Shown one piece after another: positions 1 through 64,000 of a stretch of 64,000 nucleotides of DNA. Source of the stretch: an uncultured Microbulbifer sp. (GTDB lineage Bacteria; Pseudomonadota; Gammaproteobacteria; Pseudomonadales; Cellvibrionaceae). Where the stretch lies: positions 620,001 to 684,000 of the forward strand of contig NZ_CANNGQ010000003.1 of NCBI RefSeq assembly GCF_947504145.1. The letters run 5' to 3'. Every line of letters starts with the position of its first letter. Position 1 is the stretch's first letter. The notes below the pieces were generated by a model. The model searched no databases, was not told the origin of the DNA, and saw only the letters and a list, made by a program, of their open reading frames with translations. Both the position numbers and the translations under genes were made by a program.

Positions 1-67
1 CACTTTCCGGTTTTTGTAAACATGGCCCATCAAAAGGCCAATTGTCAGGCAAACTCACGCCAAACAT
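1..67 (-). CDS. Possible start of a gene running off the left edge
   Basis: On the minus strand an ATG at 67 opens a reading frame that stays open to the window edge (about 22 codons, beginning MFGVSLPDNW). It starts 10 bases after the halogenase stop codon at 80-78, so it could be the next gene of the same operon. There is no clear ribosome binding site and the fragment is too short to identify. A short inverted repeat (TGGCC at 23-27 and GGCCA at 36-40) lies inside it. It may equally be non-coding. Confidence 0.2.
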   Translation of the reverse strand, partial: MFGVSLPDNWPFDGPCLQKPES

Positions 68-77
68 GTCACGCTTT

Positions 78-1571
78 TCAGCACGCCGCAGATTTACAGT
101 AGTGATCAATAAATTCCATATGCGGCGGCCAGCTATCCACAGTGCTGCGCACCTGGTTGCGAATACCTGCAAGGAAGGATGCCAGCTCATGCTCACTCAT
201 CATGTCGGCAATGGGATGATAACTGCTAGGCATCAAACCCTGCCCCAGCATCACCTGTAACCAGGATGTCTCGCCGAACAGTTCCTCGCCATACTTATAG
301 ACACGGCCACTTTCCCGGAACATTTCCATTCTGTGTGCAAGGGAATCCGGAATATCCATCGCACGGCAATAGCGCCAGAATTCCGTATCCTCGCGGTCGG
401 TCAGCTTGTAGTGAAGAATAATAAAGTCCCGCACATTTTCCGTTTCATCCAGCACCATTTTATTGAATTCATCGATATCGACCTGTTTGATGCCCTGCGC
501 CGGGAACATCGTCAGCAGACGAATGATACTGCGTTGGATCAGGTGAATACTGGTGGATTCAAGAGGTTCAATAAATCCCCCGGATAGACCGACCGCCACA
601 CAGTTTTTATTCCAGTGCTGGCGTCGGGTTCCGGTGCGAAATGGAATGACCCGCGGCTCAATCAGCGCCTCGCCCTCTACATTGTTCAGCAGTTGCTGTC
701 GGGCTTCCTCTTCCGACTGATAGTGGCTGCAGAATACGAGGCCATTGCCGGTACGAGTCTGCAGCGGAATGCGCCACTGCCAACCCGACTCCCGCGCGAT
801 CGAACGGGTGTAGGGCACCGGGTTCACACTCTTGGATGTTTGCACCGCGACCGCACGATCACAGGGAAGCCAGTGCCCCCAGTCGTGGTAACCGGTGTGC
901 AACGCCTTGTCGATCAACAATCCGCGGAAGCCGCTACAGTCAATAAACAAATCCCCTTCCAGGCGTGCACCACCCTCCAGCAGCAGGGCCTGGATATAGC
1001 CACTATCGCGATCCAGTTGCACTTCGCAAATTTTCCCTTCCACACGGGTTGCACCGCACTTCTCCGCAAGTGCCCGCAGGTATTTGGCATACAAGCTGGC
1101 ATCGAAATGGTAGGCGTGGGTGCGCTTTTGACGCCCCCCGGTCGCAAATCTTCCCTCGCGCGCCGCCCGATGCTCCACGCAATAATCACCAATTTCCTGT
1201 TGAATGCCCTGCTGTAAGCCTTTTACCCAGAAATGGCTAAAGTTACACGCCCAGCAATCCTGCCCGGCATCGCCAAAGGAGTGAATATAGTCCTCACCCA
1301 CGGCCTTCCAGTTCTCAAAAGAAATACCGAGTTTGAAGGTGGCGTTGGTATAGGCCATCACCTCGCGCTCGTCGATACCGAGCAACTGGTGGAAAAGATG
1401 CAGCGATGGAATGGTTGCCTCACCCACCCCCACGGTACCGATCACTTCCGACTCCACCAGGGTAATATCCAGGTTTTTCCCCAGCAGTTTCGCCAGCGCC
1501 GCCGCTGTCATCCAGCCCGCGGTACCACCACCGGCGATCACCACTTTGCGTACCCGTTGATTGCTCGTCAT
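78..1571 (-). CDS. Flavin-dependent tryptophan-halogenase family protein (paralogue 1)
   Basis: This 497-residue protein belongs to the FADH2-dependent halogenase family, which chlorinates or brominates aromatic substrates through an enzyme-bound lysine. Seen here: the FAD-binding GGGTAGW near residues 14-20, the candidate catalytic lysine K80 in NATFK, the halogenase signature WQWRIP at 264-269, and GFIEPLEST near 332-340 holding the glutamate that positions the lysine. The active site looks intact. The ATG at 1571 was chosen because GAGAGATG stands just before it; a GTG three bases upstream is the alternative. It is the last identified gene after SapC and a cupin, downstream of a TonB-dependent receptor. 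Related halogenases beside such receptors (BrvH of Brevundimonas, the Xanthomonas enzymes) halogenate indole in vitro, but their natural substrates are unknown. It is probably not a classical free-tryptophan halogenase. Confidence 0.9.
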   Translation of the reverse strand: MTSNQRVRKVVIAGGGTAGWMTAAALAKLLGKNLDITLVESEVIGTVGVGEATIPSLHLFHQLLGIDEREVMAYTNATFKLGISFENWKAVGEDYIHSFGDAGQDCWACNFSHFWVKGLQQGIQQEIGDYCVEHRAAREGRFATGGRQKRTHAYHFDASLYAKYLRALAEKCGATRVEGKICEVQLDRDSGYIQALLLEGGARLEGDLFIDCSGFRGLLIDKALHTGYHDWGHWLPCDRAVAVQTSKSVNPVPYTRSIARESGWQWRIPLQTRTGNGLVFCSHYQSEEEARQQLLNNVEGEALIEPRVIPFRTGTRRQHWNKNCVAVGLSGGFIEPLESTSIHLIQRSIIRLLTMFPAQGIKQVDIDEFNKMVLDETENVRDFIILHYKLTDREDTEFWRYCRAMDIPDSLAHRMEMFRESGRVYKYGEELFGETSWLQVMLGQGLMPSSYHPIADMMSEHELASFLAGIRNQVRSTVDSWPPHMEFIDHYCKSAAC

Positions 1572-1596
1572 CACATCTCTCGTATTGTATTTATTG

Positions 1597-2673
1597 TTAG
1601 CGTTTCAGATCATTTTGTAATTTGGCCCGCAACTGCATGGCTGCATCCAGCGCCAGTGGCTGCTCCAGCATACCGCGGGCCCCGGGGGCGATATGCTCGG
1701 CCGCGCCTTTTTCCGCATCAAAAATATAGTAATCGAACAGCGCTTTCCACGCCTTGCGCTGATGAGCGGGCAAATTTCGCAACCCAAGCACCGCGTGTAG
1801 TAGCGCATTGGTGGGGCGCCCCATATAGGCTGCGGAATCCCGCCACCAATGGGTATAGAGTACGTTGAGCTGGCCCATGCTTTCCACGTGATGCCACCAC
1901 ATACCCGGAATATACAGTGCATCCCCGGCTTCCAGCACCGCGACCTGCGCATGATCGAGCGCGGAGCGAAAACGCGGGAATTTTTCGAAGTCCGGGTTGT
2001 GGAAATCCACCAGACTGATCTCCTGCCCTCCCGGTGCAAATTCAAGTGGACCCGGATACAGATTATTTATCTGATCCGGAGGCAACAGGGTAAAGCGGCG
2101 CTGGCCGGCGATATTACACGCAAGATTATTGGGGAAATCGTAGTGTGCGGCGATCCGCACTTTATTGCCGAGCCACAGGGAGCCTACCGGCGATACCGTA
2201 TGAACCCCCGCCTCGTTGGCGGCGGAAAAATGGGGAAACCAGTAACTGACTTCACTCGACGGCATGTAGCGCATGGGCGCATCCGATTGCCCAGCATGGC
2301 AAAGAATCTCATCCAGCAAAGTCCCCAGCGGCGTTTGCCGGACCTGAAAATTAAAGCCACTCATGTCTTCGTTGTAGAACACGCGACCACCGGTTTTCGC
2401 TTCACCGTAACAGCTGTTGACCGGGTATCCGCTGTAGTGCTCCAGCAAATAGTCGGCCATTGCACGGTCAGACTTTTTTGCCGCAGCCACCGATGGGAAG
2501 TGCGCACAGTAACCGCGCAAAATAAGTGGCTGAGTCACTCCGGCGAGATAGTCTAAAATCGTCTTCGAATCCGCCCCCCAGACTTCACGGGTCTCAGGAA
2601 GGCCAGCACGTTCAATAAATGGCGCGTCCAAGGTATCGCCCTCAGTGTGCCGCGAGGCGTCGGTTCTTTTCAT
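1597..2673 (-). CDS. Cupin-like (JmjC/cupin_8) oxygenase-type protein
   Basis: This 358-residue protein has a JmjC-like cupin fold of the kind found in 2-oxoglutarate/Fe(II) hydroxylases. The iron-binding facial triad is visible as H177-x-D179 (AHYDF) and a distal histidine in WWHHV (about H261). The region around residues 175-200 (RFTLLPPDQ) is typical of cupin_8 proteins. The substrate is unknown; family members hydroxylate proteins or small molecules. The ATG at 2673 lies inside the end of the SapC gene, an overlap of 32 bases, which points to translational coupling; a TTG three bases upstream is possible. It sits between SapC and the halogenase, a trio that recurs next to TonB-dependent receptors in polysaccharide-degrading proteobacteria. 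Confidence 0.85.
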   Translation of the reverse strand: MKRTDASRHTEGDTLDAPFIERAGLPETREVWGADSKTILDYLAGVTQPLILRGYCAHFPSVAAAKKSDRAMADYLLEHYSGYPVNSCYGEAKTGGRVFYNEDMSGFNFQVRQTPLGTLLDEILCHAGQSDAPMRYMPSSEVSYWFPHFSAANEAGVHTVSPVGSLWLGNKVRIAAHYDFPNNLACNIAGQRRFTLLPPDQINNLYPGPLEFAPGGQEISLVDFHNPDFEKFPRFRSALDHAQVAVLEAGDALYIPGMWWHHVESMGQLNVLYTHWWRDSAAYMGRPTNALLHAVLGLRNLPAHQRKAWKALFDYYIFDAEKGAAEHIAPGARGMLEQPLALDAAMQLRAKLQNDLKR

Positions 2674-3373
2674 CAATCAGGCGACGCATCTGGGACTGGG
2701 ACGCCATAACCATATATATGGCTTCAAGGAAGCCCGCCTCGTGCAACTCCTGCAAGTCTCCAGCATCGAGCCCCTTCAGCCGCTCCTCATTGATGGTATA
2801 GAAACCCTTAAGCTGATTGGTTTCGCCATTATTCAAGGTCACTTCCAGCGTAAAGGGCTCCAGTAGACCGTGCACTTGCAGAGTGCGTACAAATTTCTCG
2901 CCCTGCTCTATGCCCTGATGCACGGCCTCCAGCATATCGGCGACTTGATCCAGGTAGGTAGTGTTACCGCCGTATTCGAGAAACAGGGCTTCACCGCGCA
3001 CGCGATTCACCCGCGGATTATCAAGATCGATATGTATTACCCGCCGGCTTTTCTGAACGCCATCCTCGACATGATGCTGACGACCAATCAGGAAGGGCTC
3101 GCGACGGATGGCCAGGGGTATGTAAGAGGAATCCCATCCGTGCTCATTCAAAAAAAGATTCTCCCCGGGCTGCAATCCCAGCAACGCGAGTGGAAAAAAA
3201 TTACCGGTGCGGGCGTCTTTCTGGAAGAAAATCGGGTATTGCCCCTGCAGGGCACGAAATTCCAGGGGAAACGTCAGTGCGAACCATTGATCATCGCCAA
3301 GTGCAGCGGAGCGCTCGGTCACTACGCGCAACGCGCGGTGATCTACATTGTTCAGCAATACTGCATTCGTCAT
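2642..3373 (-). CDS. SapC family protein
   Basis: This 243-residue protein matches the SapC family, named from a Campylobacter S-layer locus but also common beside TonB-dependent receptors and tryptophan-halogenase-like genes. Recognisable features are the N-terminal segment following MTNAVLLNN, a central YPIFFQKD stretch and the conserved SYIPLAIRREPF. No signal peptide or membrane segment is visible, so it is probably cytoplasmic. The start at 3373 was preferred to an upstream in-frame start because GAGAG lies just before it. The biochemical function is unknown. It follows the receptor gene after a terminator-like hairpin, so it may depend on read-through or on its own promoter, and it overlaps the cupin gene downstream. 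Confidence 0.85.
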   Translation of the reverse strand: MTNAVLLNNVDHRALRVVTERSAALGDDQWFALTFPLEFRALQGQYPIFFQKDARTGNFFPLALLGLQPGENLFLNEHGWDSSYIPLAIRREPFLIGRQHHVEDGVQKSRRVIHIDLDNPRVNRVRGEALFLEYGGNTTYLDQVADMLEAVHQGIEQGEKFVRTLQVHGLLEPFTLEVTLNNGETNQLKGFYTINEERLKGLDAGDLQELHEAGFLEAIYMVMASQSQMRRLIDEKNRRLAAH

Positions 3374-3419
3374 CGTCCTACTCTCACCGTTATTTTTATC
3401 TGACGTAAAACTCTGTAGC

Positions 3420-3460
3420 AAAAAAAGCCGCTGCCCCTACTTCAAGAGACAGCGGCTTTC
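3420..3460 (-). terminator. Rho-independent terminator after TonB-dependent receptor 1
   Basis: Read on the minus strand, AAAGCCGCTG (3459-3450) pairs with CAGCGGCTTT (3433-3424) over a 16-base loop, followed by a run of T. It lies between the receptor stop at 3493 and the SapC start at 3373. It would either end the receptor transcript or reduce expression of the three accessory genes relative to the receptor. Confidence 0.8.
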
Positions 3461-3492
3461 CTTTGCCTTAACGAAACATCCTGTGAAATGAC

Positions 3493-6480
3493 TTAGAAGG
3501 CGTAGCGGGCACCGAGCTGCCAGCGTTCACCACCCTGATACAGTCCCATCAACTGGTACTTGTCACGGCCATGCACACGCACATACTCGTCGGTTACATT
3601 GATGCCTTCGAGGAAGACCTGCATGCCTTCGATCTGCGGAACCTCATAGCTGATGTTCAGGTCGATCTGACTGTAGGCTTCAACGTACTGGGGATGCTCT
3701 CCGGTATCCTGACCACGGGCGCTCAGAAACTCATCCCGCCAGTTATAGGCGATACGCGCCTGGAAGCCGTTCTTTTCATAGAAACCCACCAGGTTGGCGG
3801 AATCACTGAGGCCAATCATGGACTCCTGATCCATCAATAGCAGCGGATCGTATTGCAGATCGGAATCCACGATGGTGTAGTTCGCCTGCATACCGAATCC
3901 GGACTGGCCGAAGAAGTGCTGCACCGCCAACTCCATACCGTCGATGGTATTGTCGAGCTCGCCGTTCACCGGCTGGCTGATGCGGAACACGATATCGGGA
4001 TCGGTTTCCGGGTTGCCGGTAACCTGCACGGTATCGATTTCGCCTTCTTCGGTGTAGGTTACGTGGACGTAAGGGCTATCCGCGTAGTTTTCGCCGATAT
4101 ATCCAATAATCGTAGTGTCCTCACCAGCAGCAATCGCTGCCCGCGCTTCTTCCACCAGTGCACCATTGGAGGGGTTGGGGATATTGAAGATCGTTTTTTC
4201 GGTGAGACCGCTACTGATAAAGTTGGAGACTTCCTTGCGGAACAGGCCGACAGAGGCGTAACTGGTATCTCCGTAGTACCACTCCAGGGACATATCGTAG
4301 TTCAGGGACTCAAACGGCTTCAGTCCCGGGTTGCCGGAGGACCCACCACCAATACCGCTATTCGCCTGGCCACCAACACTGGTACCGCCTTTGATGTCGT
4401 TATAACCCGGGCGCGTGATCGCTTCACTGATCGCTGCGCGCGCAACCACTTCGTCGGTCAGGTCGATACTGAACGCGAGGCTCGGCAACACGTAATTGTA
4501 TTTACCGGTCTGGGTCAGGTAGTCCCGCGCATTGTCACTGCTCGACAGGGACACTTCGGCCCCACCGCCCCAAACCGCCGTGTCGAATGTCGGCACGATG
4601 GAGGTAGACACCACTTCAGTCTCCTCATAGCGAAGGCCGGCATTGACGCGATACGGCATGCCGCCCAGCTCGGAGCGGAAATTGTACTGGGCGTAGGCCG
4701 CGTTGGATGTTTCTACTGTGGTGCGGTCTGATTGCGCCCCCCAGTCGGTGGACGCGCAGAAAGCCGTGCCGCAGTCGCCCAATGCAGTAGACCGACCCAG
4801 GTCGTCCGGGTCGCTACCGTAAAGCTGCTCGGCAATTGCGCGTACCGCATTGAAGTCCCAGGCAAAGTAGGTATCCAGTGCGTTCTGATTGCCGTCGATT
4901 TCGGAGAAATCGCCCCAGGACATGTCAAATTCGTCGGACAGATCCATCTCCGTGAACAACTCATCCGGGAGATCGTCGGCGCCGCCAGCACCACCCCAGC
5001 TGTTGCGCTGTACAAACGTTTCCTGCGAGGTATTGCTGACCTCCTGACGGGAAATGCCAAAATCAATATCACTGGATTCATTCAGTTCGAAGTTACCACC
5101 GAAGCGGAACTGATCAATCTCAGAGTGATCTCGATTGTTCTGGAATACAGAACCGGTAACCAGAATGTCCGACGCCTTCACACCGTCTTCGGTAATGACA
5201 TGTAGTGCAGGCAGATCCTGGGTGAAATCAATGGTAGAGCCCTGACGAACCAGCGCCGCAAGGCTCAGGGTACCGCCGGTGCCCCAGGGACTATCCGGGC
5301 GACGCTCGGCTTCGGAGTGCTGCGCGTCAAACTCGAGACTCAGGCGGTCGCTGGCCTGCCACTCCAGATTAACCCCGAACATATCGCCTTCGAACACTTC
5401 GGCAGTGCTACCACCACCCATGGCCACATCGCCACCTGTGCCGAATTCGGAGTAGATAATTGGCGAAGAGATGGGGCCATCGGTCCAGATACCCTGCTGG
5501 CTTCCACCCCACTCACCCCAGGTGTGGTACACGGAAATATCATTGAACTGCTTGGCGATCTTGTTCTGGTAGTAGTTGTAATCAACGGTCGCCGTCACAT
5601 CTTCATTGGGCGCCCACTGCAGTACCAGCTGGCCGTTGGTGCGCTTGCGCTGCTGCTCTTCAAATTTGTACACCAGGCTGCGCGGCGTGGAGTAGATCTC
5701 GCCCTCACCAGGGCGATTCACCTGGTCTTCCAGTGGCAGGAAGGCACTCCAGTCGTTACTGTTGGTCACCCCGTCGGCACTGAACCAGCCGGGAATCGTG
5801 GACTGGGAACTGCCGCTTTCGCGCTCGGAGATATTGCCGGAGATGGCCACACCAAATTTGCCGTCGGCAAAAGTGTCGGAGTAAAAACCACTGAACTCAG
5901 GGGTCATATCGGCATCGTCGGAGGACTGATCCATCACGCCTTTCGCCGCAAAACGGATAGTGCGCTCTGGGGTTTCCAGGGGACGCGCGGTGAGCAGATT
6001 GATCGTGGCCCCCATGCCGCCCGATGGCAGGGTCGCATCACTGGTTTTGGCGACTTCGACACCGGTTACCATATCCGACGCAATATTCTGGAAGTCGAAG
6101 GAGCGGCCGCCGGTGGTACGCGCCAGCTGGCGCCCATTCAGGGTGACCAGGTTAAAGTCGGGACCGAGGCCGCGCACCGTCACCCGGCTGCCCTCGCCGT
6201 TGACCCGGTCAATGGACACACCGGAAATCCGCTGCATGGATTCCGCCAGATTCGTATCGGGGAACTTGCCGATATCTTCGGCGGAGATAGCATCCACGAC
6301 GCCCTGGGCGTCGCGCTTGGTATCCATGGATTTATCGAGACTGCCGCGGATGCCGAGCACTACTACTTCTTCCAGTGCTGTATCTTGTTGAGTTTGAGCC
6401 AGGGCATGGCCGCTCATGCCTGTCAGGGCTGTGATAGCCACCGCAATAGAATTCTTCTTGAATCCGGTCATTTTATTCAT
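3493..6480 (-). CDS. TonB-dependent receptor 1 (carbohydrate type)
   Basis: This 995-residue outer-membrane receptor imports a ligand using energy from TonB-ExbBD. A signal peptide ends near residue 28 (GHALA then Q). A TonB-box-like segment (EEVVVLG) follows, then a plug with IGKFPDTNLAESMQRISGV and VRGLGPDFNLVTLNGR, and a long beta-barrel ending in an aromatic residue (ARYAF). Size and plug motifs match the large Caulobacter/Xanthomonas-type receptors used for oligosaccharides. GGGGGAGA stands in front of the ATG at 6480. Upstream on the same strand is a sugar symporter; downstream are SapC, cupin and halogenase genes. The ligand cannot be read from sequence, but the surroundings favour an alpha-glucan oligosaccharide. 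Confidence 0.93.
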   Translation of the reverse strand: MNKMTGFKKNSIAVAITALTGMSGHALAQTQQDTALEEVVVLGIRGSLDKSMDTKRDAQGVVDAISAEDIGKFPDTNLAESMQRISGVSIDRVNGEGSRVTVRGLGPDFNLVTLNGRQLARTTGGRSFDFQNIASDMVTGVEVAKTSDATLPSGGMGATINLLTARPLETPERTIRFAAKGVMDQSSDDADMTPEFSGFYSDTFADGKFGVAISGNISERESGSSQSTIPGWFSADGVTNSNDWSAFLPLEDQVNRPGEGEIYSTPRSLVYKFEEQQRKRTNGQLVLQWAPNEDVTATVDYNYYQNKIAKQFNDISVYHTWGEWGGSQQGIWTDGPISSPIIYSEFGTGGDVAMGGGSTAEVFEGDMFGVNLEWQASDRLSLEFDAQHSEAERRPDSPWGTGGTLSLAALVRQGSTIDFTQDLPALHVITEDGVKASDILVTGSVFQNNRDHSEIDQFRFGGNFELNESSDIDFGISRQEVSNTSQETFVQRNSWGGAGGADDLPDELFTEMDLSDEFDMSWGDFSEIDGNQNALDTYFAWDFNAVRAIAEQLYGSDPDDLGRSTALGDCGTAFCASTDWGAQSDRTTVETSNAAYAQYNFRSELGGMPYRVNAGLRYEETEVVSTSIVPTFDTAVWGGGAEVSLSSSDNARDYLTQTGKYNYVLPSLAFSIDLTDEVVARAAISEAITRPGYNDIKGGTSVGGQANSGIGGGSSGNPGLKPFESLNYDMSLEWYYGDTSYASVGLFRKEVSNFISSGLTEKTIFNIPNPSNGALVEEARAAIAAGEDTTIIGYIGENYADSPYVHVTYTEEGEIDTVQVTGNPETDPDIVFRISQPVNGELDNTIDGMELAVQHFFGQSGFGMQANYTIVDSDLQYDPLLLMDQESMIGLSDSANLVGFYEKNGFQARIAYNWRDEFLSARGQDTGEHPQYVEAYSQIDLNISYEVPQIEGMQVFLEGINVTDEYVRVHGRDKYQLMGLYQGGERWQLGARYAF

Positions 6481-6820
6481 GGAGTTGTCTCCCCCATCGT
6501 CACGTCATTTTATTTATTGGTTTTGTCAGAGCGGGTACCTCTAGAGACCGCAACAGGGTAACCCGATCTGACGCCAGGCTATACTCCCGCCGTGCGCCAG
6601 ATTGCGTCGTCCCACCTTCACAATTTACCGTGAAATGGACTATCCCACCTTGATCCCGGCAAAGCGGGAACGGAAAAGACGTTTACATTCAGTAGGTTAC
6701 AAGAGCCGTGTATTTTCGCACCAGAACCATGCGCGAGGGGGCACATTTGCGAGCAGGCAGTCAAAAAAGCGGCGCTGCACAGAAATGACCAGTGAGACAG
6801 TGAGCTAAGGCGATACCAAA
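6481..6820. other. Intergenic region upstream of TonB-dependent receptor 1
   Basis: About 340 bases lie between the receptor start and the terminator of the symporter gene. It must hold the receptor promoter on the minus strand, but I see no convincing -35/-10 pair. No copy of the GAAAACGTTTTC palindrome is present. A small open frame at 6602-6808 on the plus strand has no ribosome binding site or recognisable motif and is not called as a gene. Confidence 0.5.
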
Positions 6821-6852
6821 AAGCAAAAAAGCGGGCACCAACTGGTACCCGC
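6821..6852 (-). terminator. Rho-independent terminator after the symporter gene
   Basis: On the minus strand GCGGGTACC (6852-6844) and GGTGCCCGC (6839-6831) form a stem with a short loop, followed directly by TTTTTTGC and a second T run. It ends the symporter transcript about 40 bases after the stop codon, so the symporter and TonB-dependent receptor 1 are probably separate transcription units. Confidence 0.85.
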
Positions 6853-6890
6853 CTGCCAATACAAACCTGTCGATCAAAGAGAGAGAAGAT

Positions 6891-8486
6891 CTACCACCAG
6901 GTTGCGTAGAGAGCAGTAAGCAATAACACCACCCCGAGCCCGGCCAGATTGAATGCCTGGTCGGTGGCGAAGAGCGCGTTGGAATCACCGTGACTACTGC
7001 CGACCGGGTCCTGCTCGTCAGTGCCCTGGGGGCGCTGCAGCAGCGAGGTGATCACCGCCAGCGCCAGGCAACACAGGAACACCAGCCCCACCCGGTCGAT
7101 AAACGGCAGTTCTGGCCAGGTCAGTTTCAGTACCAGCGACAACACCGCAGAGCCCAATGCCGCTACGAGCGCGCCGTTGGCGGTTGCCAGTGGCCAGAAG
7201 ATGCCCAACAGGCAGAGCACCACAATGCCCGGGGTAAAGAAGCCGGTGAATTCCTGAATATACTGGAACGCCTGGTCAAAGCTGCCCAGCAGCGGGCGCG
7301 CGCACACCGCCGCCAGCAGCAGGGACACGGCACCGGCAATGCGCCCGACGCGCACATAGTGCACCTCGCTCTGCCCGGGGCGCTGGTGGGCGTACAGGTC
7401 CATGGTAAAGATGGTGGCGATGCTGTTGACCATGGAACCCAGAGAGGAAACGATGGCGGCAATCAGCGCGGCAAAAATCAAACCTTTCAGGCCCGCGGGC
7501 ATCAGGTTCATCAGCGCCGGGTAAGCCTGGTCCGGGCGCGCCAGATCTGGCAGCAGTACCACCGCGGCAATCCCCGGCAGCACCACAATCAGCGGCATCA
7601 GCAGTTTCAGGTAAGCCGCAAAGACAATCCCCTTCTGCCCCTCGCGCAGATCCTTGGCCGCCAGCGCGCGCTGGATAATGTACTGATTGAAACCCCAGTA
7701 AGACAGGTTCATGACCCACATACCGCCGACCAGTACCGAAATGCCCGGCAGGCTGGCGTAGTGCGGGTTATCCGACGAGAGAATCATGTCGAACTTGTCG
7801 GGTACCCGCTCCACCAGTGCGCCAAACCCGGCAATCACGCCGCGCCCCTCGCCGATCAGGTCCAGCGCTATATAGGAAAGCACCAGCCCGCCAAAGATCA
7901 GCAGCACCACCTGAATCACATCGGTGAGCGCCACCGCCTTGAGCCCGCCATACAGGGAGTAGGCCAGGGCCAGCAACACCAGAAAGGCCATGCCACTCAC
8001 CAGGTCGACACCGGCGATGGTGTGAATGGTCAACGCGCCCAGCCACAGGATGGCGGTCAGGTTGACGAACACGTACACCCCGAGCCAGAACACCGCGAGA
8101 ATGGTTTTTACCCGGTTGTCGTACCGCTGCTGAAGGAACTGGGGCATGGTATAGATACGGCGGGCGAGGAACACCGGCAGGAAGTATTTGCCCACAATAA
8201 TCAGGGTGATGGCCGCCATCCATTCATAAGACGCGATGGCGAGGCCGATGGCATAGCCGGAACCGGACATGCCGATAATCTGCTCTGCGGAAATGTTTGC
8301 CGCAATCAGCGAGGCGCCCACCGCCCACCAGGGCAGGCCCTTGCCGGCCAGAAAATAATCCTGCGTGCTTTTTTGACGACCGTCTTTCTCCCGCGACACC
8401 AGCCAGGCAATGGTCACCAGCAAAACGATATACACAGCGACGACCACGGTATCCAGCACCGTGCCGCCAATCAGCGGAATATCCAT
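6891..8486 (-). CDS. Sodium:solute symporter (SSS family), probable sugar transporter
   Basis: This 531-residue polytopic inner-membrane protein belongs to the SSS/SGLT family, which couples sodium entry to uptake of sugars or other small solutes. Seen: about 13-14 hydrophobic segments, the family signature around YSLYGGLKAVALTDVIQ, and the sodium-site region SMVNSIATIFTMDLY. The length is normal for sugar symporters. GAGAGAAAA precedes the ATG at 8486. It is divergent from an MFS sugar transporter; the 293-base gap between them contains a LacI-type operator. It would bring into the cytoplasm the monosaccharide or disaccharide released in the periplasm by the nearby hydrolases. The exact sugar is inferred only from context. 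Confidence 0.9.
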   Translation of the reverse strand: MDIPLIGGTVLDTVVVAVYIVLLVTIAWLVSREKDGRQKSTQDYFLAGKGLPWWAVGASLIAANISAEQIIGMSGSGYAIGLAIASYEWMAAITLIIVGKYFLPVFLARRIYTMPQFLQQRYDNRVKTILAVFWLGVYVFVNLTAILWLGALTIHTIAGVDLVSGMAFLVLLALAYSLYGGLKAVALTDVIQVVLLIFGGLVLSYIALDLIGEGRGVIAGFGALVERVPDKFDMILSSDNPHYASLPGISVLVGGMWVMNLSYWGFNQYIIQRALAAKDLREGQKGIVFAAYLKLLMPLIVVLPGIAAVVLLPDLARPDQAYPALMNLMPAGLKGLIFAALIAAIVSSLGSMVNSIATIFTMDLYAHQRPGQSEVHYVRVGRIAGAVSLLLAAVCARPLLGSFDQAFQYIQEFTGFFTPGIVVLCLLGIFWPLATANGALVAALGSAVLSLVLKLTWPELPFIDRVGLVFLCCLALAVITSLLQRPQGTDEQDPVGSSHGDSNALFATDQAFNLAGLGVVLLLTALYATWW

Positions 8487-8649
8487 AATGATTTTCTCTC
8501 TTCCACAGGGAAATGTTGCGCAGGTGATGGTCTGCGGCTCCCGGGATTCAGTTATTGTATTGCCGCTTTAATACGGCTTTTTTCTCAGTGGTCGATCGAC
8601 AGGGGAATGCTAACGGCAACCGCAGGTGCAGGCCACCGGCGCGTCCCAT

Positions 8650-8683
8650 GAATACGTTTTCACAAAGTGGGAAAACCATTTTC
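8650..8683. promoter_or_regulatory. Degenerate copies of the GAAAACGTTTTC operator
   Basis: GAATACGTTTTC (8650-8661) differs by one base from the palindrome found intact at 8723-8734. GAAAACCATTTTC (8671-8683) keeps both arms but has one extra central base. They lie between the divergent symporter and MFS genes and may be auxiliary sites for the same regulator, allowing looping to the main site about 50-75 bases away. Confidence 0.45.
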
Positions 8684-8717
8684 TGCTGCTATTCGACCAA
8701 GGTCACCGGTTTTGCAG

Positions 8718-8746
8718 TTGCGGAAAACGTTTTCACCCCATACTCT
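8718..8746 (+). promoter_or_regulatory. Candidate promoter with embedded LacI-type operator
   Basis: A perfect palindrome GAAAACGTTTTC occupies 8723-8734. A plausible sigma-70 promoter surrounds it: TTGCGG (8718-8723), 17 bases, TACTCT (8741-8746), leaving a start site about 20-30 bases before the MFS gene at 8780. An operator in the spacer is a classic arrangement for repression by a LacI-family protein, and such a regulator is encoded at 25945-26958. The operator is seen directly; the promoter and its repressor are inferred. Confidence 0.6.
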
Positions 8747-8779
8747 CTATGGCAGTGATGGAAATAGAAAAACAATAAA

Positions 8780-10342
8780 ATGTTGCACAGTCCTCGCAAA
8801 CCGACGGCACCTGAAATACCCAGACTGCCAAACCTGCATTTCTGGCAAATCTGGAGCCTGTGCTTTGGATTCGCCGGTATTCAATTCTGTTTTGCCCTGC
8901 AAAACGCCAACGTCAGCCGGATCTTTCAGTCTCTTGGCGCCAGTGTGGAAGAGATTCCGATTCTGTGGGTCGCCGCTCCCATTACCGGCCTGTTGATTCA
9001 GCCCATCGTCGGCTACCTGAGCGACAAAACCTGGAACCGCTTTGGCCGCCGCCGGCCATTCCTGATTGCCGGCGCCTTTGCCGCCGCCACCGCACTGCTG
9101 GTCATGCCCAACTCCACCGAGCTGTGGATGGCCGCCGCCATGCTGTGGATTCTGGATGCCTCGCTGAATGTAATGCTCGGCCCCTCGGTGGCTCTGGTGG
9201 GCGATATGCTACCGGAAGAACAGCGCTCCAGTGGTTTTTCCATGCAGAGTTTTTTTATCGGTGTGAGTGCGGTCATCGCCTCCGCCATGCCGTGGACCTT
9301 GAACCACTGGTTTGATGTGGCGAATGAAGCGGGCAACAAAGCCATCCCGGATTCCGTTACCTACGCGTTTTATATCGGTGCCGGCTTTGCTCTCTTCACG
9401 GTACTGTGGACCTGTTTCACCACCCGCGAATACAGCCCGGAGCAATTGCAGCGGGAAAAACACTCTCTCGGCGAGAAATGGCAGGACACCTACAACGCCG
9501 CCAAAAATCAGCCGCGCTTTGTTCGCCAGGGCATAGTATTTTTTCTCGGTGGGCTGCTGAGCAGCGCCCTTGTGCTACTCCTGGGTCTCGACAAGAAATT
9601 ATTGATCCTGACTCTGGGTATCGCCGGTTACGGCGGTTTCCAGTTGCTCGCCGCCCATATGTACCGGCGGCGCCGCTATCACAACGGCCTCTACCAGATC
9701 ATGCACGACATTCTGGAAATGCCCACCACCATGCGCCAGCTGGCGGTGGTGCAGTTTTTTACCTGGTTCGCGCTGTTTTCCCTGTGGATTTATGGCACGC
9801 CGGCGGTGGCAAGCTTTCACTTTGGCGCGACGGATACCGACTCCGCGCTGTATAACGAGGGCGCCAACTGGGTGGGCATCCTGTTTGCCACTTACAACGG
9901 ATTCGCCGCGCTGGCGGCCATCGCCATTCCGCTGATGATCCGCGCCATCGGTATCCGCCAGAGCCATATGCTCAACCTGATATTGGGTGCCGGTGCCATG
10001 CTCTCTTTTCTGTGGGTCAAAGACCCGCAGTGGTTACTGCTGTCCATGGTGGCCATGGGCTTTGCCTGGGCCTCGATTCTGGCCATCCCCTATTCCATCC
10101 TGTCCTGCGCCCTGCCCCAGCACAAAATGGGCACCTACGCCGGCATCTTCAATCTGTTTATCGTGATCCCGCAGATACTGGCTTCCAGTCTGCTGGCGCT
10201 GGTGGTGCACCACCTGTTTGCCGGCCAACCCATTTACGTACTGGGTCTTGCGGGCCTGCTGTTACTGGTCGCCGCGGTTGCCACGCACTTCGTGGAAATC
10301 GAAACAATCGGCGCCGAGCCGAACCCCGCCGCGGCCACCTGA
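8780..10342 (+). CDS. MFS sugar transporter (GPH/SLC45-like)
   Basis: This 520-residue protein of about 12 membrane segments resembles the glycoside-cation symporters related to sucrose and maltose carriers. After a hydrophilic N-terminus (about residues 1-25) comes the first helix, and the loop between helices 2 and 3 carries the MFS signature in the form SDKTWNRFGRRRPF. The similar loop region in the second half is less clear. Comparable carriers sit beside maltose-type TonB-dependent receptors in Xanthomonas and Caulobacter. The gene has only a weak ribosome binding site. It is preceded by a LacI-type operator, followed by a terminator, and then by TonB-dependent receptor 2. Likely cargo: maltose, nigerose or a related disaccharide. 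Confidence 0.88.
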   Translation: MLHSPRKPTAPEIPRLPNLHFWQIWSLCFGFAGIQFCFALQNANVSRIFQSLGASVEEIPILWVAAPITGLLIQPIVGYLSDKTWNRFGRRRPFLIAGAFAAATALLVMPNSTELWMAAAMLWILDASLNVMLGPSVALVGDMLPEEQRSSGFSMQSFFIGVSAVIASAMPWTLNHWFDVANEAGNKAIPDSVTYAFYIGAGFALFTVLWTCFTTREYSPEQLQREKHSLGEKWQDTYNAAKNQPRFVRQGIVFFLGGLLSSALVLLLGLDKKLLILTLGIAGYGGFQLLAAHMYRRRRYHNGLYQIMHDILEMPTTMRQLAVVQFFTWFALFSLWIYGTPAVASFHFGATDTDSALYNEGANWVGILFATYNGFAALAAIAIPLMIRAIGIRQSHMLNLILGAGAMLSFLWVKDPQWLLLSMVAMGFAWASILAIPYSILSCALPQHKMGTYAGIFNLFIVIPQILASSLLALVVHHLFAGQPIYVLGLAGLLLLVAAVATHFVEIETIGAEPNPAAAT

Positions 10343-10354
10343 AGTGGCCACCGC

Positions 10355-10380
10355 GCGCATGTTGAGCGCCATGCGCTTTT
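10355..10380 (+). terminator. Terminator after the MFS transporter
   Basis: GCGCATG (10355-10361) pairs with CATGCGC (10370-10376) over an 8-base loop and is followed by TTTT. A second small hairpin (GGCCAC/GTGGCC, 10333-10349) overlaps the MFS stop codon. Confidence 0.65.
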
Positions 10381-10515
10381 ACAATGCGCGTCCGCGGCGC
10401 GCTTTAGCCGGCCGCGCGGTTATCACTACACCCTTTCCGCTCTCTCATCCGCTCGCCTATCGATTCCCCCCGCACGTTGCCCGCTCCCCGCCAGGCCAAT
10501 GAAATGGTGTTTTCT

Positions 10516-10563
10516 GAAAACGTTTTCTGCCTGAAAACGTTTTCAGCTGGAGAAAACGTTTTC
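10516..10563. promoter_or_regulatory. Triple GAAAACGTTTTC operator array
   Basis: Three perfect copies of the 12-base palindrome lie at 10516-10527, 10533-10544 and 10552-10563, with centres 17 and 19 bases apart. A central CG within an A/T-symmetric palindrome is typical of LacI-family operators. The array precedes TonB-dependent receptor 2 and the halogenase pair. Three close sites suggest cooperative or high-occupancy binding by the LacI-type regulator encoded at 25945. Confidence 0.75.
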
Positions 10564-10943
10564 ATCCTGTTTTCATGGGTTTTTCGTTGACGCTGTGATT
10601 TTGACTTCATTACGATGAAAAAAATCGCGAAAACGCCGGATCTAAAAATCTCGATTTTCGGCGGCGACCAACGAAAAAAAGTGCAGCTGCAACAGCGCTT
10701 CCACAAGGCTGTGACAATAAAAATTCGCGAGCGGCACGATAGCAAGATGAGAGAAAGCGACGCCCGGCGGCAAAGCCAAATTGCATAGACAATGTCTATC
10801 ACCAGCCACAACGCCATCAGCTCCTTTCACCACCCGATTCGCCCACCCCAAGGGCGGAGTACTTGCCCGGTTTGTCACGTGCAGGTGTTTATGTTGTTTG
10901 GGACCAATAACAAATAACCAATTTTGGTGATCAGGGGAGATTC

Positions 10944-13900
10944 ATGAAGAATTCCAACCAATTCCGCAAAAAGACACTCGCGTCTGCCGTTGCGTCTTAC
11001 GCACTGGTGGGCGTCGCTGGTGTAGCCATGGCCCAGGAGCAGTCCGACGCTGCACTGGAAGAAGTTGTGGTGTACGGGGTCAAGCAATCCCAGCAAACCG
11101 CGATTAATACCAAGCGCGATGCAAAATCCATTGTCGACGGCATTGCCGCTGAAGATGTCGGTAAACTGCCGGACACCACCATTACCGACTCGCTGCAGCG
11201 GATCACCGGGGTGCAGATCCAGCGCTCCGCCGGTGAAGGTGGCAGCCTGAGCGTGCGCGGCATGCAGCAGGTTTCTGTACTGCTGAACGGCGAACAGTTC
11301 CTTGCCGCCGGCAACCTGGCCAACGCCCAGCCGAACTTTACCGACGTGCCCTCGCAGCTGCTGCGTAGCGCCAACGTGTACAAAACCCACGATGTGACCA
11401 ATGCCGTGTCTGGCATTACCGGTACCATTGATATCGAAACCTTCCGCCCGCTGGACTTCCAGGACGGACTGAGCACCGCCAGTGGCTATGATGTTTCTTA
11501 CGGTGAAATCAGCGGCGAAGCGGACAGCACCTTCAACGCCTTGCTGAACTGGCGCAACGACGTGATCGGGGTGATGGTGTCCGGGGTGACCGGTCAGAAA
11601 AACCTGGCCAACGATTATGTCGGCCATGCGGGCGACCCCCAGGGTATGGAAATGGGCCCGGGCTCCGATTTCGCCGGCGACTGGACCGTAAACACCAACT
11701 ACGGTTACCAGTTCTTCAACGCAGGTAATGAGCGCAACCGCGACGGTATCAACCTGGCACTGCAGGCGGACCTGGGCAATGGTCTGGACCTCGTGGTGGA
11801 AGGCTTCCACACCGATGCCACCGAATACCAGCGCCGCGTGGGCCTGGAGCTGTCCAACCGCTGGCAGGGCCAGGGCAACACCAGTGCCGAACAGCAGGCT
11901 CTGTGGCACTCCCGCTACAGCGATAACTGGAGCGGCGCGCAGATCGCCTCCCCCACCTCCATCAGCAATTCCGTCACCGGCAAGGACGGCCGCAACTGGG
12001 TAGTGGCCGACGAGTTTGATGTAGAGCCCTACTGGGTTTACTCGTTAACGTCCAACCGCAAAATCGACACCGCGTCCACCAACTTCAACGTGGAGTTGAA
12101 CTGGGACAACGGCGGCCCCTGGAGCGGCAGCCTGCGCGCCATCAGCGCGTCTGCAAACAACGATCAGGTATACGCCACGGCGCAAACCGGTATCAACAAC
12201 CTGCGCGGCGACACCCTTCAAACTATCGGCGGTCACTTCTATCCCACCGATATTATTGAACGCTACAACCTGACCCTCGACCCGGACCGCCTCGACGAGG
12301 TCGGTGTCAACGGCGGCCGTTTTGTACTGCCGAACCCGCTCGGCTACGGCGAAGATCCGCAACTGACCATGGCCTACCGCGATTACAAGGTTGCCATGGC
12401 CGGGTTTGACCGCCCCATCGCCGGCGGCCTCACCGATGCCAACGGGGAAAAATCCCTGGCCGAGTACATGGCCAGTAAAGACAGCTGGTTCTTTGAAGGC
12501 CTGCAGCTCGAGCAGAACAGCAATATCGAATCCGACCTGAACGCGATCAACCTGAACGTTAACTTCAAGCCGGAAAATCTGTTCGTCACCGATGTGGAGT
12601 TCGGCCTGCGCCCGAGCCGCCGCACGGTGGAAAAAGAAAACTACGATTACTGGGCACAGTTCTACGTAGGCTCCAACAATCGTCTGACCAGCCCGGAATT
12701 CCCGGCGGCGAAAAACGAAGTAGGCTGTTACGCCCAGTGGCGTTCCATCGACCAGAAGTTTGACGGTGGCGGTACCGGCGCTGAATGTTCCGCTGGTGAG
12801 CGCCTGGTCGGCGCAGAAAACGATCCTAACGCCTTTGTGCCATATTTCGCGCTGGCACCACAGGGGCTGGACTTCCACGGCCTGGGCACCGTCTTCGTTG
12901 ACGACCTGGGAGATAACGTCAGCGGTGTTCCCGGTTTCTGGGCCATTGACCCGAAAAGCTTTGATGACGCGGAAGGTGTGAACCGCCGTATCTTCGGGGA
13001 TATCAAACCCATCGTGAACCCGGGCACCAGCTACGATCTGACCCTGAGCGAGCTGTCCAGCTACGTGAAGTCAGATTTCGAGTTTGGCAATGTCTTCGGT
13101 ACCTTCGGGGTCAAGGTGATCGAGTCTGAAATCGAAGCGGTCATTTACCAAACCACCAGCGTTACCCGCACCAACGGTGGCTCCAACTACTACACCGGCC
13201 GCACCACCGAACGCAAACGTCGCACCGATGTATTGCCGTCGTTGAACCTGGCCTGGAATGTGACCGACGATGTGATGTTGCGTTTTGCCGCGGCGAAAAA
13301 CAAACAGGATCTGGATCTGGATAATTACGGCAGTAGCCGCACCATTTACACCGCGGCAGACCCGGCCGATCCTACCCAGCGAATTCCCAGTGGCTGGAAT
13401 TCTGCCGGTAACATCAATCTGGAACCCTGGCTCACCAGCAACTTCGACATTTCTGCGGAATATTATTTCGGCGATGCGAGCATGTTGAGCATGGGCGCCT
13501 ACCTAGTGGAAATTGATTCTTTCCGCGAGACCCAGGAGAGCACCATTGATGTGGATTACAACGGTAAAACCTATACCATCAAGGGCAGCGGCCCGGTGGT
13601 GGGTGAAGGCGGTGAGGTTAAGGGTATCGAGCTGGGTGCCAAGCTGGCGCTGTCGGATCTGACCGAGCAGGCGGTGTTGCGCGACTTCGGTATCGAGGCC
13701 AACTACACCTACTCCCCCAGTGAGGTGCCCGGTGATCACTCTGACGTGACTGGCATGAAGTATCCGTTCGCCAATAACTCGGAGAATACCTACAACTTTA
13801 TTACCTGGTATCAGAAGGACAAGTTGCAGGCACGTATCGCGCTGAACCACCGCAGTGAGCGTTTCATCCAGTCTTACGGCCCGCTGAACTTTGCCAAGTA

Positions 13901-14096
13901 TGCTCCGGAAGAAACCTATCTGGATGCGAACATTTCCTACGATGTGTGGGACGATGTGACCGTTTACCTGCAGGGTTCCAACCTGACCGGTGAGGATGTA
14001 CGGGAAGTTTACCGCCTCGCCGATGGAGTGGAGCAGGAAGCGTTGATCTACGATAACGAAGCTCGTTACTCTCTGGGAGTGCGTGCGAAGTTCTGA
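10944..14096 (+). CDS. TonB-dependent receptor 2 (carbohydrate type)
   Basis: This 1050-residue outer-membrane receptor has a signal peptide ending near residue 30 (VAMA then Q), a TonB-box-like EEVVVYG, a plug with VGKLPDTTITDSLQRITGV and VRGMQQVSVLLNGEQ, and a barrel ending in VRAKF. AGGGGAGA stands before the ATG at 10944. It follows the triple operator array and heads a likely unit with two halogenases. It is of the same broad class as receptor 1 but clearly divergent in the barrel, so it probably recognises a different oligosaccharide or size class. Together with GH87 and GH97 enzymes encoded downstream, it is the likely importer of alpha-glucan fragments. Confidence 0.93.
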   Translation: MKNSNQFRKKTLASAVASYALVGVAGVAMAQEQSDAALEEVVVYGVKQSQQTAINTKRDAKSIVDGIAAEDVGKLPDTTITDSLQRITGVQIQRSAGEGGSLSVRGMQQVSVLLNGEQFLAAGNLANAQPNFTDVPSQLLRSANVYKTHDVTNAVSGITGTIDIETFRPLDFQDGLSTASGYDVSYGEISGEADSTFNALLNWRNDVIGVMVSGVTGQKNLANDYVGHAGDPQGMEMGPGSDFAGDWTVNTNYGYQFFNAGNERNRDGINLALQADLGNGLDLVVEGFHTDATEYQRRVGLELSNRWQGQGNTSAEQQALWHSRYSDNWSGAQIASPTSISNSVTGKDGRNWVVADEFDVEPYWVYSLTSNRKIDTASTNFNVELNWDNGGPWSGSLRAISASANNDQVYATAQTGINNLRGDTLQTIGGHFYPTDIIERYNLTLDPDRLDEVGVNGGRFVLPNPLGYGEDPQLTMAYRDYKVAMAGFDRPIAGGLTDANGEKSLAEYMASKDSWFFEGLQLEQNSNIESDLNAINLNVNFKPENLFVTDVEFGLRPSRRTVEKENYDYWAQFYVGSNNRLTSPEFPAAKNEVGCYAQWRSIDQKFDGGGTGAECSAGERLVGAENDPNAFVPYFALAPQGLDFHGLGTVFVDDLGDNVSGVPGFWAIDPKSFDDAEGVNRRIFGDIKPIVNPGTSYDLTLSELSSYVKSDFEFGNVFGTFGVKVIESEIEAVIYQTTSVTRTNGGSNYYTGRTTERKRRTDVLPSLNLAWNVTDDVMLRFAAAKNKQDLDLDNYGSSRTIYTAADPADPTQRIPSGWNSAGNINLEPWLTSNFDISAEYYFGDASMLSMGAYLVEIDSFRETQESTIDVDYNGKTYTIKGSGPVVGEGGEVKGIELGAKLALSDLTEQAVLRDFGIEANYTYSPSEVPGDHSDVTGMKYPFANNSENTYNFITWYQKDKLQARIALNHRSERFIQSYGPLNFAKYAPEETYLDANISYDVWDDVTVYLQGSNLTGEDVREVYRLADGVEQEALIYDNEARYSLGVRAKF

Positions 14097-14117
14097 TCAA
14101 AAAGCGCTAAATAATGT

Positions 14118-14151
14118 GGTACCCGCCCGGAGAGATCCGGGCGACTGTACC
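14118..14151 (+). other. Hairpin between receptor 2 and halogenase 2
   Basis: GCCCGG (14125-14130) pairs with CCGGGC (14137-14142), and outer arms GGTAC (14118-14122) and GTACC (14147-14151) can extend the stem with bulges. There is no T-run, so it is not a standard terminator. It could stabilise the 3' end of the receptor mRNA or reduce read-through into the halogenase genes, matching the terminator found at the same place in the receptor-1 arm. Confidence 0.5.
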
Positions 14152-14257
14152 CGATTGGGGAGTTAACAAAAAACGAACTCTCCAGTCGGGCACAGCCTTC
14201 TCTGAAACCTTTGCAGTTCCTATAAAAACAAAAAAGAAAATAAGAGAGAACAAAATA

Positions 14258-15793
14258 ATGGGCAGGCCAAACAATCGCATCGTGATTGCCGGGGGCGGCA
14301 CTGCAGGCTGGATGACGGCGGCGGCGCTGTCGCAGCATTTTGGATCACAGGCCACCATTACCCTGGTGGAATCTTCCAGTATCGGCACCATCGGTGTCGG
14401 TGAGGCCACCATCCCCACCATTCGGAATTTTTATCGTCGGCTGGGCTTGCAGGATCAGGATGTGATCCGCGCGACCCAGGCGACCTGTAAGCTCGGCATC
14501 CAGTTTAATGACTGGCACAAGCCCGGCTCTTCGTTTATCCACCCATTCGGCATGTACGGTCAGGACGTGCGGGGAATCGATTTTCATCAGTTCTGGCTGA
14601 AACTACACCGTCAGGGGCGCGCGGCGCCACTGGGGGAGTATTCCCTGGGGGCGACACTCGCGGCGGCGGGCAAGTTTGTACCGCCTTCGCCCAATCCTCC
14701 GTCCACGCTTTCGGTGTATGACTGGGCGCTGCATTTTGATGCGGCGCTGTTTGCGCAGTTGATGCGCGACGTCGCCACCCGCCAGGGGGTGACGGCGGTA
14801 GATGCGGTGATTGCTCGGGTGTCCCAGCGGGAAGATGGCCGTATCGCGGCGCTACATACCGAGTGCGGACAGCGGGTTGAGGGCGATCTGTTTATTGATT
14901 GCTCGGGCTTTCGCGGATTGTTGATCGGCGAGACGCTCGGCGTTGAGTACCAGAGCTGGCAGCAGTGGCTGCTATGCGACTCGGCACTGGCGGTACAGAG
15001 TGAAAGTGTGGAGCCACCAAAGCCCTATACCCGGGTCAATGCTCAGGAGGCTGGCTGGCAGTGGCGGATTCCGCTGCAACAGCGAGACGGCAACGGCCAT
15101 GTATACTCCCGCCAGTTTATGAGCGACGCCCGCGCCGAGGAAATCCTGCGGGCGAATATTCCTGGGGCGTTGAATGCCACGAGCACCTTGAATGCCGAAC
15201 CGCGCAAGATCGGATTTACACCCGGGCGGCGTGCCCGCGCCTGGGAGAATAACTGTATTGCCATTGGCCTCTCCGCCGGATTTCTGGAGCCGCTGGAGAG
15301 CACCAGTATTGCCCTGATTGAAACCGCCATCGAGAAAATCAAAACTCTGGTCACCAACTTCGATTTCCATCCGAGTGTGGTCGAGGAGTTCAATCAGACC
15401 ACGGCGCTGGAATACGAGCGCGTGCGGGACTTTCTGATTCTGCACTACAAGGCGAGCCAGCGCGACGACAGTGAATTCTGGCGCTACTGCCGCAATATGG
15501 CGCTGCCAGAATCGTTGCAGCACAAACTGGACCTGTTTCTAAACAGTGGCTATATCGTCAACTACCGCTGGGAGATGTTCCACCAACCCAGCTGGCTTGC
15601 CATCTTTGCCGGTTTCGATGTGCTGCCAGAAAACTACGATCTGCGGGTAGATCAATTCCCTGACGAACAGATCGAACACAGCCTGAATGAAATGCACCGG
15701 TCACTGCAGCGCGCGGTGTCTGGCGCCCCCGATCATCAACAGTTTATTGCGGAATGTTTTCCAGCGGAGAGGCCCAGCGAGGTAGCGTTATGA
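14258..15793 (+). CDS. Flavin-dependent tryptophan-halogenase family protein (paralogue 2)
   Basis: This 511-residue halogenase-family protein has the FAD motif GGGTAGW (12-18), the candidate catalytic lysine K78 in QATCK, the WQWRIP signature and GFLEPLEST, so all known functional positions are retained. The open frame extends 48 codons further upstream, but the ATG at 14258 is preferred because AAGAGAGAA precedes it and the family N-terminus begins there. Its stop overlaps the next halogenase start as ATGA, so the two are translationally coupled. It lies directly after TonB-dependent receptor 2. The substrate is unknown. Two adjacent, diverged copies could act on different positions or substrates, or form a heteromer. 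Confidence 0.9.
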   Translation: MGRPNNRIVIAGGGTAGWMTAAALSQHFGSQATITLVESSSIGTIGVGEATIPTIRNFYRRLGLQDQDVIRATQATCKLGIQFNDWHKPGSSFIHPFGMYGQDVRGIDFHQFWLKLHRQGRAAPLGEYSLGATLAAAGKFVPPSPNPPSTLSVYDWALHFDAALFAQLMRDVATRQGVTAVDAVIARVSQREDGRIAALHTECGQRVEGDLFIDCSGFRGLLIGETLGVEYQSWQQWLLCDSALAVQSESVEPPKPYTRVNAQEAGWQWRIPLQQRDGNGHVYSRQFMSDARAEEILRANIPGALNATSTLNAEPRKIGFTPGRRARAWENNCIAIGLSAGFLEPLESTSIALIETAIEKIKTLVTNFDFHPSVVEEFNQTTALEYERVRDFLILHYKASQRDDSEFWRYCRNMALPESLQHKLDLFLNSGYIVNYRWEMFHQPSWLAIFAGFDVLPENYDLRVDQFPDEQIEHSLNEMHRSLQRAVSGAPDHQQFIAECFPAERPSEVAL

Positions 15794-17301
15794 ACCCCTT
15801 GAAGAAAATCACCATCGTGGGCGGCGGCACCGCCGGGTGGATTGCGGCGGCGGTGCTGTGCAATCAGTTTTCCGCAGAAGAGCTGTCGGTTGAGCTGGTT
15901 GAATCTGCGGATATCGGCACCATTGGTGTGGGTGAATCCACCATTCCGCCATTCCTGGAGTTGCTGCACTCGCTGAACATTGATGAGAAAGATTTTATTG
16001 AAAAAACCCAGGCCAGTTTCAAGCTGGGAATTCAGTTTTCCGACTGGAAACAGCTGAATGAAACCTACTTTCACCCGTTTGGCAGCATCAGCGCCAACAT
16101 GGATGAATATGTGTTCTACCAGAACTGGCTCAAGTCCTGCGCCGAGGGAGACGACTTTGCCCTGCAGGATTTTTCCGCCTGCTCGGTGATGGCCAAACAC
16201 AAGAAATTTTTCCTGCCCCAGAGCGCAAGCAAGACACCGGTTTCCGAAGCCAGCTATGCCCTGCATCTGGATGCGGGCCTGGCCGCCCGATATCTGCGGG
16301 ATTATGCGGAGCAGCGCGGGGTCAAGCGCACCGAGGGCAAGATCGTGGATGTGGTGCAGACGGACAATGGCGATATTCGCAGTGTGCGACTGCAGAGCGG
16401 TGAGGAAATTGCCGGTGACTTTTTTATCGACTGCTCCGGCTTCCGCGGCCTGTTGATCGAGCAGACACTAAAGGCCGGCTACGAGGACTGGTCACACTAC
16501 CTGCCCTGTGATCGCGCGGTGGTGGTACAGACAGAAAACACCGCACCACCGCCCCCCTACACCCGCGCAACCGCCCAGGCCGCGGGCTGGAGCTGGAAAA
16601 TTCCGCTGCAACATCGCACCGGCAACGGCTACGTGTACGCGAGCCAATACTGTAGTGATGAAGAAGCCACACAGACCCTGTTGCAGCAACTGGAAGGCAA
16701 CCCCATTACCGAGCCCCGGATAATTCCTTTCCAGACCGGCATGCGCAAAGAGATCTGGAAAAATAATTGCCTGTCGCTGGGGCTGGCATCCGGATTTATC
16801 GAGCCACTGGAAAGCACTGCCATCCACCTGATTGCCCGGGGCATGGTGCACTTTATGCGCCACTTCCCCGAGAAAGACTGCCAACCGGCACTGTCTCGTG
16901 AATTCAACCGGCGCATGGCCACCGACTACCGGGAAATCCGCGATTTCATCGTGTTGCACTACTGCCTTACCGAGCGCGAAGACACGCCGTTCTGGCGCTG
17001 GTGCAAAACCATGCAGTGGCCGGAATCTCTGCAGTACACCCTGGACTACTTCAAAACCCAGGGCGGCCTGCCGGAAGAGATCGACCGGCTGTTTGCCCCG
17101 GTGAGCTGGCGCTCGGTGTGTGAGGGTATGGGTCTGCGCCCGGGCTCTTACTCACCCCTGATCAATAGCTTCAATTACGCCACAACGCGCTCGCACCTGA
17201 CGAACTACCGCCAGGCGCTGGAGGATTTCATTCGCCAGTTACCGGATCACGAGGTGTTTATCGAAAAACACTGCCGCGCACAGAAGCCCATTGCTGCCTA
17301 G
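15790..17301 (+). CDS. Flavin-dependent tryptophan-halogenase family protein (paralogue 3)
   Basis: This 503-residue protein starts at the ATG of the ATGA overlap with paralogue 2. It has GGGTAGW (11-17), the candidate catalytic lysine K78 in QASFK, WSWKIP in place of WQWRIP (still fitting WxWxIP), and GFIEPLEST. It appears fully functional. By eye it is closer to paralogue 1 in several stretches (LPCDRAV, PFQTG versus PFRTG) than to its neighbour, so the pair may not be a simple recent tandem duplication. A strong terminator follows at 17402-17432, closing the unit that begins with receptor 2. Confidence 0.9.
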   Translation: MNPLKKITIVGGGTAGWIAAAVLCNQFSAEELSVELVESADIGTIGVGESTIPPFLELLHSLNIDEKDFIEKTQASFKLGIQFSDWKQLNETYFHPFGSISANMDEYVFYQNWLKSCAEGDDFALQDFSACSVMAKHKKFFLPQSASKTPVSEASYALHLDAGLAARYLRDYAEQRGVKRTEGKIVDVVQTDNGDIRSVRLQSGEEIAGDFFIDCSGFRGLLIEQTLKAGYEDWSHYLPCDRAVVVQTENTAPPPPYTRATAQAAGWSWKIPLQHRTGNGYVYASQYCSDEEATQTLLQQLEGNPITEPRIIPFQTGMRKEIWKNNCLSLGLASGFIEPLESTAIHLIARGMVHFMRHFPEKDCQPALSREFNRRMATDYREIRDFIVLHYCLTEREDTPFWRWCKTMQWPESLQYTLDYFKTQGGLPEEIDRLFAPVSWRSVCEGMGLRPGSYSPLINSFNYATTRSHLTNYRQALEDFIRQLPDHEVFIEKHCRAQKPIAA

Positions 17302-17401
17302 TGGGCCAAGCGTAGTGATCCATGCATAGTGGTCCCTGAGTCATTGTATTTTTCCGTTGTCATCTTGTGCTCTCAGGCTCGTAAGAGTCATCTTCGCGTT
17401 A

Positions 17402-17432
17402 CCCCGCGCCAACCGGCGCGGGGTCTTTTTTT
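17402..17432 (+). terminator. Rho-independent terminator after the halogenase pair
   Basis: CCCCGCGCC (17402-17410) pairs with GGCGCGGGG (17415-17423) over a 4-base loop, followed by TCTTTTTTT. It separates the halogenase unit from the GH97 gene. Confidence 0.92.
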
Positions 17433-17466
17433 GTCGAAGCCAAATTGAAAGCGCACCAACGTGACC

Positions 17467-17518
17467 GAAATCGTTTTCAGGAAATGAAAAGATTGAAAAC
17501 GATTTCAGTCTATAGACT
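17467..17518 (+). promoter_or_regulatory. Operator pair and adjacent palindrome before the GH97 gene
   Basis: GAAATCGTTTTC (17467-17478) and GAAAACGATTTC (17495-17506) each differ by one base from GAAAACGTTTTC and are exact reverse complements of one another, with centres 28 bases apart. Immediately after lies the perfect 12-base palindrome AGTCTATAGACT (17507-17518), which contains a TATAGA that could be a -10 element. No good -35 is visible. The gene starts about 100 bases further on. Control by the same LacI-type regulator is inferred. Confidence 0.6.
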
Positions 17519-17613
17519 TTGATCATGGCGAATTATTAACATCCAACACGCACTTTGGTATGCGACGCCGAGCGTCACTAAAGTCTCAGAATAAGAACCT
17601 TGGAAATTTTGCG

Positions 17614-19689
17614 ATGAAAAAAACAGCCCTCACAAAAAGCAGCGCTCGCCGTGCGCCCGTCAAAACATTGGTATCGGCGGCGATAATGGTTCTGGGCGCG
17701 AGTGCCGCCAATATCGCCCTGGCAGAAGCCGCGAGCCAGAAGCTCACCTCACCCTCTGGCGAAATATCCCTGGAGTTCTATCTGACAGACAAAGGCCAGC
17801 CCGCCTACCGCACCCGCTTTCACAACAAGCCGGTCATTGGCGAATCCCTGCTGGGCCTGGATTTTAGAAAGGCGCCGGACCTGCTGGAGAATTTTTCCAT
17901 CATCGAGGTGCATTCCCGCAGCGCCGACAGCACCTGGGAACAACCCTGGGGCGAGGAGCGCTACATCCGCGACCACTTCAATGAAATGGTTGTGCAGCTT
18001 CAGGAAAAATCGCCAAAGGCACGCGCGCTGAACCTGGTATTCCGCGCTTATGACGACGGAATTGCCTTCCGCTATCAGGTGCCGGCACAAAGCCATCTCG
18101 ACAAGGTGGAAATTCTCGATGAAGCCACCGAATTTAATCTGCTGGAGAATATGTCCACCTGGTGGACACCGGCGCTGGCAGGAGAGAAGTACGAATATCT
18201 CACCCAGAACACACCGCTGGATCAGGTCGAGCTGGTACACACACCGCTGACCATGAAGGGCAAGTCCGACCTCGCCATCGCGATTCACGAAGCGGCTCTT
18301 AAGGACTACGCCACCATGAATCTTTCCGGCGACGGCACGCGCCTTAAGGCCGCGCTGGTGCCGATTCACAAGGACAATCCGGTCAAGGTAGAGACCAGCG
18401 CACCCTTTGCCAGCCCCTGGCGCACGGTACAGATAGCAGAAAAAGAGACCGACCTGATTACCTCCTACCTCGCCCTCAACCTGAATGAGCCGAATAAACT
18501 TGGCGATGTGTCCTGGGTACAACCCGGAAAATATGTGGGTATCTGGTGGGAACTGCACCTGGAAAAAGGCACCTGGAACCAGGGCCCCAAGCACGGTGCC
18601 ACCACGGAAAACACCAAGAAATATATCGACTTCGCCGCCGCCAACGGTTTTGACGGCGTGCTGGTGGAAGGCTGGAACGAGGGCTGGGATGGCGAGTGGT
18701 ACAACCACGGGGGTGCCGCGTTCAACTTCACCAAAGCCTATCCGGACTATGACGTGGATGCGGTCACCGAATACGCGGCGAAAAAGGGCGTATACATCAT
18801 CGGCCACCACGAGACCGGATCGGAAACCGATAACTACGAGCGCCAACTGGAAGACGCCTACGATTTTCTGCAAAAGCACGGCATGAAGGCGGTAAAAACC
18901 GGATATGTGGAGAGCGGTGAATTGCTGACCAACGGCAACTACCACCACGGCCAGAAGTTTGTACAACACGCGGAGAAGGTGACCAAAGTTGCTGCCGCCC
19001 ACAAGGTCATGGTGGTGGCCCATGAAACCGTCAAGGATACTGGCGAGCGCCGCACCTACCCCAACCTGATTTCCCGCGAAGTGGCACGAGGCCAAGAATA
19101 CGACGCCTGGGCCAAAGATGGCGGCAACCCACCGGATCACACCACCATTATCCCGTTTACCCGCCTGCTTGCCGGGCCCATGGATTTCACCCCGGGCACC
19201 TTCGATATCACCCTGCCGAGCCGCCCGGATAACCAGGTCAATACCACCCTGGCCAAACAACTGGCGCTGTATGTAGTGGTGTATTCACCGGTACAGATGG
19301 CATCGGACCTGCCGGAAAACTATGCCAAGTATCCCGATGCGTTTCAGTTCATCAAGGATGTCGCTGTGGACTGGGAAACCACCAGGGTACTGTCCGGAGA
19401 AATCGGTGAACACATCGCCATTGCACGCCAGACCCGCGACAGCGAAGACTGGTTTGTGGGAGCCGTGACCGATGAAAAGGCCCGCGAGGTCGCCGTGGAT
19501 CTGAGCTTCCTCAACAAAGACCTCAGCTACACCGCCACCATTTACCGCGATGGAGAAAAAGCGGACTACCGCAGTAACCCGGAAGACTATGTAATTGAAA
19601 CGCGCAAGGTCAAAGCCGGGGATACCGTGCGCGCACAACTGGCGCCCGGCGGGGGTATGGCCATCAGTCTGCTGGCCAATGAACATTAA
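17614..19689 (+). CDS. GH97 alpha-glucosidase (SusB-like)
   Basis: This 691-residue protein matches glycoside hydrolase family 97, whose best-known member, Bacteroides SusB, releases glucose from starch oligosaccharides in the periplasm. A signal peptide occupies about residues 1-38 (ANIALAEA). An N-terminal beta-sandwich is followed by a TIM barrel with WWELHLEKGTW, VEGWNEGWDGEW and AHETVKDTGERRTYPN, then a C-terminal beta domain. The conserved glutamates in these barrel motifs suggest the inverting, calcium-dependent alpha-glucosidase subgroup, though I cannot assign catalytic residues with certainty. The ATG at 17614 was preferred to an upstream in-frame start because the signal peptide begins there. 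Its promoter carries the LacI-type operator pair; GH87 follows. It probably cleaves the oligosaccharides made by GH87. Confidence 0.88.
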   Translation: MKKTALTKSSARRAPVKTLVSAAIMVLGASAANIALAEAASQKLTSPSGEISLEFYLTDKGQPAYRTRFHNKPVIGESLLGLDFRKAPDLLENFSIIEVHSRSADSTWEQPWGEERYIRDHFNEMVVQLQEKSPKARALNLVFRAYDDGIAFRYQVPAQSHLDKVEILDEATEFNLLENMSTWWTPALAGEKYEYLTQNTPLDQVELVHTPLTMKGKSDLAIAIHEAALKDYATMNLSGDGTRLKAALVPIHKDNPVKVETSAPFASPWRTVQIAEKETDLITSYLALNLNEPNKLGDVSWVQPGKYVGIWWELHLEKGTWNQGPKHGATTENTKKYIDFAAANGFDGVLVEGWNEGWDGEWYNHGGAAFNFTKAYPDYDVDAVTEYAAKKGVYIIGHHETGSETDNYERQLEDAYDFLQKHGMKAVKTGYVESGELLTNGNYHHGQKFVQHAEKVTKVAAAHKVMVVAHETVKDTGERRTYPNLISREVARGQEYDAWAKDGGNPPDHTTIIPFTRLLAGPMDFTPGTFDITLPSRPDNQVNTTLAKQLALYVVVYSPVQMASDLPENYAKYPDAFQFIKDVAVDWETTRVLSGEIGEHIAIARQTRDSEDWFVGAVTDEKAREVAVDLSFLNKDLSYTATIYRDGEKADYRSNPEDYVIETRKVKAGDTVRAQLAPGGGMAISLLANEH

Positions 19690-20036
19690 CACTACCGAAT
19701 TCGATCCACTCAGCAATTAGCTAACAGTAATTAACAAGCAGCAAACTCACAGGATGCTGTCCCCGCCCGGAGTTCCGGGCGGGGCTCTCAAAAAACAAAC
19801 CTGAATACGAATACACAAATAATAATAACGATGGCCTGACGGTGCCGATCACCTGAAGTCCGATTTTTTCACCGGCGGCGATTGTATCCGCTCGCCGCAC
19901 ACCAGCAGATCCCTTCTGCGCTGTTCGATTTTTCTTTCACCTGTAGTCCGGTTTACGCCCGGAGGTAGCTCCCTACGCCTTTTTTTCGTGGGAGTCCCGC
20001 AGTACGCGTAGCAAAACAATAACCTTCGAGGAAACG
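19690..20036 (+). other. Gap between GH97 and GH87 genes with two hairpins
   Basis: A strong stem CCCCGCCCGG/CCGGGCGGGG (19761-19784, 4-base loop) follows GH97 but has no T-run, so it is a weak terminator or an mRNA-end structure. Nearer the GH87 start, CTCCCTACG (19969-19977) can pair with CGTGGGAG (19987-19994) around a T-rich loop, a possible leader structure some 40 bases before the ATG. No LacI-type operator copy is present here and no gene is visible. Confidence 0.5.
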
Positions 20037-23000
20037 ATGATGAATTTCCGAACCGATAAATCGCCACGCTTTAGTGGCGGCGGCAGGCTCCCATTGCGGG
20101 CCCTGAGGGCGACGTCGCTCGTCGCCGTGAACCTGTGCCTTGCGATTAGCGCCCAGGCCCAGTCCCAAAGCAACCTCGCACCCGGTGCACAGATCACTGC
20201 AACTTCTTACGCAGATGTCTACGGCCCGGGCAATACCAATAACGGCAATCAGGCCAGTTACTGGGAGAGCGCCAACAACGCGTTTCCCCAGTCACTGACT
20301 GCGGACCTCGGCAGCGTGCAATCCCTTGAGCGTATCGCACTGAAATTGCCAGCCAACTGGGGTGCGCGCAATCAGACTCTGAGCATCAGTGGCAGCAGTG
20401 ACGGCAGCAGTTATGCGCCCCTGGTGGGCAGCGCCAGCTACACCTTTGCCCCCGGTAGCGGCAACAGCGTCAGTATTCCGCTGTCCAGTGCCGACGCGCG
20501 ATTTGTGCGGGTCACGGTGACCGCGAATGATGGCTGGCCCGCGGGGCAGTTTTCAGAATTTGAAATTTACCCAGACCCGGGTTCCGGCAGCAGCGGCGGC
20601 AGTAGCAGCTCCAGTAGTAGTTCGGGCGGCACCGGCAGTAGCGGGGGCAGTAGCGGGGGAACGGCACCGAGCGGTGACCCGATCAATGCAAGCGCAGCCA
20701 CCGGTTCCAGCGCCGTGGGCCACCTGCCCGCCAGCAACCTGATTGACGGCAACCCGTCGTCCTACTGGGAAAGCACCGGTGCCCTGCCGCAGTCGGCCAC
20801 CATCGATCTCGGCAGCCCGCACTTTATCAATCAACTGGCAATGAAGCTGCCACCGGATGCCGCCTGGCAAACCCGCAACCAGACCATCACGATTCTCGCC
20901 AGCGAAAACGGCAACGACTTTGTGACGGTAGCCGGGGCACAGGGTTACACCTTTGATCCGGCCAGTGGCAACACCGCCTATGCGAGTTTCGGGGAAACCC
21001 GCGCGCGCTATGTGCGCCTCAGTATTTCTGGCAATACCGGCTGGAGTGCAGCACAGCTTTCTGAAGTCGAAGTCTACGGCCAGCCAGATCCGGTGCCGCC
21101 CCAGGCGCCGCAAAATCTGACCGTGGCCGGCGGCACCGCAACCACGCTGTTTTTAAGCTGGGACGCCGCACCGCTGGCAGACAGCTATGAAGTCTTCCGC
21201 GATGGCGTGTCGATCGCAACCGTCACCGATAGCGCATTCGCCGATAGCGGGCTGACACCAGCGAGCAGTTACAGCTACAAGGTGGTTGCCCATAACAACT
21301 TTGGCAGCTCCGCCGACAGCAACACCGTCAGCGGTCAAACCCAGGAAGAAAATGCCGGGCCCGATCCCACCCTGCGCGGTGCCAGCATGCCCTACGCCCT
21401 GTACCAGGCGGAAAATGCGGTGACCGGTGGCGGTGCCCAGGTGCTCGCGCCCAACCGCACAATCGGCGACCTCGCCGGTGAAGCGTCCGGCCGCAGTGCC
21501 GTCACTCTGAACAACACCGGCGCTTATGTGGAATTCACCACCGCCGAGCAGACCAACACCCTGGTGACACGCTTCTCCATTCCCGACGCACCCGGAGGCG
21601 GCGGTATTTCCGCAACCCTGAACGTGTATGTGGATGGCCAGTTTGAAAAAACGCTGCAGCTGACTTCCAGGCACGCCTGGCTGTACGGCAATGAAGCGTC
21701 GCCCCAGGACAATCCCAGCGCTGGCGCACCGCGGCATATTTACGACGAAGCCAACCTGATGTTTGACCGTGTGATTCCCGCAGGCAGCACCATCCGCCTG
21801 CAGAAAGATGCGGAAAACAGCAGCCAGTACGCCATCGATTTTATCAGCCTGGAAAATGTGGCTCCGATTCCCAATCCGAATCCGTCCACGTTTGTGGTAC
21901 CCAGTGGCTTCAGCCACCAGGCGGTGCAGCAGGCAATTACCGATGCCGCCAGCAGCGGTGCCGAAGGGGTTTATTTGCCGCCGGGGAATTATGAAACCAA
22001 TTACAAATTTCAGGTAACCCAGAAGCCCCTGAAAATTGTCGGTGCCGGCCCCTGGTATACCCGTTTTTATACACCGCAAAACCAGAGCAACACCGACGCG
22101 GGCTTTGCCACCGCCAGCGCTGCCAATGGTTCCACCTTTGCCAATTTTGCGTTCTTCGGCAACTACGTCACGCGCAACGACGGCCCGGGCAAGGTGTTCG
22201 ACTTTAACGGCGTGCGCAACATGACCCTGGACAACCTGTGGGTGGAACACCAGGTGTGTATGTTCTGGGGCTCCAGTGTGCACAACACTACTATCAGCAA
22301 CGCGCGTATCCGCAACACCTTTGCCGACGGGGTGAACTTCACCAACGGCAGCAGCGGCAACCACGTGTTCAACAGTGAAGCCCGCTCCACCGGCGACGAT
22401 AGTTTTGCGCTGTTTGCGGCAACGGATAACGGCGGCGGTATTGTGCAGGACAACCTGTACGAAAACCTCACCGCCATGACCCCGTGGCGCGCTGCCGGCC
22501 TCGCCAGTTACGGTGGCCAGGGCAACACCTTCCGCAATATTCATGTGGAAGACACCCTCACCTACAGTGGCGTTACCATCAGCTCCCTGGACTTCGGTTA
22601 TTCATTTACCGGCTTCCAGTACAACCCCACCACCAATTTCGAGGGCATTACCATCCTGCGCTCCGGTGGACACTTCTGGGGCGACCAGGTGTTCCCGGCC
22701 ATGTGGTTGTTCTCGGCATCGAGCACCTTCCGCGGCTTGCGTATCTCCGATCTGGAAATCGTCGACCCGACGTACCACGGCATCATGTTCCAGACCAAAT
22801 ATGCCAGCAGCCAGCACGAGAATGTGTTTGAGGACACGGTGTTTACCAACGTAAGCATTTCTGGGGCGAAAGTAGACCCGCAGTATCCGAACCGCTCCGG
22901 CTTCGGTATCTGGTCCAACCCCATGCCGGAAACCGGCCAGGGCCCGGCGGTGGGCAGTGTGGAATTCAACAATCTGACCATGTTCAACAATGTGGTGAAC

Positions 23001-25652
23001 ATCAAGGATGAGTCACCGGATTTCCACATCACCATCAATGGCTTCAACGGTTCCGGATCGAGCAGTTCGAGTTCGAGCTCAAGCAGCTCCAGTTCCAGCA
23101 GCTCCAGCAGTTCCAGTTCAAGTTCGAGCTCCAGCAGTTCCAGTTCCGGCGGCAGTTCCGGCTCCGGTTCCAGCTCAAGCTCAAGTTCGGGTTCGGGTTC
23201 GGGCTCTGGGTCCAGTTCGGGTTCCGGCACGCCGCAACCGGTACAGTCCGGCAAGTCGCACTCTGCCACCAGTGAAGATCCCTACCACACCGCCGCCAAC
23301 GCACTGGATGGTGACCAGGGCACTTACTGGGAGAGCGCCAGCAATGCCTTCCCGCAAACGCTGACCATCGACCTCGGCAATACCCACTTTGTGAGTAAAG
23401 CCGTGTTCAAACTGCCCAACCTCAGCGCCTGGGAGCCGCGCACCCAGAGCATCGAGATCCGCCGCAGTGGCGATGGCAACAGTTACACCAGCCTCGCCAG
23501 CGGCAACTATGTGTTCGACCCGGCGAACAGCAACAGTGTTACGGTGAACTTCAACGAGGCTCCGGCGCGCTATGTGCAGATCGTTATAACCAGCAATACC
23601 GCCTGGCCCGCCGCGCAGCTTTCCGAAGTGGAAATCCACGGCTACCCGGACCCGGTACCACCGGGCACACCGCAATCGCTGAGCGTCACTGGCGCAACGG
23701 ACACTTCGATTTTCCTGGCGTGGCAACCGAGCCCATTGGCCAGCAGTTACAAAGTGCTGCGCGACGGGGTTGAAGTCGCCACCGTGAGCGGCAGCAGTTT
23801 TGAAGACACCGGTCTCGATGCGGAAACCAGCTATAGCTACACCGTGCGCGCGGTAAACCAGTACGGTGAATCCGCGCTCAGCGCATCGGTCAGCGGCACG
23901 ACACTGGAGGAAGGCAGCGGCCCCATGCCGCACCCGGAACCCAACAGTGATCATGGTGCAGCCGTGCTCTACGATCGCTACGACACCTACGCCGCAGACA
24001 TCGGCGGTGGCGCGTCCATTCAGACTGCTCCCACCTTCGACCAGAGCCTGATCGCATCGGAAGCCAGTGAGCAGAGCTATATCACTCTGCCGGCCAGCGG
24101 CAGCTTTGCCGAGTGGACAGTGCGGGACGGTGAGGGCGGTGCCGGTGCGACCATGCGCTTTACCATGCCGGACTCCGCCGATGGCATGGGCCTGAATGGC
24201 TCCCTGGATGTGTACGTCAACGGCCAGTTTGCCAAAACCGTAGATCTCACTTCCTACTTCGCCTGGCAGTACTTCTCCGGCGATCATCCCACCGACGCAC
24301 CCGGAGGCGGCCGCCCGCTGTTCCGCTTCGACGAAGTGCACTGGAAACTGGACGCGCCACTGCAGGCCGGCGATGTGATCCGCATCCAGAAAGGTGGCGA
24401 TGCCATCGAATACGGGGTGGACTTTATCGAGCTGGAAAATGTCCCCGCGCCCATCGCCCGTCCGGGCAATTCGGTAGCGGTGACCGACTTCGGTGCAGTG
24501 CCCAATGACGGCATCGACGATCTGCCCGCGTTTGAAGACGCTGTGGATCAGGCGGTGGCCACCGGCCAGAGCCTGTATATTCCGCCGGGCACCTTCCACC
24601 TGAACGATATGTGGCGCGTGGGCAGTACCGACAACATGATCCAGGACCTGACGGTACTGGGAGCCGGTATCTGGCACACCAACATCCAGTTCACCAACGC
24701 CAATTCCGCCAGCGGCGGCATCTCGCTGCGGATTCTGGGCAAGCTGGAATTTAGCCATGTGTACATGAATTCCAACCTGCGCTCCCGCTACAGCCAGAAT
24801 GCCATCTACAAAGCGTTTATGGACAACTTCGGTACCGACTCGCACATTCACAATGTGTGGGTAGAGCACTTTGAAGCGGGCTTCTGGGTGGGCGACTATG
24901 CACACAACCCGGCAATCCACGCGGAGAATCTGCTGATCGAACACAGCCGTATTCGCAACAATCTGGCAGACGGGGTCAACTTCGCCCAGGGCACCAGCAA
25001 CAGCACCGTGCGCAACTGCAACCTGCGCAACAACGGTGACGACGGCCTGGCGGTGTGGACCAGCAACTACAATGCCGCACCTGCCGGCGTGAACAATGTG
25101 TTCTCCCACAACACCATCGAAAACAACTGGCGCGCAGCGGCCATTGCGTTCTTCGGTGGCAGCGGCCACAAAGCCAGCCACAACCTGATTGTGGATACCG
25201 TGGGCGGCTCCGGCTTCCGGATGAATACCGTATTCCCCGGCCACCACTTCCAGGGCAATACCGGCATCGAGTTTACCGACAGTACCATCATCCGCAGTGG
25301 CACCAGCCAGGATCTGTACGACGGCGAACGCGGCGCGATCGACCTGGAGGCCTCCACCGATCCGATCAGCAACGTGACCATCAGCCGTATCGATATCTAC
25401 GATACCCAGCGCAGTGCCATTCAGGTGGGTTACGGCGGCGGCTTCACCGGCGTGGTATTCAATGACATCGTCATCGACGGCACCGGCCTCGACGGCGTGA
25501 CCACCTCGCGCTTCTCGTCACAACACCCCGGCGCCGCCTTCTATTCCTATACCGGCAACGGCAGCGTCACCATCAACAACTGGACCACCAACAACGTGGC
25601 CCACCCGGATACGATATTTATCCAACCCGGGTTTAATCTGCAGATTCAGTAA
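20037..25652 (+). CDS. Tandem double GH87-like alpha-1,3-glucanase/mycodextranase with carbohydrate-binding domains
   Basis: This 1871-residue secreted protein has a signal peptide to about residue 42. Order, with rough positions: F5/8-C (discoidin) 45-180; Gly/Ser linker 182-211; F5/8-C 213-348; FN3 352-436; CBM35-like 452-612; beta-helix 620-1000; Ser-rich linker 1005-1066; F5/8-C 1068-1202; FN3 1204-1291; CBM35-like 1310-1472; beta-helix 1480-1871. Both beta-helices carry ADGVNF followed 23 residues later by GDD (D764/D787/D788 and D1645/D1668/D1669). That matches the aspartate triad and spacing I recall for characterised GH87 alpha-1,3-glucanases. Both modules therefore look catalytic. 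GAGGA precedes the ATG. GH87 enzymes hydrolyse alpha-1,3-glucan or nigeran. Pectate-lyase-like beta-helices are the main alternative, but the DGVNF/GDD pattern argues against it. Confidence 0.82.
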   Translation: MMNFRTDKSPRFSGGGRLPLRALRATSLVAVNLCLAISAQAQSQSNLAPGAQITATSYADVYGPGNTNNGNQASYWESANNAFPQSLTADLGSVQSLERIALKLPANWGARNQTLSISGSSDGSSYAPLVGSASYTFAPGSGNSVSIPLSSADARFVRVTVTANDGWPAGQFSEFEIYPDPGSGSSGGSSSSSSSSGGTGSSGGSSGGTAPSGDPINASAATGSSAVGHLPASNLIDGNPSSYWESTGALPQSATIDLGSPHFINQLAMKLPPDAAWQTRNQTITILASENGNDFVTVAGAQGYTFDPASGNTAYASFGETRARYVRLSISGNTGWSAAQLSEVEVYGQPDPVPPQAPQNLTVAGGTATTLFLSWDAAPLADSYEVFRDGVSIATVTDSAFADSGLTPASSYSYKVVAHNNFGSSADSNTVSGQTQEENAGPDPTLRGASMPYALYQAENAVTGGGAQVLAPNRTIGDLAGEASGRSAVTLNNTGAYVEFTTAEQTNTLVTRFSIPDAPGGGGISATLNVYVDGQFEKTLQLTSRHAWLYGNEASPQDNPSAGAPRHIYDEANLMFDRVIPAGSTIRLQKDAENSSQYAIDFISLENVAPIPNPNPSTFVVPSGFSHQAVQQAITDAASSGAEGVYLPPGNYETNYKFQVTQKPLKIVGAGPWYTRFYTPQNQSNTDAGFATASAANGSTFANFAFFGNYVTRNDGPGKVFDFNGVRNMTLDNLWVEHQVCMFWGSSVHNTTISNARIRNTFADGVNFTNGSSGNHVFNSEARSTGDDSFALFAATDNGGGIVQDNLYENLTAMTPWRAAGLASYGGQGNTFRNIHVEDTLTYSGVTISSLDFGYSFTGFQYNPTTNFEGITILRSGGHFWGDQVFPAMWLFSASSTFRGLRISDLEIVDPTYHGIMFQTKYASSQHENVFEDTVFTNVSISGAKVDPQYPNRSGFGIWSNPMPETGQGPAVGSVEFNNLTMFNNVVNIKDESPDFHITINGFNGSGSSSSSSSSSSSSSSSSSSSSSSSSSSSSSSGGSSGSGSSSSSSSGSGSGSGSSSGSGTPQPVQSGKSHSATSEDPYHTAANALDGDQGTYWESASNAFPQTLTIDLGNTHFVSKAVFKLPNLSAWEPRTQSIEIRRSGDGNSYTSLASGNYVFDPANSNSVTVNFNEAPARYVQIVITSNTAWPAAQLSEVEIHGYPDPVPPGTPQSLSVTGATDTSIFLAWQPSPLASSYKVLRDGVEVATVSGSSFEDTGLDAETSYSYTVRAVNQYGESALSASVSGTTLEEGSGPMPHPEPNSDHGAAVLYDRYDTYAADIGGGASIQTAPTFDQSLIASEASEQSYITLPASGSFAEWTVRDGEGGAGATMRFTMPDSADGMGLNGSLDVYVNGQFAKTVDLTSYFAWQYFSGDHPTDAPGGGRPLFRFDEVHWKLDAPLQAGDVIRIQKGGDAIEYGVDFIELENVPAPIARPGNSVAVTDFGAVPNDGIDDLPAFEDAVDQAVATGQSLYIPPGTFHLNDMWRVGSTDNMIQDLTVLGAGIWHTNIQFTNANSASGGISLRILGKLEFSHVYMNSNLRSRYSQNAIYKAFMDNFGTDSHIHNVWVEHFEAGFWVGDYAHNPAIHAENLLIEHSRIRNNLADGVNFAQGTSNSTVRNCNLRNNGDDGLAVWTSNYNAAPAGVNNVFSHNTIENNWRAAAIAFFGGSGHKASHNLIVDTVGGSGFRMNTVFPGHHFQGNTGIEFTDSTIIRSGTSQDLYDGERGAIDLEASTDPISNVTISRIDIYDTQRSAIQVGYGGGFTGVVFNDIVIDGTGLDGVTTSRFSSQHPGAAFYSYTGNGSVTINNWTTNNVAHPDTIFIQPGFNLQIQ
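23052..23232 (+). repeat. Poly-serine linker repeat
   Basis: About 180 bases of imperfect AGC/TCC/AGT/TCG serine codons encode a Ser-rich linker between the two halves of the GH87 protein, ending in alternating Gly-Ser. Mixed serine codons limit slippage. Such linkers are typical of secreted hydrolases in Saccharophagus, Teredinibacter, Cellvibrio and Microbulbifer. Confidence 0.9.
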
Positions 25653-25672
25653 ATCTCGTCAGTGGTAATTTG

Positions 25673-25697
25673 GGGGCGCTTCGGCGCCCCTTTTTTT
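25673..25697 (+). terminator. Rho-independent terminator after the GH87 gene
   Basis: GGGGCGC (25673-25679), loop TTCG, GCGCCCC (25684-25690), then seven T. The stable UUCG-type loop and long T-run make this a textbook terminator. Confidence 0.95.
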
Positions 25698-25719
25698 GTT
25701 TCCAAAATTCAGATTCGAT

Positions 25720-25790
25720 TGAAAATTTTCAGTCTTCAATCGCTCTTACCGGAAACTACAGACCACTGAAAACGTTGCCAGAAAACGACC
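25720..25790. promoter_or_regulatory. Operator-like relics upstream of the LacI gene
   Basis: TGAAAATTTTCA (25720-25731) is a perfect palindrome lacking the central CG of the main operator, within a wider inverted repeat (GATTGAA/TTCAATC, 25717-25741). GAAAACGTTGCC (25768-25779) is followed by a second half-site GAAAACG beginning at 25781. They lie 150-220 bases before the regulator start and may allow weak autoregulation. Confidence 0.4.
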
Positions 25791-25944
25791 CATCTCGAAT
25801 ATTGAACATCCACAGAAAATCATCCTCATCACAACGAAACTCATGCGCATGGCACCCACAAAAGCTATCATCGGTGCGTCATGCAGTACCGACAAGAAGT
25901 GTTTGGACAGATGTAAAACAATTATAAAAACGAGAGAAAACACC

Positions 25945-26958
25945 ATGACTGGCATTATCGAAATTGCCAAAGCGGCGAATGTGTCCCCCTCCACGGTATC
26001 CCGGGTGATCCACAACCCGGAACTGGTCAGCGAAGAGAAGCGTAACCAGGTGCTCGAAGTCATCAACCGCACCGGCTATACCCCGAGCAATCTCGGTGCC
26101 GGGCTGCGCAAAGCCAAGACCAACAACCTGGTCGCCATCATTCCCGACGTTACCAGTGCGTTTAATTATCCGGTGATCCGCGCCATTGAGAGTATCGCGC
26201 TGGAAAACGGCTATTCCCTGCTACTCGGCGACACTCAGGAGCTGGAGAGCCGCGAGCGCTCTTTCGCGTCCATGGCCCGCTCCCGCCAGGCCGATGGCAT
26301 TCTGCTGTTCTGCTCCAATCTGCCTTTTGATATAGACCCGGAAATTCCACTCAGCGAGCAGCTGCCGCCACTGGTCAACGCCTGCGAAACCAGCGATCTA
26401 CCCGGCTTGCCCAAGGTCAATATCGACAATGTGGCCGCCGCCGAGGAGGCGGTTAATTATTTGCTCGGCCTGGGCCACAAACGCATTGCCGCAATCACCG
26501 GCCACGTAAAATCTCCCAGCACCCAGGATCGCCTGAAAGGCTACCGTTACGCCCTGCGCGGCGCGGGCATTCCGGTGGACGATGGGTTGATTGAGGCGGG
26601 AAATTACGGGCTGAAAGACGCGGAGCAGGCCACCCGCAAACTGATGGCGCGGCGGGATCGCCCCACGGCAATTTTCAATTTCAGTGATGAAATGGCCATG
26701 AGCTGCCTGGCCACCCTGCACGATATGGGGCTGCGCATCCCCGACGATGTTTCGGTAATGGGCTTTGACGATATTTCCTACGCAGAATACTGCTACCCGG
26801 CACTCACCACCGTGGCCCAGCCGATGACGGAAATCGGTATTGAATGTATGGAGCTGCTGCTGCCGCAACTGAATGGCAAACCGATGCAGGCGTGCAATAA
26901 AATCCTGCCGCACCGGCTGATGATCCGCAAAAGCACCGGACCGGCGCCGGCGGGCTAA
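25945..26958 (+). CDS. LacI-family transcriptional regulator
   Basis: This 337-residue regulator has an N-terminal helix-turn-helix (IIEIAKAANVSPSTVSRV, about 4-21) with the LacI signature and a hinge around NLGAGLRK. A periplasmic-binding-protein-like sugar-sensing domain follows, including MGFDDISYAEYCYPALTTV near the C-terminus. The ATG at 25945 was chosen because GAGAGAAAA precedes it and the DNA-binding domain starts there; an upstream in-frame start adds an unrelated stretch. Family members bind short palindromes with a central CG and release them on binding a sugar. The GAAAACGTTTTC sites before the MFS, receptor 2 and GH97 genes are the natural targets, making this the likely pathway regulator. 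It ends 10 bases before a convergent gene. Confidence 0.92.
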   Translation: MTGIIEIAKAANVSPSTVSRVIHNPELVSEEKRNQVLEVINRTGYTPSNLGAGLRKAKTNNLVAIIPDVTSAFNYPVIRAIESIALENGYSLLLGDTQELESRERSFASMARSRQADGILLFCSNLPFDIDPEIPLSEQLPPLVNACETSDLPGLPKVNIDNVAAAEEAVNYLLGLGHKRIAAITGHVKSPSTQDRLKGYRYALRGAGIPVDDGLIEAGNYGLKDAEQATRKLMARRDRPTAIFNFSDEMAMSCLATLHDMGLRIPDDVSVMGFDDISYAEYCYPALTTVAQPMTEIGIECMELLLPQLNGKPMQACNKILPHRLMIRKSTGPAPAG

Positions 26959-26968
26959 ACCGAGGCGT

Positions 26969-27802
26969 TCAGTCCCAGCTGTTTACCGTGCGCAGACTGC
27001 GCTGGATGCTGTCATAGGGCGCAGCGGCATCGTCGCGCTCCACAAAGCCGTATTCCAGCCCGGCCTTTTCCGCGTGCGCTAACAGGGCGGGGAAATCGAT
27101 CACGCCGCGCCCAACATCGGCCATCGCACCCTCGCTGGTGGCGTCTTTCAGGTGCCACAGCGGAAAGCGGCCGGGGTGCCGCTCGAAATAGGCTAGCGGG
27201 TCCTGCCCGGCCTTGTGCATCCAGTACACATCCATTTCGAAAAACACCAGCGCCGGGTCGGTGTTGTCCAGCAGCTGCTGATAGGGCACAAAACCACCGG
27301 TCTGTTCAAATTCGAAGTCGTGATTGTGGTAGGCGAGGCGCAGACCGGCCTCGCGGCACTGACGGCCCCAGTCATTCAGGTTCTGCGCCAGCCGATGGTA
27401 ATCTTCTGCCGTGCGCCGACTCTCGTCGAGCCAGGCCAACACCACGTACTCGCTGCCCAACGCTTTGGCCTCGGCAACCACCGAGGGGAAATCCGACTCC
27501 ATCTGCTCCAGAGGAAAGTGGCTCGCCGGCGCGCGCAATCCATTGCGCTGGAGCAGCTGCTGTACCTCAGCGGCGCTGTGACCGTAGAAGCCGGCTAACT
27601 CCACTGTCTGATAACCGGCTTCCGCCACCTTCGCCAAGGTGGTGCCCACACTTTCTTCCATTTGATTGCGGAGGGTATACAGCTGGACTCCGTTCAGGTC
27701 AGGCTGGGCAGTTACATCAGCGGGCATGGTCCCTCCGGTAGCAATCAATACACACAGGGCGAAATTCGTCAGAGCCTGTTTGGGAGCGCTTTTTTTCTTC
27801 AT
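26969..27802 (-). CDS. Exported sugar phosphate isomerase/epimerase-like TIM-barrel protein
   Basis: This 277-residue protein belongs to the xylose isomerase-like/AP endonuclease 2 TIM-barrel superfamily. An N-terminal signal peptide (about residues 1-33, ending DVTAQ) indicates export. The barrel starts at GVQLYTLRNQM, and candidate metal ligands are visible in TVELAGFYGH, YHNHDFEFE and the C-terminal LEYGFVERD. Exported members are frequent in sugar-degradation loci of Bacteroidetes and marine proteobacteria, often with oxidoreductases that make 3-keto-sugars, but none of those is nearby. It is the last gene of the ABC importer operon, 59 bases after malG-like, and may modify the sugar before uptake. 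The substrate is unknown. Confidence 0.8.
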   Translation of the reverse strand: MKKKSAPKQALTNFALCVLIATGGTMPADVTAQPDLNGVQLYTLRNQMEESVGTTLAKVAEAGYQTVELAGFYGHSAAEVQQLLQRNGLRAPASHFPLEQMESDFPSVVAEAKALGSEYVVLAWLDESRRTAEDYHRLAQNLNDWGRQCREAGLRLAYHNHDFEFEQTGGFVPYQQLLDNTDPALVFFEMDVYWMHKAGQDPLAYFERHPGRFPLWHLKDATSEGAMADVGRGVIDFPALLAHAEKAGLEYGFVERDDAAAPYDSIQRSLRTVNSWD

Positions 27803-27861
27803 AAGGCGTAGCGTCCATCTGGATTATTGTTATTCAGTAGCCCGCTTGGTTCGGTCATCCC

Positions 27862-28827
27862 CTAGCCTTTTACCGCCCCGGCGGACAGGCCGGACACCAG
27901 GAAACGCTGCAGGGCGAGAAACAACAGCATAACCGGCAGCGATACGATAATGGAGCCGGCGGCAAAAAATCCCCACTCAGACGCGTAATCGCTGACAAAG
28001 AAGCGCAGCCCTACGGGTACCGTGTAGAGGGACTCGTCATCCATAAAAATGGAGGCGAGGATGAATTCGTTCCAGGCGGTCATAAACGCGAACAGGCCGG
28101 TAACGGCGATGGCCGGGCGGGCCAGCGGCAGGATGATGCGGGTGAATATGGTCCAGCGCGAAGCGCCTTCCAGTAGCGCAGATTCTTCGATCTCGTAGGG
28201 CAGCGTGTCGAAGTAGCCTTTCAGCATCCACACACAGAATGGCAGTGCAGTAATTGAGTACACCAGAATCAGCCCCAGCCAGGAATTCCCCAGCCCCAGC
28301 CACTGCACCACAATCACATACAGCGGGATCAGCATCAGCACGGCGGGAAACATCTGCGAGATCAGAAACAGCATCATGCCGCGCTCGCGACCGGCGAAGC
28401 GGAAGCGGGAGAAGGCGTAGGCGGCGGAGCAGCTCAGGGACAGGCCGACGACCGTGGTAGCGAGAGCGACCACCAGGCTGTTACCCAGCCAGCGCAGAAA
28501 GGGCTGCTCGTCGAGCAGCGCGCGGAAGTTGTCGAGGGTCCAGCGCTCTGGCAAAGGGATCAGGGCTTTTAAATGCTGACCGAGGCTGGCATCGGCGGGC
28601 AGCTGGACCAGCGTGAGGGCCTGCTGGCCGGAGAAGGCGAGGCTGACGACCCACAGCAATGGGTAGATGACGATCAGCGATGAAATCACCAGCAACACAA
28701 ATCGCCAGCTGAAAATATCCCGCACGATTCGTATAAGAGCCTGACCGCCGGCGAACAGGAGCCAGCGTCGCAACCGTTCGCCTGCAGGCAGGCTCCCGCG
28801 GGGTGCGGTGCGGTTCGGGGAGGTCAT
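27862..28827 (-). CDS. Carbohydrate ABC transporter permease, MalG type
   Basis: This 321-residue inner-membrane permease of the CUT1 family has six predicted helices and the EAA loop near IEESALLEGASRW, which contacts the ATPase. The ATG at 28827 overlaps the stop of the fused MalE-MalF gene as ATGA, so translation is coupled; a longer upstream frame is rejected for this reason. It pairs with the MalF half of the neighbouring protein to form the membrane channel. The sugar is not readable from the sequence; relatives import maltose, maltodextrins or similar oligosaccharides. Confidence 0.92.
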   Translation of the reverse strand: MTSPNRTAPRGSLPAGERLRRWLLFAGGQALIRIVRDIFSWRFVLLVISSLIVIYPLLWVVSLAFSGQQALTLVQLPADASLGQHLKALIPLPERWTLDNFRALLDEQPFLRWLGNSLVVALATTVVGLSLSCSAAYAFSRFRFAGRERGMMLFLISQMFPAVLMLIPLYVIVVQWLGLGNSWLGLILVYSITALPFCVWMLKGYFDTLPYEIEESALLEGASRWTIFTRIILPLARPAIAVTGLFAFMTAWNEFILASIFMDDESLYTVPVGLRFFVSDYASEWGFFAAGSIIVSLPVMLLFLALQRFLVSGLSAGAVKG

Positions 28828-31133
28828 CGGTTGCCCTCCAGGGTTCGGCTCACCTTCGTCTGCCACAAGGCATAACAAAACAGCAGCGCCAGAATCACCA
28901 TGGAATAAGCGGCGGCATAGGCATACTGGTATTTTTCAAACCCAATGCGGAAGGCCTTGGTGATGAGGATGTCGTTGGCTCCCGCAGGGGCACCGTCGCT
29001 CACCAGATAGATCACGTTGAACATATTGAAGGTCCACACCACCGACAGAATCACTGCGGGGATCAACACCGGTTTCAGTAGCGGCAGGGTGATGCTGCGA
29101 AACTGCAGCCAGCGGCCAGCGCCCTCCACTCGCGCAGCTTCATACAGCTCGCGCGGGATCGATTGCAGGCCGCCGAGAATAACCACCATCATAAACGGAA
29201 TGCTCAGCCACACATTGGTCACCAGCCCGGTAAAAAAGCTCGCGCCGATGGAATCAAACCAGGCCACCGGCGCCACCCCCACCACCTGCAGCGCCTGGTT
29301 GATGACTCCGAATTGCGGGTGAAACATACCTTTCCAGACCAGCGCGGTGATGTAGTTGGGAATGGCCCAGGGCAGAATCAGAATCAGGCGGAACAGGCCG
29401 CGGCCGAAGATGGGTTTGTCCAGCGCCAGCGCCAGTAGTAACGCCAGCCCCACTGCCAGTACAACATTGCTCGCCGTCCACAATACGGTAATCAACAGGG
29501 TCCAGTAGAAGTTGTCGAAATCGAGACTGCGCTCAGTACCCTCCCCCTGCCACAGATCAAAATCCCCGAGGATGGAAGTGTAATTATCCAGACCTATCAG
29601 GCGCGACCACAGCGGTGTGTGCTCGTTGAATACCGTGGTATCGGTAAAGGATAGCAACAGGCCATACAGCAGAGGAAAAAACACCAGCAGGGTCATACCC
29701 AGCATGGCGGGCAGAATATACAGATAGGCAGTGCGATGAGTTTGCCAACCCACCATCAAGGTATTGCGATAACGCCGCCATAACCAGCCCGCCAAAATGA
29801 CCAACAATATCGGTATAGCCCACAACCACACGGGCATGGTCGCAGGCGACGCACCGCGCGCGCGCGAGCGCTCCAACCTCGCCAGGTCGCCGCTGATGCG
29901 CCGCTGCAACTGGTGCAGTTCCGCTTGCGGCTGCGCCGCCCCCTTGACGACTTTTTTCAGTGCATTCTCCAGCGGCACCCATACAAGAGTCATCGCCGGC
30001 AGGTTGGGGATCGGCAGCGTATGTTCCAGCTGCTGGCGGAAGGCCATGGCGGTGTCGTTGGTGGCGATACGCGGGTGTTCAAATGCGCTGATATTGGCGG
30101 GCAACTGGCCGCCCTCGATGGCCATTTTCTCGGCAGACGCGCGGCTGGTGAGATAGTCCATTACCGACACCGCCGCCGCGGGGTTCTTCGACCAGGGGGA
30201 GAGGAACAATCCCTCCACCGCCACCCACGGCGAGAGCGGCTTGCCGCTTTCGCTGTTTATCGGCAGCGGCACCACCCGGTAATTCACTTGCGGAGCGATT
30301 TCCCCCAGCATCCAGGGGCCACTGATCACCATGGCCGCACGCCCCTGATTAAACAGACTGGTGACCAGGGTGCTGCTGGGTTCTTCCGGCAGGATATGGT
30401 CTTCCCGCACCCAGCGCGCCAGCATTTCCAGCGAACGGATATTCGCCGGGCTGTCCAGGTCCAGATTGCCGCCGCGATCAAACGGGCCGGGCCCAAAGCT
30501 GTTCATCAGCGCACCGTGAAAAAATGGCTCGGTATAGCTGTAAGCGAGGCCAAAGCGCCCCGCATTGCGGTCGGTGTGACGCTCTGCTTCCGCCACCATC
30601 GCATCGGTGGTGTGAGGCGGTGTATTCACAAGATCGGTGTTGAGAATCAGCGCAGGGCTTTTGAAATTGAACGGCAGACCGTAAAGCTCGCCGGCAAATG
30701 TCATGGCGTCGATCAGGTTCGCGGGAAAGCGTGCGCGCAAGTGCGCGCTGACATGGGAATCGATGGGGGCCACGGTATTGCCGGCGATTGCCCAGCCACC
30801 CAGTCGATCGTGGGCGAAGACGAACAGGTCCGGGCCCTGGCGACGAGGGAGTGCGGCGGAGAGTTTATCGGCGTAGCCGCCAAACGGCACAGCCAGGGTT
30901 TTTACCTGTACCTGATCCTGGCTGCGGTTGTAGTCGTCAATCAGTTGCTCAAAGGCCACGCGCTCGGCACCGCGGTAACCGTGCCAGAGATTGAGGCTTT
31001 CCGCAGCGCGGGCGTGGCCGGAGACCAGTATCCACAGGAAAAACACCCACCAGAGCCAGCCTGCTGGCAAACACATCGCCAGGGCAGGATGTTCGCCAGC
31101 AGGCCGGCGCTTGGATGATGCGCGAGTCAGCAC
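28824..31133 (-). CDS. Fused sugar-binding protein (MalE type) and ABC permease (MalF type)
   Basis: This 769-residue protein joins two normally separate subunits. Residues about 22-43 form a signal or anchor segment. Residues about 45-420 are an extracellular solute-binding protein (LNLWHGY at the start, AAMVISGPWMLGE in the middle). A membrane segment follows near 433-455 (MPVWLWAIPILLV), then a MalF-like permease to the end with the EAA loop near YEAARVEGAGRW. The start is GTG, overlapping the upstream ATPase gene by seven bases; an ATG 19 codons later is an alternative. Fusion fixes one binding domain to each transporter and removes the free periplasmic receptor pool. I see no frameshift or stop at the junction, so this is a real fusion in this sequence. 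Confidence 0.9.
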   Translation of the reverse strand: MLTRASSKRRPAGEHPALAMCLPAGWLWWVFFLWILVSGHARAAESLNLWHGYRGAERVAFEQLIDDYNRSQDQVQVKTLAVPFGGYADKLSAALPRRQGPDLFVFAHDRLGGWAIAGNTVAPIDSHVSAHLRARFPANLIDAMTFAGELYGLPFNFKSPALILNTDLVNTPPHTTDAMVAEAERHTDRNAGRFGLAYSYTEPFFHGALMNSFGPGPFDRGGNLDLDSPANIRSLEMLARWVREDHILPEEPSSTLVTSLFNQGRAAMVISGPWMLGEIAPQVNYRVVPLPINSESGKPLSPWVAVEGLFLSPWSKNPAAAVSVMDYLTSRASAEKMAIEGGQLPANISAFEHPRIATNDTAMAFRQQLEHTLPIPNLPAMTLVWVPLENALKKVVKGAAQPQAELHQLQRRISGDLARLERSRARGASPATMPVWLWAIPILLVILAGWLWRRYRNTLMVGWQTHRTAYLYILPAMLGMTLLVFFPLLYGLLLSFTDTTVFNEHTPLWSRLIGLDNYTSILGDFDLWQGEGTERSLDFDNFYWTLLITVLWTASNVVLAVGLALLLALALDKPIFGRGLFRLILILPWAIPNYITALVWKGMFHPQFGVINQALQVVGVAPVAWFDSIGASFFTGLVTNVWLSIPFMMVVILGGLQSIPRELYEAARVEGAGRWLQFRSITLPLLKPVLIPAVILSVVWTFNMFNVIYLVSDGAPAGANDILITKAFRIGFEKYQYAYAAAYSMVILALLFCYALWQTKVSRTLEGNR

Positions 31134-32242
31134 GCGTCTGCACCGACCCGGGCAGCACCGCTGCGGATACGCTGCTGGCTTTGCGCGTCAAACAGGTAAA
31201 CCGCCCCAGGATCAAAGGCCAGCTCTAACGTATCGCCCATAGTGAGCACTCGCAAACCCGGCAGCCGTGCAATCACTTTGCTCCCCCCAGTGCGCAGGTG
31301 AATCAGCATCTCCGCCCCGAGGCTTTCCACCAACTCGATGCTCCCGCGCAAGCGCGGCCAGTTGGCCGGGGCATTGGCGGCGTGCACCAGCTTTTCCGGG
31401 CGCAACCCGAGTATCAGGGAGTGGTTCAGCCCCTGCAGCTTGGGCCGCGGCAGGGTCAACAGGTCGCAGGTCAGCTGCGTGCCGTCGTTCGCCACCGTTA
31501 ACAGATTCATCGGCGGTGAGCCCATAAAACCGGCGACGAAGGTGTTGTCCGGGTCGCTGTACAGCTCCAGCGGCGTGCCCACCTGCATCAGCGCGCCTTT
31601 GTCCAGAATCGCAATGCGGGTGCCGAGGGTCATGGCCTCGACCTGATCGTGGGTGACATACACCGAGGTGGTGCCCAGCTGGCGGTGCAGGCGGTGAATG
31701 ACCGCGCGCATCTGCACCCGCAGCTCAGCATCGAGATTGGACAGGGGCTCATCGAACAGGAACACCTGGGGATCGCGCACCATGGCTCGGCCCAGCGCCA
31801 CCCGCTGATTCTGGCCGCCGGAGAGCTGGCCCGGTTTGCGGTGCAGCAATTCACTCAGCCCCAGGGTCTTCGCCGCCTCGCGCACCCGGCGATCGATACC
31901 GAGCTTGGGGAAATTGCGCACCCGCAGGCCAAACGCCATGTTCTCGAACACGCTCATATGCGGATAGAGGGCGTAATTCTGGAACACCATAGCGATGTCC
32001 CGGTCTTTGGGGGGCAGGTCATTGACCCGGTGGCCGCCGATAAACAGGTCGCCACCGCTGATGGATTCGAGCCCGGCAATCATCCGCAGAGTGGTGGATT
32101 TGCCACAGCCAGAGGGGCCGACGAGGACCATAAATTCGCCGTCGCGCACCTCCAGGTCCAGGCCCGGCACGGTGGCAGGGCCATCGTCGTAGCGCTTGTT
32201 GACGCCTTTGAACTCAATATTGGCCAAGGGATCGGTACTCAC
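31127..32242 (-). CDS. Sugar ABC transporter ATP-binding protein, MalK/UgpC type
   Basis: This 371-residue ATPase energises the importer. Walker A (GPSGCGKST), Q-loop (VFQNYALYPHMSV), signature LSGGQNQR, Walker B (VFLFDEPLSNLD) and the switch histidine (VTHDQ) are all present, followed by a C-terminal OB-type regulatory domain from about residue 240. The signature has N where most relatives have R or Q, a mild variant. The start is GTG; an ATG four bases upstream is out of frame. It is the first gene of the minus-strand operon and is divergent from the TolC-like gene. Confidence 0.93.
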   Translation of the reverse strand: MSTDPLANIEFKGVNKRYDDGPATVPGLDLEVRDGEFMVLVGPSGCGKSTTLRMIAGLESISGGDLFIGGHRVNDLPPKDRDIAMVFQNYALYPHMSVFENMAFGLRVRNFPKLGIDRRVREAAKTLGLSELLHRKPGQLSGGQNQRVALGRAMVRDPQVFLFDEPLSNLDAELRVQMRAVIHRLHRQLGTTSVYVTHDQVEAMTLGTRIAILDKGALMQVGTPLELYSDPDNTFVAGFMGSPPMNLLTVANDGTQLTCDLLTLPRPKLQGLNHSLILGLRPEKLVHAANAPANWPRLRGSIELVESLGAEMLIHLRTGGSKVIARLPGLRVLTMGDTLELAFDPGAVYLFDAQSQQRIRSGAARVGADAC

Positions 32243-32510
32243 TCATCGTCGGACTTCCACTTTTATTATTGTCGTACGGTAATGGGCAGACTTCGCTACC
32301 TTACCCCGATTGTGCCCCATAAAACCCGCCAGTGCCTCCCCTCTCCATCGTCGTTCGCCGCGCCAACATCGCCATCTCAGGTTAGCTGATGCGACGAATT
32401 TGCCGCGTCAAAACCGGCTCCAGAGGCAGTCTCGAACTTATGTACTAGATTTACCCTGCGCAGAGGTACCGCGCTCAGTAGTCGATAAGTATCCATAAGG
32501 ACTAAGAGTT

Positions 32511-34094
32511 ATGCGCCAAGCCCCGATTGCGGCTTTTATTGTGACATTTGGCATCACCCTCGTGACTTTATCCGCCTGCTCGGTAAAGCCCGTGGCAATG
32601 GACGATGCCACCATCGACCAACGCGCCAGCGGCGACTGGCAGACAGCGTTTGGCAATCAACAACCCGTCACCGGCCCTATTGACCTCAATGAGGCGATCG
32701 CTCGTGCCATCGCCTACAACATGGATAACCGCCTGAAGTTGATGGAAGCGGTGGTGGCCAATCGCAACCTCAGTTTGTCCCGCTGGGAAATGCTGCCGGA
32801 AATCGCCGCCAGTGCGGGCTACAACCACCGCAACAAACAACACTTCGCCAGCAGCGAAGACGTCAACGGCAACCAGTCCCTGGCCCAGTCCACCTCCCTG
32901 GATAAAACCTACAGCACGGCGGGACTCGAGCTTTCCTGGAATGTGCTCGATTTCGGCATCAACTATCTTTCGGCCAAACAGTCCGCCGACGGGGTGATGA
33001 TTGCGGTCGAACGCCAGCGCAAGTTGATGCACAACGTCATTATGGACGTGGAATACGCGTTCTGGATGGCCGCCGCCGCCCAGCGCGCACAGAGTGAGCT
33101 GCCTGGCCTCATTGCCCAAACACGCAGCGCACTGGAGAAATCCCGCGAGAGTGCGGAGCGCGGATTGCGCCAGACCGAAGCCAGCCTTGCCTATCGCCGC
33201 GACCTGCTGGATTTGATGCAGCAATTGCTCGCGCTGGAAGGCGATATGCACAACGCCAAAATAGAGCTGGCCTCCCTGATGGGGCTGCCACCCGGCAGCC
33301 AATTTACCGTCAGTGCCGCCCCCAGCGATGTGTTGCGCAGCCCCTTTGCGGAAATGAGCGCGCAGGAACTGGCGCAGTACAGCCTGCGCAACCGGCCGGA
33401 ATTACTCGAAGAAGACTACCGCCAACGTATTGCCGCCACCGAAATTCGAAAAGCCTGTTTGCAGTTGCTGCCCGGGCTGGAGCTGCGCTCGGGCTATTTC
33501 TACGACGACAACAGCTACCTGCTCTACAACGACTGGGCGGAGAGTAGCCTGCGCCTGACCTGGGACCTGCTCGGCACTGTCGTCGCCGGCCGCGATCTGG
33601 TGGGCTACGCGAAAGATAGCGAGCGCCTGGGTGATGTGCGCCGCGCTGCACTTACGGTGGCGGTGCTAACTCAGGTGGACCTCGCCTTCAGCCACATACA
33701 GCGCGCCCAACTGAACCACAACTACGCCATGGAAGTGGCGGATATCGATCGCCAGATGGCGAGCCAATCCCAGGCCCGCTGGCGATCCAGCCAGGGCACC
33801 GAACTGGAAAGTATTCACGCCGCCACCCAGTCCCTGCTGTCCAGTGTGCAGCGGGATGTGAGCTACGCAGATTGGCGCAGTGCCAATGGTCGCCTTAGCA
33901 ATGCGGTTGGATTCCAACCGGAGTTCTACATCGACTACCGCCAACCTCTGGAGGTGATTCAGCAGCAGGTGGCGGATATGCGCACCCAGAGCGCCAGTAT
34001 GGAACTGCTACCCGTTGGCGGCTACAACCCGGAAGGGGTGGAAAAGCGCGAGGCGGAAATCCGTGAAGACGGCCAGGCCGCTGCGCACTGGTAA
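32511..34094 (+). CDS. TolC-family outer-membrane efflux lipoprotein
   Basis: This 527-residue protein is an outer-membrane factor of the TolC/OprM group, forming the channel through which substrates cross periplasm and outer membrane. A lipoprotein signal ends in LSAC with the lipidated cysteine at C23. Two OEP repeats follow, with long alpha-helical stretches (for example residues 60-95, 190-240, 390-440). AAGGA precedes the ATG. It heads a plus-strand series with two adaptor-like genes, an M50-adaptor fusion and a giant surface protein, so it is probably the outer-membrane exit of that system rather than a drug pump component. Confidence 0.85.
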   Translation: MRQAPIAAFIVTFGITLVTLSACSVKPVAMDDATIDQRASGDWQTAFGNQQPVTGPIDLNEAIARAIAYNMDNRLKLMEAVVANRNLSLSRWEMLPEIAASAGYNHRNKQHFASSEDVNGNQSLAQSTSLDKTYSTAGLELSWNVLDFGINYLSAKQSADGVMIAVERQRKLMHNVIMDVEYAFWMAAAAQRAQSELPGLIAQTRSALEKSRESAERGLRQTEASLAYRRDLLDLMQQLLALEGDMHNAKIELASLMGLPPGSQFTVSAAPSDVLRSPFAEMSAQELAQYSLRNRPELLEEDYRQRIAATEIRKACLQLLPGLELRSGYFYDDNSYLLYNDWAESSLRLTWDLLGTVVAGRDLVGYAKDSERLGDVRRAALTVAVLTQVDLAFSHIQRAQLNHNYAMEVADIDRQMASQSQARWRSSQGTELESIHAATQSLLSSVQRDVSYADWRSANGRLSNAVGFQPEFYIDYRQPLEVIQQQVADMRTQSASMELLPVGGYNPEGVEKREAEIREDGQAAAHW

Positions 34095-34247
34095 TCAATA
34101 AGTCTTGGAGTGCCGGGACTGCGCCTGACTTGCGCCTCGTACTTAGGCCTCGTGTTGAGTTCATGTGTCTAGGTCGAGTATTTAAAGTCGCGTATGGGCC
34201 GAACCTCCAAGCCAATCCCTGTGGTAGATGTACTCGTGGTATCTGCA

Positions 34248-35075
34248 ATGCAAACTCAAACTCTAGCCCACGCGGCACTAGTGCTGTTGTTGGGGCTCTC
34301 CTTATTCAGTGACGCCGAAGCCGGCGAACAGACTAGCGCCCCGGCCAAACTCAACGCGCTGAGTCGCGTACAACTCTCCAGCGAACTCGCCGCCCGACTG
34401 ACCGAAGTGCGCCTGCGCGCCGGCGACCGCTTTAAACGGGGCGACCTCCTGGCCCGTTTCGACTGCACCGAACTCAAGGCCGAACTGGAAGGTGCCGAAT
34501 CGCAACAGGCGCTAGCCCGCCGGCAACTGGATGCGAACATTTCCCTGCGCCAGCTGGGCGGCAATATCAGTGAACTGGAAATGGTGCAGAGCGAAGCCCA
34601 GCTGGCGGAAGCCAAAGCCAATGCCAAAGTATTGCGACACCGCAATAGCCATTGTGAAGTGCGCGCGCCCTTCGACGGTTTTGTAGTGAGCCGTTCGATC
34701 GAGCCCCACCAAAGGGTGGAAGTGGGTGCGCCACTGTTAGAACTGGTCGACAACCGCGGCCTGGAAGTGGAAGCCATCATTCCCTCCGGCTGGCTGGAAA
34801 AACTCACCATAGGTGCACACTTTGAAGTCACCATCAATGAAACGGGGCGCCAGTACAGCGCTGAACTACAGCGCATAGTGCCGGTGGTCGATCCGGTTAC
34901 GCGCACTGTTCGGGTTATCGGCACCATTGGACAACCGCAGGAAAGTGGCACCGGTGGATTCAATCCCGCACTGCTGATTTCCGGCATGAGTGGCGAAGCG
35001 CACTTTTCCCTTCCGGAAAACAGCGATGCCCTGCTTGCCAATGGTGCAGATCCTGCATTAAGCGGAGCGAACTGA
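34248..35075 (+). CDS. HlyD-like periplasmic adaptor
   Basis: This 275-residue membrane-fusion-type protein has a signal peptide (about residues 1-25, ending DAEA), a lipoyl half-motif (VRLRAGDRFKRGDLLARFD), a coiled-coil hairpin from about 65 to 125, a second lipoyl half (VRAPFDGFVVSR) and a beta-barrel region. It would bridge the inner-membrane component and the TolC-like channel. The start at 34248 has only a weak ribosome binding site; the frame is open 18 codons further upstream, but the signal peptide fits 34248. It ends two bases before the next start. Confidence 0.82.
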   Translation: MQTQTLAHAALVLLLGLSLFSDAEAGEQTSAPAKLNALSRVQLSSELAARLTEVRLRAGDRFKRGDLLARFDCTELKAELEGAESQQALARRQLDANISLRQLGGNISELEMVQSEAQLAEAKANAKVLRHRNSHCEVRAPFDGFVVSRSIEPHQRVEVGAPLLELVDNRGLEVEAIIPSGWLEKLTIGAHFEVTINETGRQYSAELQRIVPVVDPVTRTVRVIGTIGQPQESGTGGFNPALLISGMSGEAHFSLPENSDALLANGADPALSGAN

Positions 35076-35076
35076 C

Positions 35077-36381
35077 GTGGACGCCCGGCTGCTGGAAAAA
35101 CTCAATAATTTTCTCGCACTTGAGAAAAAACTGCGCGGTGCCGCCGATTTGCAACAGATCGCGCGTATCGCCTGTAACGACAGCCAGTCACTGCTGGGTT
35201 TCACTGCCTGTCTGTTTTTTTCCGGCAGTGAACTGAAGCTGATCGGTGGCTCCAATGTCACAACCATAGATGCCACCAGTAGCGAAGCACAGCACTGGCG
35301 CCAACTGGTGCGCAAGCATTTTCCAGATGCCATCCAGCAGGGGCTGGCACAATTGGACATTCCGCTGGCCGCGGCAACCGGCAAAGACATTCAGCATCAG
35401 TCACTCACCCTTGTGCCCCTTGGCACCGGCGGTGCCGAGGGCTGCCTGGCACTGCTACGCACACGGTCACTCTCCGAGCAGGAACAGGAAATCGCGCGGG
35501 AAGTTGCCGCGGCTATTACCCAGGCGATACTGGCGCTACGCGGTACAAAACAATTCACCCTCAGACGCTGGTTGCGTCGTCGGCCACTGGTGATCGCCGC
35601 CGCCATTGCCGCGGTCTGCCTACTACCTGTGCGCCAGAGCGTGCTGGCGCCGGCCACCCTCGCCGCGATAGAACCGCGCATCGTTTCCGCACGCACCGAT
35701 GGCGTGATTCGCGAGATCGCTATACGTCCCAACGCGTCGGTCACCGCAGGCCAGCTGTTGTTCACCCTGGAAGATGCCGAGGTCACCGCGGAGATTGATC
35801 GTGTGCAGCAAGAAATCTCGCTCTACCAGGAGCGCCTGCGCATGACCCGACAATACAATTTCCAGCAGGCTTCCGCCGGTCACAAGCTGGCACAGGCAGA
35901 AACGGATCTATCCATTCGCAATCTCGATCTCGACTTTCAAAAATCCCAACTGGATAAAACTCGCATCAAGGCCGCCAGTGACGGTGTGGCGATCTATACC
36001 GATCCGGCGGAGTGGATTGGCCGCCGTATCCGTGCTGGTGAAAAAGTCATGGAGATAGTGCAACCGGCCGCGCGCCAGATTCAAATCGACCTGCCCACGG
36101 CTGATGCCATCGCACTTCCTGAAAACGCGTCCACCGTGTTCTACGCCGAATCCGACCCGCTGTCGCCCATCGAAGGACAGTTGCACTACCACAGCCTGCT
36201 CACCACCGAGGGCGAAAACCTTCCCGCCAGCTACCGCCTGCTCGCCAGCATCCAGCAGGACCGGCCTCAGGTCCGCATCAATACCCGCGGCCACGCGCGC
36301 ATTTACGGAGCGCGGGTACCTCTCATCTACTACTTACTCCGCCGACCACTGGCCGCGGCCCGCCGCTGGGCCGGAATTTAG
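35077..36381 (+). CDS. GAF-like domain fused to an HlyD-type membrane adaptor
   Basis: This 434-residue protein starts at a GTG one base after the previous stop, with GGAG nine bases before it. Residues 1-165 look like a cytoplasmic GAF-type sensor fold (LQQIARIACNDSQSLLGFTACLFF, then LVPLGTGGAEGCLALLR). A single membrane segment follows near 175-195 after an arginine-rich stretch (LRRWLRRRP), then a periplasmic lipoyl/coiled-coil/barrel adaptor. A sensor on the cytoplasmic end of an adaptor is uncommon and might couple export to a cellular signal. The GAF call is by pattern only; the HlyD part is firmer. Confidence 0.75.
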   Translation: MDARLLEKLNNFLALEKKLRGAADLQQIARIACNDSQSLLGFTACLFFSGSELKLIGGSNVTTIDATSSEAQHWRQLVRKHFPDAIQQGLAQLDIPLAAATGKDIQHQSLTLVPLGTGGAEGCLALLRTRSLSEQEQEIAREVAAAITQAILALRGTKQFTLRRWLRRRPLVIAAAIAAVCLLPVRQSVLAPATLAAIEPRIVSARTDGVIREIAIRPNASVTAGQLLFTLEDAEVTAEIDRVQQEISLYQERLRMTRQYNFQQASAGHKLAQAETDLSIRNLDLDFQKSQLDKTRIKAASDGVAIYTDPAEWIGRRIRAGEKVMEIVQPAARQIQIDLPTADAIALPENASTVFYAESDPLSPIEGQLHYHSLLTTEGENLPASYRLLASIQQDRPQVRINTRGHARIYGARVPLIYYLLRRPLAAARRWAGI

Positions 36382-36420
36382 CGGCATCACAGGAGTACCC
36401 GAGAGGTAAGAGGTAACCAA

Positions 36421-38712
36421 TTGCAGTCTTCGCCCTTTATCAGTCCCGTTATTCGGCAAACCGACACCTGGCCAGAGCTGCGCAAAGACCTGCAGTTTCA
36501 CCGGGTACAGGAAGATGCCGAGCAGCACACCTGGATGCTGTTTGACCCGCTGCGCGGACAATATCTGGAGCTGGGTGAACTGGAAATTCTGGTATTGCAG
36601 CAGTGGCATCTCGGCTGCGAGGAAAAAATTGCCGAGGTAATTGCCCGGGATCACGGCTGCGAGCTTTCTCCCCGACAGGTCGCCGCGGTATACCGCTTTG
36701 CCGTCGACAATGAATTGCTGCAGACCGACAGTGAAACGCTGTCACAAAAGTTGTCTTCCGTCAGCCCGCAGCAACAGCGACTGCATAAATTACAACGCAG
36801 CATTTTCTGGCGCCGCCCACTATTCACACCCGACCTGAGTAGCCGGCTGTTGTTACCCCTGGCCCGGTGTACCGGGACGCGCGGTTTCTATGTCCTGCTC
36901 ACAGTGACAGCCGTCTTCTGCGCAGCCTCCGTAGGGCAGCACTGGACAGAATTCCTGGCCTACTTTAATGCCAGCTGGAACGCCGTGGGCGCCCTCACCT
37001 TTTTCTGTTGCTACCTGCTGCTGAGCCTATTCCACGAACTGGGCCATGCCAGCGTGGCCAGACTCTACCAGGTGCGTGCCAACAGCATCGGGGTCGGATT
37101 GATCGCACTGATGCCCATCATGTTCAGTGAAATTACCGACGCCTGGCGGCTGCCAAGAAAAGCGCGTTTGCACATTTCCGCCGCTGGCGTTCTGTTTGAA
37201 GCCACCCTCGGGATGGCCGCGGCGGTAGCCTGGTGCCTGCTCGACGATGGTCTGCTACGGGCACTGGCCTTCTACCTCTTTACCACCTCACTGGTGACGA
37301 CACTGTTCATCAATGCCAACCCGCTAATGAAGTTTGACGGCTACTACCTGCTGAGTGATTACACTCGAGAAAAAAACCTGCAGCAGAGCGCAACCAATGC
37401 TTTCCGCAGCTGGAGCTGGTCAAAGTTATTGCGGGGACAACCGGCACCCATTGATCGCCGCCAGCGATTGCTCGCGCTGTTCGGCTTCGCCAGTCTGCTG
37501 TATCGCATTGTGGTCTTTGCCACCATCAGTTACGCCGTCTACCAGCTGCTGTTCAAAGCCGCGGGCCTCGCCCTATTTCTACTGTGTATTGTTCTGCTTA
37601 TCGCAGTTCCCGCTTACCGGGAAGTGAGCGCCTTTTTCAATCATGTGAAAAAACAGAAAGCCCTGCTGCAGGGCAATCCCAAGCCGTCGCAACAGGACAC
37701 CACCATGGAGAATAATGATCCGGAGAGTGCAACGAGCGGCCAGCCGGAGAATGCCCACACCAGTAGCCTCAATCGCATTCAACAGCTGAAACAGACCCTG
37801 CAGGTATTGAATCCCTGGGTAGTCGGCACTCTGTTCACACTAGTCGCGATACTGCTGACGCCTCTGCCGTGGCCGGTTCAATTCCCGGCCAGCACTTACT
37901 TCGCCAATCAGCAAAACGTCATGGCGCCGGCGGGCGCCGTGCTGCAAACCCTGTCCGTGACTCCGGGTACCGCAGTAAGCGCCGGCACCGTCATCGCCGA
38001 GTTACACGACAATGAACTGGACTACCGCATCGCCCGCACCCGGCAGGAATTGAAATTATTGAACCGCCGCCAGCACAGCGATGGCTTTGCGACAGAGCTC
38101 GACGTGCTGGACGGTGTTTATTTGCAGGATCTACTCAGCAAGCAGCAGTTACTGCGCGCACTGGAAACCGAAAAACAGCAACTACAGATAGTGGCCAGCA
38201 CCTCGGGTACCGTCGATTGGGTTCTGCCGGGGCTGGCGCCGGGACAATACCTTGACGTCAATATGCTGTTTATCGCCATCGCCGATCGCAGCACCTTGCG
38301 GGGCCACGCCTATGGTGAGCCGCAGCAACTGAGGCGCTTGCCGTCAGCGGAAGGACAGAAAAGTACACTGACCGGCAGACTTTTTGTACACGGCCGCTGG
38401 CAGCCGTTGCCGGTTACCGTCAACAGCGTGGGACAGATCGCATCGCGACGTATTCAGGACCCCGCGCTCAGTTCCGAGCACGGTGGCCCACTACAGGTAC
38501 TGCCCGATAACCCGGAGCGCAGTGCAGAAGCATTGCACCTGCTCAATTTCGAATTACAGGCTGCCAGTGATGCCGCCCTGGGAGCGCAGGATTTGTCCAT
38601 CGCCAGATCCCAGCGTACCGGTACCCTGGTGCTGTTTGGTGAACCCGTCAGCCTGATGCAACTGTTTGTCGACCGGATCGCCGGTGTACTGATTCGCGAA
38701 AGCGGCGTTTAA
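36421..38712 (+). CDS. M50-type membrane metalloprotease fused to a lipoyl/HlyD adaptor, with PqqD-like N-terminus
   Basis: This 763-residue protein begins at TTG with GAGGT just upstream. Residues 1-105 resemble a PqqD-type or winged-helix peptide-binding domain (FDPLRGQYLELGELEILVL). A polytopic region from about 140 to 410 carries the site-2-protease motifs HELGH (H205, E206, H209) and NPLMKFDGYY (N300, D306), the zinc-binding and catalytic positions of M50 peptidases. After a hydrophilic stretch and a membrane segment near 465-480, a lipoyl-type adaptor region (about 490-740) follows. Similar proteins are annotated as putative peptide zinc metalloproteases. Joining protease and adaptor suggests processing during export of the giant protein encoded next. 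Substrate and direction are inferred. Confidence 0.8.
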   Translation: MQSSPFISPVIRQTDTWPELRKDLQFHRVQEDAEQHTWMLFDPLRGQYLELGELEILVLQQWHLGCEEKIAEVIARDHGCELSPRQVAAVYRFAVDNELLQTDSETLSQKLSSVSPQQQRLHKLQRSIFWRRPLFTPDLSSRLLLPLARCTGTRGFYVLLTVTAVFCAASVGQHWTEFLAYFNASWNAVGALTFFCCYLLLSLFHELGHASVARLYQVRANSIGVGLIALMPIMFSEITDAWRLPRKARLHISAAGVLFEATLGMAAAVAWCLLDDGLLRALAFYLFTTSLVTTLFINANPLMKFDGYYLLSDYTREKNLQQSATNAFRSWSWSKLLRGQPAPIDRRQRLLALFGFASLLYRIVVFATISYAVYQLLFKAAGLALFLLCIVLLIAVPAYREVSAFFNHVKKQKALLQGNPKPSQQDTTMENNDPESATSGQPENAHTSSLNRIQQLKQTLQVLNPWVVGTLFTLVAILLTPLPWPVQFPASTYFANQQNVMAPAGAVLQTLSVTPGTAVSAGTVIAELHDNELDYRIARTRQELKLLNRRQHSDGFATELDVLDGVYLQDLLSKQQLLRALETEKQQLQIVASTSGTVDWVLPGLAPGQYLDVNMLFIAIADRSTLRGHAYGEPQQLRRLPSAEGQKSTLTGRLFVHGRWQPLPVTVNSVGQIASRRIQDPALSSEHGGPLQVLPDNPERSAEALHLLNFELQAASDAALGAQDLSIARSQRTGTLVLFGEPVSLMQLFVDRIAGVLIRESGV

Positions 38713-38792
38713 ACAACTCTGCACTCAACGCAGAAATTTCTCGGCCGGCCAGGAAGGCCTGCGCCAGAAAACCACAAGGAAAGAGGTATCCC

Positions 38793-41700
38793 ATGGAACT
38801 CAATGAGTTTTCCAGATCATCCCTGGCCCAGGCGATCAACCAGCAGGGCCGCCAGCTCACCAGCCTGCGTCGCACGCTGGAAAAACGGGTTCTACTGGAT
38901 GCGTCCGTGGCGGCGGATATCAGCCATTCGACCGGTGATACCTCAGCCCCGGACACTGCCGAAAGTGCAGACACCAAAAACGGCAACAACCAGATCGGTA
39001 ACAGTGGCGACGAGGACAACACCGCAGAATCATCGACACCGGGTGCCAGCCAACGCCAGGAGCTGGTCGTCATCGACCTGCAATTGGACGATGCCCAGGC
39101 ACTGATCGATGACCTGATCCAGCAGGCCGATGAGGTTACCGAGGAGAATGGATTTCTTCAGCTCGCCACCGGCGAGCGCAGCGTCAGCCTGCTGACACTG
39201 GATGCCGACGACAGCCTGCAAACGGTGACGGATTATCTCACCCACAGCGACCAGACCTACGACGCCATCCACCTGATCTCCCACGGCGGTGCCGGCGGTA
39301 TCGACGTGGGCGGGGAAGAATTATCCCTGACCAGCCTTGTCGCCAATGAAGCAGGCAGCCACAGCGCTCAGTTGCAAAGCTGGGAAACCAGCCTGAGCGC
39401 AAATGCCGATATCCTGTTGTATGGCTGCAATACCGGCTATAGCCTGACCGGCGAGCAGTTTATCGAACAGGTTGCCAGCCTCACTGGCGCAGACGTGGCG
39501 GCTTCCGATGATGCCACCGGTAGTGCGCTGCGCGGTGGTGACTGGGAGCTGGAGCAACAGAAAGGCGAAGTGGAAACCGATATTGCTTTTTCCAAGTTGC
39601 TGCAGGGCACCTGGGAAGGATTGCTCGCCGCAGAGCCCGGTGCCACCATCGATGCGCCCGCGGAAGATTTCATCAATGAATCCACCGATATCACCATAGA
39701 ATTCGACAACCTGGGCACCGACACAGGCTATGGTCCCTTCCTGGATGTAGTGCTAGGCCCCGGTGCAGACTTGCAGAATATCGGCGGTTCACAGGGTGCC
39801 AGCTTTGTCGAATACACCTTTACCGGCGGCCAGTGGGTAGATAGCAATGGCAACCCGGTGCTGTACCATCCCTATGATTTCAACCAGACCGGGGCCATCC
39901 CCCTGCCACCGGGCCAGGGCGAAGGCTCCACCTGGTACGCGATTCAATTGCCGTTCGGATCTTTTACCGGGGACCAGCCGCCTTACGAAATCATCGCCTC
40001 GATTTTGCTTGACGAGGCCACAGGCGCGATGGTGGGCACACCCATTCCGATTTGGGTCAGACCCGGCTTTGCCTACGGTAACGACCCCCTCAACAACCCG
40101 GATGTAGACCCGCCGATTGTCGCGCCCCCCATCGTCGACCAGATTACCCCCACTGTGATGCTGGTGGACAAGGTGGCGCTGGACGGCGATGGCGATAATG
40201 CGTCCATTGGCGACGACGGCGAGACGGTCACCGGGCCCAGCGAACCGGTGACCTGGCAGGTAACCGTCGATATTGCCAATGCTTCGCAGATCGACAATCT
40301 GGTGATCACCGAAGAAATACCAGAGAACTTTTACTATCTGCCGGGCACGGTAACCGTAACCTACGCAAACGGCGCTACACCCAACTTCACCATCACCGAA
40401 CCACCGGAAGGGGCAAACCTCAATTCCGAGTTGATCGTCACTTTTACGGACCCTGTCGAGGGCACCACCGTCGACAATGACATAGTAATTACCTACTCCG
40501 GCTACGTGCCGGATGTCGACGCCAATGGCAATCCCATTGTGATCAATGACGGGGCCAATGACGTGGTACTGAATACCGCCTCCGTCACCGGCGACTATAA
40601 CGGACAAACCGTCACCGATGATGACGATGCACAAATCATTGCAACCGCCACGGCCCTGCAGAAAGACGTTGCCCTGATACAGGATAACGGTGACACCGGG
40701 TTTACCCCCGGAGACCGCGTGCAGTACACCCTGACGATGCAGGTTTCCGACTATATGTCGTTGGATAACCTGGTCGCGAACGATCTGGTTGGGGATGGTC
40801 TGGAAGTAGATCCGAGCTCCATTTCGATGGAAGTTTTTTTTAACGGCGACACTTTCGCCGACACGACCGTCGGTGCCGGAAACTCCACGGTAACGGTAAA
40901 TGGCAATGGATCCACTTCCGTAAACGTAAATATCTCCCAGGAACTAGCAGATCGCGGCATTACTTCCGGCAACCTGGAAGGCGACCTGGTACCGGATGCC
41001 GTCACAGATGGCACCACTACCGTCACCATCACTTATGAAGCCACAATCCTTGAGCGATACGTTGAAACCGGCAACGCCGTTGATGCGCTGGATACCATCA
41101 ACAACCAGGCCAGCGTGAGTGGCACTGCCACATCGGCGAATGGGCAAACGGTCGAGAACAACAGCTCCGAGGAAATCGTTATACAAGGCGCGGACTCCAG
41201 CAAAAGTGTGTACGCGGTCAATGGCAGCACAAATCCAGACGACCTGGATGAGATTTCTGTTGGCGACTCGGTAACCTTTGCCATCGAGGTTGATCTGGGC
41301 ACGCTTGACTATCAAGGTATTACCCTCACGGATTACCTGCCGCAGCCAGTGTTCCTGGCTCAGGCGCCCACGTTTGTTGATACCGCACAAGGCACGAATA
41401 CGCCGGGCGTCAATCAGTGGGGTTTTGGCCCGAATACAGAATTCGCCAGCTGGCCACCCGGGTACCTGGACGGTGCCAATGTCACTACGAGCGCCGATCT
41501 CGGCAACAACTCGATCACATGGAATTACGAAGCGGTAAACCAGGACAACTCGGCAGGGGGCATCGTACAGCTGCTGTTTACCGTAGAGGTGCAGGACCAA
41601 CCCTTCACCGATGGCTTGCAACTGACCAACATCGCCTCGGTTGCCATTGAGAATACCGATGGCACTACCATCCTCGACCCAGATGGCGTTCAGGTTGAAG

Positions 41701-44700
41701 TACTGTCACCAGAGCTCATCCTCACCAAGGGTGTGGTTTCTACCGATAACGGCAATGGTATTTTCGATCCCACCACAATTGGGCCAGTCACGTTTGAAGG
41801 CCCCGGGGGGGCCGGAACCCCACCCTGGGCCGGCGGCCCGATTACCAGTGGCAATCTGGATACCGCACCGATTGATTCGAACCTCAGTGACGTGGATGCC
41901 GGGGACACAGTCAAGTTTGCGATCACCCTGGAAAATACCGGGGGGTCCGACGCCTTTGACCTGGTAATCAGCGACTCCCTACCTCCGGGTTTTGAAATTC
42001 CAGCGGGCGCACCAGGACTCAACCTGCAGGTATTTACCGGTGCAGGTGACCCGGTGAACTTCAGCGGAGACCTGTTCAGCGGAGGTATTACGCTGGAAGA
42101 CCCTTCCGCCATGGAAGGTGCACTGAACGAGGGCCGGGACCCGGATACCGGAGCCACCACCGATGGCAGCAACATCATCATCATTACTTATGACCTGATT
42201 GCCAGCGACGATGTACGGCCCAATCAAATCATTGAAAATACCGCACAACTGGAAGAGTACGGCGGTGTTGATGAAGGCAACGACTACACCGCGGGCAACT
42301 CCAATATCAATTGGCAGGATGACGCAGATGTAGAAATCGCGGGCAACACCGTGGAAAAAGACTTGGTCGGCACCAATATCAATTCCACTACCAATGCCAA
42401 TAATGAAGCCGTTATTGGCGAGGTCATTACCTACACCGTCACACTGACGATTGCTGAAGGGGAAACACCCTCAGCCAGTATTCGGGATACTCTGGATCAG
42501 GGACTGGAATTTATCGGTATTACGTCGGTAACCACATCATCCGGCGATATTGCCTCTACAGTGCCGCTAACACCCGCGGGGTTAGCGCCAACCGTCAATG
42601 GGCAGCAAGTTATCTTTGACCTGGGCGATATCACAAATACCAATCGCGACAACAGCGTAGCCGAAACCATTACGATCACCTATGAAGTGCTGGTGGATAA
42701 CGTCGCGGCTAACCAGAGCGGTGCTCAGCGCAATAACAACGCGCGCTTCTTCTGGGACAGCACCGATGACACGGTCGACAATCCTACCGTTCAGGACAAC
42801 AACAGCGCGCCCAATGTCACCGTAATAGAGCCGGATCTACAGGTCGATAAAACCCTGACCAATACACCGGTACCCATCGACGGCGGCGATGCAGTCCAGT
42901 ACACCATTGTCGTCTCACACTCAGCCTTTTCCGACACCGACGCCTTCGATGCGACCTTTACCGATACCTTGCCGCCGGAGCTCACCGGTGTTGCGCTCAG
43001 CAGCGCGACCTTGACCGTGAATGGGCTAGATACCGATGTACTCAATCTTTTTCAGACCAACGGCAATACCATTGAAACAATTCCCGGTCAGTCCTTCGAC
43101 CTTTTATTTGGCGATACGCTGACACTGGTTGTGGATGCCACGGTCGTCAATAACGTATTGGTAGGCACCCAGGTTTCAAACACGGCGACCGTCGACTGGC
43201 AGAGTATTGATGGCGACGACCCCAATGAGCGCACCGGCGAGGACGGTGCCGGCGGCTCTCCCGACGACTATGAAACCGACGATACGTTTAACTTCACGAT
43301 AACTTCGCCAGAGGCCGCGAAAATTATCGTCCAGAGCTCCATCGAAGACGCGTTCAACGATCGCGCCCAGGTCGTCATCGGCGAGACGGTAATCTTTCTC
43401 GCCGGAATTTTGATACCGGAAGGCGTGGTGGAGGATGGCAACTTTACCGATACCCTGCCCGCGGGCATGGAATTCGTGAGCCTGAACAACATCATTATCG
43501 GCAATGATCTCACCTTGACCGGCAGTACATTTGGCCCACCGACAGAAACTGTTAACCCGGATGGAAGCACCACTCTTGACTTCGGCTCGGTAGATCAGAT
43601 TTTAAATGTCGGCGGCCAGGACCCTCTGGAGATCGATGATCTGATCGCCTTCGTGTATACGGTACGTATCACCAACGTCGACACCAATCAGGCCGGCACC
43701 GATCTGACCAACAACGCCGAGTTCACGTCCAGCGTCAATAACGTATCGAGCTCTGCAACGGTAACCGTCATCGAGCCACAGCTGACGATCGATAAATCCG
43801 CCAATATTCTTCAGGGCGATAACGGTGACCTGGTCAACTACACCATTACTGTCGAAAACCCGGATGACGGCAGCAGTACCACCGCCTACGACATCAGCTT
43901 CAGTGATCCACTACCGGCCGAACTCACCGGTGCCACGGTCAGCGCCACACTGACCTCCGGCGCCGGGATTTCGGATATCTCCGGTAATTTCGTCATCGTT
44001 GGTGGGGAAGTAGTGCTCGACCCGCAAGCGGCACTGGATTTGGAGCCGGGCGAACTGGTTACCATTACCGTGTCTGGAACCCTCGCCAACACCGTCGCCG
44101 GCAGCACCATCACCAATACCTCCGATATCGACTGGACCAGCCTTGACGGCGCAGATCCCAATGAGCGAACCGGTGACGATGGTGAGGGTGGCCCACTCAA
44201 CGATTACGCCACCAGTGATCAGGTTGAAATCACGGTGAATGGGCCGGCATTCGAGAAAACTCTGGTTTCCACTTCGCAAAACGACGGTCTGAACGATGAC
44301 ACTGAAGCAACCATTGGCGAAATCGTTACCTTCTCGGTTACTGTCACTGTTCCGGAAGCAACCCTGAGCGGGCAGATTACCGACGTCTATGGCCCCGGTT
44401 TTGAATTCATCGATCTCGTCGGTGTCTCCGCCAGTAACCCGGGGGCAACTCCCATCACTCCCGGGGATGTTACCGTCACAAACGATGCCGGTAATAACAC
44501 GGTGGAATTCGACTTCGGCACACTGCAGAATACGGACACCGACAACACCACCGTGGAAACCATCACCCTGACGTACCGGGTGCGGGTGACCGACATTCCC
44601 GCCAATGTGCAGGGCGTTACGCTCACCAACGATGCCACGCTCAGCTACGACACCGATGGCGACACCATTCCGGATGCCGATCTCACCGACGACGCATCCG

Positions 44701-47700
44701 TGGATATCGTCGAGCCGGAACTGATCGTCGATAAACAACTGTTAAGCGGATCACCGCTGACACTCGGGGGGCTCGCCACTTACCAGCTCACCATTCGGCT
44801 CGATCCTTCCAGCGGTGCCAACGCCTACAACGTCACGATTGAAGACGCGCAGCCGCCGTTTATCGCATCGGTAGAAAATGTGCAGATCAGCGTGACCGGT
44901 GGCTCCCCCACTATCGTCAACAACTCGACCGCTAATTTGCTCTCACTGGACGTCAGTGAAATAGACAGCACCACGGTCATTACCATCACGATCGATGCAC
45001 GGGTTACCAGCGACACCGCAGCGATCGGCCAGAGCACAACGAACACGGTGGAAGTGGAGTCCACCAGCCTGGACACACCTCCGGGAGGCAACGACACCGC
45101 TATTGAGAGGGAGTATGACTATACCGACAGCGTTACTGCGCCCATCGGCGCGGTGGATCTGTTCGTGGACAAGGATGATGCCGGCATCACCGCCGCGCCT
45201 GGCGACGATATTACTTACACCATCAACTACGGTAATACCGGCAATATTGATGCCACCGGTGTGGTCATTACCGAGAGCCTCCCCGAATACGTCACGTTCA
45301 ATCCGGCCGATAACCCGGGCTGGACTCTGAATGGCGACATTCTGACCTTTAACATCGGCGATCTGGCTGCCGGAGCAAGTGGCTCGGTAGAGCTGGTGGT
45401 GACGGTCATTGACCCACTACCCGCCGGCGTTGATGAAACCAATAATACCGTGTCCATTGACGGCGACGAGAGCAACGGCACCGACCCAACGCCGGATAAC
45501 AATACCGACGAAGATGTAACACCACTAGAGGCGGCTCCCGACTATGTAATCGACAAGGTGGAGGAATTTGACGATCCCGCGTTCCCCGGCGAGACCATCA
45601 GCTGGAGCATCACCATCACCAATGAAGGCAACCAAGACGGTACCGGCGTAATCATCACCGACCAGTTGCCATCCACGCCCTTTGTTTCCGGTTATACCGC
45701 GAGTGACGGCGGTGTGGTGGATACCGATGCAGGCACGGTAGTCTGGGATATTGGTGATCTCGCGGTTGGTGAAACGGTGACAGTAACGCTAACCGGTGTG
45801 GTAGCGGACCAAGTGCCTCCGCGAATCCCTCAGCAAATCAATGCGGTGGAAGTCACCGACGACGGCACCAATGGCCCAGACCCGACGCCGGAAAACAATG
45901 TCGACAGTGAGACGTTCGATATTACCGAAGTGGATCTTTCCATCACTAAAGACGACGGTGGTATCAGTACTACGCCCGGCGGCACCGTTGTCTACACCCT
46001 GACCTACAGCAACCTCGGGACCGCTCTGGCAGACAATGTAGCCATCACCGAAACACTGCCACCGAACACCACCTTTGATGCGACGAGCTCCACCGCCGGC
46101 TGGGTGGACAATGGCGATGGCACGCTGACGTTTGACCTTGGCACCCTGGATCCCGGCGAAACCGGCACCGTGGAATTCGCGGTGATCGTCGATGCCCCTC
46201 TACCCGCCGGCGTCGAAGAGATACTCAACAATACCGAGATTTCCTATGACGACGGCCGCGGGCCGGACCAGAACCTGGACAACAACACCGCTGAGGACAA
46301 CACCCCAATTGATGCACAGCCAGACTATGTAATTGATAAGATCGAAAACTTCACCGATCCCGCCAACCCCGGTGACACCATCGAGTGGACCATCGAAGTT
46401 AGCAACCAGGGCAATCAGGACGGCACCGGTGTAGTGGTGACCGATACTCTTCCCGATCTGGGCTTGTTCAATAATTTCACCGCAGACAATGGCGGAGTCA
46501 TTGATTTGAGTAACGCCACCGTCACCTGGGATATTGGCGACCTTGCGGTAGGAGAATCGGTGACATTAACCTTGTCGGCAGTCGTAAATGACTTGGTGCC
46601 CTCGGCTATTCCAACTCAGCTAAACAGCGTGGAAGTCTCCGATGATGGCGCCAACGGACCGGATCCCACGCCCGAGAACAATAACGACAGCGAATCATTC
46701 AGAATCGTCTATGTGGATGTGGCCATCGACAAGTCGGCCAGCACCGATACGGCGCTCCCGGGCGACACGGTTATATATACCCTGGAATACACAAACTTCG
46801 GCACGGCACTCGCCACTGGTAATGTGATTACCGAAACACTTCCCGAAAATACACAATTTGATGCAGCCAACTCGACACCGGGCTGGGTAGTCTCCGGCGA
46901 TCAATTCACTTTCGATATTGGCGACCTGGCACCGGGAGATGATGGGCAAATTCAGTTCGCCGTGATCATCGATAATCCGTTGCCTGCCGGTGTCGATACA
47001 TTCAATAACAGCGCCCGTATCGACGACGACGGTAATAATGGCCCCGATCAGAACCCAGACAACAACACCAGTACAGACCGAAGTAATACGGATGTTCTCG
47101 TTCGGGCGGCGCCAGACTACGCCATCGACAAAATCGAGAACTTTGCCGATCCCACACGACCGGGCAATACTATCTCCTGGACCATTGTCGCCACCAATGA
47201 GGGTAACCAGGATGGTACCGGGGTGGTTATTACCGACCAGCTGCCGGATCAATCGTTATTTTCCGACTTTATCGCCAGCGATGGCGGCATTGTCGATACG
47301 GTGGCCGGCACCGTCACGTGGAATATCGGCGACCTGGCGGTGGGCGAGAGTGTGACACTGACGCTGACCACAACGGTAAACGACCAGATCCCCGCGAATG
47401 TCAGCGGGCAGGTCAATACCGTGACTATAGATGACGACGGCGACAACGGGCCCGATCCCACACCGGAAAACAATACCGATAGCGAGACGTTCGAAATCCT
47501 GTTCGTCGATCTGTTTATCGACAAGGACGACAATGGCGTGGTGCCGCGCCCGACCGAGTCCATCATCTACACACTGGACTACGGCAACCGGGGCAACGCC
47601 ACCTCCACCGGCGTGGTCATTACCGAAACCCTGCCCCCCAATACCACCTTCGACGCAGCCAACTCCACCCCCGGTTGGGTGCAGAATGGCGATACCTATA

Positions 47701-48482
47701 GCTTTGACGTGGGCAACCTGGCCCCCGGGGAACGGGGCAACGTTACCTTTGCCGTCACGGTGAATTACCCCATCAGCGTCACCATTCAGCAGACCGAAAA
47801 CACCGCGATCATTACCGATGATGGGGACAATGGCCCAGACCAGAACCCAGACGACAATATCGATACGGATAAGACGCCATTCGAGAACGACACCAATGTC
47901 GACAACATTACTCTGTCGCAACTGCGCCCGGACTATATCTACCCTCCCCGCGAGTGGGTGCGGCAGGCGCCGGAGCTGCACGGGCGGCTGATTTCTGTTG
48001 AGACCGAATCCACCAGCGCCAACCTGCAGGGCGGACGCAACGGCGGTAACTTCGATCCGGCATTTGGCTCCGTAGACGGTAGCTTCTACCCCAATGACTG
48101 GTCGCGGGTATTCCGTAACGACCTCACCATTGACTCAGGCATGAGCCAGAGCAGCCTCGGTCAGCCCGCCAAGTCCAGTCCGCTGGAAATGCACCGGGAT
48201 TTCGCCCCCTACCGCGCAAACTCCCTTTTCGGGGAATTTGAGCGGCCCGCGGCAAGTCCGGAGCCGGAAGGCACTCCGCAATCGGCACCAGCCGCCGAAC
48301 CCCTGCCCGCGCCGCTACAGAGCCTGCCGGAAGAGCCTGTGGACCTGGGTGCAGGGCGCAACCCGGTTCAGCAGCAGCTGGACGAAATTGTCCGCGAATT
48401 GAGCGAGGCGCGAGTATCACCGCTGCTGGCAGCACTGGCGGCAATGACAGTGGAGGAAGCCCAGCACAGGCCCGGCGAGTGA
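38793..48482 (+). CDS. Giant surface protein with LEPR-XLL-like motif, DUF4347 and DUF11-type repeats
   Basis: This 3229-residue acidic protein has no classical signal peptide. At 29-38 LEKRVLLDAS resembles the LEPR-XLL motif found near the N-terminus of very large proteins. Residues about 89-280 form a DUF4347 domain with HLISHGG (H164) and LLYGCNTG (C212), ending at GTWEGLLA. From about 450 to 3030 there are roughly 17 DUF11-like beta-sandwich repeats, many starting (V)DK and containing VTYT..., TLP and DNN...D elements. Two families alternate: doublets of about 310-320 residues (1184-2120) and doublets of 261-264 residues (2249-3030). The last 200 residues are unique and Pro-rich, with no RTX repeats, LPXTG or autotransporter barrel. 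It is likely exported by the four preceding genes and acts as an adhesin or surface filament. Confidence 0.85.
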   Translation: MELNEFSRSSLAQAINQQGRQLTSLRRTLEKRVLLDASVAADISHSTGDTSAPDTAESADTKNGNNQIGNSGDEDNTAESSTPGASQRQELVVIDLQLDDAQALIDDLIQQADEVTEENGFLQLATGERSVSLLTLDADDSLQTVTDYLTHSDQTYDAIHLISHGGAGGIDVGGEELSLTSLVANEAGSHSAQLQSWETSLSANADILLYGCNTGYSLTGEQFIEQVASLTGADVAASDDATGSALRGGDWELEQQKGEVETDIAFSKLLQGTWEGLLAAEPGATIDAPAEDFINESTDITIEFDNLGTDTGYGPFLDVVLGPGADLQNIGGSQGASFVEYTFTGGQWVDSNGNPVLYHPYDFNQTGAIPLPPGQGEGSTWYAIQLPFGSFTGDQPPYEIIASILLDEATGAMVGTPIPIWVRPGFAYGNDPLNNPDVDPPIVAPPIVDQITPTVMLVDKVALDGDGDNASIGDDGETVTGPSEPVTWQVTVDIANASQIDNLVITEEIPENFYYLPGTVTVTYANGATPNFTITEPPEGANLNSELIVTFTDPVEGTTVDNDIVITYSGYVPDVDANGNPIVINDGANDVVLNTASVTGDYNGQTVTDDDDAQIIATATALQKDVALIQDNGDTGFTPGDRVQYTLTMQVSDYMSLDNLVANDLVGDGLEVDPSSISMEVFFNGDTFADTTVGAGNSTVTVNGNGSTSVNVNISQELADRGITSGNLEGDLVPDAVTDGTTTVTITYEATILERYVETGNAVDALDTINNQASVSGTATSANGQTVENNSSEEIVIQGADSSKSVYAVNGSTNPDDLDEISVGDSVTFAIEVDLGTLDYQGITLTDYLPQPVFLAQAPTFVDTAQGTNTPGVNQWGFGPNTEFASWPPGYLDGANVTTSADLGNNSITWNYEAVNQDNSAGGIVQLLFTVEVQDQPFTDGLQLTNIASVAIENTDGTTILDPDGVQVEVLSPELILTKGVVSTDNGNGIFDPTTIGPVTFEGPGGAGTPPWAGGPITSGNLDTAPIDSNLSDVDAGDTVKFAITLENTGGSDAFDLVISDSLPPGFEIPAGAPGLNLQVFTGAGDPVNFSGDLFSGGITLEDPSAMEGALNEGRDPDTGATTDGSNIIIITYDLIASDDVRPNQIIENTAQLEEYGGVDEGNDYTAGNSNINWQDDADVEIAGNTVEKDLVGTNINSTTNANNEAVIGEVITYTVTLTIAEGETPSASIRDTLDQGLEFIGITSVTTSSGDIASTVPLTPAGLAPTVNGQQVIFDLGDITNTNRDNSVAETITITYEVLVDNVAANQSGAQRNNNARFFWDSTDDTVDNPTVQDNNSAPNVTVIEPDLQVDKTLTNTPVPIDGGDAVQYTIVVSHSAFSDTDAFDATFTDTLPPELTGVALSSATLTVNGLDTDVLNLFQTNGNTIETIPGQSFDLLFGDTLTLVVDATVVNNVLVGTQVSNTATVDWQSIDGDDPNERTGEDGAGGSPDDYETDDTFNFTITSPEAAKIIVQSSIEDAFNDRAQVVIGETVIFLAGILIPEGVVEDGNFTDTLPAGMEFVSLNNIIIGNDLTLTGSTFGPPTETVNPDGSTTLDFGSVDQILNVGGQDPLEIDDLIAFVYTVRITNVDTNQAGTDLTNNAEFTSSVNNVSSSATVTVIEPQLTIDKSANILQGDNGDLVNYTITVENPDDGSSTTAYDISFSDPLPAELTGATVSATLTSGAGISDISGNFVIVGGEVVLDPQAALDLEPGELVTITVSGTLANTVAGSTITNTSDIDWTSLDGADPNERTGDDGEGGPLNDYATSDQVEITVNGPAFEKTLVSTSQNDGLNDDTEATIGEIVTFSVTVTVPEATLSGQITDVYGPGFEFIDLVGVSASNPGATPITPGDVTVTNDAGNNTVEFDFGTLQNTDTDNTTVETITLTYRVRVTDIPANVQGVTLTNDATLSYDTDGDTIPDADLTDDASVDIVEPELIVDKQLLSGSPLTLGGLATYQLTIRLDPSSGANAYNVTIEDAQPPFIASVENVQISVTGGSPTIVNNSTANLLSLDVSEIDSTTVITITIDARVTSDTAAIGQSTTNTVEVESTSLDTPPGGNDTAIEREYDYTDSVTAPIGAVDLFVDKDDAGITAAPGDDITYTINYGNTGNIDATGVVITESLPEYVTFNPADNPGWTLNGDILTFNIGDLAAGASGSVELVVTVIDPLPAGVDETNNTVSIDGDESNGTDPTPDNNTDEDVTPLEAAPDYVIDKVEEFDDPAFPGETISWSITITNEGNQDGTGVIITDQLPSTPFVSGYTASDGGVVDTDAGTVVWDIGDLAVGETVTVTLTGVVADQVPPRIPQQINAVEVTDDGTNGPDPTPENNVDSETFDITEVDLSITKDDGGISTTPGGTVVYTLTYSNLGTALADNVAITETLPPNTTFDATSSTAGWVDNGDGTLTFDLGTLDPGETGTVEFAVIVDAPLPAGVEEILNNTEISYDDGRGPDQNLDNNTAEDNTPIDAQPDYVIDKIENFTDPANPGDTIEWTIEVSNQGNQDGTGVVVTDTLPDLGLFNNFTADNGGVIDLSNATVTWDIGDLAVGESVTLTLSAVVNDLVPSAIPTQLNSVEVSDDGANGPDPTPENNNDSESFRIVYVDVAIDKSASTDTALPGDTVIYTLEYTNFGTALATGNVITETLPENTQFDAANSTPGWVVSGDQFTFDIGDLAPGDDGQIQFAVIIDNPLPAGVDTFNNSARIDDDGNNGPDQNPDNNTSTDRSNTDVLVRAAPDYAIDKIENFADPTRPGNTISWTIVATNEGNQDGTGVVITDQLPDQSLFSDFIASDGGIVDTVAGTVTWNIGDLAVGESVTLTLTTTVNDQIPANVSGQVNTVTIDDDGDNGPDPTPENNTDSETFEILFVDLFIDKDDNGVVPRPTESIIYTLDYGNRGNATSTGVVITETLPPNTTFDAANSTPGWVQNGDTYSFDVGNLAPGERGNVTFAVTVNYPISVTIQQTENTAIITDDGDNGPDQNPDDNIDTDKTPFENDTNVDNITLSQLRPDYIYPPREWVRQAPELHGRLISVETESTSANLQGGRNGGNFDPAFGSVDGSFYPNDWSRVFRNDLTIDSGMSQSSLGQPAKSSPLEMHRDFAPYRANSLFGEFERPAASPEPEGTPQSAPAAEPLPAPLQSLPEEPVDLGAGRNPVQQQLDEIVRELSEARVSPLLAALAAMTVEEAQHRPGE
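45159..47880 (+). repeat. Tandem 261-264-residue super-repeats in the giant protein
   Basis: Each unit is a pair: an A repeat beginning PDYVIDK or PDYAIDK (45537, 46320, 47112; periods 783 and 792 bases) and a B repeat beginning VDL/VDV (45927, 46716, 47502). An extra B copy stands at 45159. Units share long stretches such as NEGNQDGTGV and GDLAVGE. Unit similarity is high enough to permit recombination and length change. Confidence 0.85.
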
Positions 48483-48794
48483 GCTGCAACCCTGGCGCGT
48501 ACCAATTAGCCCGCCAAATGGCGGGCGACACAATATGTCAAATGACTGGTGCGTTCGGTCAACTCACTGCGCAGAAGATAACTTATGTTGCTGCGGTGGG
48601 CGGACCATGCGGAGAGTCATTCATGCACCGGATTTCGAAATCCGTCCGCAAAAATCCAGAGTATGGGGTGTGGCTGCCGTACAATCAGAGCCTTATGCAA
48701 CTGCGCGCATCAAGCCCGATCTTTCGAAACGGTGTATTCGAGCCGAACCGTCGATCAGCAATCACAATAATTGAGTTTCAGCCGAGCCAAGACC
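48483..48794 (+). other. Gap between the giant gene and the aldehyde dehydrogenase
   Basis: A hairpin GCCCGCC (48509-48515) / GGCGGGC (48520-48526) with a 4-base loop lies just after the giant gene; it has no T-run and is only a weak terminator candidate. The rest holds no recognisable gene; it must contain the dehydrogenase promoter, which I cannot place. Confidence 0.5.
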
Positions 48795-50240
48795 ATGACC
48801 GAAACCACCGCCCCTGTAGAAAATCAGCAATCTCAGGAACTCCAATCCCTGCTGACGCAGCAGCGTCAGGCTTATATGGCCAACCCATCGCCAGACCGTG
48901 AACAGCGAGTCAACGATCTGCGCACCTTGGCGCGCATGATTCGCGAGCATCAGGACGACTTGGTCAAAGCCGTGAGCGCCGACTACGGCAACCGCTCCCA
49001 CCACGAAACCCTGTTTGCGGAGATCTTTCCCGCACTGGACGGCATCAAGGACACCATCAAGCGGCTCAAGAAGTGGATGAAGCCCCAGCGGCGGCATATC
49101 GACATCACCGCCTTCCCCACTTCATCCACCAAGGTAATTCCTCAACCGCTGGGTGTGGTGGGCGTGATCGTGCCGTGGAACTTCCCCATCAACCTTTCGT
49201 TCGGCCCACTGATCAACATCTTTGCCGCCGGCAACCGCGCCATGGTGAAAATGTCGGAAAACTCCCGCAACCTCACTGCACTGCTCAAGCGCATCAGCGG
49301 TGACTACTTCCCGCAAGACAAGCTGGTATTCCTTGAGGAAACCGGTGGTGTGGGCATCGAATTCTCCGCTCTTAAGTTTGACCACCTGATTTTTACCGGC
49401 TCCGGCGCCACAGGCCGCAAGGTTATGGCCGCCGCTGCTGCGAACCTGACACCGGTCACCCTGGAGCTGGGGGGTAAATCCCCGGCGATTGTCGGCCCGG
49501 ATTACGACACCGATACCGCTGTCGAGCGCGTGCTGTTCTGGAAGCTGTTCAACGCCGGGCAAATCTGCACCACGGTGGATTACCTGCTGCTGCCGGAAGA
49601 AAAGGTTGAGGCCTTTGTGGAAAAGGCCAAGAAAGTTTTCAAGAAGCGCTACCCCGAAATTCAGCACGCGGATTACACCTCTGTCATCGACGAGGGCTCC
49701 TTCCAGCGTATCTGGCAGACTCTGGACGACGCCCTCGCCAAAGGCGCCACCGCCATCGATCTGACCGATGGCCAGGGAAGCCGCGAAGACCCACTGAAAA
49801 AATTTCCCGCGCACTTGCTGATTAATGTCAGCGAAGATATGGATGTAATGAAGCGGGAAATTTTTGGCCCGCTACTACCAATCAAAACCTACAACAGCCG
49901 TGAAGAAGTCGCGGACTATATCAACAGCGGCGACCGCCCTCTGGCGATCTACCCGTTTACCAAAGACAAGGAATTGCGGGATTACTACATCGACCATGTG
50001 ATGTCTGGTGGTGTAAGTGTAAACAACGCGGTACTGCACGTGGGTCAGCACGATATTCCGTTCGGCGGTGTCGGCGAAAGTGGCATGGGCCATTACCACG
50101 GCTACGAGGGTTTCCTGACCTTCTCCAAACTGCGCCCGGTGTTCTATCAGGGCCCACTGGATCCGCTGAAGCTGCTGATGCCTCCGTACGGCAACCTGGC
50201 GAATAAAATGATGAAGCTGATGCTGCGTTTGACCAAGTAA
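48795..50240 (+). CDS. Coniferyl aldehyde dehydrogenase-type ALDH
   Basis: This 481-residue NAD(P)-dependent aldehyde dehydrogenase oxidises aldehydes to acids. The general-base glutamate E224 (LELGGK) and nucleophile C258 (AGQICTT) are 34 residues apart as usual, and VPWNFPINLSFGPLI marks the cofactor region. The last third (FGGVGESGMGHYHG, then a hydrophobic tail) resembles the coniferyl-aldehyde and fatty-aldehyde subgroup. The ATG at 48795 is preferred to an upstream TTG at 48771. It stands alone between the giant protein and TonB-dependent receptor 3. A role in lignin-derived or lipid aldehyde detoxification is possible; specificity is uncertain. Confidence 0.85.
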   Translation: MTETTAPVENQQSQELQSLLTQQRQAYMANPSPDREQRVNDLRTLARMIREHQDDLVKAVSADYGNRSHHETLFAEIFPALDGIKDTIKRLKKWMKPQRRHIDITAFPTSSTKVIPQPLGVVGVIVPWNFPINLSFGPLINIFAAGNRAMVKMSENSRNLTALLKRISGDYFPQDKLVFLEETGGVGIEFSALKFDHLIFTGSGATGRKVMAAAAANLTPVTLELGGKSPAIVGPDYDTDTAVERVLFWKLFNAGQICTTVDYLLLPEEKVEAFVEKAKKVFKKRYPEIQHADYTSVIDEGSFQRIWQTLDDALAKGATAIDLTDGQGSREDPLKKFPAHLLINVSEDMDVMKREIFGPLLPIKTYNSREEVADYINSGDRPLAIYPFTKDKELRDYYIDHVMSGGVSVNNAVLHVGQHDIPFGGVGESGMGHYHGYEGFLTFSKLRPVFYQGPLDPLKLLMPPYGNLANKMMKLMLRLTK

Positions 50241-50260
50241 CGCAGGCACCTGATTTTCAA

Positions 50261-50298
50261 CGTATTGCGAAGAGAATAAATTTCGCCTTCGCAATACG
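50261..50298 (+). terminator. Hairpin terminator candidate after the dehydrogenase
   Basis: CGTATTGCGAAG (50261-50272) and CTTCGCAATACG (50287-50298) form a perfect 12-base stem with a 14-base loop, followed by GTTTCAAT. The T-run is weak, but the stem and its place 20 bases after the stop fit termination. Confidence 0.6.
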
Positions 50299-50552
50299 GT
50301 TTCAATACCTCTCCCCTCAAGCCCGCCCCCTCAAGCCCGAAACAAAATTGCGATAAAACCGTAATTTTTGGTAGGGTATTTCCAGAGTTTAGCCAGTCTG
50401 GCGCTCTTTTTTCTGGATTTCATTTAAGAAAACTTCCAGCACCACCGCGACGATGCAACATCGCCGTGCATCCCGGGCAATGATGCCCGCTATCAAATCG
50501 CGCAATCCAGCTCGGATTCATACGGAACACGCGCGATTACAAGGAGAAAAAT
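50299..50552 (+). other. Upstream region of TonB-dependent receptor 3
   Basis: An AT-rich stretch around 50341-50435 is probably promoter territory for the receptor, but no -35/-10 pair stands out. No LacI-type operator, riboswitch-like conserved structure or small gene is visible. A good ribosome binding site (AAGGAGAAAA) precedes the receptor ATG. Confidence 0.45.
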
Positions 50553-52814
50553 ATGCCTGCACCAAACCGCAGCACCCATCACCATTCTGACGCACAAACC
50601 AACCAACCCGTTCTTCCCCGCCGCGCCCACCGCACATTACTGGCCAGCGCCATCGCCCTCTCCACCGCACTCGGCACAAACACCGGCTTCGCCCAGCAGT
50701 CTGTTCTCGAAGAAGTTACGGTCACTGCACAAAAACGCGAACAGTCCATGCAGGATGTCTCCGTTGCCGTGAGCGCGTTCTCCGGCGATGCCATCGACAA
50801 AATGGGTTTTGAGGAAGGGCTGGATATCACCCAGCAGGTTCCCAACATGAACTTCTTCGCCATCTTCGGCGAAGCGTCCAGCCCCTCGGTCAGCCTGCGC
50901 GGCATCAGCCTGGTGAATTTTTCCGACTCTTGGGAATCTCCAGTATCCATCTATGTGGACGACGTTTATCGCGGTAACCCGGCAGGCTCCGCTATTCAAT
51001 TGTTTGACCTGGAGCGCGTGGAAGTATTGCGTGGTCCCCAGGGTACCCTGTACGGCCGCAACACCACCGGCGGCCTGGTGCATTATGTATCCCGCAAACC
51101 TACCGAAACCCTGGAAGCCACCGCAAGCGCCAGTTACGGCACCTATTCCGAGCGCATTCTCGAAGGCACCGTCAGCGGTCCGCTCAGTGAAACCGTGCGC
51201 GGCCGCGTCGCGATCAAAAGCACCCACAACGACGGCTGGCAGACCAACACCGTGAACGGGGAAAAGCTCAACGACACCGACAGCTTTGGCTATCGCACAC
51301 AGCTGGAAATTGACCTCGCCGACAATGCGGGGCTGCTGCTGAATGTGCACGGCAGCAAGGCCGATCAACAATCGGTGGGCTTTGCCCACATGGGCTATCT
51401 ACAGGAAGCAAATGAAGGCGCCGACAAGTGTGCCATCAGCGCGATACAGGCCGGACGCTGCACCAGCGCCTCGTTCGGGATGACCGGTATTGAAGCCACC
51501 GAAGGCAAGTACGGGCCCGAGTATGTCGCCACAGGCGCTACCGATGGGCTCGCCACTCAAATTGATACCTTTGGTACCTCCGCCACCCTCAACTGGGACT
51601 TCGAGAACTTCTCGCTTACCTCTATCACCGCCTACGAAGAGCTGGATAAATTCCTGCAAGACGATGGCGACGGCACCGCGGTCATTTATTTTGATGAGCA
51701 ATACGGTGTGGATGCCGAACAGTACACTCAGGAAATTCGCCTCGACGGCAACACTGAAAAAACAAACTGGGTAACCGGGTTTTATTACTACAAAGACGAC
51801 CGCGGTTTAATTACGCAGGCACCCACCACCGCGGACGGACTGTGGCACCAGGAAATCGTCACCCTTGACAGCGAATCCTGGGCCCTGTTTGGCCAACTCG
51901 AATACGATCTGAGTGAATCTCTGACATTGATCAGTGGCCTGCGCTATACCGAAGAAGAGCGCGATTTCACCCAAGATGCAGGCCCAAGCTTCTATGACGA
52001 AATTGATACCACAGGGGAACTGAGCGATAGCGCCACCACAGGTCGCATCGGGCTTGATTGGCGCCCAAGCGAAGGTACACTGGCTTATGCCAGCTACTCC
52101 ACCGGTTTTAAAAGTGGCGGATTTTCTGGAAGTTACAACGCGCTGCCGGAATCAACTCTGCCGGTTGGCTCGGAAAGTATTCAGAACTTCGAACTCGGCC
52201 TGAAAACCACTCTCGCCGAGGTATATCGTCTGAATGCCGCCGCCTTCCACTACACCGTGGAAGACTATCAGGCACAGGTATTTCTCACGGTGGCCGACGG
52301 CAGCGTGATCACCAATGCCGGGGATGTTACCGGCAGTGGTGCCGAGGTAGAACTGACTGCACCCATCACCGATAACTTTGAAGTCATCGCCGGCGCCGGC
52401 TGGCTCAACACGGAATTCGATTCTGAGCAGATATTTTTCGTCGCCGACGATGCCTACACCCTGGATGGCAACGAACTCCCCTCCGCTCCCGGCTTCACCT
52501 ACAACCTGGTTGCCCGCTATTACCAGAGCCTTGGCAGCAATGGCGATCTGGTACTGCAGGGCGATTATTCCTGGCAGGATGACCACTACCTGCAGGTAGA
52601 AAACGATCCCTACTCAATGCAGTCCGCCTACGGCCTCGCCAACGCCAAAGTCAGCTGGCACTCGCCGACGGATGCCTACAGCATCGAAGCCTTCGCCCGC
52701 AATCTCACCAACGAAGAGTACTTCACCTACCAAAACACCCTCGGTTCCGACTGGGGTTACGGCGTGTGGGGCCAACCCCGCACCGCCGGATTACGATTTA
52801 ACTGGAAGATGTAA
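50553..52814 (+). CDS. TonB-dependent receptor 3
   Basis: This 753-residue outer-membrane receptor has a signal peptide (about residues 1-48, ending GFAQ), a TonB-box-like EEVTVTAQKRE, a plug with VSLRGISLVNFSDSWESPVSIYVDDVY and VEVLRGPQGTLYGRNTTGG, and a barrel ending LRFNWKM. The shorter length and plug type differ from receptors 1 and 2; it belongs to the siderophore/FyuA-like and general iron-complex group that also takes up other ligands. It is a single-gene unit with a strong ribosome binding site and a terminator after it. The neighbouring aldehyde dehydrogenase does not reveal its ligand. Confidence 0.9.
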   Translation: MPAPNRSTHHHSDAQTNQPVLPRRAHRTLLASAIALSTALGTNTGFAQQSVLEEVTVTAQKREQSMQDVSVAVSAFSGDAIDKMGFEEGLDITQQVPNMNFFAIFGEASSPSVSLRGISLVNFSDSWESPVSIYVDDVYRGNPAGSAIQLFDLERVEVLRGPQGTLYGRNTTGGLVHYVSRKPTETLEATASASYGTYSERILEGTVSGPLSETVRGRVAIKSTHNDGWQTNTVNGEKLNDTDSFGYRTQLEIDLADNAGLLLNVHGSKADQQSVGFAHMGYLQEANEGADKCAISAIQAGRCTSASFGMTGIEATEGKYGPEYVATGATDGLATQIDTFGTSATLNWDFENFSLTSITAYEELDKFLQDDGDGTAVIYFDEQYGVDAEQYTQEIRLDGNTEKTNWVTGFYYYKDDRGLITQAPTTADGLWHQEIVTLDSESWALFGQLEYDLSESLTLISGLRYTEEERDFTQDAGPSFYDEIDTTGELSDSATTGRIGLDWRPSEGTLAYASYSTGFKSGGFSGSYNALPESTLPVGSESIQNFELGLKTTLAEVYRLNAAAFHYTVEDYQAQVFLTVADGSVITNAGDVTGSGAEVELTAPITDNFEVIAGAGWLNTEFDSEQIFFVADDAYTLDGNELPSAPGFTYNLVARYYQSLGSNGDLVLQGDYSWQDDHYLQVENDPYSMQSAYGLANAKVSWHSPTDAYSIEAFARNLTNEEYFTYQNTLGSDWGYGVWGQPRTAGLRFNWKM

Positions 52815-52831
52815 AACATCCCCCCAAAAAA

Positions 52832-52861
52832 GCCGCTCCATTCGGAGCGGCATTTTAATTT
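52832..52861 (+). terminator. Terminator after TonB-dependent receptor 3
   Basis: GCCGCTCC (52832-52839), loop ATTC, GGAGCGGC (52844-52851), then ATTTTAATTT. The other strand has a T6 run beside the same stem, so it could work in both directions. Confidence 0.85.
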
Positions 52862-52970
52862 CAGCCCTACCTGACTGGTACGTTCATACCCCGAATTTCA
52901 CTTCAAGACCGCTTGCTCCATCGGTAGAATCCTCCGCTTCCGTTCAAGCACTTTTCAAAAGGAACTGAAA

Positions 52971-53948
52971 GTGAGCACTCTTCTCCTGTGTAACCGGGCA
53001 CTAAGCGCACCCGCCATTCAACGAGCCTGTAGCGTCAATCTTCAGCAATATTCCGAACTCCACAATCCCGCGCCGCAATTTGTCAAAGCCAATACACCTT
53101 ACCTTTTGAACGGTCATAGTGACGCTCAGGGCAAGCACATTCAGGCACTACTGGCACCGAAGCATATTTCACAGCCAGTTACCGAGCTGTCGCTAACCTT
53201 CGGTGAAGACAACACCCTGGCCCTTGCTGCCATAATGGGGCAATTGAAGGATTACAATATTGCGCTGACCGGCGCTTCGACCAGTGTTTACGGCGAGCGC
53301 ATCAGCGGCTTCGCCAAGTCGGTAAAAGAGTACCAGGTGGCACTGCTCAACTACCGAGATGCCATACAGAACAGAGCAAGCAATCAGGCACAACTGAAGC
53401 AGAGAGCACACCATGCCTTCAACCGAATGCAGACACAGTTCCGCGCCGAACTTCATGTGGTAAACAGCCATATCCGATCCCGCCGGGGAACCCCGCTGAC
53501 CAGTGTCGAGCGAGGCATCAATATTGCCCGCAGCAGCCGCAATGTGGCGAAATTGCAACTCAGTAGTGAGATTGAGGCGCACAGGCTGGTAAAGTTGAGT
53601 CAGCACACCAAGCTGCTCGGGAACGGGCTGGCTGTGATCGATTTTGGGTCCCGCGTGGGCAAAGTGCATAATAGCTATCAAGCTGGAGGAAATTGGGAGC
53701 GTGATCTCTTTATCGAATCCAGCTCTTTTGCGGCCGGAGCAACAACGGGTTTACTTACAGCTAAAGTCGGATCGGCGGCTCTCATATTCGCTCTCGCGCT
53801 CACGCCTGTTGGGTGGGCTGGCCTAGTACTAGTTGCAGGAGGAGCGCTTGTCGCTGCTTCGTCTGCCGGGGCGGCTATTTATGCGACAAATAAGACTCAA
53901 GAAAATGCAGGGGCAACTTATGACAACATCACTCAATGGATCAATTAA
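52971..53948 (+). CDS. Hypothetical protein with C-terminal membrane hairpin; possible pore-forming toxin
   Basis: I do not recognise a family for this 325-residue protein. It starts at GTG with AAAAGGAA before it. Residues 1-240 are mostly soluble and helical, rich in basic and Gln residues, without a signal peptide. Residues about 250-307 are strongly hydrophobic and Gly/Ala-rich (AAGATTGLL, SAALIFALALTPVGWAGLVLV split by short turns), resembling the membrane hairpin of colicin-like or T6SS pore-forming effectors. The gene's 3' part is more AT-rich than the rest of the window. A small two-helix membrane protein gene follows two bases later, the usual place for an immunity gene. The toxin role is inferred from architecture only. 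Confidence 0.6.
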   Translation: MSTLLLCNRALSAPAIQRACSVNLQQYSELHNPAPQFVKANTPYLLNGHSDAQGKHIQALLAPKHISQPVTELSLTFGEDNTLALAAIMGQLKDYNIALTGASTSVYGERISGFAKSVKEYQVALLNYRDAIQNRASNQAQLKQRAHHAFNRMQTQFRAELHVVNSHIRSRRGTPLTSVERGINIARSSRNVAKLQLSSEIEAHRLVKLSQHTKLLGNGLAVIDFGSRVGKVHNSYQAGGNWERDLFIESSSFAAGATTGLLTAKVGSAALIFALALTPVGWAGLVLVAGGALVAASSAGAAIYATNKTQENAGATYDNITQWIN

Positions 53949-53950
53949 CC

Positions 53951-54319
53951 ATGTCGATTGAGTTCAAGCTATTCACTGTGTTTTTTGCGTTTATGTTTTT
54001 GACCTGCATCCTGTTTATCATGTTCGGGCAGCTAACTGTTCGGAAACTAAGAAAAAATCCGGAAACGAAACATCAGCTCGGTATTGAATTTACCAGCGGC
54101 TGGGACATCCTTAATGTTGCACAAGCATTAGCTATCCCAAAGTCTTGGAGTAAGAAAATGGAAAAAAGCCCAATTTCATTTTTAAATGCCGATTGTGAAG
54201 CCATCGAAAAGCATACAAACAAACTTGATAAGTTGTTGGCCAAGATTTTTACGCTGTTTTTTCTTGGTACGGGAGTCTCGCTTCTGGCAATGCTTTCTTA
54301 CGATCTGCTAAAAGGTTAA
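53951..54319 (+). CDS. Small two-helix membrane protein; possible immunity protein
   Basis: This 122-residue protein has an N-terminal membrane helix (about residues 7-30, FTVFFAFMFLTCILFIMF), a soluble middle of some 65 residues, and a C-terminal helix (about 96-117). An alternative start at 53936 would add five residues and overlap the upstream gene by 13 bases; neither start has a clear ribosome binding site, which suggests coupling to the gene before it. Base composition is AT-rich relative to the surroundings, hinting at transfer. No family is recognised. Position and topology suit an immunity protein against a membrane-acting toxin, but this is inference. Confidence 0.55.
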   Translation: MSIEFKLFTVFFAFMFLTCILFIMFGQLTVRKLRKNPETKHQLGIEFTSGWDILNVAQALAIPKSWSKKMEKSPISFLNADCEAIEKHTNKLDKLLAKIFTLFFLGTGVSLLAMLSYDLLKG

Positions 54320-54348
54320 TTCGCTTTACAAACCTGCCGCGGTACCCG

Positions 54349-55743
54349 CTAAGCCATATCCAACGCATTTAGAGCTTCGGATAGACTTTTCACCGGAATC
54401 ACCTGCATCCCCTCAATATCGGTTTTTAGCCGGTTGGCCGCGGGCACAATGGCCTTGCGGAAACCGTGTTTGGCGGCTTCCCGCAGGCGCTCCTGACCGG
54501 ACGGCACCGGGCGGATTTCGCCGGCCAGTCCTACTTCGCCGAAGATCATCAGGTCGCGATCGAGGGGGCGGTTGCGGAAGCTGGAGACTACCGCCATCAA
54601 TAGCGTCAGGTCGGCACTGGTTTCCACTACCTTTACGCCACCCACCACATTGATAAACACATCCTGGTCCCCTACCAGTACACCGCCGTGGCGGTGCAGG
54701 ACCGCGAGCAGCATATTCAGGCGATTCTGATCCAGGCCCACCGCAACCCGGCGCGGGTTGCCGAGGCTGCTGTCATCCACCAGTGCCTGCAGCTCCACCA
54801 ATAGCGGGCGCGTTCCCTCCCATACGGAAGTCACCACCGAGCCCGCGGCAATTTCATCGGCGCGCTGCAGGAAAATCGCCGAGGGGTTGGAAACTTCTTT
54901 CAAACCCTGCTCGGTCATCGCAAACACCCCCAGCTCATTTACCGCACCAAAACGGTTTTTGTGCGCGCGCAGGGTGCGGAAGCGGGAATCGTGGGTGCCT
55001 TCAAGCATGATGGAACAGTCGATAATATGCTCCAGGACTTTGGGGCCGGCGAGGCTGCCGTCTTTGGTGACGTGACCCACCAGAATCAGTGCGGTGCCGG
55101 TCTGCTTGGCGAAGCGTGTAAGGTAGGCCGCGCTCTCGCGCACTTGCGCCACCGAACCCGGCGCGGACTGCACTTCGGCCATATGCATGACCTGAATGGA
55201 ATCCACCACCATGACTTTCGGTTTCACTTCACCGGCAGTCAGGCAGATCTGCTCCACATTGGTTTCCGACAGCATTTGCAGGTGGTCCGCCGGTAAACCG
55301 AGGCGCTTGGCCCGCATGGCCACCTGTTGCAGAGATTCCTCCCCGGTGACATACAGGGCAGGCAGACTTTGCGAGAGATGACACAGGGTCTGCAACAGCA
55401 CGGTAGATTTACCCGCACCGGGGTGCCCGCCAATCAATACCACCGACCCCGGCACCAATCCGCCACCCAGCACCCGGTCCAGCTCACTGGCATTGGTGGG
55501 AATGCGCGGAAGCTCGCTGAGATCGATCTCGGAAAGCTTCTGCACCTTGCCCTGCCCCGCCGCACCGGCGTAACCCGCCTGCGCCTCGGTAAAGTTGGCC
55601 GCGCGGCTGTCGGTATGGGCCGGTCCCAGGCGCACTTCGCTCAGACTGTTCCAGGCTCCACAGGCGTTACACTGCCCGGCCCATTTGGTGTAGTCGGCTC
55701 CGCAGTCATTACAGACAAACGCGGTTTTTGTTTTTTTGGCCAA
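54349..55743 (-). CDS. radA: DNA repair protein RadA
   Basis: This 464-residue protein is a complete RadA (Sms), a RecA-like helicase that extends recombination intermediates. It has the N-terminal four-cysteine zinc motif (C11, C14, C25, C28), Walker A GHPGAGKST (106-114), the RadA-specific KNRFG motif, and the C-terminal Lon-protease-like domain. The start is TTG: the family N-terminus MAKKTK begins there, and AGAGAGAGC precedes it. It is convergent with the possible toxin-immunity pair and sits downstream of the metal-efflux operon on the same strand, with 41 bases between them. Confidence 0.97.
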   Translation of the reverse strand: MAKKTKTAFVCNDCGADYTKWAGQCNACGAWNSLSEVRLGPAHTDSRAANFTEAQAGYAGAAGQGKVQKLSEIDLSELPRIPTNASELDRVLGGGLVPGSVVLIGGHPGAGKSTVLLQTLCHLSQSLPALYVTGEESLQQVAMRAKRLGLPADHLQMLSETNVEQICLTAGEVKPKVMVVDSIQVMHMAEVQSAPGSVAQVRESAAYLTRFAKQTGTALILVGHVTKDGSLAGPKVLEHIIDCSIMLEGTHDSRFRTLRAHKNRFGAVNELGVFAMTEQGLKEVSNPSAIFLQRADEIAAGSVVTSVWEGTRPLLVELQALVDDSSLGNPRRVAVGLDQNRLNMLLAVLHRHGGVLVGDQDVFINVVGGVKVVETSADLTLLMAVVSSFRNRPLDRDLMIFGEVGLAGEIRPVPSGQERLREAAKHGFRKAIVPAANRLKTDIEGMQVIPVKSLSEALNALDMA

Positions 55744-55784
55744 AGTGCTCTCTCTATTCCCGGTCAGGTGGTTTGCTCAGGATT

Positions 55785-58952
<3,168 letters not shown>

Positions 58953-59933
58953 TCAGTGCGCGTGTCCGGCAGCGGATTTTTTCAGCTCCGCCTTGAGCAG
59001 GTAGCTGTTTTCCGCCACATAGCGCTCGCCTTGTTCCATGCCTTCCAATACTTCACTGAAGGCCACACCACGCCGCCCCAACCGCACCGGATGCGGTGCA
59101 AAGTGGTTGGGCTTGGTCTGTACAAAAACCACCGCCTGGCCATCCAGGGTTTGCAGCGCGCGGTTGTCGATGGCGAGACCGGCAGGATCGGTGCCCACCG
59201 TCACCCGTCCCTCCACAAAAATGCCGGAAGACCAGGAACCGCTCTGATTGTCTACCGGCACACGGGCGCGCTGGAAAGGCGCACCATCCGCACCGGGAAC
59301 GAGGTTCTGCAGCTTGCCCTGAAATGACTGCTCGCCAGCGACAATTTCTACGCTTTGCCCACTGCGAATTTGCGCCAGCCGCTGGGGAAACACCTGCAGG
59401 TCGGCCCACAATCGGCGGTAGTCCGCCACGGTAAACAGAGTCTGGTCGCTGACAAATTCTCCGGAGCCCGCGTGTTTTTCTGTTACCACACCATCGAAGG
59501 GCGCACGCAACTTGTATTCCTGCAAACTTTCATTGGAATTGATCGATGCCAGGGTCTGCCCCTTTTTCACCCGGTCGCCAATACTGACCGCCACATCGGA
59601 AACCAGCCCGGGGTAGCGTGCACGGATATGGCTGATGGCGGTGGGCTCCGGTTGCAGCTTTCCGTACAGGGTGACAACTCTTTCGATTTCCCGCGCTTGT
59701 ACGGTAGCGAGCTTGATACCCGAGCGGGCCAGGGTCTCGTCAGACAACTCGACGATATTTTCCTCGTGGTGATCCCCCTCCTCTTCATGGTGGTGATCCC
59801 CCTCACTGGCCCAGGACGAATTTCCCCAGAGCACACTGGTAAAGAGCACACTGGTAAAGAGCACACTGGTAAAGAGCACACTGCTAAACAGCAGACACAG
59901 GGCAGAAAGAAAATGGATTCGTGTATTTTTCAT
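58953..59933 (-). CDS. czcB: Metal efflux periplasmic adaptor, CzcB type
   Basis: This 326-residue adaptor links the RND pump to the outer-membrane channel. The ATG at 59933 is preferred because AGGAAACACC precedes it. The signal peptide contains a five-residue repeat (SVLFT, four copies) encoded by a 15-base tandem repeat. Just after it lies a His/Glu-rich stretch (EGDHHHEEEGDHHEEN), a likely metal-binding segment. Lipoyl halves (YPGLVSDVAVSIGDRVKKGQTLASI and LRAPFDGVVTEK), a short hairpin and a beta-barrel follow. The hairpin between lipoyl halves is short, as in CzcB/CusB. It starts 14 bases after the czcC-like stop. Confidence 0.9.
   Translation of the reverse strand: MKNTRIHFLSALCLLFSSVLFTSVLFTSVLFTSVLWGNSSWASEGDHHHEEEGDHHEENIVELSDETLARSGIKLATVQAREIERVVTLYGKLQPEPTAISHIRARYPGLVSDVAVSIGDRVKKGQTLASINSNESLQEYKLRAPFDGVVTEKHAGSGEFVSDQTLFTVADYRRLWADLQVFPQRLAQIRSGQSVEIVAGEQSFQGKLQNLVPGADGAPFQRARVPVDNQSGSWSSGIFVEGRVTVGTDPAGLAIDNRALQTLDGQAVVFVQTKPNHFAPHPVRLGRRGVAFSEVLEGMEQGERYVAENSYLLKAELKKSAAGHAH
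59829..59888 (-). repeat. 15-base tandem repeat in the adaptor signal peptide
   Basis: Three identical copies of GAGCACACTGGTAAA and a fourth with one change (GCTAAA) run from 59829 to 59888 on the plus strand. Each copy encodes five residues of the hydrophobic core of the signal peptide. Copy changes would keep the frame and alter signal length. Confidence 0.95.
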
Positions 59934-59947
59934 GGTGTTTCCTGAAA

Positions 59948-61264
59948 TCATTTCTCGCTGGCCTGCAACGTATTGTGGGGGGCTAGCGGTTCAGCGGTCA
60001 GTTGCTCCATTTCCGCCTCAGCAAGCAGCGCGCGGGTGGCGCTCTGGATGAGCGCGCTGCGCGCATCGAGCAATTCTTCGCGCGCCGCGACCCATTCCTG
60101 GTAGCTGTAACGGCCCGCACGATACAGGGCTTCCGTTTCAGACATGGCGCGAGCAAGTGTGGGGATAATGTCGGCGCGCAGCCGCTGCACGGCGTGCACG
60201 GCCTGAGCGCGATCGGAATAGGCGCGATATAGCTGGGTGTGAAGTTGCAGGCGCGCGCTCTCTTCGCGCAGAGCGATTCCTTCCAGCGCGGCGCGGTTGC
60301 GGGCGATCTCTCCCTGGGCACGACGCCCGCTAAACAGCGGCAGGCTGACTCCGGCCACCAGCGACGTGCTATCGGTTTCGTTACTCTGGCGCACCCCAAG
60401 CCCCCAGCCCAGATCGGCGCGGGCGGCGGTGCGCGCGAGGCGCAACTGCGCGTCCTGCACGCGGGCCTCGGAGGCGTACCGCATCAGCAATGGGTTCTGC
60501 TGCGCTCGGGCGAAGTAGGTGGAGAAATCATCGACAGCCTGCAGGCGATACAGCTGCCCAGTGGGAACCGAAAAATCTGCGCGGGTTTCCCCCCACATCG
60601 CCGCCAATGCCACCCGCTCCGCCTGCAACTGTTTCTGTAGCTGACGGTGCTGCAGCTGCGCTCGGGAGAGTGCGGCTTCCGCGCGCAGCTGTTCCACCCC
60701 AGGGGCGGCACCTGCGGAAATCCGCGCTCTGACCGAAGCCACAGCATCTTCCGCAAGATGCACGGCATCTCCCGCCAGCGCCACCTGCTCTGTGGTCGAG
60801 AGTACTTGTACATAGCGCCGGGTGACTTCACCCAGCAGGTCCAGCGCCTGAATCTCGCGATCGATATTCAGCAGGCGCCGCTCGCTGACGATCACTTGCC
60901 CGCGCGCATCCCGCTTGCCACCGAGTTCAATCACGGAAGACAGGCCAACCGTAAACTCGGTATTTTCCGTACCATCGGTACCGGCAAAATTTTCCAGCTC
61001 CGCATCCAGATTCAGCGCCGGGCGCAGATTCGCGGTTTGCGCTCGGCCATCCAGGGACTGGTGGCGATATTCGAATACGGCGAGCGCGGGATGGCGCTCC
61101 AGCGTACGGCTTACCGCCTGCTGCAGGGTCAGTGGGGGCAGCGCATCCTGAGCCTGCGCAAAGATCGGCAGCGCCGGAATGGCAAGCAGGATCCCCAGCA
61201 GTACGTTCAGCACAGGCGCGCCGCGAAACAGACGCCAGTTCAGTGGCGTCGCAAAACAAGACAT
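59948..61264 (-). CDS. czcC: Metal efflux outer-membrane channel, CzcC/TolC type
   Basis: This 438-residue outer-membrane factor has a signal peptide (about residues 1-38, ending IFAQA) and two OEP repeats (LTLQQAVSRTLERHPAL in the first). No lipobox is visible. It is followed by the adaptor and pump genes with gaps of 14 and 12 bases, forming a standard CzcCBA operon. Upstream, across a short hairpin-bearing gap, is a small Cys-rich exported protein. The start has only a modest ribosome binding site (GGGAA). Confidence 0.9.
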   Translation of the reverse strand: MSCFATPLNWRLFRGAPVLNVLLGILLAIPALPIFAQAQDALPPLTLQQAVSRTLERHPALAVFEYRHQSLDGRAQTANLRPALNLDAELENFAGTDGTENTEFTVGLSSVIELGGKRDARGQVIVSERRLLNIDREIQALDLLGEVTRRYVQVLSTTEQVALAGDAVHLAEDAVASVRARISAGAAPGVEQLRAEAALSRAQLQHRQLQKQLQAERVALAAMWGETRADFSVPTGQLYRLQAVDDFSTYFARAQQNPLLMRYASEARVQDAQLRLARTAARADLGWGLGVRQSNETDSTSLVAGVSLPLFSGRRAQGEIARNRAALEGIALREESARLQLHTQLYRAYSDRAQAVHAVQRLRADIIPTLARAMSETEALYRAGRYSYQEWVAAREELLDARSALIQSATRALLAEAEMEQLTAEPLAPHNTLQASEK

Positions 61265-61299
61265 ACATCGATTCCCGAGTGAGGGTTGAAATTCAACGG

Positions 61300-61321
61300 G
61301 CGGGGCTGTGGTAAGCCCCGC
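61300..61321 (-). other. Hairpin between the Cys-rich gene and czcC
   Basis: GCGGGGCT (61300-61307) and AGCCCCGC (61314-61321) form a perfect 8-base stem with a 6-base loop and no T-run. It lies between two same-strand genes 73 bases apart and may set mRNA processing or stability in the operon. Confidence 0.6.
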
Positions 61322-61337
61322 AGAAGTTTCACGTCAC

Positions 61338-61697
61338 TCAGGCAATGGGAGGTCGGTAGAGGGCGGAGATAATCTCGTGGGGGAAGGCCGCATCGGTGGC
61401 TGAGAGCCAGTGGGTGCCAGAGATAGACCACTGTGCAAAATGCCCCGCGGGCAGGCACAGGCTGGCGCCGGCATGACAGTGGCAGCAGTGATTGCACTCC
61501 TGATCCAGGCCCGCCGACGCAGCGGTTTCACAGGGCGCGGTGTTCTCGGCGTCATTGCAGTCCACCAGCTCCTGTGCCGCGCTCACGACAGACTCCGCCA
61601 GCTCAGAATGGCCGTCATAGCAAGCTGTCGCCTGCTGGAATACCAGCAGCGTCAGCAGCAAATAGCCAAACAGGGCACTAGCGGAAAGTTTCGGCAT
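61338..61697 (-). CDS. Small Cys-rich exported protein at the head of the metal-efflux operon
   Basis: This 119-residue protein begins with a signal peptide (about residues 1-25, LFGYLLLTLLVFQQATA). The mature part has several cysteines and histidines, clustered in CNHCCHCHAG, and ends in a hydrophobic, His-containing tail. Similar small proteins of unknown function often precede CzcCBA genes. The cluster looks suited to binding a soft metal or sensing it in the periplasm. I do not recognise a named family, and no experimental role is known to me. Confidence 0.75.
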   Translation of the reverse strand: MPKLSASALFGYLLLTLLVFQQATACYDGHSELAESVVSAAQELVDCNDAENTAPCETAASAGLDQECNHCCHCHAGASLCLPAGHFAQWSISGTHWLSATDAAFPHEIISALYRPPIA

Positions 61698-61846
61698 GTC
61701 GTCAAAACCGTCGAATACGACTTCATCAATTCAGGAACGGGATACAGGTTCGTTAAACTAGCAAAATATGCGCAGACACTCAAAGCACTGGCAGCCCCCC
61801 GGTACAGGGATTAGCATAAAGTCACAGTTTCCTAATTATTTGTGCA

Positions 61847-62566
61847 ATGACATTACCGGCAGTCTGGCTATTACACACCAATGATATTCCCCCGGGCAGC
61901 GAAGAGGCGCGCGCTCTCGAAGCCTTGCTGAGCGGCGACGAGCGCCTGCGGCGCGAGCGCTACAAAAGGGAAGAGGCGCGTTATCAGTTTCTGCTGAGCC
62001 GCGCACTGTTGCGCCGGGTGCTGGGCAATATCTGCGGGCAGGCGCCGGAAACACTGATATTCCAGGTTGCCGATTCCGGCAAACCCCGATTGGCCGAGGT
62101 GCCGGAACTGCACTTCAGCCTCAGCCACAGCGGCCAGTGGATTGCGCTCGGGGTTTCCTGCGAGTCCGATATCGGTGTGGATATCGAACAGCCCACCAGG
62201 CCACGCAATTTTCTGAGCATTGCCCGCCACTACTTTCACCAGGATGAGCGCACTCTGCTGGAAACCGCGCCGCCGGAGCTACTGCCGGTACACTTCTACC
62301 GCTTGTGGACCATGAAAGAAGCCTTCTTCAAGGCGCGCGGCACGGGTATTTCTGAAGGTCTGGGGCGGATCAATCTGGCCGGGTTCCATCTTGGGCATGG
62401 CATCGCTCTGGATGCGTCCTTCGAAGAGCCCGGCGCTCCCTGGCAGTTCAACTACTCCATGCACCCCATGCGCGACGGCAACCACGTGCATTTGGCTCTG
62501 GCGGGACGCGACCCGGCTCTAGGGGAGCTGAATGTGGAGCAGATTCATCGCGGATTCGGGGATTAG
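61847..62566 (+). CDS. 4'-phosphopantetheinyl transferase, Sfp type
   Basis: This 239-residue enzyme transfers the phosphopantetheine arm of coenzyme A to carrier proteins of NRPS, PKS or lysine/fatty-acid pathways. The magnesium-binding motif GVDIE (D112, E114) and WTMKEAFFKA (E158, K162) are intact, as is the N-terminal FSLSHSG. The length is that of the two-lobed Sfp/Gsp group, not the short AcpS. It stands alone, divergent from the metal operon and convergent with the cupredoxin gene; no carrier-protein gene is in the window. The ATG at 61847 has a weak ribosome binding site. Confidence 0.9.
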   Translation: MTLPAVWLLHTNDIPPGSEEARALEALLSGDERLRRERYKREEARYQFLLSRALLRRVLGNICGQAPETLIFQVADSGKPRLAEVPELHFSLSHSGQWIALGVSCESDIGVDIEQPTRPRNFLSIARHYFHQDERTLLETAPPELLPVHFYRLWTMKEAFFKARGTGISEGLGRINLAGFHLGHGIALDASFEEPGAPWQFNYSMHPMRDGNHVHLALAGRDPALGELNVEQIHRGFGD

Positions 62567-62590
62567 AGAACCCGGCCTACATCCCTACCA

Positions 62591-62959
62591 TTACTCCACG
62601 ACTAGCGCACCGCGATACATCTGCATCTGGCAGTGGAACGGATACTCTCCCGCATCTGCCGCGGGAAGGGTAACGTCGGTGACCTGATCCACCGCCAACT
62701 GGGCGCTCACTTCCAGGTCGGGAAACAACACCCACTCGGCGCAGGGTGAGGCGTCTTCACGGCGGAAATGCAACACGGTTTCCGTGCCCGCAGGCACGCA
62801 AATACGGTCCGGTTCGTAGACGCCATCCTTGACTAGAATTTCCAGTTTTTCATCCGCGCCCACCGCTTGCAGTGTGTTGCGCTTCGGCGCCAGCCAGAAC
62901 CACCACAGCGTCAGCGCAATCGCGGCCAATCCCGACAGGTTGATCAATAAGGATTCCAT
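62591..62959 (-). CDS. Membrane-anchored cupredoxin-domain protein
   Basis: This 122-residue protein has one N-terminal membrane helix (about 5-24) and a cupredoxin fold. The type-1 copper site loop HCQMQMYRG supplies Cys, a His and a Met near the C-terminus; an upstream His lies in VLHFRRED. Its ATG overlaps the stop of the copA-like gene by one base (TAATG), so the two are coupled. It may carry copper to or from the pump on the periplasmic side, or protect against periplasmic copper. Direction is inferred. Confidence 0.85.
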   Translation of the reverse strand: MESLLINLSGLAAIALTLWWFWLAPKRNTLQAVGADEKLEILVKDGVYEPDRICVPAGTETVLHFRREDASPCAEWVLFPDLEVSAQLAVDQVTDVTLPAADAGEYPFHCQMQMYRGALVVE

Positions 62960-64000
62960 TATTGTTCACCTCCATTCCCGTTGCCCGAATCGTGGGAAGG
63001 CTTGAAAAAACGCAGGCGGTTGGCATTGCTCACCACGGTGACCGAAGAAAATGCCATGGCGGCACCGGCGATCACCGGGCTCAGTAACATGCCGGTGATT
63101 GGGTACAGCACCCCGGCGGCGATGGGGATACCCAGGGTGTTGTACACGAAGGCACCGAACAGGTTTTGCTTGATATTGCGCAGGGTCGCGCGGGATAGCT
63201 CCACCGCGTCCGCAACACCGTGCAGGGAGGAGCGCATCAGGGTAACGTCAGCCGATTCGATGGCTACATCGGTGCCCGCACCGATGGCAAATCCCACATC
63301 CGCACGGGCCAGTGCCGGTGCATCGTTGATGCCGTCCCCGGCCATCCCCACTTTGGCGCCGCCTTTCTGCAAGTCGGCGACAATCCTTTCCTTATCTTCC
63401 GGTAACAGATCCGCGTGCACATGTTCGATGCCCAGCTGTTTGGCCACCGCATCTGCCGTTGCGCGGTTATCGCCGGTGAGCATCTCGATACGTAGTCCCA
63501 GTTGTTGCAACCGATTCACCGCCACCTTTGCGTCTTCGCGGATGGGATCGGCCACCGCAATAATACCGGCGAGTGCACCATCCACCGCGGCATACATGGC
63601 GGTGCGCCCCTGCTCCGCCAGGGCTTCGGCCTTCGCTGGCCAGTCGCCGGTATCGATACTTTCGCGCTGCATCAATTTGCGATTGCCGAGCAGGATTTTT
63701 TTGCCGTCGATTTCGCCGCTGACGCCGTGAGCGGTGATGGCTTGAAACCCGTTTACGGCACTGAGGGATAAATTTTTCTGTTTGGCGGCGGCGACAATCG
63801 CTTCCGCCAATGGGTGCTCGGACTGGCTTTCGAGGCTGGCCAGTTGCTGCAGCAATTCATCTGTATCCCCGGTGCTGTCGATATCCGTCAGCTTTGGCGC
63901 GCCCTCGGTCAGGGTGCCGGTTTTGTCCACCACCAGGGTGTCGAGATCGGTCGCCTGCTGCAGAGCCTTACCATTGCGCACCAGCACACCGTTTTCCGCG
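62959..64000 (-). CDS. copA: Copper-translocating P-type ATPase (C-terminal part, cut by window edge)
   Basis: About 347 residues are visible; the N-terminus lies beyond position 64000. The fragment opens at ENGVLVRNGKAL, just before the phosphorylation motif DKTGTLTEGAP, and includes the HP motif SEHPLAEAI, the hinge GDGINDAPALARAD, and the last two membrane helices. YN in the seventh helix (FVYNTLG) and MAFSS plus N in the eighth mark the Cu(I)-exporting P1B-1 subgroup. The enzyme pumps Cu(I) out of the cytoplasm using ATP. A cupredoxin gene follows with a one-base overlap. The apparent start codon at 63987 is internal and not the true start. Confidence 0.95.
   Translation of the reverse strand, partial: AENGVLVRNGKALQQATDLDTLVVDKTGTLTEGAPKLTDIDSTGDTDELLQQLASLESQSEHPLAEAIVAAAKQKNLSLSAVNGFQAITAHGVSGEIDGKKILLGNRKLMQRESIDTGDWPAKAEALAEQGRTAMYAAVDGALAGIIAVADPIREDAKVAVNRLQQLGLRIEMLTGDNRATADAVAKQLGIEHVHADLLPEDKERIVADLQKGGAKVGMAGDGINDAPALARADVGFAIGAGTDVAIESADVTLMRSSLHGVADAVELSRATLRNIKQNLFGAFVYNTLGIPIAAGVLYPITGMLLSPVIAGAAMAFSSVTVVSNANRLRFFKPSHDSGNGNGGEQ

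What the first reader, a model, noticed from the sequence alone, without database searches (positions are those of the whole stretch)
32511..48482. Candidate undescribed export system for a giant LEPR-XLL/DUF4347 protein
Five consecutive plus-strand genes encode a TolC-like lipoprotein, an HlyD-like adaptor, a GAF-like/HlyD fusion, an M50 protease/lipoyl fusion and a 3229-residue surface protein. The parts resemble type I secretion, but there is no ABC transporter-peptidase or RND pump, and the substrate has no RTX repeats or Sec signal. The only polytopic inner-membrane protein is the M50-adaptor fusion, which may act as processing or gating component. The layout is seen directly; the claim that the five genes form one export and processing machine, and that LEPR-XLL is its address tag, is inference.
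Basis: partly seen in the sequence, partly recalled or inferred. Interest (0 to 1): 0.85.

Follow-up and report, generated by a model that had tools for sequence, protein, structure and literature searches.

The report
Tag-guided exporter for giant surface proteins
Five neighbouring genes in this bacterium encode a giant protein with a short N-terminal tag and a set of envelope proteins predicted to recognise that tag and likely to send the giant out of the cell; the tag and its predicted reader occur together in genomes far more often than chance, which gives a little-studied export module a testable cargo.

Summary
Confirmed: TolC-like lipoprotein, HlyD adaptor, GAF-like/HlyD fusion, M50/HlyD fusion and a 3229-aa giant, same strand. 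"Undescribed" is only partly right: Kamneva et al. 2015 (PMC4452313) described GAF-HlyD, M50-HlyD, HlyD and OEP genes around a secondary SecA_DEAD ATPase, proposed secretion, and named no cargo in the text I read. The window belongs to a branch without that SecA.

Best reading: a RiPP-style leader/reader pair likely addresses giants to an adaptor-TolC exporter. The motor of this branch is unidentified; binding, cleavage and export are untested.

The parts
32511..34094 (+). TolC/OEP-family outer-membrane lipoprotein, 527 aa
   Evidence: PF02321 E 7.8e-26; a TolC gene lies in 55 of the 121 loci clustered
34194..35075 (+). HlyD/MFP periplasmic adaptor, 293 aa
   Evidence: TIGR01730 E 5.1e-35, over cut-off
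35077..36381 (+). GAF-like / HlyD fusion, 434 aa, one hydrophobic stretch (171-189)
   Evidence: HlyD_3 E 4.4e-11; GAF 17.5 bits, below cut-off; hydropathy
36421..38712 (+). M50-HlyD fusion, 763 aa
   Evidence: model mean pLDDT 85
36466..36726 (+). PqqD/RRE-like domain of the M50-HlyD protein (residues 16-102)
36976..37368 (+). S2P/M50 core (residues 186-316), HELGH at 205-209 and FDG at 305-307
37867..38643 (+). MacA/HlyD-type adaptor domain of the M50-HlyD protein (residues 483-741)
38793..48482 (+). giant LEPR/DUF4347/DUF11 protein, 3229 aa, probable cargo
38877..38900 (+). LEPR-type tag core, residues 29-36 LEKRVLLD
   Evidence: NF012209 12 bits, below cut-off; own profile E 1.3e-7, but the window is one of its 30 rows; L, E, R, D invariant in 36 aligned proteins
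39063..39626 (+). DUF4347, residues 91-278, predicted caspase/CHAT-like fold with Cys212 and His164
48354..48479 (+). C-terminal segment with a loosely conserved motif ([GSTPA][LFV]xx[QK][LFVI])
   Evidence: in 29 of 49 giants with known C end, 57 of 694 other ORFs, 11% of shuffles; post hoc

Best explanation
The five genes belong to a recurring set in which the M50-HlyD membrane protein, through a predicted RiPP-type leader-binding domain, likely recognises the LEPR-type N-terminal tag of the giant and would pass the giant to the adaptors and the TolC channel for display outside the cell. Shown: gene order, recurrence, and the co-occurrence of tag and M50-HlyD across genomes. Predicted from models: the three-part build of the M50-HlyD protein (RRE-like domain, S2P/RseP-like protease core, MacA-like adaptor) and the caspase-like fold of DUF4347. 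Inferred: the RRE-like domain binds the tag at the inner face of the inner membrane; the S2P-type site cuts or gates the tag region; the adaptors couple to TolC; DUF4347 later processes the giant or its tag. Energy: the related branch carries a SecA-like ATPase beside the same genes, but this branch does not, and I found no dedicated motor; canonical SecA/SecYEG or another shared motor is the likeliest stand-in (a guess).
Against: No experiment and no complex model. No motor identified in the SecA-less branch. Three genomes with a strong LEPR giant lack M50-HlyD (G076 fragmented, G213, G245), and G213 and G245 carry an LssB ABC exporter. 27 of 66 M50-HlyD genomes show no strong LEPR hit, 23 none by either model; weak motif models and fragmented assemblies may explain part. 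Three of the 66 (G126, G216, G318) match only the adaptor half. Pfam PqqD does not hit the window protein itself and a profile of the domain finds no PqqD chain in the PDB by sequence. Tag/clade co-variation may be plain co-inheritance. The curated LEPR model scores the window below its cut-off. A published Vibrio LEPR giant carries RTX domains (PMC10868602, passage), which points to type I secretion for at least some LEPR proteins.
Confidence: 0.6

Rival explanations
1. The giant is exported by an ordinary type I ABC exporter encoded elsewhere; the five-gene set only matures or retains it.
For: This genome has an LssB-type ABC gene over cut-off (794 bits) beside ORFs that read by eye as TolC-like and HlyD-like and a repeat-rich ORF. 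G213 and G245, LEPR without M50-HlyD, have LssB. A Vibrio LEPR giant has RTX domains (PMC10868602).
Against: Of 20 tested genomes of this branch LssB is over cut-off only in G000 and Peptidase_C39 in 6 of 20; setting aside one near-miss as well (G193, 598 bits), 12 of 20 show neither. LEPR and LssB are not associated over 369 genomes. The giant has no GGxGxD repeats. PrtD-type ABC genes were not tested.
Confidence: 0.15
2. The set anchors or retains the giant in the envelope after export by another route, with LEPR as a retention plug and DUF4347 or the M50 protein as a release protease, as in LapA/LapG biology (recalled).
For: Adaptor-TolC parts, tag at the very N-terminus, peptidase-like domain right behind it; a conserved C-terminal motif could be the export signal.
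Against: No N-terminal hydrophobic stretch of a Sec signal in the giant by hydropathy; LEPR lies behind a K/R-rich stretch of low hydropathy.
Confidence: 0.15
3. The RRE/M50/HlyD machine matures and exports a small peptide; the giant is a neighbour with a look-alike leader.
For: RRE-like fold and best NCBIfam match to the daptide M50 protease.
Against: No small-precursor gene stood out among the 22 largest neighbour clusters printed, ORFs of 80 aa or more (shorter ORFs not examined); the giants are the recurrent partner, and DUF4347 is found in 43 of 51 tagged ORFs of 700 aa or more.
Confidence: 0.07

Closest known systems
Secondary SecA_DEAD / HlyD / Peptidase_M50 / GAF locus (Kamneva, Poudel and Ward 2015, PMC4452313)
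   Same: GAF-HlyD, M50-HlyD, HlyD and sometimes OEP genes together, no ABC gene; the authors suggested that the M50 protein could form the inner-membrane pore
   Different: No SecA_DEAD gene in the locus and only canonical SecA over cut-off in the genome; cargo, leader tag and RRE-like domain are not mentioned in the sections I read (term search for LEPR, giant, cadherin: 0)
Type I secretion systems (HlyBD-TolC, LapBCE)
   Same: adaptor and TolC-type channel, very large repetitive cargo
   Different: no ABC transporter in the locus, an N-terminal tag instead of RTX repeats, an S2P-type protein instead of the ABC protein
RiPP leader recognition (PqqD/RRE proteins such as lasso peptide B1, 6jx3) and daptide M50 proteases (NF041824)
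   Same: RRE-like predicted fold; the daptide M50 profile matches residues 28-396, across the RRE-like and M50 parts
   Different: fused to an efflux-type adaptor and linked to very long proteins instead of short peptides
LEPR-XLL domain proteins (NCBIfam NF012209)
   Same: N-terminal LEPR motif on giant proteins
   Different: window form is LEKRVLLDAS, below the model's cut-off; D[GA] where the SecA clade has SAD
Clan CD cysteine peptidases / CHAT (8tl0), C11 (6n9j), and Tce1 (9qpe)
   Same: predicted fold of DUF4347, His after one core strand and Cys after the next
   Different: no activity tested; sits behind an export-type tag

Membership tests
Kamneva secondary SecA_DEAD module | GAF-HlyD, M50-HlyD and HlyD genes adjacent | tested here: met
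   (GAF below cut-off)
Kamneva secondary SecA_DEAD module | secondary SecA_DEAD ATPase in locus or genome | tested here: not met
   own genome: canonical SecA only over cut-off; the 22-bit match lies in an ORF that reads as RecG by eye; SecA found beside 7 of 16 tips of one M50 clade and 0 of the other 97
Type I secretion system | linked ABC transporter | tested here: not met
   no such gene among the five
Type I secretion system | adaptor and TolC family protein | tested here: met
Type I secretion system | RTX repeats in the cargo | tested here: not met
   0 GGxGxD matches in the giant
LEPR-XLL (NF012209) | score over the curated cut-off of 17 bits | tested here: not met
   12 bits
LEPR-XLL (NF012209) | N-terminal LE-x-R-x-(L/M)-(L/F) motif on a giant protein | tested here: met
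   LEKRVLL at residues 29-35
PqqD/RRE domain | PqqD fold | tested here: met
PqqD/RRE domain | sequence match to PF05402 | tested here: inconclusive
   6 of 40 homologues weakly, window not
PqqD/RRE domain | binds a leader peptide | not testable with these tools
   needs a binding assay or complex model
Site-2 protease / M50 | HExxH and distal DG in membrane helices | tested here: met
Site-2 protease / M50 | proteolytic activity | not testable with these tools
   none
Clan CD peptidase (DUF4347) | caspase-like fold with His and Cys | tested here: met
   predicted model
Clan CD peptidase (DUF4347) | peptidase activity | not testable with these tools
   none
LapA-type adhesin with retention module | named retention-module family in the giant | tested here: inconclusive
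   no such family listed among NCBIfam matches at E 0.01

The most novel reading that the evidence does not exclude
A distinct bacterial protein-export route: a RiPP-style leader tag (LEPR) on giant proteins is read by an RRE domain built into an intramembrane protease-adaptor protein that itself gates an adaptor-TolC conduit, without an ABC, RND or dedicated SecA motor.
Probability: 0.3. Interest if true: 0.92.

Novelty: new variant of a known kind. Interest (0 to 1): 0.73.

Why it matters
It links two loose ends: what the 2015 SecA_DEAD/HlyD/M50 module carries, and what the LEPR-XLL tag on giant proteins is for. If right, leader-peptide recognition, known from short peptide natural products, also addresses some of the largest bacterial proteins, in widespread bacteria (relatives in Pseudomonas, Stutzerimonas, Halomonas, Nitrospira, Microbulbifer and Pantoea). 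The SecA-less branch then poses a sharp question: what powers export.

Tried and rejected
Unlinked type I ABC exporter as general carrier: rejected as general, not for every genome. Hidden secondary SecA in this genome: not found. A further conserved ATPase among neighbours: of the 22 largest clusters printed (ORFs of 80 aa or more) only HlyD/M50 (119 of 121 loci), giants (73) and TolC (55) are widespread; an ABC-ATPase cluster in 21 loci was then placed by motif, 16 ORFs, of which only two, in two genomes of one genus (L049, L052), lie within 100 bp of the M50 gene on its strand; a cluster in 17 loci was followed only in part. Pfam and NCBIfam alone as proof of the RRE domain: too weak. The class-wide SecA_DEAD search lists too few places to count second SecA genes in every genome. 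The first Foldseek run on DUF4347 was noisy (two matches at E 0.001 or less); VIA-align, a second look at the same chains, ordered it. Literature searches turned up only PMC4452313 as a description of the module in what I opened; the library holds open-licence PMC papers only, and supplementary files of PMC4452313 were not seen.

Rows left out: loci with no long same-strand ORF (37) or only truncated ones (15) were not in the count; one M50-HlyD protein per locus, over 500 aa, was used, so L048 (G330) is not in the tree and 19 of the 20 genomes are placed by it. L071 and L039 motif hits are probably chance and were counted as exceptions. The LEPR expression was widened by one residue class, so searches use a slightly looser form. 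The C-terminal motif was found by eye in the same giants in which it was counted. Other rows of the tag profile come from named genomes that could share a species with the unnamed ones; in the nine loci that I could compare, identical tags came only from the five genomes set aside.

Full report
What is there. One search confirms five consecutive + strand genes at 32511-48482, closely spaced. Family scans give an outer-membrane TolC-family lipoprotein, an MFP/HlyD adaptor, a GAF-like/HlyD fusion, an M50/HlyD fusion and a 3229-aa protein with DUF4347, DUF11 and isopeptide-type domains. None of the five matched an ABC or RND pump family.

Known or not. Kamneva, Poudel and Ward 2015 (PMC4452313; I read abstract, background, methods, results sections 13-17, the conclusions and part of the supplement list) described loci with GAF-HlyD, M50-HlyD, HlyD and sometimes OEP genes around a secondary SecA_DEAD protein, noted the lack of an ABC transporter and suggested that M50 could make the pore and SecA_DEAD give energy. 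A term search for LEPR, cadherin and giant in its text found none. So the kind of machine is known from sequence; its cargo, in the text I read, is not.

The window is in a SecA-less branch. The own genome has one SecA_DEAD match over cut-off, the canonical one (448.9 bits); the next (22.4 bits) lies in an ORF that reads as RecG by eye. Six of ten scanned neighbours in other loci are SecA_DEAD proteins. In a midpoint-rooted FastTree of 113 M50 proteins the SecA-linked loci fall in one clade of 16 tips (support 0.88; 7 with SecA found in the fetched stretch), and none of the other 97 has one in its stretch. The 80 named loci were the best matches to a window-type alignment, so branch sizes say nothing about abundance, and some stretches are short. 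At least eight genomes of the window's branch give a single SecA_DEAD match in the whole genome at E 0.001 (G162, G224, G279, G291, G116, G319, G330, G357; G330 was not in the tree); others give two, and I did not look at the second except in G000.

The giants are the recurrent partner. Frequent orders are TolC-HlyD-GAFHlyD-M50HlyD with the giant before (10 loci) or after (9) and HlyD-GAFHlyD-M50HlyD-giant-TolC (8); 15 loci show the four genes without a giant in reach (there a long ORF cut off at its start counts as giant). Of 74 long same-strand ORFs with complete start, 43 have the LEPR motif near the start; 0 of 33 on the other strand do, 4 of 929 shorter ORFs, 2 of 815 internal tiles, 0.24% of shuffles. 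Five of the ORFs without it carry a looser form. DUF4347 is found in 43 of 51 tagged ORFs of 700 aa or more (loose motif).

Genome-wide test. The M50-HlyD protein was sought in 369 genomes of the class and matched in 66 at E 0.001; three of these match only the adaptor half (G126, G216, G318) and none of the three is a LEPR genome. The curated LEPR model is over its cut-off in 48, 35 of them M50 genomes (against 31 of 321; p 2.8e-20). A profile made here from 30 tags found 17 genomes at E 0.001 or less (19 at 0.01), 16 of them M50 genomes; without the five genomes that supplied rows, 11 of 12 (11 of 14). Joining the strong hits of both models: 39 of 42 against 27 of 327 (p 2.8e-31); the limit for 'strong' in the curated list (27 genomes) was set after seeing it. 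At family level, with all hits of both, 34 of 46 against 15 of 137 (p 1.6e-15, one-sided). The control, LssB-type type I ABC exporters (62 of 369), shows no association with LEPR (p 0.19 strong, 0.34 all) nor with M50-HlyD (p 0.72). Exceptions among strong tags: G076, G213, G245; in these and 13 other genomes a sensitive profile of the M50-HlyD protein lists matches to its adaptor half only (list cut).

Energy and rivals. The genome has an LssB ABC gene in its own cluster, so a type I route cannot be excluded here. Across the branch it is unlikely: LssB is over cut-off in 1 of 20 and C39 in 6 of 20 tested genomes. PrtD-type exporters were not tested. ABC-type ORFs near the cassette are scattered (16 by motif, 2 adjacent to the M50 gene on its strand). 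No dedicated motor is known for this branch; this is the weakest part of the reading.

Noticed in passing
L198 (G000:C1:1471200-1491184): Unlinked LssB/LapB-type type I secretion gene with neighbouring ORFs that read as TolC-like and HlyD-like and, at the contig end, an ORF that starts as an AD-repeat, possibly part of a large repetitive gene.
   Followed up: partly
window 48354-48479; giants in L106, L148, L174, L161 and others: Loosely conserved C-terminal motif of the giants (29 of 49 against 57 of 694 other ORFs); four others end instead with PAW[RK]xxDPL near a hydrophobic stretch. Might be a second export or retention signal.
   Followed up: partly
L054, L063, L066, L071, L150, L179: Related membrane proteins, some with GGDEF or EAL-like motifs by pattern, near six loci; three of these loci (L054, L150, L179) have giants with the PAW[RK]xxDPL end. 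Possible c-di-GMP control.
   Followed up: partly
L109, L119, L131, L132 and other Pseudomonas-type loci: Near M50-HlyD and giant lie genes that look by eye like a tail-collar-type protein (14 loci), a sulfotransferase (11) and a GNAT acetyltransferase (10) (not scanned).
   Followed up: no
window 28824-31133: A 769-aa ORF that fuses a solute-binding protein (SBP_bac_8) to a transporter permease domain; in the same half of the window lie an alpha-1,3-glucanase-type gene (20037-25652), GH97 (17560-19689) and a LacI regulator (25843-26958): perhaps an alpha-glucan use locus.
   Followed up: no
window 14114-15793: Tryptophan-halogenase family gene (E 3.7e-179) next to a TonB-dependent receptor gene at 10944-14096.
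   Followed up: no
window 38793-48482: Six isopeptide-forming (TIGR04226) domain stretches, a family named as fimbrial, in this giant.
   Followed up: no
G240:C56, C44, C84; G107:C1; G053:C1: Single genomes with several LEPR open frames of about 3,000-14,000 aa, at 12 kb to hundreds of kb from the M50 match or on other contigs, as expected of a portable tag.
   Followed up: partly
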